Origin: Aurantimonas manganoxydans SI85-9A1
Lineage (GTDB): Bacteria; Pseudomonadota; Alphaproteobacteria; Rhizobiales; Rhizobiaceae
Assembly (NCBI RefSeq): GCF_000153465.1
Contig: NZ_CH672387.1
Coordinates: 2,953,903 to 3,017,902, forward strand
DNA: 64,000 bases
Reading direction: 5' to 3'
The position numbers were made by a program, and so were the translations under genes. The notes below the pieces were generated by a model. That model saw only the letters and a list, made by a program, of their open reading frames with translations. It was not told the origin of the DNA and searched no databases. Positions 1 through 64,000 of the stretch are shown here, one piece after another; position 1 is the stretch's first letter, and every line of letters begins with the position of its first letter.

Positions 1-591
1 CGTGGCCGGGGCGAGAATCTCGCCCGCCACGCCCGTGGCGGTGCCGTCGACGATCCGCAATTCGCTGACCCGGTGGCGGCCTTTCAGGATGATGCGCCCG
101 GCCGCCATGTGCGCGCGCACGCGCCGCTCGAAGGGCGCGAGCACGCCGGGACCGGTGCCCCAGGTGATGTGAAAGCGCGGCACGGAATTGCCATGGCCGG
201 TGGCCAGGCTGCCGCCGCGCTCGGCCCAGCCGACGACCGGAAACCAGCGCAGGCCCATCGCATGGAGCCAGGGCCGCATCTCGCCGGCGGCGAACTCCAC
301 ATAGGCCTCGGCCACAATGCGCGGCCAGTGATCCTCCTCGCGGTCGAAGCCGGCCGATCCCAGCCAGTCCTGCAGCGCCAGTTCGCGGCTGTCGCGAATG
401 CCGAGGCGGCGCTGTTCGGGGGTGTCGACCATGAACAGGCCACCGAGCGACCAGAAGGCCTGCCCGCCGAGATGCTCGGCGCTCTCCTGATCGACGATGA
501 CGACACGGCGTCCGGCGTCGGCCAGTTCGCTCGCAGCCACCAGTCCGGCCAGACCGGCGCCCACGACGACCGCATCGCTGCGTTCGCTCAA
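1..591 (-). CDS. FAD-binding dehydrogenase (partial, C-terminus outside window)
   Basis: The visible 197 codons begin LSERSDAVVVGAGLAGLVAA, a dinucleotide-binding fold with GAGLAG that holds FAD, followed by an acidic end of the second strand (VVIVDQ) and GGQAFWSLGGLF. This pattern fits the flavocytochrome c / 3-ketosteroid-dehydrogenase-like FAD-binding dehydrogenases of about 550 residues; the substrate cannot be told. The start is TTG at 591, chosen because a strong GGGAGGGGATCGA ribosome site precedes it and translation opens directly into the FAD motif. The remainder runs off the left edge. It lies downstream of preA on the same strand, 79 bases after its stop, so it may belong to the same transcript. 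Confidence 0.85.
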   Translation of the reverse strand, partial: MSERSDAVVVGAGLAGLVAASELADAGRRVVIVDQESAEHLGGQAFWSLGGLFMVDTPEQRRLGIRDSRELALQDWLGSAGFDREEDHWPRIVAEAYVEFAAGEMRPWLHAMGLRWFPVVGWAERGGSLATGHGNSVPRFHITWGTGPGVLAPFERRVRAHMAAGRIILKGRHRVSELRIVDGTATGVAGEILAPAT

Positions 592-670
592 ATCGATCCC
601 CTCCCCCGGATGCTTCTCCCGATGCCGCCCTCCGCCAGCCCGGACATGCCTACCGGCGTTCTGCGCGCCG

Positions 671-2014
671 CTACTCGGCGGCGTCGGGCAGCACCACCGG
701 CTCGGCGGCGTGCTGCCGGCGCTCCTTTGCCATCGGATTGTTCGGATGGCTGGTCCAGTTGCCGTATGTGTCGGGGATCGGCCGCTTGGTGCGCGGATCG
801 AAGCCGGTGATCCGCTCCATGGTGATGCAGTCCTCGACCGGGCAGACGTCGACGCACAGATTGCAGCCGACGCATTCCTCGTCGATCACCTCGAACTTGC
901 GGATGCCGTCGAGCATGCTGGTGATCGCCTGATGCGAGGTGTCCTCGCAGGCGATGTGGCAACGCCCGCAGGAGATGCACTTGTCCTGATCGATCCGCGC
1001 CTTGGTGACGTAGTTGAGGTTTAGATACTGCCAGTCGGTCACGTTGGGGGCGGCGCGGCCGCGAAAATCCTCGATCGAGGCATAGCCCTTCTCGTCCATC
1101 CAGTCGGACAGGCCGGAGCTCATCTCCTTCACCACCTTGAAGCCGTAGGTCATCGCCGCGGTGCAGACCTGCACGGTGCCGCAGCCGAGCGCGATGAACT
1201 CCGCCGCGTCGCGCCAGGTGGTGATGCCGCCGATACCCGACATGGGCATTCCGATCGTCTCGGGATCGCGGGCGATCTCCGCCACCATGTTGAGAGCGAT
1301 CGGCTTGACCGCCGGACCGCAATAGCCGCCATGGCTGCCCTTGCCGTCGATGGTCGGGGTCGGGGCGAAATTGTCGAGATCGATGGAGACGATCGACGAG
1401 ATGGTGTTGATCAGCGACACGGCGTCGGCGCCGCCCCTCCTGGCCGCCCGGGCCGGGAAGCGGATGTCGGTGATGTTCGGGGTCAGCTTGACGATGACCG
1501 GCAGCTTCGAGTGCTGCTTGCACCAGCGCGCGACCATCTCGATATATTCGGGCACCTGGCCGACCGCCGCGCCCATGCCGCGCTCGCTCATGCCGTGCGG
1601 GCAGCCGAAGTTCAGTTCCACCCCGTCGGCGCCGGTCTCCTCGACCAGAGCCAGGATCTTCTGCCAGGGCGCCTCCTCGCAGGGCACCATCAGCGACACG
1701 ATCATCGCCCGGTCGGGCCAGTTGCGCTTGACCCGCGCAATCTCCTCGAGATTGGTATCGAGCGCCCGGTCGGTGATCAGCTCGATGTTGTTGAGGCCCA
1801 GCAGCCGCCGGTCGGGGCCATAGATCGCGCCGTAGCGCGGGCCGTTGACATTGACCACCGGTGGGTCTTCGCCGAGGGTCTTCCAGACGACGCCGCCCCA
1901 GCCCTGCTCGAAGGCGCGCTGGACGTTGTATTCCTTGTCGGTCGGCGGCGCCGAGGCGAGCCAGAACGGGTTCGGCGAGGAGATGCCGAGGAAGTTCGTT
2001 GCGAGATTGGCCAT
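671..2014 (-). CDS. preA: NAD-dependent dihydropyrimidine dehydrogenase subunit PreA
   Basis: Flavin subunit of the PreT-PreA complex, which reduces uracil and thymine to 5,6-dihydropyrimidines with NADH in the cytoplasm, the first step of the reductive pyrimidine route. The 447 residues have a dihydroorotate-dehydrogenase-like FMN barrel (about 1-310, with GGADAVSLINT and SGIGGITTW), then two ferredoxin-type [4Fe-4S] motifs at C346/C349/C352/C356 and C381/C384/C387/C391. Fusion of an FMN barrel to a C-terminal diferredoxin is diagnostic. In the loop MSERGMGAAVGQ a Val sits where I recall the mammalian enzyme having its catalytic Cys (ACGQ). It starts 12 bases after preT, so the two are one operon. 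Confidence 0.93.
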   Translation of the reverse strand: MANLATNFLGISSPNPFWLASAPPTDKEYNVQRAFEQGWGGVVWKTLGEDPPVVNVNGPRYGAIYGPDRRLLGLNNIELITDRALDTNLEEIARVKRNWPDRAMIVSLMVPCEEAPWQKILALVEETGADGVELNFGCPHGMSERGMGAAVGQVPEYIEMVARWCKQHSKLPVIVKLTPNITDIRFPARAARRGGADAVSLINTISSIVSIDLDNFAPTPTIDGKGSHGGYCGPAVKPIALNMVAEIARDPETIGMPMSGIGGITTWRDAAEFIALGCGTVQVCTAAMTYGFKVVKEMSSGLSDWMDEKGYASIEDFRGRAAPNVTDWQYLNLNYVTKARIDQDKCISCGRCHIACEDTSHQAITSMLDGIRKFEVIDEECVGCNLCVDVCPVEDCITMERITGFDPRTKRPIPDTYGNWTSHPNNPMAKERRQHAAEPVVLPDAAE

Positions 2015-2026
2015 GGCTCATTCTCC

Positions 2027-3454
2027 CTAGATCCGACCGGGGGTCAGTGCTTCGACCGCATCGGACATGACACCCGCAATCCGGGCGCCGAGCCCGTTCT
2101 CCGCCGCCAGCGCCGCATGGATGCTTTCGGCCGCAACCTTGCCGTCCTCGACCGCCACGACGGTGAGGTCCTCGCCCTCGAAAATGCAGTCGCCGCCGGC
2201 CCAGACGCCCTTGAGCGACGTGCGCCGCTCGGCATCGACGCGGATGCGGCCGCGCTCCAGCGCAATGCCGTCGCTCTCGTCGTCGAGACCGTCAGGCAGG
2301 AAGCTCTGGCCGATCGCCTTGAAGATCTGGTCGGCCTCGATGGTCACCGTCTCGCCGGTGCCCGCCAGCCGCCCATCCTCGACGCGCGTGCGCTCCAGTT
2401 CGATGCCGCGGACATGGCCGCCCTCGGCGAGAATGCTCTTCGGCTGCAGATGGCAGCGGATCTGCACGCCGCGGGTCTGGGCGATCTCCTGCTCGTAGGC
2501 CGAGGCGTTCATCGCGTCCTGGCCACGGCGATAGGCGATGGTCACCTCCTCCGCGCCGAGCGCCTTGGCCTGCACCGCCGCGTCGACGGCGGTCATGCCG
2601 CCCCCGATGACGACGACGCGGCGCCCGACCGGCAGGTTGGCGAGATCGGTGGTCTGGCGCAGATCGGCGATCCAGGCGACGGCGTCGGCCGAACCGCTGC
2701 TCGTCTCGCCCTCGGCGCCGAGCGCATTGACGCCGGCCAGCCCGAGCCCGAGGAAGACCGCGTCATAGTCGCGGCGCAGATCGGCGAGATGGATGTCGCG
2801 GCCGAGCGCCTTGCCGGTTTCCAGCGTGATGCCGCCGATGGAGAGGATGAAGTCCACCTCGCGCTGGGCGAACTGTTCCGTCGCCTTGTAGGCGGCGATG
2901 CCGTATTCGTTGAGGCCGCCGGGCTTGGGCCGTGCGTCAAAGAGCGTGACGTCGTGCCCGTGCAGGGCGAGGCGATGGGCGCAGGAGAGGCCCGAAGGAC
3001 CGGCGCCGACGACGGCAATTGTCCTGCCGGTCGGCTCGGCGCGGGTGAAGGGATGCTCGCCCGCCTCCATCAGATGGTCGGTCGCATAACGCTGCAGGAG
3101 GCCGATCTTCACCGGCTTGCCCTCGCCCACCTCGCGGACGCAGACTTCTTCGCACAGGGTCTCGGTCGGGCAGACGCGGGCGCACATACCACCGAGTATG
3201 TTCGCTGAGAGGATGGTCTTGGCCGCGCCGGTCGGATTGCCGGCCTGGATCTCGCGGATGAACAGCGGGATGTCGATCGACGTCGGGCAGGCCGTCATGC
3301 AGGGCGCGTCGTAGCAGAAATAGCAACGATCGGCCTCGACCAGTGCCTCGTGCTGCTCGAGCGGCGGATGGATGTCCGAGAAATTGCCCGCCAGCTTGTC
3401 GGGAGCGAGGCGCCCCGCGCCGATATCGGGCCGGAACGGTCGGGTTTCGTTCAT
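2027..3454 (-). CDS. preT: NAD-dependent dihydropyrimidine dehydrogenase subunit PreT
   Basis: NADH-oxidising FAD subunit paired with PreA; it resembles the glutamate synthase small chain. The 475 residues show an N-terminal Fe-S domain with C44/C47/C52/C56 and C91/C95/C101/C105, an FAD fold at about 148-155 (VGAGPSG), and an NAD fold at about 282-291 (VIGGGMTAVD). The end of the FAD domain (IRVDAERRTSLKGVWAGGDC) is also typical. The ATG at 3454 is preferred to the ATG at 3463 because GAGGGGG lies about nine bases before the former and directly abuts the latter. It is first gene of the preT-preA operon, with a possible promoter and operator just upstream (3531-3588). Confidence 0.93.
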   Translation of the reverse strand: MNETRPFRPDIGAGRLAPDKLAGNFSDIHPPLEQHEALVEADRCYFCYDAPCMTACPTSIDIPLFIREIQAGNPTGAAKTILSANILGGMCARVCPTETLCEEVCVREVGEGKPVKIGLLQRYATDHLMEAGEHPFTRAEPTGRTIAVVGAGPSGLSCAHRLALHGHDVTLFDARPKPGGLNEYGIAAYKATEQFAQREVDFILSIGGITLETGKALGRDIHLADLRRDYDAVFLGLGLAGVNALGAEGETSSGSADAVAWIADLRQTTDLANLPVGRRVVVIGGGMTAVDAAVQAKALGAEEVTIAYRRGQDAMNASAYEQEIAQTRGVQIRCHLQPKSILAEGGHVRGIELERTRVEDGRLAGTGETVTIEADQIFKAIGQSFLPDGLDDESDGIALERGRIRVDAERRTSLKGVWAGGDCIFEGEDLTVVAVEDGKVAAESIHAALAAENGLGARIAGVMSDAVEALTPGRI

Positions 3455-3530
3455 GCGTCGCATCCCCCTCGAAACCTTCCAGGGAGCCGGCGACGGCGAT
3501 TTTCCGGCCTTCGACGGCTCGTGGAAGATT

Positions 3531-3588
3531 AGAATGATGCCAGTTTTTCAAAAGGTCAAATTTTTTATCGTCTGGTCAAAAATTGACC
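3531..3588 (-). promoter_or_regulatory. Candidate preTA promoter and operator
   Basis: On the minus strand a -35-like TTGACC (3559-3554) and a weak -10-like CATTCT (3536-3531) are 17 bases apart. Upstream lies the inverted repeat GGTCAA-AAA-TTGACC (3574-3588). GGTCAAA recurs as a direct repeat at 3554 and 3574, exactly 20 bases or about two helical turns apart. This is the only markedly A+T-rich stretch between preT and the hydrolase gene. The half-site resembles those of pyrimidine regulators such as RutR, but the arrangement differs. No regulator gene is adjacent. Confidence 0.45.
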
Positions 3589-3730
3589 CGATTGCCTCTC
3601 GGGCAACACCGACAATTGCCGCCACCGGCGAGGCAATGAACGCGATCCGATGCGCGCGTGCCGAACGACACGCCGTTCCCACCGCGCGCCGGTCCTGCGC
3701 CCGAAAGCCGAAGGCGATTGCGGCCCGGCC

Positions 3731-5038
3731 CTACTGGCCGGTGGCCGTCTGCAGGGTGCCACCGAGATTGCGGCCCATATTGCCGACCTGCCGGCCGAAC
3801 TCCTCGCGGCCGCGCTGGCTGATGAGCGCGCCGGGGGCGGTGACGACGGCGCCGGCCGCCGAGCCGACGGTCTGGGCCGTGCCGAGAGCCGCCGCGCCAA
3901 GGGTCTCGCCAAGGGAGATGCCCTCTTCGCCGATCGCCTGCCCGGCGATCAGCCGTTGCCCGATCAGCCGCACGATCTGCGGGCTCTCGGCGAATTTGCT
4001 GTGATTGAGGGCCGAGCCTGACTGCAGCGCGGAGAGGTCGATCACGTCGACACCCTTGGCCTCGATGCCGCTGCGATACGGTTCCTGCGACACGTCGATG
4101 GCGCCGAGGCGCTGGACGCCGCCGGCCAATCGTCGCGACACCTGCAGCGCCCGGTCGTCGGTCGAGGCGAAGATCGTCAGCCGCGTGCGCTGCGTGTCGA
4201 TCTCGTCGAGCTGGCGTGAGAAGACATCGACGTCGAGATCGGGCGAGGCGAGGATCACGTTGCGGACCTTGGCCGGCAACTTGCCGCGGCGGATCGACAG
4301 CTGGCGCAGCGCCTCCATCGTCAGCCAGCTTCCCATCGAATGGGCCATCACCGTGACATTGCGCACGCGCGGATCGTCGGCGGCCTTCTCGATGATTTCT
4401 TCCAGCGCGTTGCGCGAGAAATTGGCGCTCTCGCGGTCGTAGAGATAGTCGAAGACGCTGCCGTGGGATGGCCAGGAAAACAGGATCGGCGCCGCCGAGG
4501 CCGCCGTGTCATGGGCGATCTGGGCGAAGCGGAAGACCGATTCCTCGTAGGTCGTGTTGAAGCCGTGAACGAAGATCAGGACGTCGCCCTGCTTGGTTCC
4601 CGCAACCCTGTCGAACCAGCGCTGTGCCGCCGCATCGTCCATCGGCGCCAGCTTCAGCACCGCGAATTCGGTCTGCGGATTGGCCGCGTTGGCGGTGGGA
4701 TAGGTCAGTTCGCCGGCATTGCGATTGGCGGAGGGCGGGACCGAGACGACGATGTTGTCCACCGACAGGGTGTTGCCGCGATCGCCGGTATAGACGACGC
4801 CGGCGACCGGCGACGGCGCGCGCGTGGTGGCGACCAGCATGTCGACCGTGCTGGCGCCGGCGACGGTTCCGGCGATCGGCACCATCGTGCCCAGGGGCCG
4901 CCCCGCGCAGCCCGCAACGGCGAGAAGCAGGCAGACAAGGAGCGACAGGCCGGGGCGAGGAAGGCTGCAGGTCAGGATCGAAGCCTCCGATGGGCGCGGA
5001 ACGGGACAGGCTGGCGGGCAACCCGCCTCGCTGGACAT
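3731..5038 (-). CDS. Alpha/beta hydrolase lipoprotein, DUF900 family
   Basis: Predicted lipid-anchored serine hydrolase of the DUF900 alpha/beta-hydrolase family; substrate unknown. From the ATG at 5038 the protein has 435 residues. A hydrophobic stretch ends in the lipobox AVAGC (C44). The oxyanion-loop motif FVHGFN is at about 157-161, the nucleophile elbow MAHSMGS places the catalytic Ser at about 234, SPDLDVD (268-273) probably carries the acid and LNHSKF the histidine. The C-terminal 70 residues are Gly/Ala-rich and low in complexity. The 5038 ATG has no clear ribosome site. A CTG at 4975 sits eight bases after GGAGG and would give a perfect 23-residue lipoprotein signal peptide, so it may be the true start. 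Confidence 0.82.
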   Translation of the reverse strand: MSSEAGCPPACPVPRPSEASILTCSLPRPGLSLLVCLLLAVAGCAGRPLGTMVPIAGTVAGASTVDMLVATTRAPSPVAGVVYTGDRGNTLSVDNIVVSVPPSANRNAGELTYPTANAANPQTEFAVLKLAPMDDAAAQRWFDRVAGTKQGDVLIFVHGFNTTYEESVFRFAQIAHDTAASAAPILFSWPSHGSVFDYLYDRESANFSRNALEEIIEKAADDPRVRNVTVMAHSMGSWLTMEALRQLSIRRGKLPAKVRNVILASPDLDVDVFSRQLDEIDTQRTRLTIFASTDDRALQVSRRLAGGVQRLGAIDVSQEPYRSGIEAKGVDVIDLSALQSGSALNHSKFAESPQIVRLIGQRLIAGQAIGEEGISLGETLGAAALGTAQTVGSAAGAVVTAPGALISQRGREEFGRQVGNMGRNLGGTLQTATGQ

Positions 5039-5371
5039 CACGGCGTCACAGCGGCCGACGTCCAGCATCGAAAAGCCGACGTTGCGTTGCCAGTGAACCG
5101 CCCCTTCGGCATAGCCGCTCCGCAGGCGAATCTCCAGTCCGCCGGAGCGTCCGGCATGCCCCCGCACTGCCGTTCGCGGAGCCCGCAAGACCGGTGCCGC
5201 GGCGGCCTTCCCGGCAAACCCACCGGAATTTCAGACAATTTTAACGATGCCGGTCGAGAGGCCTCCGGTTGCCGCGTCGTCTGAACGTCCGGTTAAGAAA
5301 TTTCGGCGATTTGTCGGGTTTGGGCGCCGGCGATGCTGGCCGTGCCCCGACACCCTGCTGAGGCTTGCCGC
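5039..5371. other. Divergent intergenic region (333 bp)
   Basis: The space between the divergent hydrolase lipoprotein and the SleB-type hydrolase must hold both promoters. The part near 5230-5250 and 5290-5320 is richer in A+T (ACAATTTTAACG, GGTTAAGAAATTTC), the likeliest place for them, but I find no convincing -35/-10 pair, operator or small gene. Confidence 0.4.
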
Positions 5372-6007
5372 ATGGCATTTCGAACCACCATCACGCGCGC
5401 CCGGGCGACACTGGCGCTTCTTGCCCTGGTCACTGTGCTGGGCGCCTGCGCCGGCGGGCCGCGCCTGCGGCCGATGACGGCGCATGAATGCATGACTCGG
5501 GTGATGTATTTCGAATCCAACCGCAGCAGCGAAGAGGGCATGATCGCGGTCGGCACCGTGGTGATGAACCGGCTGGAGAGCGGCCGCTACCCCACGACCG
5601 TCTGCGGCGTTGTCGGCCAGAAGAACCAGTTCGCGCCGGGCGTCCTCACCCGCTCGATGGAAAAGGGCAAGGATCTCGCCTCGCGGACCGCGACCAAGGT
5701 GCTGAACGGCGCCCGCCACCGCAATGTCGAGAAGGCGATGTTCTTTCACACCGCCGGCATGACCTTCCCCTACACCAACATGCATTACCTGATCGAAGCG
5801 GGCGGCAACGTCTTCTACGAAAAGCGCAAGAATGCCCGGCGGCTGAGCGATCCGCCATTCCGCAATCCCGAGCCCTACGATCCCCGGCGCCCGGCCGCCC
5901 AGCCGTCCGGCATGACGACCATGGCCGCATCCCGGTCGGCAGGTTCCACCAGCGCCGCGCTGGAGCCGATCAGCATCGACGACCTGATCCGCGCCGACCG
6001 CTACTGA
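5372..6007 (+). CDS. Cell wall hydrolase lipoprotein, SleB family
   Basis: Predicted peptidoglycan hydrolase (SleB/Hydrolase_2 family, spore-cortex-lytic-enzyme fold, used in Gram-negatives for wall turnover). The protein has 211 residues from ATG 5372, preceded by TGAGG at a good distance; a longer reading from 5333 adds residues that spoil the signal peptide. A lipoprotein signal ends LVTVLGAC with C26 as the lipidated residue. The catalytic domain shows MYFESN with the expected glutamate (E48), EEGMIAVGTVVMNRL and FAPGVLTRSM, with later aromatic residues AMFFHTAGM. The C-terminus is a Pro/Ser/Ala tail with no domain. A small terminator-like hairpin follows the stop. Confidence 0.85.
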   Translation: MAFRTTITRARATLALLALVTVLGACAGGPRLRPMTAHECMTRVMYFESNRSSEEGMIAVGTVVMNRLESGRYPTTVCGVVGQKNQFAPGVLTRSMEKGKDLASRTATKVLNGARHRNVEKAMFFHTAGMTFPYTNMHYLIEAGGNVFYEKRKNARRLSDPPFRNPEPYDPRRPAAQPSGMTTMAASRSAGSTSAALEPISIDDLIRADRY

Positions 6008-6018
6008 TCGCCGCCTCG

Positions 6019-6042
6019 CTCGCCTCACCATGGCGAGTCTTT
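6019..6042 (+). terminator. Candidate terminator after SleB-type hydrolase
   Basis: CTCGCC (6019-6024), a seven-base loop and GGCGAG (6032-6037) form a perfect 6-bp stem followed by TCTTT. It sits 12 bases after the hydrolase stop. The stem is short and the T run imperfect. Confidence 0.5.
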
Positions 6043-6135
6043 CCGCGACGGCCCCTTTGCGTCCAGATCACGCATGGGCCATAGCGGGGCCTTGCGTATC
6101 CACAGGGGATGCGCAGCGCCTTCTGGAGATCAGCC

Positions 6136-6915
6136 GTGCCGACGATCCGCTTTTCCGCCAATCTCGGATTCCTGTGGCAGGAGCTTGCCCTGCCCGACGC
6201 CATCCGGCGCGCGAAGGACGCAGGCTTCGACGCGGTCGAGTGCCACTTCCCCTATGCGGTCGATCCGGCTGCGGTGAAGGCAGCGCTCGACGAGACCGGC
6301 CTGAAGATGCTCGGCCTCAACACCAGCCGCGGTGATCGCGAGGGTGATTTCGGCCTCGCCGCCCTGCCCGACCGGGTCGAGGAAGCCCGCGCCGCCATCG
6401 ACCAGGCCGTCGACTATGCCAGCGCGATCGGCGCCGGCGCGGTGCATGTCATGGCAGGAAAGTCGCAAGGTGTGGACGGCGCGCAGGCGACGTTCGAGGC
6501 CAATCTCGCCTATGCCTGCGAGGCCGCCGGCGACATGACGATCCTCATCGAGCCGATCAACCAGCGCGATGCGCCGGGCTATTTCCTGTCCTATCAGGCG
6601 CAGGCCGCCGACATCGTCGCGCGGGTCGGCAAGCCCAATCTGAAGATCATGTTCGACTGCTATCATGCGCAGATCATGGAGGGTGACCTGCTCAAGCGCT
6701 TCGAGCAGCATCTACCGATGATCGGCCATCTGCAGATCGCCGCCGTCCCCTCGCGCGGCGAGCCGGACGAGGGCGAAATCGCCTATGACCGCCTGTTGCC
6801 GGCCATGGCCGGCTTCGGCTGGGACGGCCATGTCGGCGCGGAATATCGCCCGCGCACGACGACCGACGCCGGCCTTGGCTGGATGACTGCCTACAAGTCG
6901 GCCGCGCGCAGCTGA
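6136..6915 (+). CDS. Hydroxypyruvate isomerase-like sugar isomerase (OtnI-like)
   Basis: TIM-barrel isomerase of the xylose-isomerase-like superfamily, closest in pattern to hydroxypyruvate isomerase (Hyi) and 2-oxo-tetronate isomerase (OtnI), which interconvert 2-oxo and 3-oxo (or aldehyde) forms of short sugar acids. The 259 residues run from a GTG at 6136 preceded by GGAGA seven bases away; the upstream ATG at 6109 lacks such a site. Seen motifs are FSANLGFLW at the N-terminus, AVHVMAGK, ILIEPINQRDAPGYFL (metal-binding Glu), FDCYHAQIMEGDL and GHLQIAAVPSRGEPDEGE, all in the expected order. It opens the sugar-acid cluster; the DenD-like gene downstream supports a tetronate role over hydroxypyruvate. 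Confidence 0.82.
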   Translation: MPTIRFSANLGFLWQELALPDAIRRAKDAGFDAVECHFPYAVDPAAVKAALDETGLKMLGLNTSRGDREGDFGLAALPDRVEEARAAIDQAVDYASAIGAGAVHVMAGKSQGVDGAQATFEANLAYACEAAGDMTILIEPINQRDAPGYFLSYQAQAADIVARVGKPNLKIMFDCYHAQIMEGDLLKRFEQHLPMIGHLQIAAVPSRGEPDEGEIAYDRLLPAMAGFGWDGHVGAEYRPRTTTDAGLGWMTAYKSAARS

Positions 6916-6974
6916 CACCCAGCACCAAATCACCCGGCTGCCGATTCATTCACCGCGTGACACCGCGTCACGGG

Positions 6975-7005
6975 TTGGAACCGACGCCGGGTTAATGTAT
7001 ACATT
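6975..7005 (+). promoter_or_regulatory. Promoter with overlapping GntR-type operator
   Basis: A -35-like TTGGAA (6975-6980) and a -10-like TATACA (6998-7003) are 17 bases apart. The -10 lies inside the perfect 12-base palindrome AATGTATACATT (6994-7005). TGTATACA cores are typical operators of FadR/FCD-class GntR regulators, and such a gene ends this cluster (11827-12495). A repressor bound here would block RNA polymerase. The dehydratase start is 58 bases downstream. Confidence 0.7.
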
Positions 7006-7062
7006 GCGTCAGAGGCTGCCCGCGTTGCGGATGCAACCAGAGATCGACGTTCCGGAGACCCC

Positions 7063-8880
7063 ATGACCAACGACATCAAAGCCGGTCCGCTGCGCTCGCG
7101 CGCGTGGTTCGACAATCCTTCCAATCCGGACATGACCGCGCTGTATCTCGAGCGCTATCTGAATTTCGGTCTCAGCCAGGAAGAGCTGCAGTCGGGCAAG
7201 CCGATCATCGGCATCGCCCAGACCGGCTCCGATCTCAGCCCCTGCAACCGCCATCATCTCGAACTCGCCAAGCGGGTCCGCGAGGGCATTCGCGAGGCCG
7301 GCGGCATCGCGCTGGAGTTCCCGGTCCATCCGATCCAGGAGACCGGCAAGCGCCCGACCGCGGGCCTCGACCGCAACCTCGCCTATCTCGGCCTTGTCGA
7401 GGTGCTCTACGGCTATCCGCTCGACGGCGTCGTGCTGACCATCGGCTGCGACAAGACGACACCGGCCATGCTGATGGGCGCGGCCACCGTCAATCTGCCG
7501 TCGATCGCGCTGTCGGTCGGCCCGATGCTGAACGGCTGGTTCCGCGGCGAGCGCACCGGTTCGGGCACGATCGTCTGGAAGGCCCGCGAGATGATGGCCG
7601 CCGGCGAGATCGACTATGCCGGCTTCGTCAAGCTGGTCGCCTCCTCGGCGCCGTCGACGGGCTATTGCAACACCATGGGCACGGCCTCGACGATGAACTC
7701 GCTGGCCGAGGCGCTGGGCATGCAGCTGCCGGGCTCGGCGGCGATCCCCGCACCCTACCGCGACCGCCAGGAAGTGGCCTATTTGACCGGCAAGCGCATC
7801 GTCGAGATGGTCCATGAGGACCTGAAGCCGACAGACATCATGACCAAGGACGCGTTCATCAACGCGATCCGCGTGAATTCGGCCATCGGCGGCTCGACCA
7901 ATGCGCCGATCCACCTTAACGGCCTCGCCCGTCACCTCGGCGTCGAGCTGACCATCGACGACTGGCAGACCTACGGCGAGGAAGTGCCGCTGCTGGTCAA
8001 TCTGCAGCCGGCCGGCGAGTATCTCGCGGAGGATTACTACCACGCCGGCGGCGTGCCGGCGGTGGTCAACCAGCTGATGGAAAGAGGCCTGATCCACGAG
8101 GACGCGCCGACCGCCAACGGCAAGACCATCGGCGACAATTGCCGCGGCGCGATCATCGAGGACGAGAACGTCATCCGGCCGATCGACCGGCCGCTGATCG
8201 ACCATGCCGGCTTCCGGGTCCTGAAGGGCAACCTCTTCGATTCCGCCATCATGAAGCTGTCGGTGATCTCCAAGGAGTTCCGCGACCGCTACCTTTCCAA
8301 TGCCGACGACCCGATGGCCTTCGAGGGCAAGGCGATCGTCTTCGACGGTCCGGAGGACTACCACCACCGGATCGACGATCCGGCGACGGCGGTGGACGAG
8401 CGCTCGGTCCTGTTCATGCGCGGCGCCGGCCCGATCGGCTATCCGGGCGCGGCGGAAGTCGTGAACATGCGGGCCCCCGACTATCTCCTGAAGCGCGGCA
8501 TCCATTCCCTGCCCTGCATCGGCGACGGCCGGCAGTCGGGCACGTCGGGCAGCCCGTCGATCCTCAACGCCTCGCCCGAGGCGGCGGCCGGCGGCGGTCT
8601 CGCCATCCTGAAGACCGGCGACATGGTGCGCATCGATCTGGGCCGCGGCACGGCCAACATCCTGATCTCCGACGAGGAGCTCGCCGAGCGTCACAAGGCG
8701 CTCGAGGAAGCCGGCGGTTACGCCTATCCGGCGCACCAGACGCCCTGGCAGGAGATCCAGCGCGGCATCGTCTCGCAGCTCTCCACCGGCGCGGTGCTGG
8801 AGCCGGCGATCTCGTATCAGCGCCTCGCCCAGGGCGGCATCGACGGCAAGTCCGACCCGGTGCCGCGCGACAACCACTGA
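7063..8880 (+). CDS. IlvD/Edd-family sugar-acid dehydratase (arabinonate/xylonate type)
   Basis: Fe-S dehydratase that removes water from a 2,3-dihydroxy acid to give a 2-keto-3-deoxy acid. Its 605 residues and motif pattern are those of the pentonate-dehydratase branch (L-arabinonate, D-xylonate) rather than of branched-chain IlvD. Cluster-ligand cysteines lie at C61 ([10 protein letters not shown]), C129 (IGCDKTTPA, also Mg-binding) and C202 ([12 protein letters not shown]), the [2Fe-2S] pattern of L-arabinonate dehydratase. [16 protein letters not shown] and [20 protein letters not shown] are the other family blocks. The exact substrate cannot be read from sequence; neighbours suggest a tetronate or pentonate. 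The ATG has GGAGACC just upstream, and a terminator-like hairpin follows. Confidence 0.9.
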
Positions 8881-8887
8881 TCTGACG

Positions 8888-8920
8888 GGGCGGACCGCGC
8901 ATGACGCGGCCCGCCCTTTT
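8888..8920 (+). terminator. Hairpin terminator after the dehydratase gene
   Basis: GGGCGG-A-CCGCG (8888-8899) pairs with CGCGG-C-CCGCCC (8905-8916), a 12-position stem with one mismatch and loop CATGA, followed by TTTT. It lies eight bases after the dehydratase stop, inside the catabolic cluster, so it probably lowers rather than abolishes expression of the downstream dehydrogenases. Confidence 0.7.
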
Positions 8921-8971
8921 CACACCATCGCCGCGCATCGCTACGCGCACCGAGAGGAACGGGACAGAGCC

Positions 8972-9724
8972 ATGACGAAACGCCTGGACGGCAAGACCGC
9001 CGTCTGCACTGCGGCCGGCCAGGGGATTGGCCGCCAGGTGGTCGAGACCTTCCTGAAGGAAGGTGCCACCGTCTATGCGAGCGATCGCGATGCCGAGAAG
9101 CTGGAAGGCCTCGACGCCTTCGGCCCGGTCCATACCGCCGCGCTGGACGTCACCGACAGCGAGGCGGTGAAGGCGTATCTCGCCGGCGTGCCGACCCCGG
9201 ACATCCTGTTCAACTGCGCCGGCTACGTTCATCACGGCACCATCCTCGACTGCGACGATGCGGCCTGGGACTTCTCCTTCGACCTCAATGTCCGCTCGAT
9301 GCACCGGATGATCGCCGGCCTGCTGCCGCGCATGCTGGAGGCGGGCGGCGGCTCGATCGTCAACATCTGCTCGGCCGCCGGCCCGGTCAAAGCCGCCCAG
9401 AACCGCTACGTCTACATGGCGACCAAGGCCGCGGTGGCGGGCCTCACACGCTCGGTCGCGGTCGACTTCGTCGGCAAGGGCATCCGCTGCAACGCTATCT
9501 GCCCCGGCACGATCGAATCCCCCTCGCTGGAAGAGCGGATCGCCGATCTCGGCAAGACCATCGGCGGCACCGACAAGGCCAAGGCGATGTTCATCGAGCG
9601 CCAACCCATGGGCCGCCTCGGCAAGCCGTCGGAGATCGCCATGCTGGCAGTCTATCTCGCCTCGGACGAGAGCGCCTTCACGACAGGAACAATGCAGGTG
9701 ATCGACGGCGGCTGGACGCTCTAG
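8972..9724 (+). CDS. SDR family oxidoreductase
   Basis: Classical short-chain dehydrogenase of 250 residues. The cofactor motif is degenerate (TAAGQGIG in place of TGxxxGIG), followed by SDRDAEKLE with an acidic residue suggesting NAD over NADP, NCAGYVHHG, the catalytic Ser in NICSAAG, and YMATK giving the YxxxK pair. CNAICPGTIESPSL and TGTMQVIDGG close the fold. It resembles the 2-keto-3-deoxy-L-fuconate dehydrogenase / 3-hydroxybutyrate dehydrogenase-like (DHRS6) group, which oxidises the products of sugar-acid dehydratases. That fits its place right after one, but the substrate is inferred. GAGAGGAACGGGACAGAGCC precedes the ATG. Confidence 0.88.
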   Translation: MTKRLDGKTAVCTAAGQGIGRQVVETFLKEGATVYASDRDAEKLEGLDAFGPVHTAALDVTDSEAVKAYLAGVPTPDILFNCAGYVHHGTILDCDDAAWDFSFDLNVRSMHRMIAGLLPRMLEAGGGSIVNICSAAGPVKAAQNRYVYMATKAAVAGLTRSVAVDFVGKGIRCNAICPGTIESPSLEERIADLGKTIGGTDKAKAMFIERQPMGRLGKPSEIAMLAVYLASDESAFTTGTMQVIDGGWTL

Positions 9725-9771
9725 GAGCGCAGCACACGCGACGACACCACGACAACAGGGAAGAGGACACG

Positions 9772-10758
9772 ATGCGGATTCTGGTACTGGGCGCCGCCGG
9801 CATGGTCGGCCGGCAACTGATCGAGGCAATCATCGCCGACGACACGCGCCTCGGCGACAAGGTCACCGAGATTGATGCCTTCGACGTCGTCAAACCGGCC
9901 TTCGACAGCCAGGCCGGCGGCATCACCATCGCGTGCAGCGCCGGCAACATCGCCGACGAGGCGACGGTGCGCGCCCTGGTCGACAAGCGGCCCGACATGA
10001 TCTTCCATCTCGCCGCGATCGTTTCCGGCGAGGCCGAGGCCGAGTTCGAGAAGGGCTACGCCATCAATCTCGACGGCACGCGCTATCTGCTGGAGGCGAT
10101 CCGCCAGCAGGACGGCGTCTACCGGCCGCGCCTCGTCTTCACCTCCTCCATTGCCGTCTTCGGCGCGCCGTTCGAGGACCCGATCACCGACACCTTCCTG
10201 TCGGCCCCGCTGACCAGCTACGGCGCCCAGAAGGCGATCGGCGAACTGCTGCTGTCGGATTACAGCCGCAAGGGCTTCGTCGACGGCGTCGGCATTCGCC
10301 TGCCGACCATCGTCGTGCGCCCAGGCAAGCCGAACAAGGCCGCGTCGGGCTTCTTCTCCGGCATCATCCGCGAGCCGCTGGCCGGCCACGAAGCGATCCT
10401 GCCGGTCGACGACAGCGTGCGCCACTGGGTTGCCAGCCCGGCCGCAGCGGTCGGCTTCCTGCTGCATGCCGCGACGATGGACACCGAGACGCTGGGCGCC
10501 CGCCGCTGCCTGACCATGCCCGGCCTGTCGATCACCATCGGCGAGATGATCGAGGCGCTGCGCGAGGTCGCCGGCAACGAGGCCGTCGCCCTGATCCGCC
10601 GCGTGCCGGACGCCACCATCGAAAAGATAGTCGCCGGCTGGCCGCGTGACTTCGACGCCTCGCGGGCGTCCGACGTCGGCTTCGTCGCCGACAACAATTT
10701 CGCGAACATCATCCGCGCCCATATCGCCGACGAAGCGGCACGCAATGCCGCGGCCTGA
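9772..10758 (+). CDS. denD: DenD-like D-erythronate dehydrogenase
   Basis: Extended SDR of 328 residues matching DenD, which oxidises D-erythronate at C2 to 2-oxo-D-erythronate with NAD. Visible motifs are the N-terminal GAAGMVG (8-13), FHLAAIVSGEAEAEFEKGY, TSSIAVFG and the active-site pair SYGAQK (Y150, K154), then RLPTIVVRPGKPNKAASGF, a stretch I associate with this family. The known partner steps are OtnI, OtnK and OtnC; an OtnI-like gene starts the cluster but neither OtnK nor OtnC is present in the window. The ATG follows the SDR gene by 47 bases with AGGGAAGAGGACACG as ribosome site. Confidence 0.82.
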   Translation: MRILVLGAAGMVGRQLIEAIIADDTRLGDKVTEIDAFDVVKPAFDSQAGGITIACSAGNIADEATVRALVDKRPDMIFHLAAIVSGEAEAEFEKGYAINLDGTRYLLEAIRQQDGVYRPRLVFTSSIAVFGAPFEDPITDTFLSAPLTSYGAQKAIGELLLSDYSRKGFVDGVGIRLPTIVVRPGKPNKAASGFFSGIIREPLAGHEAILPVDDSVRHWVASPAAAVGFLLHAATMDTETLGARRCLTMPGLSITIGEMIEALREVAGNEAVALIRRVPDATIEKIVAGWPRDFDASRASDVGFVADNNFANIIRAHIADEAARNAAA

Positions 10759-10797
10759 CCGCCGCGCAGCGTCCCCGGCATTCGAACAGGAGTTTAC

Positions 10798-11703
10798 ATG
10801 ACAGACCGTCCCAGCATCGGCTTCATCGGCGTCGGCCTGATGGGCCACGGCATGGCCAAGAACATCGTCGAGGCCGGCTACACGCTGACCGTCCTTGCTC
10901 ATCGCAACCGCGAGCCGATCGAGGATCTGAAGTCCCGCGGCGCGAGCGAGGCCGACAGCGTCGCCGACGTCGCGAAGTCCGCCGAGATCGTCTTCCTCTG
11001 CCTGCCCGGCAGCCCGCAGGTGGAAGCCGTCGTCGACGAGATCCTCGCCGCGAACGGCGCTTGCAAGACGATCATCGATTCCTCCACCGCCAATCCGGTC
11101 TCGACGCGGGCGCTGGCCGAGCGCTGCAGCGAGGCCGGCGTGACGCTGATCGACGCGCCGTTGTCGCGCACGCCCAAGGAAGCCTGGGAGGGCACTCTCG
11201 ACACGATGGTCGGCGCCTCCGAGGCTGACTTCGAACGGGTGAAACCGCTGCTGGAGACATGGGCCGGCAAGATCGTGCGGGTCGGAGACACCGGCGCTGG
11301 GCACACGATGAAGCTGCTCAACAACTTCGTCTCGCTCGGCTATGCTTCGCTCTATTCCGAGGCGCTGGCGATCGGGGCCAAGAACGGCATCGACGCCAAG
11401 ACCTTCCACGGCGTCATCAGCGGTGGCCGGATGGATTCGGGCTTCTACCAGACCTTCATGAAATACGTGGTCGACCGCGATCGCGACGCCCATAAGTTCA
11501 CCATCCGCAACGCCCACAAGGACATGCGCTACGTCGTGTCGATGGCCGACCAGAGCGGTATTGCCACTCATGTTTCGGCGTCGGTGAAGAACGGCCTCGC
11601 CACCGCCGAGGCGATCGGCCGGGGCAGCGACTATCTGCCGATGCTGTCCGACATCGTCTTCGAGCTGAACGGCGTTCCGATGCCCGACGGTTCGAAGAGC
11701 TGA
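10798..11703 (+). CDS. NAD(P)-dependent beta-hydroxyacid dehydrogenase (GarR/LtnD type)
   Basis: Member of the 3-hydroxyisobutyrate / tartronate-semialdehyde reductase / L-threonate dehydrogenase family, 301 residues. The N-terminal cofactor motif is GFIGVGLMGHGMAKN; DAPLSRTPKEAWEGTL corresponds to the DAPVSGGxxGA substrate loop but lacks its usual small residues, and GAGHTMKLLNNF carries the catalytic Lys (K172) and Asn (N175). The altered substrate loop suggests a substrate unlike that of GarR; tetronate or a related hydroxy acid is an inference from the neighbours. It follows the DenD-like gene by 39 bases with AACAGGAGTTTAC before the ATG. Confidence 0.85.
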   Translation: MTDRPSIGFIGVGLMGHGMAKNIVEAGYTLTVLAHRNREPIEDLKSRGASEADSVADVAKSAEIVFLCLPGSPQVEAVVDEILAANGACKTIIDSSTANPVSTRALAERCSEAGVTLIDAPLSRTPKEAWEGTLDTMVGASEADFERVKPLLETWAGKIVRVGDTGAGHTMKLLNNFVSLGYASLYSEALAIGAKNGIDAKTFHGVISGGRMDSGFYQTFMKYVVDRDRDAHKFTIRNAHKDMRYVVSMADQSGIATHVSASVKNGLATAEAIGRGSDYLPMLSDIVFELNGVPMPDGSKS

Positions 11704-11826
11704 CGAAACGATCGGGGCAGCACGGCCCCGGCACCTGAACGAGGGAGGCCGGCACTGACGAAACAGGATGCGACGAACGCACCCCATCGCCGTCCTCCCG
11801 CCAGCGGCTCGCGGCCCCGGCCCAGT

Positions 11827-12495
11827 ATGCAGGGCGTCGCCAAGATGGCGGCGCGTGAGCGGGCCTATCACGAGCTGAAGTACCGGATCCTGGAGGGTCG
11901 GCTGCCGCCCGGCACGACGCTTCTGGAGACGGAGGTCGCCAACCTCCTGTCGCTCAGCCGCACGCCGATCCGCGAGGCGCTGATCCGCCTCGAGGAGGAA
12001 GGCCTGGTCGAGGTGAAGCCCCGGCACGGGGTCACCGTGCGCGCCCAGTCCCTCGACGATCTGGCGGAAATCTACGAGGTCTTCTCGGCGCTGGAGGTGC
12101 AGGCCGCGCGCCTTGCCGCCGTGCGGGGGCTCGAGCCGAGCGAGAGCGAACGGCTGAAATCGCTGATGGACCAGATGGAAAAGGCGACGCGCAGCGACGA
12201 CATCGAGCGCTGGTCGCAGTTCGACGACGCCTTCCATTCGGACATCGTCTCGCTGTGCGGCAATTCCCGCCTGCAGGCGACCCTGCGGCAATATTGGGAA
12301 CAGCAGTACCGGGCCCGCATGGCGATCATCCCGCTGCGCATCAAGCCGGTCCAGTCCGACCAGGAACACCGGCAGATCGTCCAGGCGATTCTCGACCGCG
12401 ACAGCGAGGAAGCCGGGCGCCTGCATCAGTTGCACCGCGACCGCACCGACCGGCAGGCGCTGGAACTGCTGCGCCGGCAGGCCGGCAAGCTCTAG
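11827..12495 (+). CDS. GntR-family transcriptional regulator (FCD domain)
   Basis: Probable repressor of the preceding sugar-acid genes, released by a pathway metabolite. The 222 residues hold a winged helix (about 8-75: YHELKYRILEGRLPPGTTL, LSLSRTPIREAL, VEVKPRHGVTV) and a C-terminal all-helical FCD ligand domain (about 85-215) with the metal/ligand histidine pattern FDDAFHSDIV and SDQEHRQIVQAIL. It is the last gene of the cluster; the AATGTATACATT palindrome at the dehydratase promoter is the natural operator. The ATG at 11827 has no good ribosome site. An in-frame CTG at 11755 lies six bases after GGGAGG and would add 24 residues. Confidence 0.87.
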   Translation: MQGVAKMAARERAYHELKYRILEGRLPPGTTLLETEVANLLSLSRTPIREALIRLEEEGLVEVKPRHGVTVRAQSLDDLAEIYEVFSALEVQAARLAAVRGLEPSESERLKSLMDQMEKATRSDDIERWSQFDDAFHSDIVSLCGNSRLQATLRQYWEQQYRARMAIIPLRIKPVQSDQEHRQIVQAILDRDSEEAGRLHQLHRDRTDRQALELLRRQAGKL

Positions 12496-12578
12496 CCCGC
12501 CGGCGCCCGCCCCGCGACGCTTGCGCTCGACGCTGGGGAACCTTCAGCGCCCCGGACCCGGTTTGACGGCCGGAAGGC

Positions 12579-12607
12579 TTGACCTTGCGCGGCCTTGCCG
12601 CTAGTCA
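12579..12607 (+). promoter_or_regulatory. Possible rplU-rpmA promoter
   Basis: TTGACC (12579-12584) and the weak -10-like TAGTCA (12602-12607) are 17 bases apart in the 236-base gap before rplU. The leader downstream has no obvious L21-type RNA structure that I can recognise. The -10 match is poor. Confidence 0.3.
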
Positions 12608-12731
12608 CAAATCGCAATTCTGGGCGTGGCACTGCCGCGCCTGTTTGTTTTCGCCCATTCAGTAACCGACTGACAAGAAGACGGTCCGGGTCCTGCGGGA
12701 CACGAGAACCGATCGAACGAACGGAGCTAAA

Positions 12732-13352
12732 ATGTTCGCAGTCATTAAGACCGGTGGCAAGCAGTACCGCGTTGTCCCCAACGACAAGTTCACCATCGAG
12801 CGTCTCCCGGGCGCCGCCGGTGATCTCGTGACCTTCAACGAGGTCCTGATGGTCGGTTCGACCATCGGTGCGCCGTTCGTTCAGGGCGCTGCCGTCACGG
12901 CCGAGATCGTCGAGCAGACCCGCGGCAAGAAGGTGATCTCCTTCAAGAAGCGTCGCCGCCAGAACTCCAAGCGCACCCGTGGCCACCGTCAGGATCTGAC
13001 GATGATCCGGATCGCCGAGATCCTGACCGACGGCAAGGCCCCGTCGCAGACCGCCGCCGCGCCGAAGCCGGCCAAGGTCGCTGCGCCCAAGCCGTCCGCC
13101 GAGACGACCGACGCCACGCCGGACGTGCCGATGTTCACCGCCCCGACCGGCGGCGAGCAGGACAAGCTGACCAAGATCAAGGGCATCGGCCCGGTCGCCG
13201 AGAAGCAGCTCAACGAGCAGGGCATCACCACCTACGCCCAGATCGCGGCCCTGTCCGACGAGGACGTTGCCCGTATCGACGCGAACATGCCGTTCAGCGC
13301 CGCGCAGATCGAAGACTGGCGCGCCCAGGCCGGCGAACTGGCGAAGCAGTAA
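12732..13352 (+). CDS. rplU: 50S ribosomal protein L21 with C-terminal helix-hairpin-helix extension
   Basis: Large-subunit protein binding 23S rRNA. Residues 1-103 are ordinary L21 ([44 protein letters not shown]). A further 100 residues follow: an Ala/Pro/Lys linker (about 104-140) and a helix-hairpin-helix-like domain (about 145-205) with [20 protein letters not shown]. The total of 206 is about twice the standard bacterial length of about 103; such tails are known in alphaproteobacteria but their role is not established. The ATG follows ACGGAGCTAAA. rpmA starts 48 bases downstream in the same transcript. Confidence 0.97.
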
Positions 13353-13400
13353 TTCCGGGGCCATATCCCCCGCGAGCCCTGACAGGCAAGGAGACCTACG

Positions 13401-13670
13401 ATGGCACATAAAAAAGCAGGCGGCTCTTCGCGCAACGGTCGCGATTCGGAGTCCAAGCGCCTTGGCGTGAAGAAGTTCGGTGGCGAGTCCGTCATTCCGG
13501 GCAACATCCTGATCCGTCAGCGCGGCACGCGCTGGCATCCGGGTGCCAATGTCGGCATGGGCAAGGACCATACCCTCTTCGCGAAGGCCGAAGGCAACGT
13601 GGCGTTCCAGCACAAGGCGAACGGTCGCACCTACGTGGCCGTCATGCCGAAAGCCGAAGCCGCCGAGTGA
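13401..13670 (+). CDS. rpmA: 50S ribosomal protein L27
   Basis: Large-subunit protein whose N-terminus reaches the peptidyl-transferase centre. The 89 residues begin [20 protein letters not shown] and contain the usual [24 protein letters not shown]-type core and DHTLFA motif; length is normal. There is no N-terminal pre-extension such as Firmicutes cleave. It follows rplU with AAGGAGACCTACG as ribosome site, and a strong terminator hairpin lies 78 bases after its stop. Confidence 0.98.
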
Positions 13671-13748
13671 CCGGAGCTTCAGAGCGCCGGCGTTCCACCG
13701 ACCCGGCACTCTGAACCCTCCGAACGATCGGACCTTCAGAGCACGACA

Positions 13749-13776
13749 GGGGAGATGGACCGCCATCTCCCCTTTT
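13749..13776 (+). terminator. Rho-independent terminator of rplU-rpmA
   Basis: GGGGAGATGG (13749-13758) pairs perfectly with CCATCTCCCC (13763-13772) over a four-base loop ACCG, followed by TTTT. Ten base pairs without mismatch plus the T run make this the clearest terminator in the window. It ends 22 bases before the GNAT gene. Confidence 0.9.
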
Positions 13777-13798
13777 CGCGTCTGGAAGGAACGATGCG

Positions 13799-14365
13799 AT
13801 GCTTGAGGACACGACCGCCGAACGGGACGGCGAGACGATCGAGACCCGCAGGCTGCTGTTGCGGCCGCTGACGATGGACGATGCCGGCGCGCTGGCGAAG
13901 CTGATCAACGACCGCGAGATCGCCCGGATGCTGGCCCGCGTGCCGCATCCCTACGGTCTGGCCGACGCCCGCGCCTTCATCAGCGACCACGCACCGGAAA
14001 CGGTCTTCGCGCTCTGCCTGAAGGACGGCGGCGACCTCGTCGGCTGCTGCAGCCTGAAGCCCGAGAGCGTGCCGGGCCGGTTCGACATCGGCTCCTGGGT
14101 CGGCCGCCGTTTCTGGGGCAAGGGTTTTGCCACCGAGGCAGCGCAGGCCGTGATCGATTTCGGATTCGTCGCACTGAAGGCCGACGCCATCGCCGTCGAT
14201 TGCCGCGTCGTCAACGAGGCCTCGCGCAGGGTGATCCGCAAATGCGGCTTCCACTTCACCGGCAGCGGCCTCATCGACACGATCAGTTCCGGGCGCGTGG
14301 CCAGCGAGCATTTCGTCATGGACCGGCGGTGCTGGACGTCGCTCAAGGCATGGGGTCGGGCATGA
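13799..14365 (+). CDS. GNAT family N-acetyltransferase (RimJ/RimL-like)
   Basis: Acetyl-CoA-dependent N-acetyltransferase of 188 residues. ETRRLLLRPLTMDDA at the N-terminus, GCCSLKP on the central strands, GSWVGRRFWGKGFATEAAQA as the acetyl-CoA loop, and VVNEASRRVIRKCGFHFTG near the end are the standard order of the RimJ/RimL subgroup, whose members acetylate ribosomal-protein N-termini or small amines. A GNAT gene at this place, between rpmA and obgE, is common in Rhizobiales, but the target is not known. The stop overlaps the next start as ATGA. Confidence 0.9.
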   Translation: MLEDTTAERDGETIETRRLLLRPLTMDDAGALAKLINDREIARMLARVPHPYGLADARAFISDHAPETVFALCLKDGGDLVGCCSLKPESVPGRFDIGSWVGRRFWGKGFATEAAQAVIDFGFVALKADAIAVDCRVVNEASRRVIRKCGFHFTGSGLIDTISSGRVASEHFVMDRRCWTSLKAWGRA

Positions 14366-14955
14366 GCCGCCGGATGATCGTCGCGCGCAGGATCGGCGGC
14401 GCCCTCACCGGGGCGCTGCTGCTGGCCGGACTTGCGGCCTGCGGCGACGGTCCTGCCGACGTGCCGCCCGCCTCCGTCGCCGACGGCCTGGCGCTGGAGG
14501 AGTTCTTCGCGGGGCCGTCCCATTCGAAGGGGTCGGTCACCACGGCGCTGTTCTTCACGGAGGACTTCACCGCGAACTTTTCCGGCACGCGCCAGGACGG
14601 GCGGCTGCTGCTCGACGAGCAGTTCAGCTTTCCCGACGGCGACCGGCTGCAGCGCTGGGACCTCGGCATGACCAGCCCCGGCCTCTATACCGGCACGGTG
14701 CGGACCGAGGGCGACGACGGCGAATTGTCACCACCGGTGGCCGTTTCCGGCAGGCTGGCGCCGAACGGTGTCGTTCTCGACTATGACGGCTACGCGCCGG
14801 GCGGCGGCGACACGCTGCTGCACTTTCGCCACCGCATGACGCGACAGTCGGACGGAACGGTCGCCAACCATGTCAGCGTGTCGAAATTCGGTATTCCGCT
14901 GGCCACGTCCGATGTGGTCTTCGCCAAGGACAAGGCTGCGCTCGACATCCACTGA
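14362..14955 (+). CDS. DUF3833 family lipoprotein
   Basis: Predicted lipoprotein of 197 residues. The signal peptide starts MSRRMIVARRIGG and ends LLLAGLAAC, giving a lipobox (C28). The rest follows the DUF3833 pattern: LALEEFFAGPSHSKG, an FxGTxQDGRL strand, EQFSFPDGDRLQRW, then HRMTRQSDGTVANHVSVSKFG and a final strand. Members have no known activity; a lipocalin-like beta-barrel is likely. The start at 14362 is fixed by the signal peptide and an ATGA overlap with the GNAT stop, so the two are co-translated. Confidence 0.87.
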   Translation: MSRRMIVARRIGGALTGALLLAGLAACGDGPADVPPASVADGLALEEFFAGPSHSKGSVTTALFFTEDFTANFSGTRQDGRLLLDEQFSFPDGDRLQRWDLGMTSPGLYTGTVRTEGDDGELSPPVAVSGRLAPNGVVLDYDGYAPGGGDTLLHFRHRMTRQSDGTVANHVSVSKFGIPLATSDVVFAKDKAALDIH

Positions 14956-17327
<2,372 letters not shown>

Positions 17328-17402
17328 AACAGACGGCGCGAAGGGACGGCGACAGGCCCTGCCCGTTGCCGCGACGCAGTACAGATTTCGGAGACCACAC
17401 CC

Positions 17403-18683
17403 ATGCGTGACAGCACCGAGACCGGATCGATCGACACGCTGATGGACGCCATCGGCAAGCGGGCCCGCGCAGCGGCGCGCCGCCTCGCACTGGCGCCAAC
17501 GGACACGAAGAACGCAGCGCTTCTGGCGATGGCCGATGCGCTGGTCGCAGCCACCGACACCATCCTCGCCGAGAATGCCGCCGATCTCGACCGCGCGGCA
17601 GAGGCCGGCATGGCCGCCTCCTTCGTCGACCGGCTGACGCTGACGCCCGACCGCATCAACGCAATGGCCGAAGGCCTGCGCGCCATCGCCGCCCTGCCGG
17701 ACCCGGTCGGCGCGACCGTCGCCGCCTGGGACCGGCCGAACGGCCTGGCAATCGAGCGGGTGCGGACGCCGCTCGGCGTCATCGGCGTCATCTATGAGAG
17801 CCGGCCGAACGTGACCGCCGATGCCGGGGCGCTCTGCCTGAAATCCGGCAATGCGGTGATCCTGCGCGGCGGCTCGGATTCGGTCCGATCCTCGGCCGCG
17901 ATCCACGCCACGATGATCGCCGGTCTGACCTTGGCCGGCCTGCCCGAGGACGCGATCCAGATCGTACCGTCCACCGACCGCGCGGCTGTCGGCGCCATGC
18001 TGCGCGGCCTCGACGGCGCGATCGACGTCATCGTGCCGCGCGGCGGCCGTTCGCTGGTTGGCCGCGTGCAGGACGAGGCGCGGGTGCCGGTTTTCGCCCA
18101 CCTCGAAGGGCTCTGCCACGTCTATGTCGACCGGGCAGCCAATCTCGACATGGCGCGGGACATCGTCGTCAATTCCAAGATGCGCCGCACCGGCATCTGT
18201 GGGTCGGCCGAAACCCTGCTGATCGATCGCGCCGTCGCGGACACGCATCTGCTGCCGCTGATGGAGGCGCTGCGCGAGGCCGGCTGCGAGATCCGGGCCA
18301 CCGACGAGGTGCGCCAGCGCTACCCGACCGCCGAACCGGCCAGCGACGCCGACTTCGTCACCGAATATCTCGACGCCATCATCTCCGTCGCGCTGGTCGA
18401 CGGCGTCGCGGGCGCCATCGACCATATCGAGAGCCATTCCTCGCATCACACCGAAGCGATCGTGACCGACGACGCGGCGATGGCGGAGACCTTCTTCGCC
18501 GGCATCGATTCGGCGATCCTCCTCCACAACGCCTCGACCCAGTTCGCCGACGGCGGCGAATTCGGCATGGGCGCGGAGATCGGCATCGCCACCGGCAAGA
18601 TGCATGCGCGCGGCCCGGTCGGAGTCGAGCAGTTGACCAGCTTCAACTATCGCGTCCGCGGCAACGGCCAGACGCGCCCGTGA
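17403..18683 (+). CDS. proA: Gamma-glutamyl phosphate reductase ProA
   Basis: Second step of proline synthesis: NADPH reduction of gamma-glutamyl phosphate to glutamate semialdehyde. The 426 residues belong to the aldehyde dehydrogenase superfamily. Recognisable blocks are [48 protein letters not shown] and the catalytic Cys in [33 protein letters not shown] lies near the C-terminus. It follows proB by 75 bases with GGAGACCACACCC before the ATG, and its stop overlaps the nadD start as GTGA. Confidence 0.97.
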
Positions 18684-19327
18684 GGCTGGGCGATACCGCC
18701 GCCGACGCCCTCAAGGGCGTCGATGCGGCGGCGCTGGCCATGCCACCGGCGCAGCCCGGCATGCGGATCGGCCTGTTCGGCGGCTCGTTCAACCCGCCGC
18801 ATGAAGGCCATCTGCTGGTCGCCGAGACGGCCCGCCGGCGGCTCGGCCTCGACCGGGTCTGGTGGATGGTGACGCCGGGCAATCCGCTGAAGGATCACGG
18901 CAAGCTGCGGCCGATCGGCGAGCGTCTCGCCGCGGTCCGGGCGCTGGCGCCGGGTCGCCATTCGGTGCCCACCGCCTTCGAGGCGCGCCATCGCATCCGC
19001 TATTCGGCCGATACGGTCGCCTTGCTGCGGCGGCGCCATCCGGGCGTGCATTTCGTCTGGATCATGGGCGCCGACAGCCTCGCCAGCTTCCACCGCTGGC
19101 AGGACTGGCGGGAGATCGCGACCAGCCTGCCGATCGCCGTGGTCGACCGGCCCGGCTCGACCCTCTCCGTCCTCTCGGCGATCACGCCGCAGGTGCTGGC
19201 GCGCTTCCGACTGCCGGAGACGGCGGCGAGGGCCCTGCCGCTGCGCCAGCCGCCGGCCTGGGTGTTCCTGCACGGGCCGCGCTCAACCGTCTCATCCACC
19301 TTGCTGCGGCGGCAGAACGGCGACTGA
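18680..19327 (+). CDS. nadD: Nicotinate-nucleotide adenylyltransferase NadD
   Basis: Adenylates nicotinate mononucleotide in NAD synthesis. The 215 residues start at a GTG overlapping the proA stop; the first 26 are a non-conserved extension before [20 protein letters not shown], which holds the nucleotidyltransferase GxFxPxHxGH signature. [28 protein letters not shown] and [11 protein letters not shown] (the ISST-like motif) follow in order. In most Rhizobiales the next genes are rsfS and rlmH; here the following gene is a MATE exporter on the opposite strand, 20 bases away. Confidence 0.94.
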
Positions 19328-19347
19328 GCCGCCCTTGACGCGTCCGG

Positions 19348-20775
19348 TCAGGCGTCGAGCAGGCCGTAGCGCTCGCGCAGCAGGAAGCGGGCGTTGAGCA
19401 GCAATGCCGCGGTAGACAGGCCGAAGGCCAACCCCCACCACAGGCCGACGCCGCCCCACCCCACCATGAAGGCGAGGACATAGGCCACCGGCATGCCGAC
19501 CAGCCAATAGCTGAACAGCGCGATCAGCATCGGCGTGCCGGTATCCTTCACGCCGCGCAGGATACCGGCGGCCACGACCTGCAGCGCATCGGCGATCTGG
19601 AAGAGCGCGGCGACCACCAGCAGCGGCACGCCATAGGCCAACACCGCCTCGGCGTTGGCGTTGCCCCGATCGAGATAGAGGCCGATCAGCTCCTGCGGCC
19701 AGAACCAGAACAGGCATGCACCGCCGATCGAAATCAGCGTGCCGATGCCCAGCGCCACCGCCGACGCGCGGTCGAGATCGCGGCGGTCGCCGCGCCCGAA
19801 GGCGAGCCCGACCCGCACCGTCGCGGCACTCGACAGGCCGAGGGGCACCATGAAGGCGATGGAGGCGATCTGCAGCGCGATGCCGTGGGCGGCCAGCGGA
19901 ATGGTGCCAAGCCAGCCCATCATGATCGAGGAGGCCACGAACAGCCCGACCTCGGCGATGATCGTCGCGCCGATCGGCCAGCCGAGCCGCAGCACCTCGA
20001 AGAAGTCCGGCCAGTCCGGCCGCCAGAAGCGGGCGTAGAGTTCGTAGCGGCGCAGACTCGGCGCCAGCGCCGTATAGGCGACCAGCAAGCCGGTCATCAG
20101 GAGATTGCTGCCGAGCGTCGCCACCGCCGCCCCGACGATGCCGAGCGCCGGCGCACCGAAATGGCCGAAGATCAGGAGGTAGTTCAGCCCGGCATTAACC
20201 ACGGCGCCCACGAGGATCACCGCCAGGACGAGATAGGCGCGATTGACGACGGTCAGGTAGGAGCGCAGCCCCAGGACCAGCAGCGCCGGAAACATCGACC
20301 ATAGGGCGACGCGCATATAGGCCCCCGCGAGGGCCGAGATTTCCGGGTCCTGGCCCAGCGCCACCAGGATCGCCTCGGTGTACCAGAGCGGCAGCATGAC
20401 GAGCGCGCTGTAGAGCATCAGCACCCACAGGCCCATGCGGATCGAGCGGCGCACGTCGCGCACGTCGCCGCGGCCCTCGGCGCCGGCCGCCAGCGGCAGC
20501 ACGGCCTGCGCGAAGCCGGCCCCGAAGATGAAGACGATGAAGAAGGTCTGGGTGGCCAGGACGCCGGCCGCCAGTTCGGTGGCGCCGAGCCAGCCGATCA
20601 TCACCGTGTCGGTGACGTTCATGGTCATCTGCGCCAGCTGCGCGCCGATCAGCGGCACCGCCAGAACGACCGTCGCGACGGCGTGGCGCAGCCACGACTG
20701 CACCGGCCCACGGCCATCGGCGCGGGGCAGCGGCTGCGTTTGCGCGCTGGACCGTTCTGATACATTCGTCTGCAT
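19348..20775 (-). CDS. MATE family efflux transporter (NorM-like)
   Basis: Inner-membrane Na+- or H+-coupled multidrug exporter. The 475 residues from ATG 20775 show about twelve hydrophobic segments in two homologous halves, with VVLAVPLIGAQLAQMTMNVT at the start and TDTVMIGWLGATELAAG, the standard first-helix pattern of MATE proteins; LQIADALQVVAAGILRG with DTGTPM is the second-half equivalent. The longer frame from 20859 adds a charged stretch with no ribosome site. The gene converges on nadD and diverges from the DMT gene. Confidence 0.92.
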   Translation of the reverse strand: MQTNVSERSSAQTQPLPRADGRGPVQSWLRHAVATVVLAVPLIGAQLAQMTMNVTDTVMIGWLGATELAAGVLATQTFFIVFIFGAGFAQAVLPLAAGAEGRGDVRDVRRSIRMGLWVLMLYSALVMLPLWYTEAILVALGQDPEISALAGAYMRVALWSMFPALLVLGLRSYLTVVNRAYLVLAVILVGAVVNAGLNYLLIFGHFGAPALGIVGAAVATLGSNLLMTGLLVAYTALAPSLRRYELYARFWRPDWPDFFEVLRLGWPIGATIIAEVGLFVASSIMMGWLGTIPLAAHGIALQIASIAFMVPLGLSSAATVRVGLAFGRGDRRDLDRASAVALGIGTLISIGGACLFWFWPQELIGLYLDRGNANAEAVLAYGVPLLVVAALFQIADALQVVAAGILRGVKDTGTPMLIALFSYWLVGMPVAYVLAFMVGWGGVGLWWGLAFGLSTAALLLNARFLLRERYGLLDA

Positions 20776-20986
20776 GACATCACCGCCTGATGCCGGTGGC
20801 CTAGAAGGGTGCGACGGGGAAGTCCAGCGCAGCCGTGACGGGGCAACGCCCCGCCGCAAGAACGGGTGTCACGACATCGCAATGTCGACTGCCGGTTTTC
20901 GTGAAAGTTGCGTTCGAAGCCGAACTGTTCGGCTTTGCAGCGCCGCAGCTTTCCAGTAAGCAACGCTTAGCAAAGGCGTCGATCCC

Positions 20987-21844
20987 GTGAAATCCTTCAG
21001 TTCCCTCCTGACCGGCATCCTGTTGACGGTCCTTGCCGGCAGCGTCTTTGCGGGCATGGATTCGCTTGGCAAGCATCTGACCACGCTCCTGCCCGTGCTG
21101 CAGGTGATCTGGGGCCGCTATTTCTTCCAGACGCTGGTGCTGGGCAGCTACCTGGGCGCCACGACGGGCACCCGCTTCCTGAAGGCCCGCCATCCCTATC
21201 TGCAGCTGGTGCGTGGCATGCTGCTGCTGGCGGCCACGATCTGCATGTACAACGCCCTTGCCCGCGTGCCGCTGGCCGATGCGACGGCCGTCCTGTTCTT
21301 CACCCCGATCGTCGTCACGATCCTGTCGGTCATGGTGCTGAAGGAAACCATCGGCATCCACCGCATCGGCGCCATCATCGCCGGCTTCTGCGGCATGCTG
21401 CTGATCCTGCGGCCGGGCTTTGCCGGCATCGAGCCGGCGCTTGGCTTCGCCCTGGCCGCGTCGGGCTTCAACGCCTGCTACCTGTTGATGACCCGACGCC
21501 TCGCCGGCACCGAAGATGCCGCCTCGACCCAGTTCAACACGACGGCGGCCGGTGCGGTCATCCTGACCCTCGTCATCATCCCCTTCTGGGAGACACCGGC
21601 CCCGGCGACGCTGGCGCTTCTGGTCCTCAGCGGCGTTGCCGGATCGATCGGCCATTTCACCCTCGTCACGGCCTTCTCCCACGCCCCGGCCTCGCTGCTG
21701 TCACCCTTCCTCTATTCGCAGGTGCTGGTCGCCAGCATTCTCAGCGTGGTTCTGTTCGGCGACCCGCTGCAGCCACCGATGATCCTCGGCACGGTGATTT
21801 TGGTTGCCAGCGGTCTATACATCTGGTGGCGCGAGAACCGCTGA
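20987..21844 (+). CDS. DMT family transporter (EamA domains)
   Basis: Ten-helix drug/metabolite-type exporter or metabolite carrier with two EamA repeats, 285 residues from a GTG. Helix-rich segments include SLLTGILLTVLAGSVFAGMD, ATAVLFFTPIVVTILSVMV, GAIIAGFCGMLLIL and SLLSPFLYSQVLVASILSVV; a short WWRENR tail is cytoplasmic. The two halves align roughly at residues 10-140 and 150-280. The cargo cannot be told. It diverges from the MATE gene across 211 bases in which I find no convincing promoter. Confidence 0.9.
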   Translation: MKSFSSLLTGILLTVLAGSVFAGMDSLGKHLTTLLPVLQVIWGRYFFQTLVLGSYLGATTGTRFLKARHPYLQLVRGMLLLAATICMYNALARVPLADATAVLFFTPIVVTILSVMVLKETIGIHRIGAIIAGFCGMLLILRPGFAGIEPALGFALAASGFNACYLLMTRRLAGTEDAASTQFNTTAAGAVILTLVIIPFWETPAPATLALLVLSGVAGSIGHFTLVTAFSHAPASLLSPFLYSQVLVASILSVVLFGDPLQPPMILGTVILVASGLYIWWRENR

Positions 21845-21982
21845 GACGCATCGCGACGGCCCGCCACGCCGTGTCGGTCCTCCATATCCCGCGTGCGCCC
21901 GGCAGTCTTCTCCGCCCCCGGTCCGGTAATGCGGCTGTATCGCCGGCAGATACCTTTGCGGTTGCGTTCGCAGAGCGGTTTC

Positions 21983-21994
21983 GATTGTATCCAA
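21983..21994 (+). promoter_or_regulatory. Candidate GntR operator, autoregulatory copy
   Basis: GATTGTATCCAA lies 28 bases before the GntR start at 22023. It is the exact reverse complement of TTGGATACAATC (22800-22811) in the promoter of the next gene. The core TTG-N4-CAA is a dyad, as expected for a dimeric FCD-class GntR protein. Confidence 0.65.
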
Positions 21995-22022
21995 ATTCAC
22001 ATGGGGAGGATCGGAACCGGCC

Positions 22023-22721
22023 ATGACCGGGAAGAGGAACCAGAACGCCAAGCAGCGGACCGTCGATCGCGTCTACGAGGATGTTCGCGCCGACATCATC
22101 CGCGGTCAGCATCCGCCGGGCACACGCCTGACAGAGGAGATGCTGGGCGACCGCTATCAGGTCAGCCGGACGCCCGTCCGGGCCGCACTGCACAAGCTGG
22201 CGGCCGACGGTTTCGTCGACATGGTCCCGCGGATCGGGGCCCTCGTAAAAACGCGCTCGCAGGCCGAGATCGCCGAAATCTATACCGTCCGCGCCCTGCT
22301 GGAGGGCACCGCCGCGGGGCTGGCCGCGAGCCGGCGCAGCGAGGCGGATCTCGCCGCACTGCGCCGGATCGCCGACGAGATGGAGCGAATCGTCGCAGAC
22401 CGCCGGCAGATCGAACCGCTGTCGCGGCTCAACCAGGAGTTCCACCAGGTGATCGCCGCCGCCAGCGGCAACAAGACGCTGGAGGAAGCCGCCCTGCGGC
22501 TGATGGGGATCGGCTTGCTCGTCCACACCTATGGCAGTTTCCGCAGCCCCGACATCGCCCGCAGCCTCGCGGAACATCGCGTCCTGATCGATGCCCTGTC
22601 GGCACAGGACGGCGAATGGGCAACTGCCGTCATGCGCTCGCACATGCTGGCGACGCGCACGGCGCTGCTCACCGTGATGGATCCCGATGCGGCGGCCGGG
22701 CACCCGCTCCAGGACTCCTGA
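22023..22721 (+). CDS. GntR-family transcriptional regulator (FCD domain)
   Basis: Probable local repressor of the CoA-transferase/TRAP genes. The 232 residues contain a winged helix (about 12-80: RVYEDVRADIIRGQHPPGTR, LGDRYQVSRTPVRAAL, VDMVPRIGALV) and an FCD ligand domain (about 90-215) with EIYTVRALLEG, LNQEFHQVIAAASGN and AEHRVLIDALSA, which carry the usual metal-binding His and Asp positions. GGGGAGGATCGG precedes the ATG at somewhat long spacing. Twin operators before this gene and before the next indicate autoregulation. Confidence 0.9.
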   Translation: MTGKRNQNAKQRTVDRVYEDVRADIIRGQHPPGTRLTEEMLGDRYQVSRTPVRAALHKLAADGFVDMVPRIGALVKTRSQAEIAEIYTVRALLEGTAAGLAASRRSEADLAALRRIADEMERIVADRRQIEPLSRLNQEFHQVIAAASGNKTLEEAALRLMGIGLLVHTYGSFRSPDIARSLAEHRVLIDALSAQDGEWATAVMRSHMLATRTALLTVMDPDAAAGHPLQDS

Positions 22722-22791
22722 TGACCACCCGCCACCCCGTCATTCTTGCGAGGCAGCGGCCGTACCGGGCGTCGGCGTGTGCAGTGCAGGA

Positions 22792-22821
22792 TTGACGGAT
22801 TGGATACAATCCCGCTAGCAT
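22792..22821 (+). promoter_or_regulatory. CoA-transferase promoter with GntR operator in the spacer
   Basis: TTGACG (22792-22797) and TAGCAT (22816-22821) make a good -35/-10 pair with 18 bases between. The spacer contains TTGGATACAATC (22800-22811), reverse complement of the site before the GntR gene. Binding there would exclude RNA polymerase. The CoA-transferase start is 75 bases downstream of the -10. Confidence 0.68.
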
Positions 22822-22895
22822 TGTCGCGTGGCTCCTGTGGGAGCGATGTCGGGCTCGGTGGGACGAGGCCGTGGAGGACATGCCCGGGAGGATCG

Positions 22896-24086
22896 ATGAA
22901 GGCGCTAGACGGAATCCGTGTGCTCGAAATGGGCCAGCTCATCGCCGGCCCCTTCTGCGGGCAGCTCCTGGCGGATTTCGGCGCCGAAGTCGTGAAGATC
23001 GAGCCGCCGCGCGTCGGCGACGCGATGCGCCAGTGGGGCCGCACCGATGCCGAAGGCCATCCGCTGTGGTGGCCGGTGATCGCCCGCAACAAGAAGTCGA
23101 TGACGCTCGACCTGCGCAAGTCGGAAGCGCAGGAGTTGGTCCGCGAACTCGTCGCGTCGACCGACATCATCGTCGAGAATTTTCGCGCCGGACGCATGGA
23201 GGCCTGGGGCCTCGACTACGAAACGCTGAAGGCGATCAATCCGCGCCTGATCATGGTCCGCATCACCGGCTTCGGCCAGACCGGCCCCTACAGCAACCGC
23301 GCCGGCTTCGCCGCCGTCTGCGAAGCGATGGGCGGCATGCGCTACATCGGCGGCTATCCCGACCGCCCGCCGGTGCGCATCGGCCTGTCGATCGGCGACA
23401 CGCTGGCCGGCCAGAGCGGCTTCCAGGGCGCGCTCTTGGCGCTGCAGCACCGCCATGTCACCGGTGAAGGCCAGATGGTCGACGCCTCGATCTACGAGTC
23501 GGTGCTGTCGGTGATGGAGAGTGTCGTCACCGAATACGACCGCGGCGGCCATGTGCGCGAGCGGTCCGGCAGCTTCCTGCCCGGCATCGCTCCCTCCAAC
23601 GCCTATCCCACCAAGGACGGCGACACGATCATCATCGGCGCCAATCAGGACAGCCTGTTTCGCCGGCTGACGGCCCTGATGGGCCAGCCGGAGCTCGCCG
23701 ACGACGCGCGTTTCGCCAATCACCAGGCGCGCGGCCGCAACCAGGCGGAGATCGACGCGATCATCGGCGAATGGACACAGACGCAGGAGGCGCATCCGCT
23801 GGTCGAGCTCCTGGCCGAGGCCGGCGTCCCGGCCGGCCTGACCTATCGCGCCCACGACATGCTGGAGGACCCGCACTTCATCGCCCGGGAATCGATCGTG
23901 CGGGTCGAGGACGAGACGCTGGGGGCGACCGCCATGCAGAACGTCTTCCCCCGCCTCTCCGCCTCGCCCGGCGCCGTGGAGCGGACCGGGCCGAAGCTCG
24001 GTGAACACACCCGGCCCGTGCTGCGCGAATGGCTGGACTACGACGACGCGCGGATCGACGCGCTGGAAGCTGCCGAAATCATCTAG
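22896..24086 (+). CDS. CaiB/BaiF family CoA-transferase (class III)
   Basis: Moves CoA between carboxylic acids through an aspartyl-CoA thioester. The 396 residues from ATG 22896 (GGGAGGATCG before it) start MKALDGIRVLEMGQLIAGPF, then DFGAEVVKIEPP, NKKSMTLDLR, VRITGFGQTGPYSNRAGF and LSIGDTLAG, in which D168 matches the catalytic aspartate of formyl-CoA transferase. C-terminal GVPAGLTYRAHDMLEDPHF is also typical. The acid is unknown; the TRAP transporter downstream suggests that an imported carboxylate is activated here. The 22746 reading is rejected because of foreign N-terminal sequence. Confidence 0.92.
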   Translation: MKALDGIRVLEMGQLIAGPFCGQLLADFGAEVVKIEPPRVGDAMRQWGRTDAEGHPLWWPVIARNKKSMTLDLRKSEAQELVRELVASTDIIVENFRAGRMEAWGLDYETLKAINPRLIMVRITGFGQTGPYSNRAGFAAVCEAMGGMRYIGGYPDRPPVRIGLSIGDTLAGQSGFQGALLALQHRHVTGEGQMVDASIYESVLSVMESVVTEYDRGGHVRERSGSFLPGIAPSNAYPTKDGDTIIIGANQDSLFRRLTALMGQPELADDARFANHQARGRNQAEIDAIIGEWTQTQEAHPLVELLAEAGVPAGLTYRAHDMLEDPHFIARESIVRVEDETLGATAMQNVFPRLSASPGAVERTGPKLGEHTRPVLREWLDYDDARIDALEAAEII

Positions 24087-24157
24087 GGAACGGGACCGGA
24101 CGCGCGACGCGGCAGGGAGCCGGGCGCCGCGTGAACCGGCCAGTGGGAGGAACGTCA

Positions 24158-24271
24158 TTGCCACTCGAATTGCGGATGCGCGCGACTAAGGCTGATGCCG
24201 GCCGCCGGTCGGCCCCCGGTGCAGAGCGCACGCGGCGGCCCGCCGCGCACGGCAAGGCGGGCACGCGATGA
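24158..24271 (+). CDS. Possible short leader ORF translationally coupled to dctM
   Basis: A TTG at 24158 lies six bases after GTGGGAGGAA, one of the best ribosome sites in the neighbourhood, and opens a 37-codon frame whose TGA overlaps the dctM ATG as ATGA. The peptide is basic, Arg/Ala-rich, with no membrane segment or known family. Together with the lack of a good ribosome site before dctM itself, this suggests coupled translation. Conservation is untested and it may be chance in G+C-rich DNA. Confidence 0.3.
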   Translation: MPLELRMRATKADAGRRSAPGAERTRRPAAHGKAGTR

Positions 24272-25566
24272 TCGAACCCATCCTCGTCGTCGTCATCCTT
24301 CTGGCGATGATCGCCATCGGGGCGCCGATCTTCCTCGCGCTGGGCGCCGCCGGCCTCACCGGCCTCTACATGGCGCGCGGGTCGATGGCCTTCTTCTTTG
24401 GCCCAACCTCGCTGTTCGGCCAGCTCAACAGCTTCGAATTGCTGGCGCTGCCGCTGTTCGTGCTGATGGGCAATTTCCTTGCGGCGACGCCCGTCGGCAA
24501 GAACCTCTTCCATGCCGCCGTCGTCTGGCTGCAGTGGCTGCGCGGCGGACTGGCCATCGCCACCGTTGGCGCCTCGGCGGTCTTCGGCGCGGTCTCCGGC
24601 GTGTCCATCGCCGGCGTCGCGGCGGTCGGCTCCATCGCCGTGCCGGAAATGCTGGCGCGCGGCTACAGCCGCTCGATCGCCGCCGGCAGCGTCGTCAGCG
24701 CCGGGGCGCTGGCCATGCTGATCCCGCCCAGCGTGCCGCTGATCATCTACGGCGCGGTCTCCGGCGTCTCGGTGGCCGACCTGTTCATCGGGGGCATCGT
24801 GCCGGGCGTCGCCCTGGCCCTGGCGCTGTCGGTCTATCTCTACTTCCGGGTCCTGCTGAATCCGTCGGAAGCGCCGCGCCAGGCCCATGTGGAATACAGC
24901 TGGGGTGACCGCCTGCGCGCCATCGGCGGCATCTGGCACGCGCTCCTGCTCGTGGCCGTCGTACTCGGCACGATCTACACGGGCGTCGCCACGCCCAGCG
25001 AGGCGGCAGCCTTCGGTGCCGTCGGGGCCTTCCTGATCGCTACCGTGATCTTCCGCAGCGTCGGCCTGCGTGGCACGATGGAGGTGCTCGGGTCGAGCGC
25101 CCGCATCTCCGGCGCGATCCTGCTGATCATGGGCTGCGCCCGGATCTTCGGCGACTATCTCAATCTCGTGCGGGTGCCCGACGCGATCACCGGCCTCTTG
25201 ATCGGCACCGATCTGCCGCCGGAGGTGATCCTCGTCCTGATCATGCTGGCCCTTGTCGGCCTCGGCATGCTGGTCGATGCTGTGTCGCTGATCGTCGTGA
25301 CCACGCCGATCCTGCTGCCGCTGATCACCACCCTCGGCTACGACCCGTTGTGGTTCGGCATCATCCTGGTGATGAACCTGGAGATTGCCGTCGTCACGCC
25401 GCCGGTGGGCCTCAACCTCTACACGCTCAAGGCGGTGGCCCCGATGCTGAAGATCGAGGAGATCGTGCGCAGCGTGGTGCCCTTCGTCATGGTGCAGTTC
25501 GTGATGCTCATCATCTTCGTGCTGTTCCCCGCCATCAGCCTCTGGCTGCCCAATCTCATGCGTTGA
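24268..25566 (+). CDS. dctM: TRAP transporter large permease subunit (DctM)
   Basis: Twelve-helix channel subunit of a tripartite ATP-independent periplasmic transporter that imports carboxylates with Na+. The 432 residues begin MIEPILVVVILLAMIAIGAP and include GSIAVPEMLARGYSRSIAAG, AGALAMLIPPSVPLIIYG (the signature loop of DctM) and VVTPPVGLNLY near the end; length is normal. It comes first in the order large permease, binding protein, small permease, which is not the usual P-Q-M order. Confidence 0.94.
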   Translation: MIEPILVVVILLAMIAIGAPIFLALGAAGLTGLYMARGSMAFFFGPTSLFGQLNSFELLALPLFVLMGNFLAATPVGKNLFHAAVVWLQWLRGGLAIATVGASAVFGAVSGVSIAGVAAVGSIAVPEMLARGYSRSIAAGSVVSAGALAMLIPPSVPLIIYGAVSGVSVADLFIGGIVPGVALALALSVYLYFRVLLNPSEAPRQAHVEYSWGDRLRAIGGIWHALLLVAVVLGTIYTGVATPSEAAAFGAVGAFLIATVIFRSVGLRGTMEVLGSSARISGAILLIMGCARIFGDYLNLVRVPDAITGLLIGTDLPPEVILVLIMLALVGLGMLVDAVSLIVVTTPILLPLITTLGYDPLWFGIILVMNLEIAVVTPPVGLNLYTLKAVAPMLKIEEIVRSVVPFVMVQFVMLIIFVLFPAISLWLPNLMR

Positions 25567-25588
25567 GTTTCATCAAGGGAGGAAAGAC

Positions 25589-26629
25589 ATGACCATCGAC
25601 AGACGCAGGCTCATCACCACCACGGGCGCCGTCGCCCTGGCTTCGGCACTGGGCCTCCGCACCACCCGGCAGGCCGCCGCCGCCCAGAAGCTGACCGGCG
25701 TCACCTACCTGCCGCCGTCCTATGCCGACCTCGCCTATGGCTCGCAGGGCCTGGTCGACCGGATCAACGAGAAGGCCGGCGAGACCGTCGCCATCGATTT
25801 CTACGATTCCGGACGTCTGCTGTCGGCCGACGAGCAATTGCCGGCGCTGCGGTCGGGCACCATCGACTTCATGTTCCACACCACGTCCTACATCACCCGG
25901 TCGCTGCCGATCCTCGGCATCACGGGGCTGCCGGGCGTCGTCGGCGATCTGGCCAAGAACCCCGACCGGCTGAAGCGCGGTTCGCCGCTGTTCCAGCTCA
26001 TCCAGGACGAGCTGAAGAAGAACGGCCTCACCGTTCTCAGCCTCGGCGGTGGCATCATGGAGCCGGAATATATCTGGAGCACCGAGTCGGCGCCGATCCG
26101 CAGCCTCGACGACGTGAAGGGCAAGAAGATTCGTGTCGTGTCCTTTGAGGCGACCAAGGTGATGGAAGACCTCGGCGGCGCGGCGGTGCGCATCCCGTCC
26201 TCCGAGCTCTATCTCGCCATGCAGCGCGGCACGGTCGATGCGGCGGTCGCCAACATCTCGACGATCAACGGCCGCAGCATCCAGGAGCAGGTCGGCCAGG
26301 TCTACCGCATGCCGCTGACCGCATTCGCGATCGGCGTGTTCGTCCAGACCGATCGCTGGGAAGCGATGGACCAGGCGGTGCGCGACGCCTTCATGGATGG
26401 CGTCGAATGGTTCGACACGCACAGCGCCAAGGTCGCCAATACCGAGTATTTCGAAGAGAAGTACTGGCCTGCCTTCCGTGAGCTCGGCATCGAGGAAATC
26501 GAGCCTGACGCGGCAGCCGTGGAGCGCTTCAACGAGATCAGCGCCGGCGTGCGCGACAGCTGGGTGCAGGAGGTCGGTGAGGACGTCGGCCGCCGCGCCA
26601 TCGCGCTGGCGCACGGCGAAGACGCGTAA
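25589..26629 (+). CDS. dctP: TRAP transporter substrate-binding protein (DctP)
   Basis: Periplasmic binding protein for the adjacent permease, 346 residues. An RRRLIT motif in the N-terminal MTIDRRRLITTTGAVALASA resembles a Tat signal, followed by an Ala-rich cleavage region near residue 32. The mature part has FMFHTTSYITRSLPILGI, GKKIRVVSFEATKVMEDLGG, RIPSSELYLAMQRGTVDAAV (the family's ligand-contact segment) and an amphipathic C-terminal helix. Ligand unknown, but the neighbouring CoA-transferase points to a carboxylate. AAGGGAGGAAAGAC precedes the ATG. Confidence 0.92.
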   Translation: MTIDRRRLITTTGAVALASALGLRTTRQAAAAQKLTGVTYLPPSYADLAYGSQGLVDRINEKAGETVAIDFYDSGRLLSADEQLPALRSGTIDFMFHTTSYITRSLPILGITGLPGVVGDLAKNPDRLKRGSPLFQLIQDELKKNGLTVLSLGGGIMEPEYIWSTESAPIRSLDDVKGKKIRVVSFEATKVMEDLGGAAVRIPSSELYLAMQRGTVDAAVANISTINGRSIQEQVGQVYRMPLTAFAIGVFVQTDRWEAMDQAVRDAFMDGVEWFDTHSAKVANTEYFEEKYWPAFRELGIEEIEPDAAAVERFNEISAGVRDSWVQEVGEDVGRRAIALAHGEDA

Positions 26630-26640
26630 GGGGAACCATC

Positions 26641-27147
26641 ATGCTCGCCGTTCCGGTCAGGCTGTTCGAACATTTCGCCAGGCTTCTGCAGATCATGGGC
26701 CAGGTCGTGCTCGCCTTCATGGCGCTGACGATCACGTATGACGCGACGATGCGCTACATCTTCGCGGCACCGACCTCGTGGAGCCTGGAGATCAACGCCT
26801 TCCTGGTCGTCTATCTGGCGGTCATGACGGCGGCGGACGTGCAGCGGCGCGGCGAGCATATCGGCATCACGCTCCTGCCCGACAGCATGGGCGACAACGG
26901 GCGGCGCGTGCTGTCCACCATCGTCGGCATCGTCGGCTGCGTGTTCTGCGCGATCATCACCTGGCGCGGCGGCCACATGGCCTACGACGCCTGGGCCTAC
27001 GGCGAACGCGTCTCGAGCGGCTTCGGCACGCCGATGTGGCTGCCCTACGGCATGCTGCCGATCGGCTTCGGCGCCCTCGGCCTGCAGTTCCTGATCAACA
27101 CCCTGCAGGGCCCGCCACCCCGCTCGGACGTGATCCACCACGTCTGA
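26641..27147 (+). CDS. dctQ: TRAP transporter small permease subunit (DctQ)
   Basis: Four-helix partner of DctM, 168 residues. Hydrophobic segments at about 17-38, 50-68, 88-108 and 132-155 and the motif PTSWSLEINAFLVVYLAVMT followed by RRGEHIGI are those of DctQ proteins. It begins 11 bases after dctP and ends the plus-strand operon, converging on the PLP-enzyme gene. Confidence 0.9.
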   Translation: MLAVPVRLFEHFARLLQIMGQVVLAFMALTITYDATMRYIFAAPTSWSLEINAFLVVYLAVMTAADVQRRGEHIGITLLPDSMGDNGRRVLSTIVGIVGCVFCAIITWRGGHMAYDAWAYGERVSSGFGTPMWLPYGMLPIGFGALGLQFLINTLQGPPPRSDVIHHV

Positions 27148-27158
27148 GCCCGAAATTC

Positions 27159-27194
27159 CTGAGCGACGGCGGTCTGAGGATCGTCGCCGCTCAG
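27159..27194. terminator. Bidirectional hairpin between convergent genes
   Basis: CTGAGCGACGGCG (27159-27171) pairs with CGTCGCCGCTCAG (27182-27194): 13 positions with one mismatch and one G-U pair, and a ten-base loop. It sits between dctQ and the PLP-enzyme gene and includes the stop codon of the latter. There is no T run, so termination would be weak or Rho-assisted. Confidence 0.4.
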
Positions 27195-28297
27195 GCCATC
27201 ATGCCGCGCGCGGCGACCGGCCAGACGGCCTCGACCCAGCCGTCCCGCACCCCGACATACCAGTCGTAGCGATCGACCGTCGGGTCGCAATGCCCCGGCA
27301 CCAGCCGCAGGCGCTCGCCCACCGACAGTTTCGTGCCTGCCGCACAGGCCAGTTGGCCGTGCTCGTCCGACGCGCCGGCATAGGTTACGCCGGGCCGTTC
27401 GTGGACCAGCGGCAGCCCGCTTTCGATGGCGATGCCCTTGTGGCCGCAATCCACCACCGCGACACCCTCGCGCGCCGCACTCATTACCGTCGCCGCGACG
27501 AACAGCGACTGGCGAAAGTCCGGCGCCGGGCGGTTGCGGCCGTAATCGGCATCCATGAAGGCGTAGGAGCCGGCCTGCAATTCGGTGAAGACGCCGCTTG
27601 CCGCCTCCAGCTCGAAGGTGCCGGTGCCCGCTCCGGTCACCGCCGGGCAGGCGATCCCCTTCGCGGCAAGACCATCGACGACCGCCCGGGCGGTATCGGC
27701 CACCGCCGCAATGGCGGCGCGGCGCGCATCGAGGTCGCGCAGATGCTGGGCGCCGCCGTGATAGGCCTGCAGGCCGCCGAAGATCAGTGTGTGACTGCTT
27801 GCGATGCGCTCGGCCAGGGCGATGGCGGCGGCTGGCGAGCCGACGCCGGCACGATTGGCGCCGACATGGATCTCGACCAGCACGGTCAGCCGGCAGCTGG
27901 CCGCTTCGGCGGCAGCCTCGATGAGGGCGACCACGCCCGCGTCGTCGGCGCAGAGCGCGATGTTCGTCATCTTCGACAGCGCCGCGACGCGCGCCAGCTT
28001 GCGCGGAGAGACGATCTCATTGGTGATGAGAATGTCGGGAACGCCCGCCCAGGCGAGGATCTCGGCCTCGCCGACCTTCTGGACGCATTGCCCGACGGCG
28101 CCGCGCTGGGCCTGCCAATGGGCGATGACCGGCGATTTGTGGGTCTTGGCGTGGGGCCGCAGGCGGATGCCGGCGCTGGCTGCGAAGGCCGCCATGCGAT
28201 CGAGATTGTGTTCCAGCGCATCGAGGTCGACGAGGAGCGCCGGGGTGTCGACCTCCTCCTCGGCCATGCCCGGCTCGGCCGGCGGGTTCTGCAGCAT
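27191..28297 (-). CDS. DSD1-family PLP enzyme (D-threonine aldolase / D-serine dehydratase-like)
   Basis: Fold-III pyridoxal-phosphate enzyme of 368 residues. The N-terminal EEVDTPALLVDLDALEHNLD and RPHAKTHKSPVIAHWQ (Lys of THKS holds PLP) identify the alanine-racemase-like barrel of D-threonine aldolases and D-serine or 3-hydroxyaspartate dehydratases/aldolases. EIHVGANRAGV and GGLQAYHGGAQH follow. The C-terminal domain has VVDCGHKGIAIESGLP, DEHGQL and LVPGHCDPT, giving the metal-binding His and Cys of this family. It probably splits or dehydrates a D-beta-hydroxy amino acid. It lies downstream of the dehydrogenase genes but beyond a hairpin and may be expressed separately. Confidence 0.85.
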   Translation of the reverse strand: MLQNPPAEPGMAEEEVDTPALLVDLDALEHNLDRMAAFAASAGIRLRPHAKTHKSPVIAHWQAQRGAVGQCVQKVGEAEILAWAGVPDILITNEIVSPRKLARVAALSKMTNIALCADDAGVVALIEAAAEAASCRLTVLVEIHVGANRAGVGSPAAAIALAERIASSHTLIFGGLQAYHGGAQHLRDLDARRAAIAAVADTARAVVDGLAAKGIACPAVTGAGTGTFELEAASGVFTELQAGSYAFMDADYGRNRPAPDFRQSLFVAATVMSAAREGVAVVDCGHKGIAIESGLPLVHERPGVTYAGASDEHGQLACAAGTKLSVGERLRLVPGHCDPTVDRYDWYVGVRDGWVEAVWPVAARGMMA

Positions 28298-28326
28298 GCG
28301 CGGCGGTCCGTTCTTGTCGTAAGACG

Positions 28327-28352
28327 CCGGAAAGGCCGGCGTGCCTTTCCGG
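28327..28352 (-). terminator. Perfect 10-bp hairpin between dehydrogenase and PLP-enzyme genes
   Basis: CCGGAAAGGC (28327-28336) and GCCTTTCCGG (28343-28352) form a perfect ten-pair stem over a six-base loop in the 67-base gap. No T run follows on the minus strand, so this may be a Rho-assisted terminator, an RNA stabiliser for the upstream transcript, or a processing site. Confidence 0.45.
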
Positions 28353-28364
28353 TATTGTCGACGC

Positions 28365-29420
28365 TCAGGTCGCGGCGGTCCAGTCCGTCAGGTCGAGCTG
28401 TACCTTCATCGCCTGGCTGCGGTCACTGGCCAGATCGAAGGCTTCCACCGCCCGGCCCGCCGGCATCCGGTGGCTGATCAGCGGCGCCAGATCGACAAGA
28501 TGGCGGGCGACGAGATCCGCGGCCAGCGCGAATTCCGTGTCGAAGCGGAAGGAGCCGACCATCTCGATCTCCTTGGCGACCAGCGAGGCGAGCGGGAACT
28601 CGACCGGGCCGCCATTGCCGACCGCGACCAGCCGGCCGCGCGGCCGCACGCATTCGACGGCCGTGGTGACGGCGGCCGGGTTGCCCGAACATTCGAACAC
28701 CACGTCGATGCGGCCCTTGTCCGCCTTCAGCGCGTCGAGCCCGCTGCGGTCGCTGCCGAGATCGATCACCGTGTCGGCGCCGAGCTTGCGGGCAGTCTCC
28801 AGCGGTTCGCCGACGACGTCGCAGGCGGTGATGTGCGCCGCCCCGGCGCGGCGGGCCGCGGCCACCGCGAGGCAGCCGATCGGGCCGCAGCCCGAGACCA
28901 GCACGCTGGCGCCGAGCAGCGGACCGGCCTGACGCGCGGCGTGCAGGCAGACGGCGAAGGGCTCGGCCAGCGCGGCGAGGCCGGTATCCGTCGCCGCGCC
29001 CACAGGCACGGCCTGTGCCGCCGGCACCACCAGCACTTCGCGGAACATGCCCTCTACATGCGGGAAGCGCATGGCGCTGCCGCTGAACACCATGTCGAGA
29101 CAGTGATTGCGCATGTCCCGGCGGCAGTATTCGCAGTTCTCGCAGGGCCGCGACGGATTGATCGCGACCCGGTCGCCGATGGCGAGGCCGGAGACGCCGG
29201 CGCCCAGTTCCTCGACGATGCCCGAGGCTTCGTGCCCGAGGATCATCGGCTCCTTGATGCGGATCGTGCCGAAGCCGCCGTGGTGGTAGTAGTGCAGGTC
29301 GGAACCGCAGATGCCGCCCGACTGGACGCGCAGCCGCACCTCGCCCGCCCCCGGCGCACCCGGATCGGGGCGCTCCTCGATGCGCAGATCGTGGGGCCCG
29401 TATGCAACGATCGCTTTCAT
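28365..29420 (-). CDS. Zinc-dependent alcohol dehydrogenase (L-idonate 5-dehydrogenase-like)
   Basis: Medium-chain dehydrogenase of 351 residues from ATG 29420, closest to L-idonate 5-dehydrogenase and sorbitol dehydrogenase. Catalytic zinc site: GGICGSDLHYYHHGG with GHEASGIVEE. Structural zinc site: NPSRPCENCEYCRRDMRNHC, four cysteines. The cofactor motif is VSGCGPIGCLAV and the acidic DVVGEP suggests NAD. Paired in the same order with an SDR resembling gluconate 5-dehydrogenase, it looks like an IdnD/IdnO pair, but a generic hydroxy-acid role is possible. The longer reading from 29474 overlaps the SDR stop and has no ribosome site. Confidence 0.87.
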   Translation of the reverse strand: MKAIVAYGPHDLRIEERPDPGAPGAGEVRLRVQSGGICGSDLHYYHHGGFGTIRIKEPMILGHEASGIVEELGAGVSGLAIGDRVAINPSRPCENCEYCRRDMRNHCLDMVFSGSAMRFPHVEGMFREVLVVPAAQAVPVGAATDTGLAALAEPFAVCLHAARQAGPLLGASVLVSGCGPIGCLAVAAARRAGAAHITACDVVGEPLETARKLGADTVIDLGSDRSGLDALKADKGRIDVVFECSGNPAAVTTAVECVRPRGRLVAVGNGGPVEFPLASLVAKEIEMVGSFRFDTEFALAADLVARHLVDLAPLISHRMPAGRAVEAFDLASDRSQAMKVQLDLTDWTAAT

Positions 29421-29442
29421 GATGTCTCCAGCTTTCGCGGTC

Positions 29443-30213
29443 TTAGAGGACCGACAGCATGCCGCCGTCGACATAGATGATCTGGCCGTTGACGTAGTCG
29501 GAGGCCGAGGACGCCAGGAAGATCGCCGTGCCGACGAGTTCCTCGGGCTGGCCCCAGCGCCCGGCCGGCGTGCGGCTCTTGACCCAGTTGTCGAAATCCT
29601 TGTTGGCGACCAGCGCCTCGTTCATGTCGGTCAGCATGTAGCCGGGTCCGATGGCATTGGCCTGGATGCCGGACGCGGCCCATTCGGCGGCCATGCCCTG
29701 GGTCAGGAGCTTGATGCCGCCCTTGGCGACCGTATACGGGATCACCGTCGCACGGGCGAGCGCGCTGGTCAGCGAGCCGATATTGATGATCTTGCCGCGG
29801 CCGCGCGGGACCATGCGGCGGGCCGCCTCGCGGCCGATCAGGAAGGCGCTGGTGAGATTGGTGTCGATCACCCGCTGCCAGTCGGCCAGGGCCAGTTCGA
29901 GCATCGGCTGGCGATGCTGGATGCCGGCATTGTTGATGACGATGTCGATCTCCAGGCCCTCGGCATCGAACTTCTCGAAGGCGGCGACCACGGCGGCTTC
30001 GCCGGTGACGTCGAAGATCGCCTCGTGGACAGTGTGGCCGGCGTCGCGCAGTTCCCTGGCGGCGGCGGCGACCGTCTCGGCATTGCGCCCGTTGAGGATC
30101 ACGACCGCTCCGGCCTCGGCCAGCCCCTGCGCCATCGCCTTGCCGAGGCCCCGCGAGGAGCCGGTGATCAGCGCCGTGCGGCCTGTCAGGTCGAAGGATG
30201 CGGTTTCGGTCAT
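29443..30213 (-). CDS. SDR family oxidoreductase (gluconate 5-dehydrogenase-like)
   Basis: Short-chain dehydrogenase of 256 residues from ATG 30213, preceded by AGAGGGGAAGACATC. FDLTGRTALITGSSRGLGKAM is the N-terminal cofactor site with TGxxxGxG; INNAGIQHR, the Ser in NIGSLTS, the active-site YTVAK and NAIGPGYMLTDMN follow. The GIQHR and GPGYMLTDMN segments resemble gluconate 5-dehydrogenase (IdnO). It would reduce or oxidise a keto-sugar acid together with the zinc dehydrogenase, 22 bases downstream. It starts 13 bases after the enolase-superfamily gene. Confidence 0.9.
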   Translation of the reverse strand: MTETASFDLTGRTALITGSSRGLGKAMAQGLAEAGAVVILNGRNAETVAAAARELRDAGHTVHEAIFDVTGEAAVVAAFEKFDAEGLEIDIVINNAGIQHRQPMLELALADWQRVIDTNLTSAFLIGREAARRMVPRGRGKIINIGSLTSALARATVIPYTVAKGGIKLLTQGMAAEWAASGIQANAIGPGYMLTDMNEALVANKDFDNWVKSRTPAGRWGQPEELVGTAIFLASSASDYVNGQIIYVDGGMLSVL

Positions 30214-30226
30214 GATGTCTTCCCCT

Positions 30227-31426
30227 CTAGATTTCACTGATGCGGCGCACGAGATCGCTGCGCTCGAACACGTCGGATTTCAGCTCGACGCCGAGGCCCG
30301 GCCCCTCCATCGGGTAGACGTAGCCACCCTCGATTCTCGGCACCGCCGTCACGAGTTGCGTATACCAGCCGCGGTAGAACGCCCTAACGGATTCCTGGAT
30401 CAGCGTGTTGGGCTGGCTGAATGACATGTGGACGGCGGCGGCGAAGCCGACCGGCCCGATGCAGTCATGCGGCGCGAAAGGCCGGTGCCAGGTCTCGGCC
30501 AGCGCGGCGATCTTGCGGCCCTCGGTGAGGCCGCCGGACCAGCACAGATCGACCATCGCCACCGAAAGGGCGTCGCGGTCGAGCATGTCCTTGTAGGGCC
30601 AGCGCGAGCCGAGGGTCTCGGACGCGCAGACCCAGACGTCGGTCGAGCGGGCATATTCGGCGAGCGCCTGCGGCGAGTTCATGCGGATCGGGTCTTCGAA
30701 CCACATGGGCTTGTAGGGCTCGAGTTCCTTCGCGATCATCTTGGCGGCCGGCAGGTTCCACAGCGAGTGGAACTCGACCATGATGTCGATCCTGTCGCCG
30801 ACGGCCTTGCGGATCTTTTCGAAGGGTTCGAGCCCGCGCCGCATCTGCTCCGCGTTGAGGTAGAGGCCGCCGGTCTCGTTGGCGATCGGGTCGAAGGGCC
30901 AGATCTTCATGGCGTCGATGCCGTTGTCGAGGAGGTCCTCGGCCAGCGCGCCGGCATCGGTCATGAAGGCGTCGAGGTCCTCGTAGGGACCGGACGTCTC
31001 GCCGAGATTCCAGTTCGACACCGGCCGGATGTTGGTGGAACTGACATAGCGGGTGCCGGCGCAGGTGTTGTAGATGCGCAGACGGTCGCGGCACAGGCCG
31101 CCCAACATCTGGTGCACCGGCTGGTCGCAGAGCTTGCCGAAGATGTCCCACAGCGCGATGTCGATCGCCGAGGCGGCGCGATATTCGACGCCGGTCGAGG
31201 ATTGCGCCATCGGCAGATTGACCATCTCCTTCGACAGCGCCTCGATATGCAGCGGATTGCGGCCGATCAGGCGCCCGGCCAGCGTGTCATGGATATGGGC
31301 CGCGACCGCGCCGGCGCCGTAGAAGGTCTCACCGAGCCCGATGATCCCCGCGTCGGTGTGGACGCGCACCCAGACGACATTGGCGAATTCCTCGGTCCCC
31401 AGCGTCTCGATGGCGGTGATCTTCAT
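30227..31426 (-). CDS. Mandelate racemase / muconate lactonizing enzyme family protein
   Basis: Enolase-superfamily enzyme of 399 residues, probably an acid-sugar dehydratase. The N-terminal capping domain has TDAGIIGLGETFYG and ASAIDIALWDIFGKL; in the barrel, Mg ligands lie in DIMVEFHSLWN, PMWFEDPIR and VCASETLGS, and the C-terminal FAPHDCIGPVGF carries the His-Asp pair of the mandelate-racemase subgroup. EFHSLW with a His after the first ligand resembles galactonate/altronate-type dehydratases. Product would be a 2-keto-3-deoxy sugar acid for the IdnD/IdnO-like pair to handle. GGGGGAGCCTGCAGGC precedes the ATG. Confidence 0.9.
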   Translation of the reverse strand: MKITAIETLGTEEFANVVWVRVHTDAGIIGLGETFYGAGAVAAHIHDTLAGRLIGRNPLHIEALSKEMVNLPMAQSSTGVEYRAASAIDIALWDIFGKLCDQPVHQMLGGLCRDRLRIYNTCAGTRYVSSTNIRPVSNWNLGETSGPYEDLDAFMTDAGALAEDLLDNGIDAMKIWPFDPIANETGGLYLNAEQMRRGLEPFEKIRKAVGDRIDIMVEFHSLWNLPAAKMIAKELEPYKPMWFEDPIRMNSPQALAEYARSTDVWVCASETLGSRWPYKDMLDRDALSVAMVDLCWSGGLTEGRKIAALAETWHRPFAPHDCIGPVGFAAAVHMSFSQPNTLIQESVRAFYRGWYTQLVTAVPRIEGGYVYPMEGPGLGVELKSDVFERSDLVRRISEI

Positions 31427-31514
31427 GCCTGCAGGCTCCCCCTTTGCGATTCCCCGGCTCTTCTTCGTCGGGATGGCCGGCCGCGGTCAAGGCATGCGCC
31501 TGATGCGAAGCGTG

Positions 31515-31937
31515 TCATGCCGGGCGGATCGCCACGGTGCCGTCACCGCCATCGGCGCTGGCGTCGATCGCCACGACATCGCCGTCGCCGATGCCGGCAA
31601 TGTCGCAGACGACGATGGGGCAGTCCCGGCCGTAAAGGGATGCGGCGACCATCGCGCCGACGGTCAGGATCGGATCGGCGCGCGCCAGAAGCACGCCAAG
31701 CGGCCCGGTGCCACGCCGGATGGATTCGGCGAAGACGGAGGCGGAGGACGACGAGCCGCGACCACCGGGCATGACCAGGATACGCCCGGTGACGCGGGCA
31801 CCGAGCGAAGGGTGCGAATGATCGATGATGGTGCCGGTCTCCACGTCGATCCCGCCCCAGAAGCTGAGCGGCTCGCCAAGAACCAGCGCCGTCCCATCCG
31901 CGCGGCCGGCGACGACGATCGTTCCCTTGCGCGTCAT
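31515..31937 (-). CDS. Aconitase X swivel (small) subunit
   Basis: Small subunit of a two-part aconitase X (AcnX, DUF126). The 140 residues include [41 protein letters not shown] and [20 protein letters not shown]; the GGRGSSSS loop matches the swivel domain that closes over the active site. The ATG overlaps the large-subunit stop (ATGA), so both are made together. Bacterial AcnX enzymes studied act as cis-3-hydroxy-L-proline dehydratases; archaeal ones dehydrate phosphomevalonate. Neither role is confirmed by the neighbours here. Confidence 0.88.
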
Positions 31938-33190
31938 GTCCGCGTCCTCACGACGCTGCCGCTCGCGGCCGAGAGGATGCAGTCCTCCAGCGAGCCGAAG
32001 CCGACCGAGACGCCGATATTGCCGGGTGCGTAATGTGCCCATTTGCCGGAATTGGTCATCACCGCCCCCTCCAAGTCGCGCAGAATCGCGGTGACATAGG
32101 TGCAGGTGTCGACGACCGGAACGAGGCCGGTGCCCTCCAGCCCCGCCAGCGCCGCGTCGCGGCGCAGTTCGTCCAGCGTCGCGCGGCTGGTGTTGACGTA
32201 GATCGGCAGGCTGCGGTCCGGCCGGATTTCGCGCAAGAGCGGCAGCAGCCGGTCCCATTCGCCGCGCGAGAAATGCGGAGTGCCGAGACAGACCGCGTCG
32301 ATCGGCGCGCCCTCCGGCACGGTGGACAGGCGGGCAAGAACCGCGTCGACGGAGGCCGGGGTAATCGCAACGACGCGGTCCGGTTCGTGGCCACCGAAGG
32401 CGTCCGCCAGCGTCGGAGCCTCCGGCGTGATGCCGACCGCGTGAAACAGGCCGACCGCACCGGCGGAGGCGGCGGCGGCACCGAGTGCTTTCAGCTGGTC
32501 CTCGTCGCGCGGCGGCGGCAGGCCCTCGATCACCGGCCCCTGCTCGCCGGAGGCCGCGCCGATGATCAGCCCGACGGCCACATAGAGGGCATCGTCGGGC
32601 GTGAGCGACGGCGCGAACCCCTCCAGGCGAAACAGCACCTGACCGCGGCGGTGCTCGTCCAGATGCAGGCCGTAGGCAGGAGCACGGCCGGTGATCGCGC
32701 AGCACAGGTCGATGAAGTCGCCATAGCGGTTGGTGCGCGCGCCGATCACCGAATTGGCGAAGACGATGGCGTTGGATTCGCCCCAGGCCACCTGCTCGCC
32801 GAAGCGCGGCCGGAACAGGGTCTGATAGGGCGCGCAGGTGAAGGAGGCCTGGCAGCCAAGCGCCTCGTGGGCCTGCATGAGCCGTTGCCGTGGCCGCCGC
32901 TCGTCAGCCTCGAGGCGCACGAGTTCGGGATGGATGAGATCGAGCGAGCCGACATTGAGGGTGGTCGGGACACGGACGCGGCCGCCCCCGGCCAGCAGCC
33001 GCTCGACGAAATCGAGGCTGACGGCGCCGTGATAGAGGCAGCCATCGACATGGGCGCCGGCAATGTCGAGCAGTGCCTCGGCGCCCACCGACCGCGCAAA
33101 GCCGGTCAGGATCTCCATGGCGAAAGCCGCGGCGGCGCCCGCCTCGCCATTCTGCAGCGCGCGGTCATGGTCGCTGAGGTGCAGAGTCAT
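31934..33190 (-). CDS. Aconitase X catalytic (large) subunit
   Basis: Large AcnX subunit (DUF521), 418 residues, which binds an Fe-S cluster and the hydroxy acid. [66 protein letters not shown] and [17 protein letters not shown] are family blocks; cysteines in CLYHG, CLGTPH and DTCTYV are the likely cluster ligands, and [20 protein letters not shown] near the end is a strong AcnX signature. The chain ends where fused AcnX proteins would continue into the swivel domain, encoded next. It heads the minus-strand operon. Confidence 0.9.
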
Positions 33191-33364
33191 CGCGCACCGC
33201 CTTGCAAAACGTGAATCGTGGGGGTGGCGCGGCCGATCCGGCGGCCCTTGCGGACATATTGCTTCGCCCGTCGTCCACAGATCAGTGGCGCGGGATCGCC
33301 AGAGTTAAGGATCCGGTTACCGACCCCGTCGATATTGCGGCTCCGGATTCGCGAAGGAGAAACC

Positions 33365-33628
33365 ATGAGTGACACGGCCATGATTGCGGGCGGACAGATC
33401 CGTTCGTTCGTCGAGCGCATCGAGCAGATCGAGAGCGAGATTCAGGACCTCAACGACGGCAAGAAGGAAGTCTTCGCCGAGGCCAAGGGCGAGGGTTTCG
33501 ACGTCAAGGTAATCCGCGAGATCATCAAGCTGCGCAAGCAGGACAAGGACGAGCGGGACGAGCACGAGACGCTGCTCGACCTCTATATGCGGGCGATGGA
33601 AGAAGCCCCGTCCGCCGTCGCCGCTTGA
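33365..33628 (+). CDS. DUF2312 family protein (GapR-like nucleoid protein)
   Basis: Small DNA-binding protein of 87 residues, family of Caulobacter GapR, which binds overtwisted A+T-rich DNA and helps topoisomerases. GGQIRSFVERIEQIESEIQD and DGKKEVFAEAKGEGFDVKVI, then LRKQDKDERDEHETLLDLYM, match the all-helical dimer with two long coiled helices. The ATG at 33365 has GAAGGAGAAACC before it; the track of upstream codons to 33218 shows no such site. It stands alone between divergent AcnX and convergent cupin genes, and a stable hairpin follows. Confidence 0.93.
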   Translation: MSDTAMIAGGQIRSFVERIEQIESEIQDLNDGKKEVFAEAKGEGFDVKVIREIIKLRKQDKDERDEHETLLDLYMRAMEEAPSAVAA

Positions 33629-33647
33629 GCCGGCGAGACCCGATCAT

Positions 33648-33682
33648 CGCAGACGGCGCCGCATCCGAGGCGCCGTCTTGCG
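33648..33682. terminator. Stem-loop terminator between GapR-like and cupin genes
   Basis: AGACGGCGCC (33651-33660) pairs perfectly with GGCGCCGTCT (33669-33678) over an eight-base loop; CGC and GCG beyond one bulged T extend the stem. GCGTTTC follows on the plus strand. Placed between convergent genes, it can serve both strands. The T run is short. Confidence 0.7.
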
Positions 33683-33715
33683 TTTCAGGGCCGGCGCGCG
33701 GCACCGGCGCCGCCC

Positions 33716-34114
33716 TCAGGGAGCGGCATAGTCCAGGTCGCTGACATGCTCCAGCCAGTCGATGGCGACGCCGTCGAGCGCCTCCTGGATCGAGACATGG
33801 GTCATCATCGTGTCGGGTCCGGCGCCGTGCCAGTGCTTCTCGCCCGGCGGGATCCAGATCACGTCGCCGGCGCGGATCGTCTCGATCGGCCCGCCCTCGG
33901 TCTGGAACCGCCCGGCTCCCGCCGTCACATAGAGCGTCTGGCCGAGCGGATGGGTGTGCCAGGCGGTGCGGGCACCCGGCTCGAAGGTCACCAGGTTGGA
34001 GCGCACGCGTGCCGGCTCCGGCGCCTCGATGATGGGGTCCTGCCAGACCGTGCCGGTGAAATAGCTGGCCGGCCCGCGCCGTGTCGGGACCGATCCCCCG
34101 CGCCTGATGTCCAT
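33716..34114 (-). CDS. Cupin domain-containing protein
   Basis: Single-domain cupin of 132 residues from ATG 34114 (CGAGGAGGAGAAGACC before it). The metal motif is complete: [17 protein letters not shown] gives the first block (H, H, Q replacing E) and [10 protein letters not shown] the second His. Quercetinase/carboxymuconolactone-type small cupins share this look ([47 protein letters not shown]). Substrate unknown. No operon partner is visible on this strand. Confidence 0.88.
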
Positions 34115-34338
34115 GGTCTTCTCCTCCTCGCAGGATTGTCCGGTGCCCCGCGCCGAACGCACCATGGCATCGCCCGCGGCCCGATGCCAGCCGGCCCGCG
34201 CACCGTGAAGGCAGGGCGCCGACATGCGGGAAAACCCTATCGCAGCACGGCAATCCCGGACGCTGCATATGCGAACGATACAGGCAACCTTATCGCAACT
34301 GTATGTCCCTACGCTGGGTGTTTTCGTCGTGGCGACGC

Positions 34339-36213
34339 ATGGGAGACCCGGTGCAGATATTTACGAGGATCATGCGGTTTCGTCGCGAGAAGGCCGGCAA
34401 TGTCGCCGTCGTCTTCGGACTGACGCTGCCGGTCCTCGCGCTCTGCTTTGCGACCGCGGTGGACCTGTCGGGCATCTACGGCGCCAATCGCAGCCTGCAG
34501 CAGGCGGCCGACGTCGCCGCCCTCGCCGCCGGCCGGGAGTACGGCCGGACCCAGGACGCGGACTATCTCAGCAGCGTCTCGGAAGCCTTCTTCTTCCACA
34601 ATGCCGGCGATGAAACCCGCGGCACCACCCAGTTCAGCTATGACGGCGTGTTTCGCGAGGACGGTCTGACGATCCTCAAGGTCACCGCCCGGCGTCAATT
34701 GCCGACCTTCTTCGGCGATGCGCTGATGTGGGTGACCGGCGGCAAGCTCGACTGGCGGCAGTTCCCGCTCTACGCCAAGAGCGAGATCGTCGTGCAGAAC
34801 CGCTCGATCGAGTTGGCGCTGGTGCTCGACAATTCCGGTTCGATGCAGGACCGGCCACGCTCGGGCGGCAGCAAGAGCAAGATCGACATCATCAAGGACG
34901 CCGCCGAGGACCTCGCCAAGCAGTTCCTGTCGTCCGACAAGGGCTCGACCGAAGAGTTTCCCGTCCAGTTCGCGGTGGTCCCGTTCTCCAGTTCGGTGAA
35001 TGTCGGCCCGCAATACAAGAATGCCGACTGGATGGACACGCAGGGCCGCTCGCCGATCCATCACGAAAATCTCGACTGGGGCGGCTGGCTGTCCGGCGCG
35101 ACCAGCGGCGGCTGGGAGTGGATACGGGACAGGGGCTGGGTCTACACCGCTCCATCCAGCGGCGCGCCCATGGCCAGGTACAACGGATCCTACTGGACGC
35201 GGATCACCACCGGCGAGCCGCTGACCCGATTCTATGTCTACGACAATGCGCGCTACAAGAGCCAGTTCGGCACCTGGCGGGGCTGCGTCGAGGCGCGGCC
35301 GAACGGGCTGGCCGCCACCGACACCGCGCCGGTCAGTTCCAAGCCGGAGACGCTGTTCGTGCCGACCTTCGCGCCGGACGAATACGACGATTCCGACTAT
35401 GGCTGGAACGACTATCTCGACAGCGGCAGCGGATCGCCCGGCTCGGCCAAGGAGGCGATGGCGGAGCAGGCCAAGGTCGCCAAATATTTCGACAGCGGCT
35501 ACTCCATCACGACGCCGAGCAGCAATCGCAGCGACTGGGGCCCGAACTCCACCTGCGCGACGACGCCGATCACGCCGCTGACCAAGACGCTCAAGACGGT
35601 GACCGACGCCATCGACGTGATGGGCGCCCAGGGCGCCACCAACATTCCGCACGGCCTGGCATGGGGCTGGCGGCTGCTGACGGCGCGGCCGCCCTTCACC
35701 GAGGGGCGCAGCCACGACGAGCCGGACAATCTGAAGGTGTTGGTGCTGATGACCGACGGCAACAACACCTACAATCTGAACTCTGGCGGGCGGCCGCTGG
35801 AAATCCGCGACTACAACCGCTCCACATACGGCTCCTACGGCTATGGCGCGGCCTATTCCCATGGCAGCAGCAGCCGCAAGCCGGGCCGCATCTACGACGG
35901 CACCACCGGCAATGCGAAGGATTACAGCGTCGACAGCTATGTCGCCGCCATGGACCAGAACGTCGCCAAGGTCTGCGAGAACGTGAAGGCCGATGGCCGC
36001 AAGCCCGGCGGCACGGACGGCATCCTGATCTTCACCATCGCCTTCGACCTGCGCGACGGCGAACCGGTGAAGAAGCTGATGGAGGACTGCGCCTCGAACG
36101 GCCTGATCGATGCCAGCGAAAAGCTCTATTACGACGCCCAGAGCCAGGAAGAGCTGGCGGCCGCCTTCCAGTCGATCACCGAACAGATTTCCAGCCTGCG
36201 CATCGCCCGCTGA
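34339..36213 (+). CDS. TadE/TadG-type pilus assembly protein with von Willebrand A domain
   Basis: Membrane-anchored VWA protein of about 624 residues resembling TadG of Tad/Flp pilus systems. [20 protein letters not shown] is the TadE/G-like N-terminus, one transmembrane segment followed by [17 protein letters not shown]. The VWA domain starts [12 protein letters not shown], a full DxSxS metal site, and returns at [13 protein letters not shown] with a long Trp/Tyr/Ser-rich insertion between (about 225-420). The start is uncertain: ATGs at 34303, 34339 and 34372 all lack strong ribosome sites. No other tad gene is in the window, so its partner machinery lies elsewhere. Confidence 0.83.
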
Positions 36214-36355
36214 CGCGCGGACACCAGATGGCCGCTGTGGCCAAGCCGTCCGACAGTCAGCGTGCATCTGATCCAGCGTTGCGCGGATCGGCACGTCATC
36301 CCGCCCGCGCCATGATCGCGGATCTCATCGTTCCTCGTCCCGGAGGCATCGGCAC

Positions 36356-36916
36356 ATGCTCGCAACGACCCTCGTCCTCCTCAGCTTCGGGCTCGCCCAG
36401 CCGGTCGCCGCGCCCGGGCCGGTTCCGCTCCCGTCCGGCATCTCGGCCAGCGTCGCCCCGGCGGGCGAACCGACCGAGGCGTTCCGCCTCGTGCAGCATC
36501 GCGGCGACGGGCGTCATCACCGGCGCGGCGGCGACCGGCGGGGTCGTGACGGGATTGACCGCGGCAGTCTCGACGCGGACCGTTATCTCTACGATTTCCG
36601 CGACGCGCCGCGCTGGCGCGCCGAGGAGCGCGCGCGCCATGACGGCCGCGGACGCGATGGCCGACGCGACGACGGGCGCCGGGATGGCGACCGGCATCAC
36701 GACCGCGACAGGCATGACCGCAATCATCGCGATCGCGACGACCGGCATCGCGCCGACCATCGCGACCGGGACGAGGATCGGCGCGATTGGGGCTCGGACG
36801 GCGACTGGGACTATGGCCGCGGCTTCGACAATGACCGGACCCACGACGGCCAGCGCGGCGACAGCCGGTTTCGCGAACGGCGCGAGCGCTTCGAGGAACG
36901 CCGCAAGCGCTGGTAG
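36356..36916 (+). CDS. Secreted His/Arg/Asp-rich low-complexity protein
   Basis: No recognised domain. The 186 residues start with a plausible signal peptide (MLATTLVLLSFGLAQPVAAP, cleavage near 20) preceded by GGAGG nine bases away. From about residue 48 the chain is mostly His, Arg, Asp and Gly, with runs such as RDGRRDDGRRDGDRHHDRD and HDRNHRDRDDRH, and a more ordinary patch DADRYLYDFRDAPRWRAEE at 73-91. The composition suggests periplasmic metal or polyanion binding; RcnB-like nickel/cobalt proteins have such repeats, but their conserved C-terminal domain is missing here. Confidence 0.65.
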   Translation: MLATTLVLLSFGLAQPVAAPGPVPLPSGISASVAPAGEPTEAFRLVQHRGDGRHHRRGGDRRGRDGIDRGSLDADRYLYDFRDAPRWRAEERARHDGRGRDGRRDDGRRDGDRHHDRDRHDRNHRDRDDRHRADHRDRDEDRRDWGSDGDWDYGRGFDNDRTHDGQRGDSRFRERRERFEERRKRW

Positions 36917-36933
36917 CCTTTCGCCGAACGGCG

Positions 36934-37458
36934 TCAGGCGGGCGCCGAAGCTCCGGGGAGACCGGTCTCGGCCAGGACGAAATCCGCCAAGGCCGCGATG
37001 TCATCGAGCCCGAAGATCGGTAGCGCGCTGTCCGTGACCGGATGATCGGCGGCGATCGCCGCAATACTTGGTGCGTGGTCCTGCATCGGCCGGCGATCGC
37101 GCGCCTCCTGTCGCCGGCACTCGATCTTGGGGTGCGGCTCGCGCTTGTAGCCCTCGACGAGAACCAGGTCGCAGGGCGACAGCCGCGCGACGATGTCGGC
37201 AAGGCTCGGCTCGGGCGCGCCGCGCAATTCGTGCATCAGCGCCCAGCGCGTGCCCGAAACGATCGCCACCTCGCCGGCGCCGGCGCTGCGGTGGCGGAAG
37301 GAATCGGTGCCCTCCCGGTCGATCTCGAAGGCATGATGGGCGTGCTTGACCGTCGCGACCCGGTAGCCGCGCGCGGTGATCTCGGTCACCAGCCGCTCCG
37401 TCAGGGTCGTCTTGCCGGAGTTCTTCCAGCCGGTGATGCCGAATATGCGCTGTTTCAC
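36934..37458 (-). CDS. mobB: Molybdopterin-guanine dinucleotide biosynthesis protein MobB
   Basis: GTP-binding accessory of MobA in making the guanine dinucleotide form of the Mo/W cofactor used by formate dehydrogenases. The 174 residues open MKQRIFGITGWKNSGKTTLT, a P-loop GWKNSGKT (10-17), followed by ATVKHAHHAFEIDREGTDSF and DLVLVEGYKREPHPKIE, both hallmark MobB segments. It borders the tungstate genes rather than mobA, which lies 21 kb away at the other end of the island. Confidence 0.94.
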   Translation of the reverse strand: MKQRIFGITGWKNSGKTTLTERLVTEITARGYRVATVKHAHHAFEIDREGTDSFRHRSAGAGEVAIVSGTRWALMHELRGAPEPSLADIVARLSPCDLVLVEGYKREPHPKIECRRQEARDRRPMQDHAPSIAAIAADHPVTDSALPIFGLDDIAALADFVLAETGLPGASAPA

Positions 37459-37622
37459 CTGGCACCCGTCCCTTCACTGCATCTGCCCCGCCCGGCGGGG
37501 TCCCTGCCCTTCTATGCGAGGAAGGAAAGCGCGGTCGAGATGCGATGCGTCCTGTTGGTTCGCAGCCCACACGACGGCGAAGAGACGTTGCCGCCGCCAG
37601 ACGCTTGGCGATAGATGGAGCG

Positions 37623-38513
37623 ATGTCCGATACCGCGCCCACCTACCTGACCACCCGCGAACTCGCCGATCTGATGCGCATCAAGGAGCGCAAGGTCTAC
37701 GATCTGGCGGCCAGCGGCGAGGTGCCCTGCATCCGCGTGGTCGGCAAGCTGCTGTTTCCGCGCGAGGAGGTCGCCGCCTGGATGGCCGCCGCGCGCTCCG
37801 GGCCGGTGGCGACCGAAACCCGACTGCCGATGATCCTCGCCGGCAGTCACGACCCGCTGCTGGAATGGGCGCTGCGCCAGTCGGGCAGCGGACTGGCCGC
37901 CTTCTTCGACGGCAGCTCCGACGGCATCGGCCGGGTGGCGCGGCGCGAGGCGGCGGCCTGTGCCACCCATATCCGGGAAGCCGGCGGCGACTGGAATGTC
38001 GCCACGGTGCGCGACATGCTGGGCGACGCCCCGGTGGTGCTGATCGAATTCGCCCGCCGTCAATGCGGCCTGATCGTCGAGCCCGGCAATCCGCACGCGA
38101 TCGAGGCGGTCACCGATCTGGCACCGCTGCGCTTTGCCCGGCGGCAGCCCGGCGCCGGCGGACAGAAGCTGTTCGAGGCGCTGGCGACGGAAGCCGGGCT
38201 CGATCCGGCCGCACTCGCCGGCCCGCCGGGCGTCGCCAAGACCGAGGACGACGTCGCCCGGCTGGTGTTGGACGGCAAGGCGGATGCGGGCTTCGGGCTT
38301 GCGGCGATGGCGGCCCAGTACCGGCTCGGCTTCGTGCCGCTGGCCGAGGACCGCACCGATCTTCTGGTCTGGCGGCAAGCTTTCTTCGAGCCGCCGCTGC
38401 AGGCGCTGATGCGGTTTCTGCACACGCCCGAGTTCCGCGAACGCGCGGCCGAGATGAGCGGCTACGACGTCGCCGCGGCAGGCATGGTACATTACAACGC
38501 GCCCAGCCCCTGA
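37623..38513 (+). CDS. HTH regulator with periplasmic-binding-protein-like sensor domain
   Basis: Probable oxyanion-sensing transcription factor of 296 residues. Residues 6-58 (YLTTRELADLMRIKERKVYD, RVVGKLLFPREEVAAWM) form an excisionase/MerR-type helix-turn-helix. Residues about 68-285 match the PBP-like sensor fold (GSHDPLLEWALRQSGSG, FFDGSSDGIGRVARREA, LIEFARRQCGLIVEPGNPH, DGKADAGFGLAAMAAQYRLG). The same sensor type is fused to MoeA at 59057-61018. It lies convergent to tupA, and the palindrome in the tup promoter is a likely target. Whether it sees molybdate, tungstate or the pterin is not shown by the sequence. Confidence 0.82.
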   Translation: MSDTAPTYLTTRELADLMRIKERKVYDLAASGEVPCIRVVGKLLFPREEVAAWMAAARSGPVATETRLPMILAGSHDPLLEWALRQSGSGLAAFFDGSSDGIGRVARREAAACATHIREAGGDWNVATVRDMLGDAPVVLIEFARRQCGLIVEPGNPHAIEAVTDLAPLRFARRQPGAGGQKLFEALATEAGLDPAALAGPPGVAKTEDDVARLVLDGKADAGFGLAAMAAQYRLGFVPLAEDRTDLLVWRQAFFEPPLQALMRFLHTPEFRERAAEMSGYDVAAAGMVHYNAPSP

Positions 38514-38530
38514 CCGGCAGAGATGAAAGC

Positions 38531-38554
38531 GCGCCGGCCACGGATGGCCGGCGC
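38531..38554. terminator. Bidirectional hairpin between regulator and tupA
   Basis: GCGCCGGCCA (38531-38540) pairs perfectly with TGGCCGGCGC (38545-38554) over CGGA. It lies between the convergent stops. On the minus strand TTTCATCT follows closely, so it can end the tup transcript. Confidence 0.65.
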
Positions 38555-38559
38555 ACGTG

Positions 38560-39402
38560 TCAGCTTCGATCGCCGGTCATGTCGGCATTCGGAAAGAACA
38601 GCTGCTGACCATCGACCCTGTAGTTCGCGATGGCCGCCTGCCCCTCTTCTCCGGTCAGCCAGTCGATGAAGGCCTGCCCTGCTTCGGCCTTGACCGCCGG
38701 ATGCCTGTCCGGGTTCACCAGGATCACGCCATACTGGTTGAACAGTTCCGGATCGCCCTCGACGACGACCGTGTGATCGCCCTTGTTGCCGAAGGAAATC
38801 CAGGTCGCGCGGTCGGTCAGGACGTAGGCGCCCATGCCGATTCCGGTGTTGAGCGTGGCGCCCATGCCCGATCCGGTTTCGCGGTACCAGCCGCCGGAGG
38901 CGGCGGCGAGGTCGATCCCGGCGTCCTTCCAGAGGCGCAATTCGGCCTTGTGGGTGCCGCTGTCGTCGCCGCGCGAGGCGAAGGGCGCCTTGGCGGCGGC
39001 GATCTTCCCGAGCGCCGCCTCGGCGTCTTTCATACCGGCGACACCGGCGGGATCGGCGGCCGGGCCGACGACGACGAAATCGTTGTACATCACGTCGAAG
39101 CGCTCGACGCCGCCGCCGGCCGCGACGAACTTCTCCTCGGCGGGCTTGGCGTGAACGAGCAGCACGTCGCCATCGCCATTCTCGGCGTTCTTGATCGCCT
39201 GGCCGGTCCCCACCGCGACGACGCGAACCTCGATGCCGGATTTTTCCGTGAAGGCCGGCAGGATGGCGTCCAGCAGCCCGGAATTCTGGGTGGAGGTCGT
39301 CGACTGGACGACGATGAAGTTCTCCTCGGCCGTCGCCGGAGCGACCATGGCGCCCAATGCCAGCGTGGCGGCGGCGATGGCCCCGATCAGTTGCGTCTTC
39401 AT
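38560..39402 (-). CDS. tupA: Tungstate ABC transporter substrate-binding protein TupA
   Basis: Periplasmic tungstate receptor, 280 residues. A signal peptide (AAATLALGAMVAPATAEE, cleavage near 25) is followed by FIVVQSTTSTQNSGLLDAIL, whose TTTSxxxSGL-type oxyanion loop separates TupA from the molybdate protein ModA. GTGQAIKNAENGDGDVLLVH and PFASRGDDSGTHKAELRLW with TGSGMGATLN are further ligand-loop segments, and ASRGDDSGTH is a second family mark. Last gene of tupB-tupC-tupA. ModA-type paralogues are not in the window. Confidence 0.94.
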   Translation of the reverse strand: MKTQLIGAIAAATLALGAMVAPATAEENFIVVQSTTSTQNSGLLDAILPAFTEKSGIEVRVVAVGTGQAIKNAENGDGDVLLVHAKPAEEKFVAAGGGVERFDVMYNDFVVVGPAADPAGVAGMKDAEAALGKIAAAKAPFASRGDDSGTHKAELRLWKDAGIDLAAASGGWYRETGSGMGATLNTGIGMGAYVLTDRATWISFGNKGDHTVVVEGDPELFNQYGVILVNPDRHPAVKAEAGQAFIDWLTGEEGQAAIANYRVDGQQLFFPNADMTGDRS

Positions 39403-39429
39403 GCTTTCCCTCCTTCGCCGCGAACGGCG

Positions 39430-40227
39430 TTACAGAACCAGTCCGCCGGCGAGAAACTGCCGCGCCGGCTGTGAGACGGGTTCATCGAAAAACCGGTCGA
39501 CCGGCGTCTGCTCGACGATGCGGCCACCGTGAACGAACACGATCTCGGCGGCCAGGCGTCGCGCCTGGCCGATGTCGTGGGTGACCATGACGATCTTGGT
39601 GCCGGCCGCCGCGACGCGGCGCAGCAGGCTCTCGATCGCCTGGGTCGCCCCCGGATCGAGGCTCGAGGTCGGCTCGTCCATGTACAGGATGTCGGGCGCG
39701 GTCGAGATCGCGCGGACCACCGCCAGCCGCTGCTGCTCGCCGCCCGAGAGCGTGCGCGCCGGCTGGTTGGCGCGGGCCGCCAGATCGCCCATGGCCAGAA
39801 GCGCAGCGACGCGTTCGCGGCGCGCGATGCGCGGCATGCCATGAACCTTCAGCGCGTAGTCGACATTGGCGGCGACGGAGCGGCGCAGCAGCACCGGCCG
39901 CTGGAACACCATGGCCTGACGCCGGCGCACAGCCTTGTCGAGACCCTGGCCACTGTAGCGCAACTGCCCGGAAGCCGGCGTGATCAGCCCGTGCAGCAAC
40001 CGCAGGAGCAGGCTCTTGCCGGCGCCGTTCGGCCCGAGAATCAGGGTGGGGCCACCGGCGGCGATGGTCAGTCCGCTAACGTCCAGCAGGGTCCGCCCCC
40101 CGGCCCGGAACACAAGATTCTCGGCCTGCAGCGGCAGGACCGAGGCCCGAGTCGTGCCGGCGTCCGGCAGCGCGCGCACCGGTGACAGGTCGGCGTCGCT
40201 GTGCAGCAGGGCGATATCGTCACGCAT
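39430..40227 (-). CDS. tupC: Tungstate ABC transporter ATP-binding protein TupC
   Basis: ATPase driving tungstate uptake, 265 residues. Walker A is GPNGAGKS, the Q-loop follows in MVFQRPVLLRRSVAANVDYA, the signature is LSGGEQQRLAVVRAI and Walker B is ILYMDEPTSSLD; the switch His is in VTHDIGQA. An N-terminal extension of about 30 residues (LHSDADLSPVRALPDAG) precedes the ABC core. There is no C-terminal TOBE domain of the kind ModC carries. It overlaps tupB by eight bases and lies 27 bases upstream of tupA. Confidence 0.93.
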   Translation of the reverse strand: MRDDIALLHSDADLSPVRALPDAGTTRASVLPLQAENLVFRAGGRTLLDVSGLTIAAGGPTLILGPNGAGKSLLLRLLHGLITPASGQLRYSGQGLDKAVRRRQAMVFQRPVLLRRSVAANVDYALKVHGMPRIARRERVAALLAMGDLAARANQPARTLSGGEQQRLAVVRAISTAPDILYMDEPTSSLDPGATQAIESLLRRVAAAGTKIVMVTHDIGQARRLAAEIVFVHGGRIVEQTPVDRFFDEPVSQPARQFLAGGLVL

Positions 40228-40927
40228 GGGCGGCCTGCGGGCGGTCGGCGCCGATGAGCCCGACCGACGCGTTGATGGCGATGGCGATGATCAGCAGGAT
40301 CGCGCCGAGCGCCAGGGCCAGCGACAGATTGCCCTTCGAGGTTTCCAGCGCCACCGCCGTCGTCATCACCCGGGTCACGTGGTTGATGTTGCCGCCGACG
40401 ATGATGACGGCGCCGACTTCGGCGATGGCCCGACCGAAGCCGGCCAGCAGCGCGGTGACGAGGCTGTGCCGCCCGTCCCAGAGCAGCGTCGGGACCGCCG
40501 CGAGGCGCGAGACGCCGAAGGAGCGGAGCTGCTCGGAATATTCGGCGTCGAGATCCTCGATCACCTGACGGGTCAGCGCGGCGATGATCGGGACCACCAG
40601 GACGACCTGCGCGATGATCATCGCGGTCGGCGTGTAGAGCAGCTGAAGCACGCCGAGCGGGCCGGCATTGGACAGCATCAGATAGACCAGCAGGCCGACC
40701 ACGACCGGCGGCAGCCCCATGAGCGCGTTCAGGAGCACGATGGCGAGGCGGCGCAGCGGGAACCGGCCGACGGCGAGGAGCGCACCGAGCGGCATTCCGA
40801 CCATTGCCGCAATGATCACCGCGGTCATCGAGACTCTGAGCGACAGCAGCACGATGGCCCACAATTCGGGATCCCCCGAGAGGATCAAACCGGCCGCCAA
40901 CGAAAATGCGTCTGCGAAATCCTGCAT
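40220..40927 (-). CDS. tupB: Tungstate ABC transporter permease TupB
   Basis: Inner-membrane channel of the tungstate importer, 235 residues with five or six hydrophobic segments (about 15-50, 60-85, 95-120, 155-175, 195-225). VSMTAVIIAAMVGMPLGALL and FGRAIAEVGAVIIVGGNINH contain the EAA-type coupling loop with the family's GGNI segment. First gene of the operon; the promoter with palindrome lies 41-69 bases upstream. Confidence 0.92.
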   Translation of the reverse strand: MQDFADAFSLAAGLILSGDPELWAIVLLSLRVSMTAVIIAAMVGMPLGALLAVGRFPLRRLAIVLLNALMGLPPVVVGLLVYLMLSNAGPLGVLQLLYTPTAMIIAQVVLVVPIIAALTRQVIEDLDAEYSEQLRSFGVSRLAAVPTLLWDGRHSLVTALLAGFGRAIAEVGAVIIVGGNINHVTRVMTTAVALETSKGNLSLALALGAILLIIAIAINASVGLIGADRPQAAHA

Positions 40928-40967
40928 TTTCTCCGTTTTAGTCCCCGGTTACAGCTCGTTTCGCTGA

Positions 40968-40996
40968 ATTATGCGCCAGAAGCGCATAGAAGTCCA
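40968..40996 (-). promoter_or_regulatory. tup promoter with palindromic operator in the spacer
   Basis: On the minus strand a -35-like TGGACT (40996-40991) and a strong -10 CATAAT (40973-40968) are exactly 17 bases apart. TATGCGC-CAGAA-GCGCATA (40970-40988), a perfect 7-bp inverted repeat with five-base centre, fills the spacer and overlaps the -10. A dimeric repressor bound there would shut off tupBCA. It does not resemble the ModE operator I know (CGNTATATA type). Confidence 0.72.
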
Positions 40997-41195
40997 GATT
41001 AAGGAACAGTTACTGCAATTGCGCCTTGGTGAACGCAGCTGCGAGATGATCCCAACCGAGGGCAACGCAACGCGCAGTAGTTAAAGTGGAGTATGGTGAT
41101 CATGTTTAAGTAAGCGCCTGTGCGACAACGCCGCATATTCAGAAAACCGTTGTGAATCGGACGATTTGTTGCTCTACTGGAGTGGGAGAACAGCC

Positions 41196-41801
41196 TTGCA
41201 GAACCACAATCTCGCTGTAACGACGGAACCGGCCGAGGCCGAGGCCTTGCGCGCCAACCTCTACAGGTTGCTTGCGCGCCTTCTGGCGCGTCCGGCCGAC
41301 GAGGCGTTGCTGGCGATGCTGCAGGGCCTGTCCGGCGATGACAGCCCGCTCGGCCGGGGCATCGGCGATCTCGCCGGCGAGGCGCGCGCGATATCGCTCG
41401 GCGCGGCCCGCGAGGAATATCAGGAGTTGTTCATCGGCGTTGGGCGCGGCGAGCTCGTGCCCTACGGCTCCTACTACCTGACCGGATTTCTCAACGAAAA
41501 GCCGCTGGCGCGGCTGCGCTCCGACATGGTGCCGCTGGGCATCGCCCGCTCCGAGGACAGCCGCGACCCGGAGGATCACGCCGGCGCGCTGATGGAGATG
41601 ATGGCGGGGCTGATCGACGGCAGCTTCGGGCAGATCCAGCCGCTTGCGGTCCAGAAGGATTTCTTCCGCAAGCATGTCGGCTCCTGGGCCGGGCATTTCT
41701 TCGCGGATCTGGAGACCAACCGCTCGGCGCGGCTCTACCGCCCGGTCGGCACGATCGGCCGCCAGTTCATGGCCATCGAGGAATCGGGCTTCGACATGTA
41801 G
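41196..41801 (+). CDS. TorD/DmsD-family molybdoenzyme chaperone
   Basis: Cytoplasmic chaperone that guards the twin-arginine leader and helps cofactor insertion into the molybdoenzyme, here presumably FdhA. The 201 residues from TTG 41196 (GGGAGAACAGCC before it) are helical: EALRANLYRLLARLLARPAD, EEYQELFIGVGRGELVPYGS with YYLTGFLNEKPLARLR (the family's YxxLFxGxGxGxxxPxxS block), then DPEDHAGALMEMMAGLIDG, the E/DHxxxxLxxM motif, and CysHis-free C-terminus. It opens the fdh operon, divergent from tup. A longer frame from 41166 has no ribosome site. Confidence 0.87.
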   Translation: MQNHNLAVTTEPAEAEALRANLYRLLARLLARPADEALLAMLQGLSGDDSPLGRGIGDLAGEARAISLGAAREEYQELFIGVGRGELVPYGSYYLTGFLNEKPLARLRSDMVPLGIARSEDSRDPEDHAGALMEMMAGLIDGSFGQIQPLAVQKDFFRKHVGSWAGHFFADLETNRSARLYRPVGTIGRQFMAIEESGFDM

Positions 41802-41880
41802 CCGCACAATCCGCGGGGACGGCGGCACCCCGCAGAAAGAACGAGACCAGGGCACGGCCCTTCGACCACGGAGAAACGAG

Positions 41881-42090
41881 ATGAGCGACAAGAGCACGGG
41901 AATGAAGGGCGGCACGCAGGCCGATCGCCGGGCTTTCCTGAAGTTCGCAGGGCTGGGCGGCGTGGCCGGCGGCGCCGCGCTGGTCACCGGCGCACCCGCC
42001 GAAGCGGCAATCACCGAGGACGACACGGCGGGCGCGGGCTACCGCGAAACCGACCATGTCAGGACATTCTACAAGTCGGCACGGTTCTAA
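41881..42090 (+). CDS. Twin-arginine leader miniprotein of the fdh operon
   Basis: A 69-residue protein consisting almost only of a Tat signal: DRRAFLKFAGLGGVAGGAAL with a cleavage-like GAPAEA near 43, then 25 residues ending RTFYKSARF. The ATG at 41881 follows GGAGAAACGAG. Such genes recur beside formate dehydrogenases and are annotated as formate dehydrogenase region Tat-signal proteins. Role unknown; the DHVRTFYKSARF tail suggests a small periplasmic subunit or a leader decoy for the chaperone. Confidence 0.82.
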   Translation: MSDKSTGMKGGTQADRRAFLKFAGLGGVAGGAALVTGAPAEAAITEDDTAGAGYRETDHVRTFYKSARF

Positions 42091-42147
42091 CCCACCCGCC
42101 AGTCAAACGGATCGCGGGCGGCCGCACATCAAGGATCGGAGGCAGAT

Positions 42148-45138
42148 ATGCTCAGGAAAAAGGCAAACGGCGCGGCGCGGAGCAACCGGATGGCGTCGGC
42201 GCTGTCGGAGCTGGGGACGGCCGCGGTTGATCGCCGGACCTTCCTGAAGCGTTCGGGCCTGACCATCGGCGGTGCCGCGGCCGTGGCGACGCTGTCGGGC
42301 GGCATGGTGCGCCGCGCCGAGGCCGCGGGCGAGACCGCAACCGGCGAGATGGAAATCCGCAAGTCGGTCTGTACCCATTGCTCGGTCGGCTGCACGGTGC
42401 TGGCGGAAGTGTCGAACGGCGTCTGGGTCGGCCAGGAGCCGGGCTTCGATTCCCCGTTCAATCTCGGTGCTCACTGCGCCAAGGGCGCCTCGGTGCGTGA
42501 GCACGCCCATGGCGAGCGCCGCCTGAAGTACCCGATGAAGCTCGTCGGCGGAAAGTGGCAGCGCATCAGCTGGGACGAGGCGATCAACGAGATCGGCGAC
42601 AAGATGCTGGAGGTCCGCGAGGCCGCCGGTCCCGATTCCGTCTACTGGCTCGGCTCGGCCAAGCATTCCAACGAGCAGTCCTACCTGATCCGCAAGTTCG
42701 CCGCCTATTGGGGCACGAACAACATCGACCATCAGGCCCGGATCTGTCACTCCACCACGGTCGCAGGTGTTGCCAACACCTGGGGCTACGGCGCGATGAC
42801 CAATTCCTACAACGACATCCACAATTCCCGGGCGATCTTCCTGATCGGCGGCAATCCCGCCGAGGCGCATCCCGTCTCGCTGCTGCACCTGCTGAAGGCC
42901 AAGGAAGAGAACAACGCGCCGCTGATCGTCTGCGATCCGCGCTTCACGCGCACCGCGGCCCATGCCGACGAGTATGTGCGGTTCCGGCCGGGCACCGACG
43001 TCGCGCTGATCTGGGGCGTTCTCTACCACATCTTCGAGAATGGCTGGGAAGACAAGGAATTCATCAACAGCCGCGTCTGGGGCATGGACCAGATCCGCAC
43101 CGAGGTCGCGCGCTGGACGCCCGAGGAGGTCGAGCGGGTCACCGGCGTTCCGGGCTCGCAGCTCCAGCGCGTCGCACGGACCATGGCCGAGAGCCGTCCG
43201 GCGACGCTGATCTGGTGCATGGGCGGCACCCAGCACACCAATGGCAACAACAACACCCGCGCCTACTGCATCCTGCAGCTCGCTCTCGGCAACATGGGCA
43301 AGGCCGGCGGCGGCACCAACATCTTCCGCGGCCATGACAACGTGCAGGGCGCGACCGATCTGGGCGTCCTCGCCGACACGCTGCCGGGCTATTACGGCCT
43401 GACCGCCGGCTCCTGGGCGCACTGGGCCCGGGTCTGGGAAGAGGAACTCGACTGGCTCAAGGGCCGCTTTGCCGTGATGCCGGGCGCCGGCGACGAGGGC
43501 AAGGACCGCCTGATGATGAACGAGACCGGCATCCCGGTCTCGCGCTGGATCGACGGCGTCCTCGAGGCCAGGGAGAACCTCGAGCAGCCCGACAACACCA
43601 AGGTCATGGTGTTCTGGGGCCATGCGCCGAACTCGCAGACCCGCCTGCCGGAAATGCAGAAGGCGATGGGCATGCTGGAGATGCTGGTCGTCATCGACCC
43701 GTATCCGACCATGACCGCCGTCCTGCAGGACCGCACCGACGGCGTCTATCTGCTGCCGGCCTCCACGCAGTTCGAGACCTCCGGCTCGGTGACCGCGTCG
43801 AACCGGTCGCTGCAGTGGCGCGAGAAGGTGGTCGAGCCGCTGTTCGAGTCCCTGCCCGACCACACGATCATGCACAAATTCGCCGAGAAGTTCGGCTTCG
43901 CGGACCGCATGTTCCGCAACATCGAGGTCAAGGACGGCGAGCCGGTCGTCGAGGACATCACCCGCGAGTTCAACCGCGGCATGTGGACGATCGGCTATAC
44001 CGGCCAGTCGCCGGAGCGCATGAAGTCGCACATGCAGAACCAGCACACGTTCGACAGGACGACGCTGCGCGGCGTCGGCGGCGCGCATGACGGCGAGTTC
44101 TACGGCATGCCCTGGCCGTGCTGGGGCACCGCCGAGATGAAGCACAGCGGCTCGGCCAATCTCTATGACACCTCGATCCCGGTGGCGCAGGGCGGCATGG
44201 GCTTCCGCGCCCGCTTCGGCGTCGAGCGTGACGGCGACAACCTTCTGGCCGAGGGCTCCTGGCCGGTCGGCTCGGAGATCGAGGACGGCTATCCCGAGTT
44301 CACCTTCGCCATGCTCAAGGAGCTCGGCTGGGACAAGGACCTGACGCCCTACGAGCGCCGCTACATCGATTACGTGGCCGGCTTCGCCGACCAGCGTCCG
44401 AACCAGGGCGACGACGTCGGCGAGCAGTCGCAGACCGGCGAGATCGATTCCGACTACGACGAGAAGGTCGGCGGCGTGAACTGGAAGACCGACCTGTCGG
44501 GCGGCATCCAGCGCGTGGCGATCGCCCATGGCTGCGCCCCCTACGGCAACGCCAAGGCCCGCGCCGTGGTCTGGACCTTCCCCGATCCGGTGCCGATCCA
44601 TCGCGAGCCGCTCTACACGCCGCGCCGCGATCTGGTGACGGATTATCCGACCTATGAAGACAAAACCTTCTGGCGCGTGCCAACGGCCTACGCCTCGATC
44701 CAGAAGAACGACTATTCCAAGGACTTCCCGATGATCATGACGTCGGGGCGTCTGGTGGAATACGAGGGCGGCGGCGACGAGACCCGCTCCAATCCGTGGC
44801 TCGCCGAGCTGCAGCAGGACATGTTCGTCGAGATCAATCCGTCGGACGCCAACGATCTCGGTCTTCGCGACCGCGACACGGTGTGGCTGCACAGCCCGGA
44901 AGGCGGCAAGATCCGTATCATGGCTATGGTCACCGAACGCGTCGGTCGCGGCGTGGTGTTCACGCCCTTCCACTTTGGCGGCTACTTCCAGGGCAACGAT
45001 CTGCGCGGGAAATATCCCGATGGCGCCGATCCCTACGTGCTCGGCGAAGCCTGCAACACGGCACAGACATACGGCTACGATTCGGTGACGCAGATGCAGG
45101 AAACCAAGACCACGCTCTGCCGGATCGAACGGGCGTAA
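42148..45138 (+). CDS. fdhA: Formate dehydrogenase catalytic subunit alpha (Cys type)
   Basis: Mo/W-bis-pterin enzyme oxidising formate to CO2 in the periplasm. The 996 residues carry a Tat signal (DRRTFLKRSGL, RR at 29-30), one [4Fe-4S] site (C75, C78, C82, C110) and the metal ligand at C200 in ARICHSTTVAGVANTWGYGA, followed by the catalytic His201. Formate dehydrogenases with selenium have Sec there; this one has Cys, and no UGA is read. CMGGTQHTNGNNNTRA and the C-terminal GRLVEYEGGGDETRSNPWLA belong to the cofactor-binding domains. Neighbouring tungstate uptake suggests W, which sequence cannot prove. fdhB and fdhC follow directly. Confidence 0.96.
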   Translation: MLRKKANGAARSNRMASALSELGTAAVDRRTFLKRSGLTIGGAAAVATLSGGMVRRAEAAGETATGEMEIRKSVCTHCSVGCTVLAEVSNGVWVGQEPGFDSPFNLGAHCAKGASVREHAHGERRLKYPMKLVGGKWQRISWDEAINEIGDKMLEVREAAGPDSVYWLGSAKHSNEQSYLIRKFAAYWGTNNIDHQARICHSTTVAGVANTWGYGAMTNSYNDIHNSRAIFLIGGNPAEAHPVSLLHLLKAKEENNAPLIVCDPRFTRTAAHADEYVRFRPGTDVALIWGVLYHIFENGWEDKEFINSRVWGMDQIRTEVARWTPEEVERVTGVPGSQLQRVARTMAESRPATLIWCMGGTQHTNGNNNTRAYCILQLALGNMGKAGGGTNIFRGHDNVQGATDLGVLADTLPGYYGLTAGSWAHWARVWEEELDWLKGRFAVMPGAGDEGKDRLMMNETGIPVSRWIDGVLEARENLEQPDNTKVMVFWGHAPNSQTRLPEMQKAMGMLEMLVVIDPYPTMTAVLQDRTDGVYLLPASTQFETSGSVTASNRSLQWREKVVEPLFESLPDHTIMHKFAEKFGFADRMFRNIEVKDGEPVVEDITREFNRGMWTIGYTGQSPERMKSHMQNQHTFDRTTLRGVGGAHDGEFYGMPWPCWGTAEMKHSGSANLYDTSIPVAQGGMGFRARFGVERDGDNLLAEGSWPVGSEIEDGYPEFTFAMLKELGWDKDLTPYERRYIDYVAGFADQRPNQGDDVGEQSQTGEIDSDYDEKVGGVNWKTDLSGGIQRVAIAHGCAPYGNAKARAVVWTFPDPVPIHREPLYTPRRDLVTDYPTYEDKTFWRVPTAYASIQKNDYSKDFPMIMTSGRLVEYEGGGDETRSNPWLAELQQDMFVEINPSDANDLGLRDRDTVWLHSPEGGKIRIMAMVTERVGRGVVFTPFHFGGYFQGNDLRGKYPDGADPYVLGEACNTAQTYGYDSVTQMQETKTTLCRIERA

Positions 45139-45153
45139 GGGAGGATCAGACCA

Positions 45154-45750
45154 ATGGCACGAATGAAGTTCCTCTGCGACGCCGAGCGCTGCATCGAATG
45201 CAACGCCTGCGTGACCGCCTGCAAGAACGAGCACGAGGTTCCGTGGGGCGTGAACCGCCGGCGCGTCGTCACCATCAATGACGGCAAGCCGGGCGAGCGG
45301 TCGATCTCGGTCGCCTGCATGCACTGCTCCGACGCACCCTGCATGGCGGTCTGCCCGGTGGACTGCTTCTACCAGACCTCCGACGGCGTGGTTCTCCACT
45401 CCAAGGATCTGTGCATCGGCTGCGGCTATTGCTTCTACGCCTGCCCCTTCGGCGCGCCGCAATATCCGCAGGCGTCGAATTTCGGTTCGCGCGGCAAGAT
45501 GGACAAGTGCACCTTCTGCGCCGGCGGTCCGGAAGAGGACAATTCGGCGGTGGAGTTCCAGAAATACGGCCGCAACCGTCTGGCCGAGGGCAAGCTGCCG
45601 CTGTGCGCCGAGATGTGCTCAACCAAGGCGCTTCTCGCCGGCGACGGCGACACGGTGTCGTCGATCTACCGCGAGCGCGTCGTGGCCCGTGGCTTCGGCG
45701 CCGGCGCCTGGGGCTGGGGCACCGCCTACGACCAGAAGCTGGGCGGCTGA
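45154..45750 (+). CDS. fdhB: Formate dehydrogenase iron-sulfur subunit beta
   Basis: Electron-transfer subunit between FdhA and the cytochrome b, 198 residues. Sixteen cysteines make four [4Fe-4S] sites: C13/C16/C19/C23, C55/C58/C63/C67, C87/C90/C93/C97 and C119/C122/C151/C155. [20 protein letters not shown] and [19 protein letters not shown] are classical. There is no C-terminal transmembrane anchor of the kind FdnH has, so attachment must come from FdhC. It starts 15 bases after fdhA with AAGGGAGGATC. Confidence 0.96.
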
Positions 45751-45868
45751 CCCAGCCGCGCATGCAATTCCGGCGGACGGCTCCGGCCGTTTGCCGCCTG
45801 ACGATGACCGGTGGCGCACCGCGTTGCCCATTCCCGCCGCATCTTTCACCCGAACGGGGATAGAGGAC

Positions 45869-47044
45869 ATGCCTAGCCTCAGAGCGTCTCTCGCTGTCTT
45901 GTCACGCTCCGCCCCGCTACGGCGTCTCGCAGCTCTCGTGCCGGTCCTCGCCATCGCCGTCCTGATGCTGTTCGCCGCAGCCGGCTCCAGCCACGCCCAG
46001 AGCTCGGTCCGGCCGCCGGACAATGCCTCGCCGACCGGCGGCGCCGTTCCGGGCGACGCGCTCGGCACCACCTCCGACGCCGAGATATGGCGGTCGGTGC
46101 GCCAGGGCATTTCCGGCGGCGTCTCGATCCCCGACAAGAAGGCCTCGGTGCTGGTGCAGTCCGAGGGCGAGTCCTGGCGCCTTCTGCGCAACGGTCCGAT
46201 GTTCGACTATCTCGGACTGGCGATGATCGGCATGCTGGTCCTCCTCGCCGTGTTCTTCGCCGTTCGCGGCCGCATCCGCGTCCAGCACGGTCTTGCCGGC
46301 GTCACCATCAAGCGCTTCGGCCTGATCGAGCGCACCGCCCATTGGGTGATGGCCCTGTCCTTCATCATCCTCGCCATCAGCGGGCTGAACATCTCCTACG
46401 GCCGCGAGCTGATCATGCCGCTGATCGGCAAGGAGCTCTTCGGCCCGATGTCCGGCTTCCTGAAGATGTCGCACAACTACGTGGCCTTCGCCTTCATGGC
46501 CGGGCTGGTGGTCGCCTTCGTCCTGTGGATCGTCCACAACCTTCCGTCGCGCACCGACTTCGTCTGGCTGATGAAGGGCGGCGGCTTCTTCTCCAAGGGC
46601 GCGCATCCGCCGGCCTGGAAGTTCAACGCCGGACAGAAGGTCATCTTCTGGCTGGTGATGATCGGCGGCCTGTCGCTCAGCGTCTCGGGCTGGGCGCTGC
46701 TGTTCCCGTTCGAGCACGGCTTCTTCGGCGACACCTTCACCGCCCTTGCCGGCATCGGCCTCGACGTGCCGGCCTGGCTCGGCCTGCCGCAACCGCCCTA
46801 TTCGGTGATCCAGGAGCAGCAGTTCAACACCATCTGGCACGCCGTCATGGCGGTGTTCATGGTCTGCGTGATCTTCGGCCACATCTATATCGGCACGATC
46901 GGCATGGAAGGCGCCTTCGACGCCATGGGCAGCGGCGACGTCGATCTGAACTGGGCGCGCGAGCATCATGCGCTCTGGGTGGACGAGGTCCTGAAGAAAG
47001 ATGGTCGCCCCGAGGCCGGGGCGCATCCCGCACCCGCGGAATAG
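45869..47044 (+). CDS. fdhC: Formate dehydrogenase cytochrome b556 subunit gamma
   Basis: Membrane anchor passing formate electrons to quinone, 391 residues. A signal peptide (to about SSHA, 43) and a periplasmic stretch of about 65 residues precede four membrane helices at about 113-132, 156-175, 200-224 and 257-281, with a later one at 322-345. Heme-ligand candidates are H158 (ERTAHWVMALSF), H202 (KMSHNYVAFAF), H324 (NTIWHAVMAVF) and H338 (IFGHIYIGTIGMEGAFDAM), the usual FdnI-type set. The N-terminal extension is longer than that of E. coli FdnI. Start ATG 45869 follows GATAGAGGAC. Confidence 0.92.
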   Translation: MPSLRASLAVLSRSAPLRRLAALVPVLAIAVLMLFAAAGSSHAQSSVRPPDNASPTGGAVPGDALGTTSDAEIWRSVRQGISGGVSIPDKKASVLVQSEGESWRLLRNGPMFDYLGLAMIGMLVLLAVFFAVRGRIRVQHGLAGVTIKRFGLIERTAHWVMALSFIILAISGLNISYGRELIMPLIGKELFGPMSGFLKMSHNYVAFAFMAGLVVAFVLWIVHNLPSRTDFVWLMKGGGFFSKGAHPPAWKFNAGQKVIFWLVMIGGLSLSVSGWALLFPFEHGFFGDTFTALAGIGLDVPAWLGLPQPPYSVIQEQQFNTIWHAVMAVFMVCVIFGHIYIGTIGMEGAFDAMGSGDVDLNWAREHHALWVDEVLKKDGRPEAGAHPAPAE

Positions 47045-47063
47045 CGGCCGGCGTGACGCGATC

Positions 47064-48467
47064 ATGCGCCCCGCTTTGAGACTGGCGGCGCTCGCCGCCG
47101 GCGCAATCCTCGCGATGCTGTCGAACCCGGCCGGCGCAGACGCGCTGCCGGAGCGGCTGGTCGGCCACGGCGGCCCGGTGAAGGCGGTCGCGTTGTCCGA
47201 TGACGGCACCCGCGCGCTGACCGCCTCCTTCGACTATTCGATCATCCTCTGGGACATGACCGGCCCGGACGGCACCGTCGCCACCCAGCTCGCCGGCCAC
47301 GACGCGGCGGTCAACGACGTCGCGTTCGTCCCCGGCACGGACAAGGCTGTCTCGGTCTCCGACGACGGCTCCTTCGCCATCTGGGATCTTGCGACCGGCG
47401 ACCTCGAACAGCGGATCGCCGATACGCCGGTCAAGGTGCTCGACGTCGCCGTCAGCCCGGACGGCCGCTTTGCCGCAGCCGCGCGCTGGGACGGCACGGC
47501 GCGGATCTTCGACATTGCGGAGGGCCGCGAGATCGCGCGCGCCGAGGGCCATCAGGGCAATGTCAACGCGGTCGCCTTCGCGCTGGACGGACGGCAATTG
47601 TTCACCGCCGGCTATGACGGCGCGATCCGTGCTTGGCCGCTCGACGACGGTCGCATCGCCGGTTCGTCGCGGGTGCTCTACACCCATGGCTGGGGCGTCA
47701 ACGTCATCACCCCCCTGCCCGGCGGCACCCTGCTCGCCTTCGGCAGCCAGAACGGCGTGACCGGTCTCGTCGACCTGCCGACGCTGGAAACCGTGGAACT
47801 CGCCGCGAAAGAGAACCCGGTTCTATCGATCGCGGTGTCACCGCGGGCCGGATGGTTCGCCACTGGCAGCGCCGACGGGCGCATCCGGGTCTTCGACATC
47901 GAGACCGGCACGCTGGTCGAGGAATATGGCGACGTCTATGGCCCGGTCTGGGGGCTGTCCTTCACGCCGGACGGCAAGGAGCTCTACCGGGTCGGGCTCG
48001 ACGATTTCGCCATTCGCTGGCAGGTCTCGCCGCGCCGGCGCATGGAGGCGATCCAGTCGGTCTATCCGCGGCGGTTCCAGGCGCATGGCACGGACGATCC
48101 CGGCGAAAGCGAGTTCCTGCGCAAATGTTCGGTCTGCCATACGCTGACGCCGGATGACGGCAACCGCGCCGGGCCGACGCTGTTCGGCCTGTTCGGGCGC
48201 AAGGCCGGCACCGTTCCGGGCTATCCCTATTCGAAGGCGCTGACGGAATCGGATATCGTCTGGACCGAGGACACGGTATCACAGCTCTTCGACCATGGAC
48301 CCGACGTCGTGACGCCGGGCACGAAGATGCCCGTGCAGCGGCTGAAGAGCGTCGAACGGCGCGACGCGCTGATTGCCTATCTGAAGCGGGCGACCGCAAC
48401 CGATGCCGAAACGCCGCCGCCAAGCGGGCGACCGGCACCAGAACCGGGGGAGACCACACGACAATGA
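47064..48467 (+). CDS. Periplasmic WD40-cytochrome c fusion protein
   Basis: Secreted redox protein of 467 residues from ATG 47064. After a signal peptide (cleavage near PAGADA, 26) come about seven WD40-like repeats (30-320), e.g. GHGGPVKAVALSDDGTRAL, SFDYSIILWDM and GSADGRIRVFDIETG. They are followed by a class-I cytochrome c domain (345-445) with heme site CSVCH (C355, C358, H359), RAGPTLFGLFGRKAG and axial Met422 in GTKMPVQR. It could take electrons from, or dock on, the formate dehydrogenase; the propeller may be the binding platform. It lies 19 bases after fdhC, and its stop overlaps a 42-residue gene. Confidence 0.88.
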   Translation: MRPALRLAALAAGAILAMLSNPAGADALPERLVGHGGPVKAVALSDDGTRALTASFDYSIILWDMTGPDGTVATQLAGHDAAVNDVAFVPGTDKAVSVSDDGSFAIWDLATGDLEQRIADTPVKVLDVAVSPDGRFAAAARWDGTARIFDIAEGREIARAEGHQGNVNAVAFALDGRQLFTAGYDGAIRAWPLDDGRIAGSSRVLYTHGWGVNVITPLPGGTLLAFGSQNGVTGLVDLPTLETVELAAKENPVLSIAVSPRAGWFATGSADGRIRVFDIETGTLVEEYGDVYGPVWGLSFTPDGKELYRVGLDDFAIRWQVSPRRRMEAIQSVYPRRFQAHGTDDPGESEFLRKCSVCHTLTPDDGNRAGPTLFGLFGRKAGTVPGYPYSKALTESDIVWTEDTVSQLFDHGPDVVTPGTKMPVQRLKSVERRDALIAYLKRATATDAETPPPSGRPAPEPGETTRQ

Positions 48468-48592
48468 AGGCATTCCTGCTAAGCGTGGCCATCGTGCTGG
48501 TCATCGGGCTGGGCGTCGGCCTCTTGCTCAACACCGAGCTGGAACAATCGGCGAGCGAAGCCTATTCGACCGAGAACGTCCGGCTGCAATAG
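48464..48592 (+). CDS. 42-residue single-span membrane protein in the fdh operon
   Basis: A short gene with sequence MKAFLLSVAIVLVIGLGVGL at its start, one transmembrane helix (about 4-23), then a polar tail LEQSASEAYSTENVRLQ. The ATG overlaps the stop of the WD40-cytochrome gene (ATGA), and GGGGGAG lies upstream, so translation is coupled. No family is known to me. It may be a small subunit or stabiliser of the membrane-bound dehydrogenase. Confidence 0.7.
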   Translation: MKAFLLSVAIVLVIGLGVGLLLNTELEQSASEAYSTENVRLQ

Positions 48593-48717
48593 GCCCGATC
48601 GACCGCCCACGCACACGTGGCGGGACGCGGCGGCACGGCGCCTTCACACGCCCGGTGCGAGACGGATCATCACGCGGAGCGCGACCGGCGGCACCGCGAC
48701 AGCAAGGAACAGGACCG

Positions 48718-48909
48718 ATGAGCGAAGAAGCCTTCAACATGTCACTGCGCAAGTTTCTCAAGCAGGTCGGCGTGACCTCGCAGCGCGAGATCGAGGAACT
48801 GGTGCGCTCCGGCAAGGCCGGCTCCGGCCCCCTGAAGGTGCGCATGCATCTGACCGCCGAGGGTGAGCCGCTGGACCATGTCGTCGAGGGTGAAATCCAG
48901 CTGCCGTGA
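48718..48909 (+). CDS. DUF6494 family protein
   Basis: Cytoplasmic-looking 63-residue protein starting MSEEAFNMSLRKFLKQVGVT with SQREIEELVRSGKAGSGPLK and a final strand GEPLDHVVEGEIQLP. This matches the DUF6494 pattern (N-M-S-x-R-K-F-L-K, S-Q-R-E-I-E). Function is not known; it is found in metabolism loci of alpha- and betaproteobacteria. A 125-base gap precedes it, and its stop overlaps the next start (GTGA). Confidence 0.8.
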   Translation: MSEEAFNMSLRKFLKQVGVTSQREIEELVRSGKAGSGPLKVRMHLTAEGEPLDHVVEGEIQLP

Positions 48910-49673
48910 CGCTCAGCCAGATCGACATCGCGCCCCTGGCGGACCCCGAATTCCCGCCCGCCTTCACCGGTCACCCGGTGGCTGCGGGCGTCGACCCCTT
49001 CGCGGCGGCGATCGAAGCCGCGCGCGCGCAATCCCATGGCGCGGGCGATCTGTTCTGGAGCCGCGACACGGACTGCGCCGCGGCCGCGCTGATCCTGGAG
49101 CCGGACGTCGCGCTCGCCAAGGCCGCGCAGATGCTGCCGCTCCTGATGGTGGCGATCGGCGACGCGTTGGGCGGCATCGGACCGCCCAATCTGGCGCTGA
49201 CCTTCCGCTGGCCCGGCACGATCCTCGCCAATGGCGCGACCGTCGGCGCCGTGCGCCTCCATGTTCCCGGACCGCGCGATCCGGCCGGGATCCCCGACCA
49301 CATGGTCGTCGGCTACGCACTGACCATCGAGGCGTCGCGGAACGGGCCCGCCGAACCGGGCCACGACCTGGCCGCGACCGCGCTGATGGAAGAAGGCTGC
49401 GGCGAACTCGACCGCACCCTCATCGTCGAGGCGGTGGCGCGCCATTTCCTGTCGTGGATCGACGGATGGACCCATGACGGGTTCCGTGCCGCGCATCAGA
49501 GCTGGACGTCCCGCGCCGATGCGATGGGCGAAACCGTGGACATCGTCCTCGACGGTGTCCGGCATTCCGGCACCATGATCGGCCTCGACGACGCCGGCGG
49601 GGCCCTGTTGAAGACCGACGGGCGCACGGTGCTGCTGCCCCTGACCGATGCCGCAAGCGGAGCCGATTCCTGA
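48906..49673 (+). CDS. Biotin/lipoate protein ligase-like protein lacking catalytic residues
   Basis: A 255-residue member of the biotin/lipoyl ligase fold with a DUF4444-type C-terminal domain. GAGDLFWSRDTDCAAAALIL corresponds to the start of the ligase barrel, ALTFRWPGTILANGATVGAV to the WPND...RKLAGI active-site segment of BirA. In it the Asp of WPND is Thr and the catalytic Lys is absent; no GRGRRG-like adenylate loop is seen either. So it probably cannot make an acyl adenylate and may bind a small molecule or protein instead. The start is a GTG overlapping the DUF6494 stop; the next ATG overlaps its own stop (TGATG). Confidence 0.75.
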   Translation: MTLSQIDIAPLADPEFPPAFTGHPVAAGVDPFAAAIEAARAQSHGAGDLFWSRDTDCAAAALILEPDVALAKAAQMLPLLMVAIGDALGGIGPPNLALTFRWPGTILANGATVGAVRLHVPGPRDPAGIPDHMVVGYALTIEASRNGPAEPGHDLAATALMEEGCGELDRTLIVEAVARHFLSWIDGWTHDGFRAAHQSWTSRADAMGETVDIVLDGVRHSGTMIGLDDAGGALLKTDGRTVLLPLTDAASGADS

Positions 49674-50722
49674 TGCAGATGCCTGCGAAACCCCTCGCGC
49701 TACAGGGCCGTGTCGTCTGGAAATCCGCCGGCCTGCATCTGACCCACAAGCTGGACAATGGCTGGCTCGCGGTCACGCCGGATTTCCTGCGCGCCTACTA
49801 CACCCGGCCGGAAATCCACCCGATCGAGGAAAGCTGCGACAACGAGCACCGGTTGTTCGAGCGGCTGATGGAGACGCCCGACGCGACGGTCACCGAGGCC
49901 GATCTGGCGGCGCTGGCCGATGCCGACACGGCGGACAATTACCGCATGCTGCTGGCCTATCGCGACCACCTCCTGCGGCACGGCTCCATCGAGGCCGGCT
50001 ATCTCGCCCTGTTCCGCCCGGATGCACCGCGCGTGCCGCCGGTCTTCATCGAGCAGCTGGTCCATCTGATCCTGGGCGGGCTTCTGGCCCACGAGACCGA
50101 CCCCTTCGTCCTGCGCGCCGCCGAACTGTTCTTCCGTGACCAGATGGCGACGACGGGCGATGGCCAGCTGACGCTGGCCGATGCGGAAGTGGTCGAGATG
50201 TATTCGGAATCCGGCGGCCTCGGCGGGCTGGGCTCGCTTCTGGCCGAAGCCGGCACGCCGATGCGCGAAGTCTCACTCGACGTTTTGAGCGAGGAGAATT
50301 GCGAGACCTATTGGGGCCGGGCCGACCAGTTCAATTTCGCCCTCGATTTCCGCTTCACCCAGCCGGGGCAGGATGCGCTGGCGCGGGTGATCGAACGCTG
50401 GGTCGCGCATTTCCTGCATCTGCCGGTGCGGGTCCAGGCGATGCAGTCGATCACCGACCAGCACTGGTCCTGGCATGTCGGGCTCGACGCCGAGGCAACG
50501 CAGATCCTGAACGGCCTTTACGAGGGCGAAACGGTCGACGAGGACCGCATCGGCCGGATAGCCGCGCTGTTCCGCATGGAGTTCAAGGACGACGACCGGA
50601 TCCTGCCGACCATGCGGGGCAAGCCGGCCTATCTCGGCGTGGCAGTGAATCCCACCGGTCTCATCCGGCTGAAGCCCCAGAACCTTCTGACCAATCTGCC
50701 CCTCACCTCCGGCGTCCAATGA
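49673..50722 (+). CDS. DUF6352 family protein
   Basis: A 349-residue soluble protein with no recognised catalytic motif. Notable segments are AYYTRPEIHPIEESCDNEHR, LAYRDHLLRHGSIEAGYLAL, FIEQLVHLILGG, VVEMYSESGGLGGLGSLL and ITDQHWSWHVGLDAEATQIL, which together match the DUF6352 family. His and Asp residues in HPIEESCDNEHR and DQHWSWHVGLD could bind metal. It is co-translated with the ligase-like gene, and in my recollection this family is found with formate dehydrogenases. Confidence 0.78.
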   Translation: MQMPAKPLALQGRVVWKSAGLHLTHKLDNGWLAVTPDFLRAYYTRPEIHPIEESCDNEHRLFERLMETPDATVTEADLAALADADTADNYRMLLAYRDHLLRHGSIEAGYLALFRPDAPRVPPVFIEQLVHLILGGLLAHETDPFVLRAAELFFRDQMATTGDGQLTLADAEVVEMYSESGGLGGLGSLLAEAGTPMREVSLDVLSEENCETYWGRADQFNFALDFRFTQPGQDALARVIERWVAHFLHLPVRVQAMQSITDQHWSWHVGLDAEATQILNGLYEGETVDEDRIGRIAALFRMEFKDDDRILPTMRGKPAYLGVAVNPTGLIRLKPQNLLTNLPLTSGVQ

Positions 50723-50735
50723 TCAAGGAATCGAC

Positions 50736-51035
50736 ATGACGACTTCATCACACAGCGTCGCGAACTCCCCCTGGATGCGCCTCGTGGCGCTAGTCTTCGC
50801 GATCGCCCTCGCCGCTCTTGCCTTCCTCGTCTATGTCCAGACCGAAGAATGGGTGGCCGGTGTCCAGGAGCGGGGCGAGGAGCTCGGCACGCTGCGGGTC
50901 GACCCCGACGTCGCGGCCTGCATGGACAAGCGCTTCGCCGACATCGACGTCATGGTCCAGCAGGATCTGATCACCGCTGAGGCCGCGGAGAAGTCGCGCG
51001 CCGACGCGCGCTCCCTCTGCTACCAGCGCAACTGA
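50736..51035 (+). CDS. Single-span membrane protein at the end of the fdh operon
   Basis: A 99-residue protein with one transmembrane helix (about 15-34: RLVALVFAIALAALAFLVYV) and a periplasmic or cytoplasmic tail of 65 mostly charged residues that holds two cysteines (ACMDKRF and SLCYQRN), possibly a disulfide. No family recognised. It lies 13 bases after the DUF6352 gene and converges on the polyferredoxin gene with only three bases between stops. Confidence 0.75.
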   Translation: MTTSSHSVANSPWMRLVALVFAIALAALAFLVYVQTEEWVAGVQERGEELGTLRVDPDVAACMDKRFADIDVMVQQDLITAEAAEKSRADARSLCYQRN

Positions 51036-51038
51036 TCC

Positions 51039-53081
51039 TCAATCGGTGGTGAGGAAGTCGTCGACCGTCAGGCCGCGCCGGCCGGCTTCCAGATAGTCGT
51101 CGGTGGTGCGGACCTTGGGGCGCTGGGCGATGGCGAAGGGGTCGCCGCCGTCCGCCGCCAGAGCTTCCAGCCGGCAGCTCTCGCACATGTGCAAAAGCGC
51201 CACCCGCTCCTCGGTCTGGAACATCCAGTGCTTGCCGCCGAGCGTTTCCCTGACCCGGTCGAGCATGCCGCGCGCGGCGAAGGGCTTGCCGCAGCAGGTG
51301 CATTCGGCCGGCTCGTCCTCGTTCAGCGTCACCGGCTGCATTACTGTCGGCGCCAGATTGTAGCGTGGGTCGAGCGTGATCGCGGTTTCCGGACAAGTCG
51401 CGGCACAGATGCCGCACTGGACGCAGGCCGCCTCCACGAAGCGCAGTTCCGGCTTGCCCGGCGTATCGCGCAGGGCGTCGGCCGGACAGGCCGAGACGCA
51501 GGCCATGCAGAGCGTGCAGCGTTCCTTGTCGACGAGAATGTTGCCGTAGGGGGCCGAGGCCGGCAGGCGGATCAGATCGTCGCCCGGGCCTGAACCGGCG
51601 GCCGCGGCGACGGCGATGCCGGCGCGCGCCACCTCGCGCTTGCCGCCGACCGGCGCGAACGCCGTGCGGGCGATCTCGGCAGCCTCCTGCCGGTCGTACA
51701 GCAGCGCCTCGACGATTTCCGGATCGGGCTCGGCGACGATCCGCACCCGGTCGGGCGCATGGCCGAGCCCGGTGAGCAGTGCCTCGGTCAGCCCGATTTC
51801 CTCGTGCAGCGCGTGCAGTTCGCCCGATTTGCGCGGATCGACCAGGACCACCAGCGAGCGGAAGCCGGCGGCCAGCGCCGCGACGATCAGGTCGTGGCCG
51901 AGCGCCGTCGTCGAATGCATCTCCAGCGGAATGACATTGGCCGGCAGGCCGCGGCCGAAGCGGGCCATGGCGTTGATCAGCGATGCGCCATGCTCGCGCT
52001 CATGCACCATCAGCACGGGCGCCACGCCGCCGGCGGCCAGATAGGTGCGGGCCAGCGTCTGCACCCGTTCGATCGACTGGGCACGGGCCGGATAGTCGTA
52101 GGAGACCGCGCCGGTCGGGCAATGGGCGGCGCAATTGCCGCAGCCGCCGCAGATCGCCGTGTCGATCAGGATGTTGTCGCCGTCGGGCGAGATCGCGCTG
52201 GGCGGGCAATTGTCGATGCACTTGGTGCAGCCGGTCTTCTTCGACCGCTCATGGGCGCAGATCGACGCGTCGTAGCTGACATAGATGGGCTTTTCGAACT
52301 CGCCCTCGTAGCCGCTGGCGTCGAAGACGCCCCGCATGACCGCCGCCGGATCGGCGGGATCGGCGCGGAAATAGCCGTCGCGACCGGTCGGGCGGGCGAA
52401 CAGCGGCGCGTTGCCGGTCATGTCGAAGAGGACGCTGCAGGACGATTTGGCGCCGTTGCGCGGCAGGGCGAATTGCGGCTCGCCGCGCGACGAGGGCAGC
52501 ATGCCGGCGTAATCGTCGACGACGATGTCGAAACCGCCGAGCGTGCCGGTGGCAGAAACCACCCGGCCGCGGAAGACCGGGAAGTCGAGCACCTCGGGCA
52601 GCAGGATATCTTCGGCATCGGTCAAGAGCAGCGTGACCGACAGCGTGCGGTTGAGCAGCGCCGCGGCGTCCAGCGCCGCCTGCCCCCGACCGGTCACCAG
52701 GCACAGTCCGTCGCTTTCGATGGCGCGCAGCCGGGCCGGCGCTACCGGCAGCGAGGCCGCGCCGATCAGCGCCGCCATCTTCGGCGCGATCGACGCCTTG
52801 TCGGCGGTCCATCCGGCCATTTCGCGGATGTTGACGAAGGCGGAAACCTCGCGGCCCTTCTCCTCGGCGATCTCGGCGAAGAGCGGGCTCTCCTGGGTAC
52901 AGGCGACGACCACGGGCGCGTCGCCCTCCATCGCGCCTTCGAAGGTGCCGATCTGGCTGCGGCAAAGATGCGTGTGAACCGGCAGCTCCGCGCCGCCGAG
53001 GGCATGGCCGATCGCCTTGCCGTCCACCCGCATGGTCTTCTCGCAGTTGCAGACCAGAATCCGTTGGCTCGTCGCGCTCAT
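51039..53081 (-). CDS. Multi-cluster ferredoxin-type protein of the fdh island
   Basis: A 680-residue cytoplasmic Fe-S protein. Four [4Fe-4S] motifs can be read: C275/C285/C288/C292 (with a widened first gap), C311/C314/C317/C321, C522/C525/C528/C532 and C553/C556/C559/C563. CNCEK (11-13), ECTCCG (594-597) and CESC (633-636) add further thiol sites. Regions 1-250 and 330-500 resemble HdrA/CoB-disulfide-type scaffolds without a flavin motif. Such a protein could carry electrons from the dehydrogenase or supply them for sulfur transfer or cluster repair. It is divergent from the DUF3305 gene and convergent to the main fdh operon. Confidence 0.82.
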   Translation of the reverse strand: MSATSQRILVCNCEKTMRVDGKAIGHALGGAELPVHTHLCRSQIGTFEGAMEGDAPVVVACTQESPLFAEIAEEKGREVSAFVNIREMAGWTADKASIAPKMAALIGAASLPVAPARLRAIESDGLCLVTGRGQAALDAAALLNRTLSVTLLLTDAEDILLPEVLDFPVFRGRVVSATGTLGGFDIVVDDYAGMLPSSRGEPQFALPRNGAKSSCSVLFDMTGNAPLFARPTGRDGYFRADPADPAAVMRGVFDASGYEGEFEKPIYVSYDASICAHERSKKTGCTKCIDNCPPSAISPDGDNILIDTAICGGCGNCAAHCPTGAVSYDYPARAQSIERVQTLARTYLAAGGVAPVLMVHEREHGASLINAMARFGRGLPANVIPLEMHSTTALGHDLIVAALAAGFRSLVVLVDPRKSGELHALHEEIGLTEALLTGLGHAPDRVRIVAEPDPEIVEALLYDRQEAAEIARTAFAPVGGKREVARAGIAVAAAAGSGPGDDLIRLPASAPYGNILVDKERCTLCMACVSACPADALRDTPGKPELRFVEAACVQCGICAATCPETAITLDPRYNLAPTVMQPVTLNEDEPAECTCCGKPFAARGMLDRVRETLGGKHWMFQTEERVALLHMCESCRLEALAADGGDPFAIAQRPKVRTTDDYLEAGRRGLTVDDFLTTD

Positions 53082-53170
53082 GACTTCTCCCTTTGTCGAT
53101 GAGGAATAACACGTTACGCTGTTTATGGCGGGTGAAAAACAAGCTCGCGGACTGCGAAAGGTGCGCCAAT

Positions 53171-53719
53171 TTGGCCCGTGAACTGACGATCATGCTGGGT
53201 GTTCTGGCCGAGCGGCGCCGATCCGTCTCGCGCTGGGCGAAGGAGTACTGGATCCCGGTGGGAATCGCCCCGGCATCCGGAGGCCTGACCACCGGCGACG
53301 TGATGCTGAGCGACGACGAGCGGACGCGCTATTTCATGGGCGTGCATGCGCTCACCTGCCACGCGGCCGACACCGAGGCCTATGTGCACAATTTCAACAG
53401 TCAGGTGCCGGCACTGTTCATCGTGCTGCGCCGCTCCCCGTCGGAAGATGGCCACCCGCTGCCGTGGTTCGTCCATAGCGTCACCGCCTCGCCCTATCTC
53501 GCGCAGGATTACGACGACAGCGGCGAAGACATCGTCGAGCGCGTCCCGATGCCTCCGGACATCACCGAGACGCTCAAGGACTTCGTGAACCGCTATCACC
53601 AGGAAGAGGAATTCAAGAAGCGGCGGCGCGACAAGCTGGATCTCAAGGACCACAAATTCGGCAAGGACCCGATCTTCCTGCAGCGCGAGAAGCCGGCCGG
53701 AGGAAATCTCGATGGCTGA
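53171..53719 (+). CDS. DUF3305 domain-containing protein
   Basis: A soluble protein of about 182 residues; MLGVLAERRRSVSRWAKEYW followed by IPVGIAP is the DUF3305 N-terminal block, and VPALFIVLRRSPSEDGHPLP with HSVTASPYLAQDY the core; the C-terminus is charged (KKRRRDKLDLKDHKFGKD). Function unknown; the family occurs with DUF3306 beside formate dehydrogenases. The start is uncertain: TTG 53171 has AAAGGTG before it, ATG 53192 has none, and the 53099 ATG adds foreign cysteines. Confidence 0.78.
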   Translation: MARELTIMLGVLAERRRSVSRWAKEYWIPVGIAPASGGLTTGDVMLSDDERTRYFMGVHALTCHAADTEAYVHNFNSQVPALFIVLRRSPSEDGHPLPWFVHSVTASPYLAQDYDDSGEDIVERVPMPPDITETLKDFVNRYHQEEEFKKRRRDKLDLKDHKFGKDPIFLQREKPAGGNLDG

Positions 53720-54467
53720 CGAAACCGGTGACGACGGCGGCTTCCTGTCGCGCTGGTCGCGGCGCAAGCGCGAGGTCGAGGCGGCCGAAGCCGCCGAAGC
53801 GGCGGACGCCCAGACGCCCGACGCCGTCGATCCCGAGGCCGTTGCCCGCGAGGCCGAGGAGCTCGAGCAGAACCGGCTGGCGGCGGAAGCGGTCGACATC
53901 GATTCCTTGAAGGCCGGCGACGATTTCGGCCTGTTCATGAAGCGCGGGGTGCCGGAGCTTCTGCGCCGCAAGGCGCTGCGCAAGCTGTGGCGGTCCAATC
54001 CGGTCTTCGCCAATCTCGACGGGCTGAACGATTACGACGAGGATTTCCGCAATCCCGCCCACAATCGCTACACCTCGCTGTGGCAGCTCGGACGCGGCTT
54101 TCTGAGCACCGAGGAGCAGAGCACCCAGCAGGCGACCGGCCGCCTGACTCGGCCCGAGCCCGAAACGGATGCCGTGTCGGCCGAGGCGGAGGATCAGAGC
54201 GAAGCGGGCGCGGTCGCAGACAGTGCGGCAGATGCGCCCGAAGACGTCGCCGTGGCCGAAGACTTGGGGGCCGCGCCGGAGATGGCTGCCGCCGATGCGG
54301 GGCCGCAGGCTGCCGGCGACGACGAGCGCCTGATCACGGAGGAGACAGGCCCGCCGATCGCCGTTGCCACGGCTTCCGCGCCGGAGCCCGAGCCGGTCGA
54401 GCGGATCGAAAGTCCGGCACAGCCTCCAGCGCGGCGCGTGTCGATCCGCCAGCGCCTGCAGGGTTAG
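53712..54467 (+). CDS. DUF3306 domain-containing protein
   Basis: A 251-residue protein overlapping DUF3305 by eight bases. GGFLSRWSRRKREVEAAEAA starts the family pattern; the conserved core is at about 60-125 (VDIDSLKAGDDFGLFMKRGV, LRRKALRKLWRSNPVFANLD, GLNDYDEDFRNP). From residue 140 on it is a long acidic Ala/Glu/Asp-rich tail probably disordered, ending in RRVSIRQRLQG. Function unknown. Overlap with DUF3305 indicates a joint role. Confidence 0.85.
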   Translation: MADETGDDGGFLSRWSRRKREVEAAEAAEAADAQTPDAVDPEAVAREAEELEQNRLAAEAVDIDSLKAGDDFGLFMKRGVPELLRRKALRKLWRSNPVFANLDGLNDYDEDFRNPAHNRYTSLWQLGRGFLSTEEQSTQQATGRLTRPEPETDAVSAEAEDQSEAGAVADSAADAPEDVAVAEDLGAAPEMAAADAGPQAAGDDERLITEETGPPIAVATASAPEPEPVERIESPAQPPARRVSIRQRLQG

Positions 54468-54479
54468 GCCGGCGGCGAA

Positions 54480-54770
54480 TCAGAGATTCGGATCGGCCAG
54501 ATGATTGCGGAGCATCTCCTTGTAGGTGGCCGCCATCTCTTCGATGTAGACCTCGTGATCCTCCACTTCCCGCACCTTGTTGCCGACGAAGGCGTTGTAG
54601 CGGGCGGCGGCGTAGAGAAACGCCATGTGGATGTCGGTCGCCAGAACCTTCTGGTTGGCGCGGTTGGCCACGTCGATGAAGCGGTCCGCCAGCTTCAGGA
54701 AGGCGTCCGGATCGAGCGTCGGCGGCGTGCCTGCGGCGCGGCGCTGCTTGCGGTTTCCCTTGGATTCCAA
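54480..54770 (-). CDS. DUF3144 family protein
   Basis: A 96-residue helical protein. After a basic N-terminus (ESKGNRKQRRAAG) come FLKLADRFIDVANRANQKVL and HMAFLYAAARYNAFVGNKVR, the DUF3144 block FIxLAN...LYAxARFNAF. The family has no known function. It converges on DUF3306 and diverges from the Mrp gene across 119 bases. Confidence 0.82.
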   Translation of the reverse strand: MESKGNRKQRRAAGTPPTLDPDAFLKLADRFIDVANRANQKVLATDIHMAFLYAAARYNAFVGNKVREVEDHEVYIEEMAATYKEMLRNHLADPNL

Positions 54771-54889
54771 GTCTGCGGGCCTCCGTTCGCGCTGTGAGGT
54801 CCGCGCCGATCCGCTCCGGGATCGCGATTGGCCAGGAGCAGCAATTGCCGTAAGAGACGCGGACCCAATTCATAGCAGCGAGAGACCCT

Positions 54890-56050
54890 TTGGCAATCGA
54901 CAAGGCAGACATCCTGGAGCAGCTCAAGCGGGTGAAGGGACCGGATCTCACCGGCAACATCGTCGACCTCGGGCTGGTCTCCGACATCTTCGTCGCCGAC
55001 GGCAAGGTGTTCTTCTCCCTGACCATTCCGGCCGACCGGGCGGAAGAGCTGGAGCCGCTGCGCGCCGCCGCCGAGAAGGCCGCGTCCGGCGTTCCGGGCG
55101 TCGAGAAGGCGACCGTCGCGCTCACCGCCGAAGCGACCAAGTCCTCCGCCAAACCCGTACGCCCGGCGCCGAGCCCGTCCCAGGCCGCCGCCGTGCCGCC
55201 GCCGATGGCTGGGCGCGCACCGCAGCCTCCCAAGGCGCCCGAGAAGGCCGGCGTACCGGGCATCGGCGCGATCATCGCGGTCGCCTCGGGCAAGGGCGGC
55301 GTCGGCAAGTCGACCACCTCCGTCAATCTCGCCCTCGGCCTGCAGGCGAACGGCCTGAAGGTCGGTATCATGGACGCCGACATCTACGGCCCGTCCATGC
55401 CGCGGCTCCTGCACATCTCCGGCCGTCCGCAGAACGTCTCGGGCCGGATCATCCGCCCGATGGAAGGCTACGGCCTGAAGGTGATGTCGATGGGCTTCCT
55501 CGTCGACGAGGAAACCCCGATGATCTGGCGCGGGCCGATGGTCATCTCGGCGCTGACGCAGATGCTGCGCGAGGTCGAATGGGGCGAACTCGACGTGCTC
55601 GTGGTCGACATGCCCCCCGGTACCGGCGACGCCCAGCTCACCATGGCGCAGAACGTGCCGCTGGCCGGCGCGGTCATCGTCTCGACGCCGCAGGATCTGG
55701 CGCTGATCGACGCGCGCAAGGGCCTTGCCATGTTCCGCAAGGTGGACGTGCCGATCCTCGGCATCGTCGAGAACATGAGCTATTTCGTCTGCCCCGACTG
55801 CGGCGGCCGGCACGACATCTTCGGCCATGGCGGCGCCCGCAAGGAAGCCGAGCGCATCGGCGTGCCGTTCCTCGGCGAAGTGCCGCTGGACATGCAGATC
55901 CGCTCGACCTCGGACGGCGGCACGCCCATCGTCATGTCCGAGCCGGACAGCGTGCACTCGAAGACCTATCGGGAGATCGCCCGGACCGCCTGGGAGCGGG
56001 TCGGCGAGGAGCGCCGGATGGTCAGCGCGCCGTCGATCGTCTTCGAATAG
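54890..56050 (+). CDS. apbC: Mrp/ApbC-type iron-sulfur cluster carrier ATPase
   Basis: P-loop ATPase that carries [4Fe-4S] clusters to apoproteins, 386 residues. The N-terminal 80 residues are a MIP18/DUF59 domain (ILEQLKRVKGPDLTGNIVDL). An Ala/Pro linker leads to the deviant Walker A GKGGVGKST (134-142), then DADIYGPSMPRLL and VVDMPPGTGDAQLT. The cluster-binding CxxC is at C300-C303 (YFVCPDCGG). The start is TTG at 54890 after AGCGAGAGACCC. Its place in an island full of Fe-S proteins is fitting. Confidence 0.93.
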   Translation: MAIDKADILEQLKRVKGPDLTGNIVDLGLVSDIFVADGKVFFSLTIPADRAEELEPLRAAAEKAASGVPGVEKATVALTAEATKSSAKPVRPAPSPSQAAAVPPPMAGRAPQPPKAPEKAGVPGIGAIIAVASGKGGVGKSTTSVNLALGLQANGLKVGIMDADIYGPSMPRLLHISGRPQNVSGRIIRPMEGYGLKVMSMGFLVDEETPMIWRGPMVISALTQMLREVEWGELDVLVVDMPPGTGDAQLTMAQNVPLAGAVIVSTPQDLALIDARKGLAMFRKVDVPILGIVENMSYFVCPDCGGRHDIFGHGGARKEAERIGVPFLGEVPLDMQIRSTSDGGTPIVMSEPDSVHSKTYREIARTAWERVGEERRMVSAPSIVFE

Positions 56051-56067
56051 GCGACCGGTTCAGTATC

Positions 56068-56100
56068 CGGCGGCCCGGTGATCTGCGCTCCGGGCCGCCG
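56068..56100. terminator. Bidirectional hairpin between apbC and moeA
   Basis: CGGCGGCCCGG (56068-56078) pairs perfectly with CCGGGCCGCCG (56090-56100), eleven base pairs over an eleven-base loop, between convergent stops. No T run follows on either side. Confidence 0.55.
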
Positions 56101-56123
56101 TCGATCCTGCGATCGCTGCCGGT

Positions 56124-57380
56124 TCAGAACAGGCTGGCATAGGGGATGAAGCCGACGATCTCGCCCGGCGCGACGGCGACGACATCCTCGCCCAGTTCGA
56201 CCAGGCCGTCGGTGTCGACCAGCGACGACAGGAGGCCCGCCCCCTCGCGCGGGAACTTCTGCACCTCCAGTGTGCCGTCGGCGGCGTGGCGGACGCTCGC
56301 GCGGACATATTCGCGCCGGCCGAGTTTCTTCCTGTAGGCAAAAGCCGCCCGCACCGGCGTCGCCACCGTCGCTTCGGGCTCCGCTCCGGCCAGCGCCAGG
56401 ATTGCCGGGCGGGCGACATGGGCGAAGGTCACGAAACTCGCCACCGGATTGCCCGGCAGGCCGATCAGCGGCGTGCCGTCGATCACCCCCATCGCCACCG
56501 GACGGCCCGGCTTGATGGCGATGCGCCAGAACACCATCCGGCCCGTACCCGCGACAGCGTCCTTGACGAAATCCGCCTCACCCGTCGAGACGCCGCCGGA
56601 GGTCAGGACCAGATCATGATCCCTCGCCGCGCCGCGCAAGGTCGCCGCGATCGCGTCGCGGTCGTCCGGCAGGATGTTGAGGTCCGAGACCGAGCAGCCG
56701 AGGCGCCGCAGCATCGCCATCAGCATGAAACGGTTGGAATCGAAGAGCTGCGACGCGGCGCGTTCGGCGCCCGGCGCGACGATCTCGTTGCCAGTGGAGA
56801 AGATCGCCACCCGCACGGGACGGCGAACCGTCAGTTCCACCTGCCCCAGCGCCGCGGCCATGGCGATGTCCTGCGGCAGCAACCGGCGCCCCGAACGCAG
56901 CACGATGGCGCCTGTCGCCACATCCTCGCCGGCCGGCCGCATGTTGGCCCCCGGCTTCAGGCCGGCAGGCAGCATCACCGCCCCGTCGGGCTCGACCTGC
57001 ACATCCTCCTGCATGAAGACGGTATCGGCGCCGCCGGGCATCGGCGCGCCGGTGAAGATGCGCGCGGCCTCGCCGGGCTGAACGTCCTCATCGGAACGCG
57101 AGCCGGCCTGGACGCGGCCGGAGACGGAAAAGCGTCGCTCGGCCTCCTGCGGCAGATCGGCGCTGCGGATGGCGTAGCCGTCGACGGCAGAATTGGCGAA
57201 GGGCGGCAGCGGCAGCGACGCGACCAGATCGGCGGCAAGGATGCGGCCATCGGCCTCGGCCAGCGGAACGGCCTCGATGCCGGCCAGCGGCTGCAAGCGG
57301 GCCGCGATCAGCGCCACGGTCTCGTCGACGGTCATCATCGGCCCGCCGAATGCGAAGCAATCGTCCGAAAGTTGCGCCAT
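56124..57380 (-). CDS. moeA: Molybdopterin molybdenumtransferase MoeA
   Basis: Inserts Mo (or W) into adenylated molybdopterin, 418 residues. MAQLSDDCFAFGGPMMTVDE is a common alphaproteobacterial MoeA start. Domain blocks are PPFANSAVDGYAIRSADL, RIFTGAPMPGGADTVFMQED, GRRLLPQDIAMAAALGQVEL, VAIFSTGNEIV, VLTSGGVSTGEADFVKDAV and GLPGNPVASFVTF; the final beta-barrel domain ends the chain. This is the most canonical of three MoeA-type genes in the window. It diverges from fdhD. Confidence 0.94.
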   Translation of the reverse strand: MAQLSDDCFAFGGPMMTVDETVALIAARLQPLAGIEAVPLAEADGRILAADLVASLPLPPFANSAVDGYAIRSADLPQEAERRFSVSGRVQAGSRSDEDVQPGEAARIFTGAPMPGGADTVFMQEDVQVEPDGAVMLPAGLKPGANMRPAGEDVATGAIVLRSGRRLLPQDIAMAAALGQVELTVRRPVRVAIFSTGNEIVAPGAERAASQLFDSNRFMLMAMLRRLGCSVSDLNILPDDRDAIAATLRGAARDHDLVLTSGGVSTGEADFVKDAVAGTGRMVFWRIAIKPGRPVAMGVIDGTPLIGLPGNPVASFVTFAHVARPAILALAGAEPEATVATPVRAAFAYRKKLGRREYVRASVRHAADGTLEVQKFPREGAGLLSSLVDTDGLVELGEDVVAVAPGEIVGFIPYASLF

Positions 57381-57540
57381 CCCCGCACCCGTTCATTGCA
57401 TCGGCCGCCGCGGTGACCCGCGCGACCGGTCCGGTCCCTATATGAGCGCCGGATCACATTCTACCCTTGCACGACACGCCGGACGCCCGCACACCTTCGG
57501 ATGCGCCGCCCATGCAACAGCCTATCGACAGGACCCCCCA

Positions 57541-58434
57541 ATGTCAGACACCGACGATCGGCCGACCGTCACGACCATCATGCCGGAGCCCGGCAATCCG
57601 CGCCTGACCGAGCGCGTCACCGGGCTCGACCAGACAGGGGCGCAGGTGGCGGTCTCGGTGCCGGTCGAGCGCGCGCTGACGCTCTATCTCAACGCCCAGG
57701 AGATCGTCACGATGATGACGATCAACGACTATCCTGAATATCTGGCGCTCGGCTATCTGCTCAACCAGAACATGCTGAAGCCCGACGATGTCGTCACCGG
57801 CGTCGATTATGACGACGATCTCGAGGTCGTGGTGGTGCGCACCGAGCGCGGCACCAATTACGAGGATAAGCTGAAGAAGCGCACCCTGACCTCGGGCTGC
57901 GCGCAGGGCACGGCCTTCGGCGACCTGATGGAAGCGCTGGACGAGATCGAACTGCCGGCCGCCAGCCTGCACACGTCATGGCTCTACCAACTGGCGAAGA
58001 CGATCAACACCACCCCGTCGCTCTATCTGGAGGCCGGCGCGATCCATGGCTGCGTCCTTTGCGTGAAGGGCCGGCCGCTCTGCTACATGGAGGATGTCGG
58101 CCGCCACAACGCGGTCGACAAGATCGCCGGCTGGATGTTCCGCCACGGGGTCGACCCGGCCGACAAGATCCTCTACACGACCGGCCGCCTGACCTCGGAA
58201 ATGACCATCAAGACCGTGCGGATGGGCATTCCCATCCTGGTGTCGCGGTCGGGCTTCACCGCCTGGGGCGTGGCGCTGGCGCGGCAGATCGGGCTGACCC
58301 TGATCGGCCGGGCCAAGGGCAAGCGCTTCGTGGCGCTGTCGGGCGCCGAGCGCATCGTCTTCGACCAGGATCTCGCGACGGTGGACGACGAACCGAAGCG
58401 CAGCAGACGCAAGGGCGCAGACCATGACAGCTGA
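57541..58434 (+). CDS. fdhD: Formate dehydrogenase accessory sulfurtransferase FdhD
   Basis: Transfers sulfur from a cysteine desulfurase to the pterin-bound metal of formate dehydrogenase. The 297 residues show [12 protein letters not shown]-type N-terminus, [13 protein letters not shown] with C120, [34 protein letters not shown] and [20 protein letters not shown], the usual FdhD order. In E. coli the sulfur-carrying loop has CxxC; here only the first Cys is present and the second position is Gly. The ATG follows CAGGACCCCCC and the stop overlaps mobA by 11 bases. Confidence 0.95.
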
Positions 58435-59053
58435 CATTGCCGCGCCGATCGGCGTGATCCTCGCAGGTGGCCTTGCCCGACGCATGGGCGGCGGCGACAA
58501 GCCGATGCGCACCATTGCCGGCCGGCCGATTCTCGCCCATGTGATCCACCGCTTCGCGCCGCAATGCGCCGGGGTGATCCTCAATGCCAATGGCGATCCG
58601 GAGCGGTTCTCCGGCTTCGACCTGCCGGTGGTGGCGGACAATGTCGAGGGCCATCCCGGCCCCCTCGCCGGCATCCTCGCGGCGCTCGACTGGACGGCGG
58701 AACACCGGCCCGATGCGAAGTGGGTCGTCAGCGTCGCCGGAGACTGCCCGTTCCTGCCACGCGATCTCGTGGCGCGGCTGGGTGCAGCGCGCGATGCCGA
58801 GGACGCCGACCTTGCCGTCGCCGCGTCGGGCGAGCGCACCCATCCGCCCATCGGCCTGTGGAAGGTCGCCCTGCGCGGCGCCCTTCGCGAGGCGCTGGTC
58901 GGCGAGGAACTGCGCAAGATCGATCGCTGGACGGCACGCTACAGGCTGGCGACCGTCTCCTGGCCGGCCGAGCCGGTCGACCCGTTCTTCAATGCCAATA
59001 CGGTGGAGGATCTCGCCGACGCCGAGGCGCTGGCGCAGCAGACCGCCGACTGA
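58424..59053 (+). CDS. mobA: Molybdenum cofactor guanylyltransferase MobA
   Basis: Adds GMP to the Mo/W-pterin to make the guanine dinucleotide cofactor used by formate dehydrogenases, 209 residues. [20 protein letters not shown] is the nucleotide-binding start (LAGGxxRRMGGxDK), [20 protein letters not shown] the second motif, [15 protein letters not shown] the metal-binding region, and [20 protein letters not shown] the product-binding end. It overlaps fdhD and converges on the MoeA-fusion gene. Confidence 0.95.
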
Positions 59054-59056
59054 GCG

Positions 59057-61018
59057 TCAGGCCGGCCGGAACCCCGCCTGCGCAAGGGCATCCCGCACAT
59101 CGGGGGACTTCAGCGCGGCCAGGAAATCCTGCACCGCGGGCCGGTCCCGCCGCGCCGTCACCAGCGCGAAATCGTAGGATTCCTCGGCCAGCGGCAGGAA
59201 GCCGAGACCGGCCGCCTTCGCCACCGGCGCGATGGTCACGCCCCAGTCCGCCCGGCCCTGAATTACGGCCGCTGCGACCGCGTTGTGGGATTTCGGCTGG
59301 TTCCAGTAGCCGTCCGGCCGTGCCGTGCCGATGAGCCGGTCGATCAGGATGCGCGTTCCAGCGCCCTGGTTGCGGTTGACCATCAGGCAGTCCGGATCGG
59401 CCAGCGCCGCCGCGACCGCATCGTCCGCCGAGCGGCCGGCAAAGCGTGGATCGCCGTCCCTGAAGACGATGCCCTGCATCCGCCGCCAGCCCGGCACGAG
59501 CTCCAGCCCCTCGGTCAGGAAGGGCGCGTTGTAGCTCTCGGTGCGCGGGTCGAAGAGGTGGATCGGCGCCAGATCGCATTCGCCGCGCTTGGCTGCCGCG
59601 AGCCCGCCCAGACTGCCGACCGCGAGCGTGCGCACCGCCCGCCCCTTATGTGCCAGCGGTGCCAGCACCCGGTCGAGCCCGGTGCAATGGCTGCCGATGA
59701 TGACGAGATCGGGGATCCGCAGCGACGGCGTGAACAAGGTGACGGACGCTTCGGTCCCGGCCGGCAGATGATCGGCCAGCGCCTCGATGCGCAGGAAGCC
59801 GTCGGCCTGGGTGAAGGAGGTGATCGCGCCCGAGCCCTTGCCTGTGGGATAGGCGATCAGTCCGTCCTCGCTTTGGACCAGCGACACCATGGCGAATTCG
59901 GTGCGGCCGAGTTCGGAGGGTATGCGCAGCGGGATGTGCGCCGTCACCTGCGTCTCCGCCCGCGGCGGCAGGCCGCCCATGCGGCGCAGGACCGGCACGA
60001 CCATGTCGTGGAAGGTGAACATCGCCGAGGTCGGAAAGCCCGGCAGGATGACCACCGGCTTGCCGTCGCAGACGGCGAGGCACAAGGGTTTGCCCGGCTT
60101 CAGCGCGACGCCGTGGGCGACGATGCCCGGCGCGCCGAGGCGGTCGATGATACGGTGGCTGACATCGCCGGCGCCCTTGGAGGTGCCGCCGGACAGGACC
60201 ACCATGTCATTGTCCGCCAGCGCCGTCCGCAGCACGGCCTCGAGCCCGGCCTCGTCGTCGGGAAAGGCGCCGAGACGCGCCACGTCGCCGCCATTCTCGC
60301 TGATCGCCGCCGCGACGATCGCACCATTGGTGTCGTAGACCGAGGCTGGCCCCAGCGGTTCGCCCGGCTGCACCAGTTCGTCGCCGGTCGACAGTACCGC
60401 CACGCGGACCCGGCGTGTCACGGGGATTTCGGGGATGCCGCTGGCGGCCAGCATGCCGATCTCGCGCGAGCCCATGACGGTGCCGGCGCGCAGCAGCAAT
60501 TCGCCGGCGGCCATGTCCGAACCGGCATGGGAGACGAACTGGCCCGGCGCCGCCGGACGCCTGATCTCCACGCCCCCATCGCCGGCCGGTTCGGTATGCT
60601 CGACCATCACGACCGCGTCGGCGCCGCGCGGCACCACGCCGCCGGTGGCGATCGGCGTCGCCGTCCCCGGCGCGACCGGCAGGGTCGGGGCGACGCCGCA
60701 AGCCAGCGTTTCGGCATTCAGGGACAACCGCACGGGCCGGCCCTGCCCGCTCGCCGCGACATCCGCGGCACGCAGGGCAAAGCCGTCGACATTCGCCCGG
60801 TCGAAGGGCGGCACGTCGATGGGCGAGAGGATGTCGGTCGCCGAGACGCGCCCCAGCGCGTCACCCAGCGCGACGGTCTCGCGAGGCAGGGGCCGCGGAA
60901 ACAGCGCCGCCTCGAAGCGCAGCAACGCCTCTTCCCGCGACAGGATCGACAGGAATTGCTGCTGGTCGAGGCCCGGCTTCGCCGTCTCGGCGGGCGCGTC
61001 GCGGGGATCGGTGGTCAT
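59057..61018 (-). CDS. MoeA fused to a PBP-like (LysR-substrate-binding type) domain
   Basis: A 653-residue fusion. Residues 1 to about 425 are a MoeA domain set (PPFDRANVDGFALRAAD, ATGGVVPRGADAVVMVEH, GSREIGMLAASGIPEIPV, VAVLSTGDELV, VLSGGTSKGAGDVSHRII, LPGFPTSAMFTFHDMVVPVL). From about 433 a PBP-like domain follows (PDLVIIGSHCTGLDRVLAPL, ECDLAPIHLFDPRTESYN, NRNQGAGTRILIDRLIG, WGVTIAPVAKAAGLGFLPL). The same sensor type is present in the island's HTH regulator. MoeA-PBP fusions are known from archaea and some bacteria; here it may couple oxyanion or pterin sensing to insertion. The start at 61018 overlaps the upstream stop (ATGA). Confidence 0.9.
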   Translation of the reverse strand: MTTDPRDAPAETAKPGLDQQQFLSILSREEALLRFEAALFPRPLPRETVALGDALGRVSATDILSPIDVPPFDRANVDGFALRAADVAASGQGRPVRLSLNAETLACGVAPTLPVAPGTATPIATGGVVPRGADAVVMVEHTEPAGDGGVEIRRPAAPGQFVSHAGSDMAAGELLLRAGTVMGSREIGMLAASGIPEIPVTRRVRVAVLSTGDELVQPGEPLGPASVYDTNGAIVAAAISENGGDVARLGAFPDDEAGLEAVLRTALADNDMVVLSGGTSKGAGDVSHRIIDRLGAPGIVAHGVALKPGKPLCLAVCDGKPVVILPGFPTSAMFTFHDMVVPVLRRMGGLPPRAETQVTAHIPLRIPSELGRTEFAMVSLVQSEDGLIAYPTGKGSGAITSFTQADGFLRIEALADHLPAGTEASVTLFTPSLRIPDLVIIGSHCTGLDRVLAPLAHKGRAVRTLAVGSLGGLAAAKRGECDLAPIHLFDPRTESYNAPFLTEGLELVPGWRRMQGIVFRDGDPRFAGRSADDAVAAALADPDCLMVNRNQGAGTRILIDRLIGTARPDGYWNQPKSHNAVAAAVIQGRADWGVTIAPVAKAAGLGFLPLAEESYDFALVTARRDRPAVQDFLAALKSPDVRDALAQAGFRPA

Positions 61019-62133
61019 GGCGCCTCGTTGAGGAGTGAGCCGAACAGCATACTGCCAGCGGCATGGCCTTCGCTGGAGGCCGGCATGAGGCACCAGGCAT
61101 CGGCGGCGGCCATCTCGGCGAGCGGAAGGGCGCCGCATGCGAGCGGCGTCCAGTCATCGTCCGAGCGCTTCAGGAGAGCGAGTTCCACCATGCCGATGGC
61201 CGAGGATATCTTGTGGGTCAGCGCGCGCGCAACCATCGGCCGCGGGCGGGTACCGGCAAGGCGCGCCAGCAGCGTCTCCCCGAGCGCAAGCCACACGGCC
61301 ATGGCCTGATCCGGCTGTCCCGGCAGCGCGATGACCGGCACTCGGTCAATCCGGCCGATGGCTGCGGTCCGCCCGGGGCGAAGCGCAAGCCCGTGGGCGT
61401 GAAGCGCGCCGGCGCGGCCGAGTGCCGTGGGCGTGGCGTCGTCATGGCCGGCGCCGGTACCGCCGATGACGACCACCAGATCCACCGCTCCCGTCATGGC
61501 AACGGCGATGGACGCCGCGTCGCGCTCGGTCGTCACCCGTATCGTCTCGGCCCCCGCCGCCACCGCCCGTGCGGCGATCAGATCGGCCGTCAGTCCGACG
61601 CCGTCGGATGAGAGGTTCACGAGCCGCAGGCGTGGCCGGCGGACCGGCAGGGTCGCAAGGCCGAGGGCTTGCGCGCAGGCGATATCGAACGCCGAAATCC
61701 GCCGCCCCGGCCGCAACAGGCCGGCACCGGTGGCGATATCGTCGCCGGCGCGCCGCACGCCCTCGCCGGGTATGGCCTCGCAGGTCGCCTGCGCGAAGGG
61801 GCCGTCCACCTCCACCCATTCGGCGTCCACGACGCAGTCGCAGCCCTCCGGCATCGGCGCGCCGACCGCAATCCGGCTCGGCGGTACGGCCAACATCGCC
61901 GGCGCATAGGACGACGCGCCGACGAGGTCGGCGGAGGCCAGTGCCCAGCCATCCAGCGCCGCCTCGTCGCGGTCCGGCACGGCGCGCGGGGCCGGCACCG
62001 CGTTGGCCGCGATCAGGCCTGACGCACCGGCCAGCGCCATGTCGATGGGTGCCACGGCCTCCATGCCATCCAGCAGCCATGCCGTGACGGTCTCGACATC
62101 GGCCAGCGATCCGCCCGGTCCCCGAACCGTCAT
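61015..62133 (-). CDS. MoeA-like molybdopterin-binding protein
   Basis: A shortened or divergent MoeA relative of 372 residues, co-translated with the fusion gene. DRDEAALDGWALASADLVGA matches the NxxxDGYA block with substitutions, VGAPMPEGCDCVVDAEWVE the G-PxPxGxDxVV block, GRRISAFDIACAQALGLATL the LxxxGxxxI block, and VVVIGGTGAGHDDATPTALG with VIALPGQPDQAMAVWLALG the molybdopterin-binding MoCF fold. The last 100 residues lack the usual C-terminal barrel pattern. It may be a partner that completes the fusion protein's pterin site. Confidence 0.82.
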   Translation of the reverse strand: MTVRGPGGSLADVETVTAWLLDGMEAVAPIDMALAGASGLIAANAVPAPRAVPDRDEAALDGWALASADLVGASSYAPAMLAVPPSRIAVGAPMPEGCDCVVDAEWVEVDGPFAQATCEAIPGEGVRRAGDDIATGAGLLRPGRRISAFDIACAQALGLATLPVRRPRLRLVNLSSDGVGLTADLIAARAVAAGAETIRVTTERDAASIAVAMTGAVDLVVVIGGTGAGHDDATPTALGRAGALHAHGLALRPGRTAAIGRIDRVPVIALPGQPDQAMAVWLALGETLLARLAGTRPRPMVARALTHKISSAIGMVELALLKRSDDDWTPLACGALPLAEMAAADAWCLMPASSEGHAAGSMLFGSLLNEAP

Positions 62134-62482
62134 GCGCCGTGACCGCGGGAGGCTGCGCGCAGGCCGGCCCGCGCGCGACGGGATGTCGACTCGCTGGCGG
62201 ACAAGCGATCCCGGGCGCGCGCCGGCGTCGGGGTGTGGAGGGAGATCATCGGATATGGCACGTCGTTGTCATGTCGCGGCGGCAGCCTGCGAGAAGATTA
62301 CCGTCTTTGCCGGGTCGGGCAAACCCGTGAACCGCGCGGGGATCTGCATCTTGCACTGCACAACAGGCGGTGCGCCCCTCCCTTGTTTCCGCTATGGCGG
62401 TCGTGCAGTCTCGTCCAAACCCCATTCACGCCGCTGTCCAGCACTCGTTGCGCGCGCGTCTGTCAGCCAAGCCAGGTGACGC
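62134..62482. other. Divergent intergenic region before putA (349 bp)
   Basis: The gap between the MoeA-like gene and putA must hold two outward promoters. The stretch near 62295-62360 contains short dyads such as TTGCCGGGTCGGGCAA and TTGCACTGCACAA that may be regulatory, but I see no clear -35/-10 pair. The Lrp-type putR gene that often lies here is missing, and I find no other gene. Confidence 0.4.
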
Positions 62483-64000
62483 ATGACTCCAGAAACGACC
62501 GCCGCCCTTCGTGGCACCGGTGACCGTGACGCCGTGCGGCAGCGCTATGGCGAGGACGAGGCCATTGTGGTGAAGGATCTGGCCGCCCGGATCAGCCTGA
62601 GCGAGACCGACCGCGCCGCCATCAGTGCCGCCGGCGCCGACATCGTCCGGCGGGTGCGCCGCGAGACGTCCCCCAGCATGATGGAAAGCTTCCTCGCCGA
62701 ATACGGCCTGTCCACCGAGGAAGGGGTCGGCCTGATGTGCCTCGCCGAGGCGCTCTTGCGCGTTCCCGATGCCGAGACTGTCGACGAACTCATCCAGGAC
62801 AAGATCGAGCCCTCCGACTGGGGCGCGCATCTCGGCCACTCCTCCTCCTCGCTGGTCAATGCCTCGACCTGGGCACTGATGCTGACCGGGCGGATTCTCG
62901 ACGACGATCCGAGCCGCCCCGCCGCGGCCTTGCGCGGCCTCGTACGCCGGGTCGGCGAGCCGGTCGTGCGCCGCGCCGTCGCCCAGTCCATGCGGCTTCT
63001 GGGACGGCAGTTCGTGCTTGGCCAGACCATCGAGGAAGGCATGCGCAACGCCCGCGAGCGCGAGCGCCAGGGCTATACCTATTCCTACGACATGCTCGGC
63101 GAGGCGGCCCGGACCGAGGCCGACGCGCTGCGCTATCTCAAATCCTATTCCGATGCGATCGCCTCCATCGCAAAGGCCGCCAAGGGCGACGTGCGCTCCA
63201 ATCCGGGCATCTCGGTCAAGCTGTCGGCGCTGCATCCGCGCTACGAGACCACCCATCGCGACACGGTGATGGCGACGCTGGTGCCGCGGGCGCTGGAACT
63301 CGCCCGGCAGGCGGCGAAGGCCAATATCGGCTTCAACATCGACGCCGAGGAGCAGGACCGGCTGGACCTGTCGCTCGACATCATCGAGGCGGTACTGTCG
63401 GATGAGAGCCTCAAGGGCTGGGACGGCTTCGGCGTCGTCGTCCAGGCCTATGGCCGGCGCGCCGTGCCGGTCATCGAATATCTCGACACGCTGGCGCGCC
63501 GGCTGGACCGGCGGATCATGGTGCGGCTGGTCAAGGGCGCCTACTGGGACACCGAGATCAAGCTCGCCCAGGAGATGGGCACGCACACCTTCCCGGTCTT
63601 CACCCGCAAGGTGAACACCGATCTCAGCTACATGGCCTGCGCCCAGATGCTGCTCGACCGGCGCGACCGGATCTACCCGCAATTTGCCACCCACAACGCC
63701 CATACCTGCGCCGCCATCCTGAAGATGGCCGGCAATGATCGCGACAGCTTCGAATTCCAGCGCCTCCACGGCATGGGCGAATCGCTTCATGATATCGTCC
63801 ACCGACAGAACGACACGCGTTGCCGCATCTATGCGCCGGTCGGGGCGCATCGCGACCTTCTCGCCTATCTGGTGCGGCGGCTCCTGGAGAACGGCGCCAA
63901 CAGCTCCTTCGTCAACCAGATCGTCAACGAGGCCATTGCGCCGGAAAACATCGCCCGCGACCCGCTGTCCGAGGTCGAGGCGCTGGGCGAAGCCATCGCC
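62483..64000 (+). CDS. putA: Bifunctional proline dehydrogenase / P5C dehydrogenase PutA (partial)
   Basis: The first 506 codons of a long trifunctional or bifunctional PutA (families run to 1000-1250 residues), which oxidises proline to glutamate. Residues about 60-250 form the PutA arm and helical domain (SPSMMESFLAEYGLSTEEGV, DWGAHLGHSSSSLVNASTWA), then the FAD barrel of proline dehydrogenase begins (ISVKLSALHPRYE, NIDAEEQDRLDLSLDI, MVRLVKGAYWDTEIK, FATHNAHTCAAIL, FEFQRLHGMGESLH). No ribbon-helix-helix DNA-binding domain is seen at the N-terminus. Start at 62483 after CCAGGTGACGC. The aldehyde dehydrogenase half is beyond the edge. Confidence 0.95.
   Translation, partial: MTPETTAALRGTGDRDAVRQRYGEDEAIVVKDLAARISLSETDRAAISAAGADIVRRVRRETSPSMMESFLAEYGLSTEEGVGLMCLAEALLRVPDAETVDELIQDKIEPSDWGAHLGHSSSSLVNASTWALMLTGRILDDDPSRPAAALRGLVRRVGEPVVRRAVAQSMRLLGRQFVLGQTIEEGMRNARERERQGYTYSYDMLGEAARTEADALRYLKSYSDAIASIAKAAKGDVRSNPGISVKLSALHPRYETTHRDTVMATLVPRALELARQAAKANIGFNIDAEEQDRLDLSLDIIEAVLSDESLKGWDGFGVVVQAYGRRAVPVIEYLDTLARRLDRRIMVRLVKGAYWDTEIKLAQEMGTHTFPVFTRKVNTDLSYMACAQMLLDRRDRIYPQFATHNAHTCAAILKMAGNDRDSFEFQRLHGMGESLHDIVHRQNDTRCRIYAPVGAHRDLLAYLVRRLLENGANSSFVNQIVNEAIAPENIARDPLSEVEALGEAIA

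Follow-up and report, generated by a model that had tools for sequence, protein, structure and literature searches.

A 64,000-nucleotide stretch of the Aurantimonas manganoxydans SI85-9A1 genome, hereafter the window, encodes a formate dehydrogenase that by sequence is of the FDH3 type, and comparison of its surroundings with other genomes supports a recurrent FDH3 accessory module of variable content. An earlier note on this DNA had proposed that fdhABC is followed by a fixed accessory module for periplasmic formate oxidation. The recurrence is borne out by the genome counts given below; the word fixed is too strong, since gene order, gene content and the fusion of WD40 propeller and cytochrome vary between loci.

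We assigned the enzyme to FDH3 because FdhB (45154–45750; positions refer to the window and to the plus strand unless marked otherwise) exceeds the cut-off of family NF038355 with 347.7 against 240 bits, and because FdhA and FdhB match the solved Shewanella oneidensis FdhAB (9VAP). The catalytic subunit FdhA (42148–45138) aligns to 9vap_A over nearly its full length with 1398 bits, and FdhB to 9vap_B with 335 bits. FdhA carries a twin-arginine N-terminus (DRRTFLK), one [4Fe-4S] motif and, at the active site, Cys200-His201, which at least 95% of the 62 aligned copies retain. FdhC (45869–47044) matches PF01292 and E. coli FdnI (1kqf_C, E 4e-18), suggesting a b-type cytochrome membrane subunit corresponding to gamma. 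Its His158, His202, His324 and His338 are located in membrane segments, recur in 95% or more of the 78 aligned copies and are presumably the haem ligands. Formate oxidation is the predicted activity. The three genes are preceded by a TorD/NarJ-type chaperone gene (Nitrate_red_del; 41196–41801, start uncertain; PF02613, E 2.9e-26) and by the gene of a formate dehydrogenase region Tat target (formate_TAT; 41878–42090; TIGR02811, 55.0 bits, cut-off 48.45).

Downstream of fdhABC all genes named in the earlier note are present, and profile matches together with reading of the sequence confirmed their positions. A WD40 propeller fused to a class-I cytochrome c (47064–48467), recognised by domain matches and a structure model, is followed by p42, a 42-aa single-span protein with a C-terminal NVRL motif (48464–48592), recognised by its recurrence in other FDH3 clusters. 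DUF6494 (48718–48909; PF20104, E 1.2e-27), a biotin/lipoate-ligase-like protein (48906–49673; PF16917, E 1.2e-67; 3bfm_A, E 2.1e-34), DUF6352 (49673–50722; PF19879, E 2.3e-76) and a one-span protein with two Cys separated by about 33 residues (50736–51035) complete the series. The overlapping start and stop codons were equally found as claimed; three were read directly from the sequence, spanning 4 nt at 48464–48467 (WD40-cytochrome c and p42), 4 nt at 48906–48909 (DUF6494 and ligase-like gene) and 1 nt at 49673 (ligase-like gene and DUF6352). Further downstream lie a 680-aa multi-[4Fe-4S] protein on the minus strand (51039–53081; Pfam Fer4 families), DUF3305 (53177–53719; PF11749, E 1.8e-34), DUF3306 (53712–54467; PF11748, E 2.6e-24) and an Mrp/ApbC-type Fe-S carrier (54890–56050; PF10609, E 5.1e-104; NF008669, 346.5 bits, just under the cut-off of 348).

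We determined co-occurrence in two overlapping genome sets, which have the FDH3 carriers G000, G022, G028 and G107 in common. The class set of 142 genomes contains 20 with and 122 without an FDH3 beta gene, where G001, with the gene split over two contigs, was counted as a carrier and absence is possibly a false negative in the fragmented genomes G007, G071 and G127; Fisher values on these counts overstate independence because the genomes are related by descent. The phylum set of 284 genomes contains 37 FDH3 carriers and 247 genomes without FDH3. Genes in fetched loci were called by a codon-position caller, and partner counts in the 80 named loci (the best 80 of at least 587) are lower bounds because 34 of them are cut by contig ends. 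DUF3305 was found in all 20 FDH3-beta-positive class-set genomes and in 3 of the 122 negative ones, and DUF3306 in 19 of 22 fetched FDH3 loci. The concern that the partner genes occur mostly without fdhA did not hold for DUF3305, DUF6352, p42 or the WD40-cytochrome.

The propeller of the WD40-cytochrome has seven blades in the predicted model, and an N-terminal helix points to a periplasmic location. The cytochrome domain shows CxxCH (Cys355-Cys358-His359) and Met422 as in a class-I cytochrome c; across 53 sequences CxxCH is present and P418-G419-K421-M422-P423 are invariant. In the class set (E < 1e-30, whole or split) the gene is found in 16/20 FDH3-beta-positive and 0/122 negative genomes; this count takes in G087 and G128, where the gene is split, and G105, where it is interrupted, and leaves out G044 (E 2e-26). 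Full-length copies (E < 1e-138) occur in 15 phylum-set genomes, all of them FDH3 carriers (15/37 against 0/247). FDH genes lie beside it in 75 of the 80 named loci (best 80 of at least 587 matches), and the remaining five, all gammaproteobacterial, show no FDH gene within the fetched flanks. Strains of Roseibium and Stappia are among those whose cluster resembles that of the window. A scan of viral contigs found no relative of this protein. We rejected the view that FDH3 always requires the cytochrome as a subunit, as many FDH3 clusters lack it; 15 of the 37 FDH3-positive phylum-set genomes have neither p42 nor a full-length WD40-cytochrome, so that FDH3 as such can do without either.

The p42 reading frame keeps its start and a C-terminal VRL/VRV motif in other FDH3 clusters. 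In nine pairs of equal length drawn from 12 copies, changes at codon positions 1, 2 and 3 amount to 155, 112 and 208, which leaves the third position modestly enriched. In the class set (E < 1e-10) it occurs in 16/20 FDH3-beta-positive against 2/122 negative genomes, but 18 of the 19 strong matches there are rows used to build the p42 profile, so that the phylum set serves as the independent evidence. There all 22 carriers of p42, 18 of them new relative to the profile, are among the 37 FDH3 carriers. In G051 the contig stretch that carries p42 has no FDH3 genes.

DUF6352 is present in 17/20 FDH3-beta-positive and 3/122 negative class-set genomes. Two of these three exceptions (L032, L033) carry an fdhA cut at the contig end, and in the third the contig begins 25 bases before p42. 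The predicted fold is confident (pLDDT 91.0); searches against solved structures gave a best profile E of 0.083, with no significant PDB match, and no Foldseek match of the model with E ≤ 0.001. DUF6352 may represent a new fold that is linked to a single enzyme. PF16917 (at least 100 bits) is found in 14/20 against 2/122 genomes. The GRGRxG motif, which we take to be the nucleotide loop of biotin/lipoate ligases, is absent in 41/41 copies of the ligase-like protein (40 named loci and the window), and the protein is probably no ligase. The Cys pair of the one-span protein is kept in 21/21 named copies. DUF6494 had been counted among the FDH partners; as an FDH-specific gene it was rejected, since it occurs in 15/20 FDH3-beta-positive but also in 10/122 negative genomes, and of 12 copies fetched at sites away from FDH3, 6 have sdh genes nearby.

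Genes for metal and cofactor supply flank the cluster. On the minus strand lie MobB (36934–37458; TIGR00176, E 1.8e-51, over cut-off), a TupA-like tungstate-binding protein (38560–39402; NF041772, E 1.8e-63, 214 against an equivalog cut-off of 400 bits), a TupC-like ABC ATPase (39430–40227), which has generic ABC ATPase matches and sits between tupA and tupB, and a TupB-like permease (40220–40927; NF041773, E 9.5e-49, below cut-off; NF038017, over cut-off). FdhD sulfurtransferase (57583–58434; PF02634, E 6e-73) and MobA (58424–59053; TIGR02665, over cut-off) follow downstream on the plus strand. The Tup-like genes adjoin the FDH3 cluster, a tupA-like gene is present in 9/22 fetched FDH3 loci and the solved relative 9VAP contains W; we infer that the FdhA cofactor is probably tungsten bis-MGD, although the metal may be either tungsten or molybdenum because the TupA and TupB matches stay below their equivalog cut-offs. 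An HTH_17 + PBP_like protein (37545–38513, plus strand; PF12728, PF12727), whose gene adjoins the tup genes in the window and in L052–L055, is a probable oxyanion-responsive regulator.

We propose an FDH3 that reduces quinone and has a side-branch through a periplasmic cytochrome, with p42 as a small subunit and with cytoplasmic maturation factors, a model which as a whole we consider equally likely to be right or wrong. What the sequences show directly is which genes are present, how they co-occur and which candidate haem and cofactor residues are conserved. FdhA, Tat-exported and with a Cys ligand, would oxidise formate in the periplasm; electrons would pass from its single [4Fe-4S] cluster to those of FdhB and on to FdhC, where two b haems would reduce quinone. 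In this lineage the WD40-cytochrome c would dock on the periplasmic side and give electrons another way out, into the cytochrome c pool, a route that may exist and is compatible with the data. The p42 protein would belong to the membrane part, either as a small subunit with one span or as its anchor. Maturation of cofactor-loaded FdhAB would fall to TorD, the Tat-target protein, DUF3305/DUF3306, the 4Fe-4S protein, the putatively inactive ligase and DUF6352, while the tup genes would supply metal, the mob genes MGD and fdhD sulfur. More speculative, and in our estimate rather doubtful, is a branched alphaproteobacterial FDH3 in which FdhABC-p42, with four or more subunits, feeds quinone and the WD40-tethered cytochrome c feeds cytochrome c oxidase, so that aerobes could burn formate without bc1, with p42 as an undescribed small subunit and DUF6352 as a new-fold maturation factor.

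The cytochrome could instead stand off the main path, its propeller serving as an assembly or docking platform or as a redox sensor while all productive flux runs from FdhC to quinone. The conserved FdhC histidines, the separate WD40 and cytochrome c genes in L008, L020, L031 and L047, and FDH3 clusters without the cytochrome, including a second one in the Aurantimonas genome (L002), are consistent with this. However, the domain has been well preserved as a class-I cytochrome, its best matches among solved structures are electron-carrier cytochromes c, and many loci retain its fusion or adjacency with the propeller; we regard the off-path role as somewhat unlikely. In a similarly tentative alternative, p42 anchors or accompanies the periplasmic cytochrome and not FdhABC. 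Of the 59 p42 copies placed among the best 80 of at least 587 loci, which were selected by similarity to the WD40-cytochrome, 58 come after that very cytochrome and 18 overlap it by 4 nt; in split loci p42 follows the separate cytochrome c. Against it, p42 lies directly 3' of fdhC in L145, L146 and L155, whose genomes show no full-length WD40-cytochrome, and it is kept in L002, where the WD40-cytochrome is missing and the only CxxCH reading frame of the fetched stretch is the 4Fe-4S protein.

That the enzyme is an ordinary FDH3 whose neighbours are simply carried along in the same molybdo-enzyme island, with close spacing reflecting nothing but compact packing, appears improbable to us. Gene order and content do vary, DUF6494 is also found without FDH3, and DUF6352 lies apart from FDH3 in G028, G051 and G128 and on another contig in G087, G105 and G135. 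Yet all these separated DUF6352 copies are still in FDH3-positive genomes, and none of the 247 FDH3-negative phylum-set genomes has p42 (E ≤ 1e-4) or the full-length WD40-cytochrome.

The proposed module resembles several known systems in part. With E. coli FdnGHI (1KQF) it has in common a periplasm-facing alpha-beta unit and a cytochrome b gamma subunit, whereas the window has an extra c-type cytochrome and the accessory genes. FdhA has Cys where FdnGHI has Sec, and the FDH3 beta subunit, 198 aa in the window, is presumably without the C-terminal membrane helix of FdnH. The ligase-like protein belongs to the same family as 3BFM, by name biotin protein ligase-like and of unknown function; what our gene counts add for this family is that it co-occurs with FDH3. 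Shewanella FdhAB shares the Cys active site and an FDH3-like beta subunit; only the window FdhA and FdhB match it. It is reported to be a Cys-W, oxygen-tolerant enzyme, and the available part of that account mentions no WD40-cytochrome, p42 or DUF6352 (PMC13397495). Sulfate reducer FdhABC3, as described in passages of the same review, is likewise a periplasmic FDH that has a c-type cytochrome of its own, but with a tetrahaem cytochrome and no integral membrane subunit in place of the monohaem WD40 fusion and FdhC (PMC13397495). Part of the module is already known from torD/dmsD-linked fdhGHI operons with fdh-tat, DUF3305, DUF3306 and fer4; the portion of that paper at hand has no mention of the WD40-cytochrome, p42, DUF6494, DUF6352 or the ligase-like gene (PMC4464133).

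Oxygen-tolerant formate dehydrogenases attract interest for CO2 reduction, and the co-occurrence data single out a small number of candidates for maturation factors and two for additional subunits. If the cytochrome branch exists, a formate oxidiser would gain a route bypassing quinone and bc1.

The DUF3305 and DUF3306 genes, at about 53.2–54.5 kb, lie outside the region covered by the earlier note, which named them only as things to check. The window MobA also matches, below cut-off, the family NF011058, which is titled 'MobA, DUF3305 domain-containing'.

ORF and family searches recovered, at matching coordinates, every reading frame and family that the earlier note had placed in a formate dehydrogenase operon of the window, in the order TorD-like chaperone, formate_TAT protein, FdhA, FDH3-type FdhB and cytochrome b subunit FdhC, followed by a WD40-cytochrome c, a 42-aa single-span membrane protein (p42, 48464–48592), DUF6494, a ligase-like protein of PF16917, DUF6352 and a one-span protein. 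The overlapping start and stop codons it had described were found at three junctions, 4 nt at 48464–48467 and at 48906–48909 and 1 nt at 49673. The locus extends beyond this stretch on both sides: upstream lie MobB, an HTH-PBP protein and tungstate-type ABC genes, downstream a 680-aa 4Fe-4S protein on the opposite strand, DUF3305, DUF3306, an Mrp-type carrier, FdhD, MobA and MoeA-type proteins. Three MoeA-type genes lie near one another (56124–57380, 59057–61138 and 61015–62133, the latter two from the Pfam scan), and one of the three is fused to a PBP domain. Such a grouping of several MoeA types may be connected with the handling of Mo as well as W. In other FDH3 clusters DUF6505 (PF20115) sits between the ligase-like gene and DUF6352 (L032, 6284–6922; L019, 10810–11352); the window has no room for it between these two genes.

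The window's FdhB belongs to FDH3_beta (NF038355), the beta subunit family of FDH3-type formate dehydrogenases, scoring 347.7 bits against a cut-off of 240. The closest solved structure by sequence to both FdhA (1398 bits) and FdhB (335 bits) is 9VAP. A 2026 review (PMC13397495) presents this structure as Shewanella oneidensis FdhAB, a completely oxygen tolerant enzyme with a Cys-W site, one 4Fe-4S cluster in FdhA and four in FdhB. The Cys-His pair at residues 200–201 of FdhA is kept in ≥95% of the 62 copies in the alignment; comparison over the last 35 residues separates the fetched FdhA copies into 46 distinct ones. FdhC matches E. coli FdnI and keeps His158, His202, His324 and His338, which by analogy with FdnI we take to be the ligands of two b haems, in ≥95% of the 78 copies in its alignment. 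Because of this match and the four histidines, the quinone route via FdhC looks intact at the sequence level. Of the 22 FDH3 loci fetched, 9 contain a tupA-like gene, which together with 9VAP points to tungsten as the metal, although TupA and TupB of the window score under their equivalog cut-offs.

We determined the recurrence of the partner genes in 142 genomes of Alphaproteobacteria, one or two per family, a set that is broad yet shares descent. FDH3_beta was over its cut-off in 20 of them. DUF3305 was present in all 20 versus 3 of the 122 other genomes, DUF6352 in 17 versus 3, the WD40-cytochrome (best match E < 1e-30, whole or split) in 16 versus none, p42 (E < 1e-10) in 16 versus 2, PF16917 at ≥100 bits in 14 versus 2 (matches of any strength, E ≤ 0.001, occur in 94 genomes) and DUF6494 in 15 versus 10. 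Fisher tests gave very small values, which take no account of common ancestry. The one-span protein was found in 5 of the 142 genomes at E ≤ 0.001, and by iterated profile in 21 of 80 loci from named genomes, the best 80 of at least 587 WD40-cytochrome relatives. In two genomes that are exceptions for DUF6352, DUF3305 and PF16917 (G071 and G127), fdhA is cut at a contig end (L033 and L032); in another exception, G007, the contig starts 25 bases before p42. The third exception for DUF3305, G125, has no FDH3-beta. Among the 22 fetched FDH3 loci, which include a broken cluster counted as two halves and a 4.8-kb fragment, DUF3305 and DUF3306 were each seen in 19, p42 in 16, the WD40-cytochrome in 16 (L010 with WD40 only), the 4Fe-4S protein in 15, DUF6352 and the ligase-like protein in 11 each and DUF6494 in 10. 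Of the fixed accessory module proposed earlier, recurrence is borne out by the genome counts and the fetched loci, fixed content is not.

A second FDH3 cluster of the window's genome (L002; G000:C1:3126000-3145900) holds DUF3305, DUF6352, the 4Fe-4S protein, DUF3306, TorD, FdhABC and p42; within the fetched stretch we found no WD40-cytochrome, DUF6494 or ligase-like gene, and no CxxCH ORF besides the 4Fe-4S protein. In G125 (L042) DUF3305, DUF3306, MobA, FdhD and the 4Fe-4S protein lie together, adjoining a 1044-aa protein; no FDH3-beta passes the cut-off in this genome. A record titled Oceanobacillus (L095, WNWL01000006.1) carries an FDH3 cluster resembling alphaproteobacterial ones and is possibly a mislabelled or mixed assembly.

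The model of the WD40-cytochrome (mean pLDDT 90.2) begins with a signal-like helix at the N-terminus; 28 strands then build seven blades, and a weaker linker leads to the cytochrome domain, which is helical. In Foldseek the propeller matches WD40 proteins; among solved structures the cytochrome domain best matches cytochromes c. C355, C358, H359, P418, G419, K421, M422 and P423 are invariant in 53 sequences. The named-genome scan gave at least 587 relatives, and in 75 of the best 80 fdhA, fdhB or fdhC lies beside the gene. The other five, whose fetched flanks show no FDH gene, are all gammaproteobacterial (L096, L097, L098, L102 and L105: three Candidatus Thiodiazotropha records, one symbiont of Stewartia and one Chromatiales). 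In the four of these for which preceding sequence exists (L096, L097, L098, L102), a 321–328-aa gene lies upstream; both copies scanned belong to the dienelactone hydrolase family. Among 284 genomes of Pseudomonadota, a set overlapping the first, the full-length protein (E < 1e-138) was found in 15, all FDH3-positive; after these, hits begin at E 2e-70 and are limited to partial WD40 similarity in proteins that are larger or different. WD40 and cytochrome c occur as separate genes in L008, L020, L031 and L047, and in L004 (G105) the frame is interrupted, giving two ORFs, with no p42 found in the cluster.

No Pfam family matches the window's p42 at E ≤ 0.01. In an 18-row alignment Met1 and Leu22 are invariant, the Arg of a C-terminal VRL/VRV motif is nearly so and there is one hydrophobic span. 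Since the profile rows come from FDH3 loci, with additions from the WD40-cytochrome loci in G007 and G127, the alphaproteobacterial search mostly re-finds its own rows; its E-values show a sharp gap, 8e-11 then 7e-4. At the threshold used there none was found in G105, G001 and G064, the latter two assemblies being broken at this place. The Pseudomonadota set provides an independent test, 18 of its 22 carriers being absent from the profile: p42 (E ≤ 1e-4) occurs in 22 of 284 genomes, all among the 37 that are FDH3-positive. Within the 80 named loci (best of at least 587), 58 of 59 copies with an assignable start follow the WD40-cytochrome, 18 by a 4-nt overlap; in two more copies the start was not assignable. 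In three loci of genomes without a full-length WD40-cytochrome p42 directly follows fdhC, by a 4-nt overlap in L145 and L155 and a few bases apart in L146, and the second FDH3 cluster of the window's genome retains it. One further copy (L144, G051:C3:543207) lies in a stretch of 17 kb that holds no FDH3 genes.

Because p42 is kept with fdhC where the cytochrome is missing, it would most simply be a small subunit or anchor of the FDH3 membrane part. A periplasm-facing FDH3 would reduce quinone through FdhC, and the dedicated monohaem cytochrome may provide a side exit in this lineage. The remaining conserved proteins would most simply be maturation factors, as suggested by the NCBIfam name 'MobA, DUF3305 domain-containing' and by TorD, FdhD and MobA often accompanying them. 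DUF6352, in which no signal peptide was seen, is probably cytoplasmic. Its model is confident (mean pLDDT 91.0); Foldseek against the PDB returned nothing at E ≤ 0.001 (best 1.4, TM-scores ≤0.19), a missing match that does not prove a new fold, and a profile search against solved structures gave nothing significant. For the ligase-like protein the search cut-off left a single solved relative, 3BFM, which is named as of unknown function; the GRGRxG nucleotide loop of biotin/lipoate ligases is absent from all 41 copies.

PMC4464133 already describes a portion of the module (TorD or DmsD, fdh-tat, DUF3305, DUF3306 and fer4), and PMC10308882 deals with other formate dehydrogenases of Pseudomonas putida. 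Novelty in print was checked only within the open-access papers searched: there we found no mention of DUF6352, DUF6494 or DUF6505, matches covering just DUF3305 or DUF3306, and no relevant paper among the matches listed for formate dehydrogenase paired with WD40, beta-propeller or related terms.

DUF6494, which the earlier note had counted among the formate dehydrogenase partners, is the exception in the set and is also found in genomes without FDH3. Twelve copies were fetched apart from FDH3 and DUF6352 (L024, L029, L030, L034–L041 and L051), four of them (L024, L029, L030 and L034) from genomes that carry FDH3, or its fdhA, at another place. Succinate dehydrogenase genes lie near six of the twelve (L024, L029, L034, L036, L037 and L038), a placement hinting at a broader role. 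Pfam confirms Sdh_cyt and SdhB-like members as well as a succinyl-CoA ligase-type protein in L036, and a malate dehydrogenase in L034.
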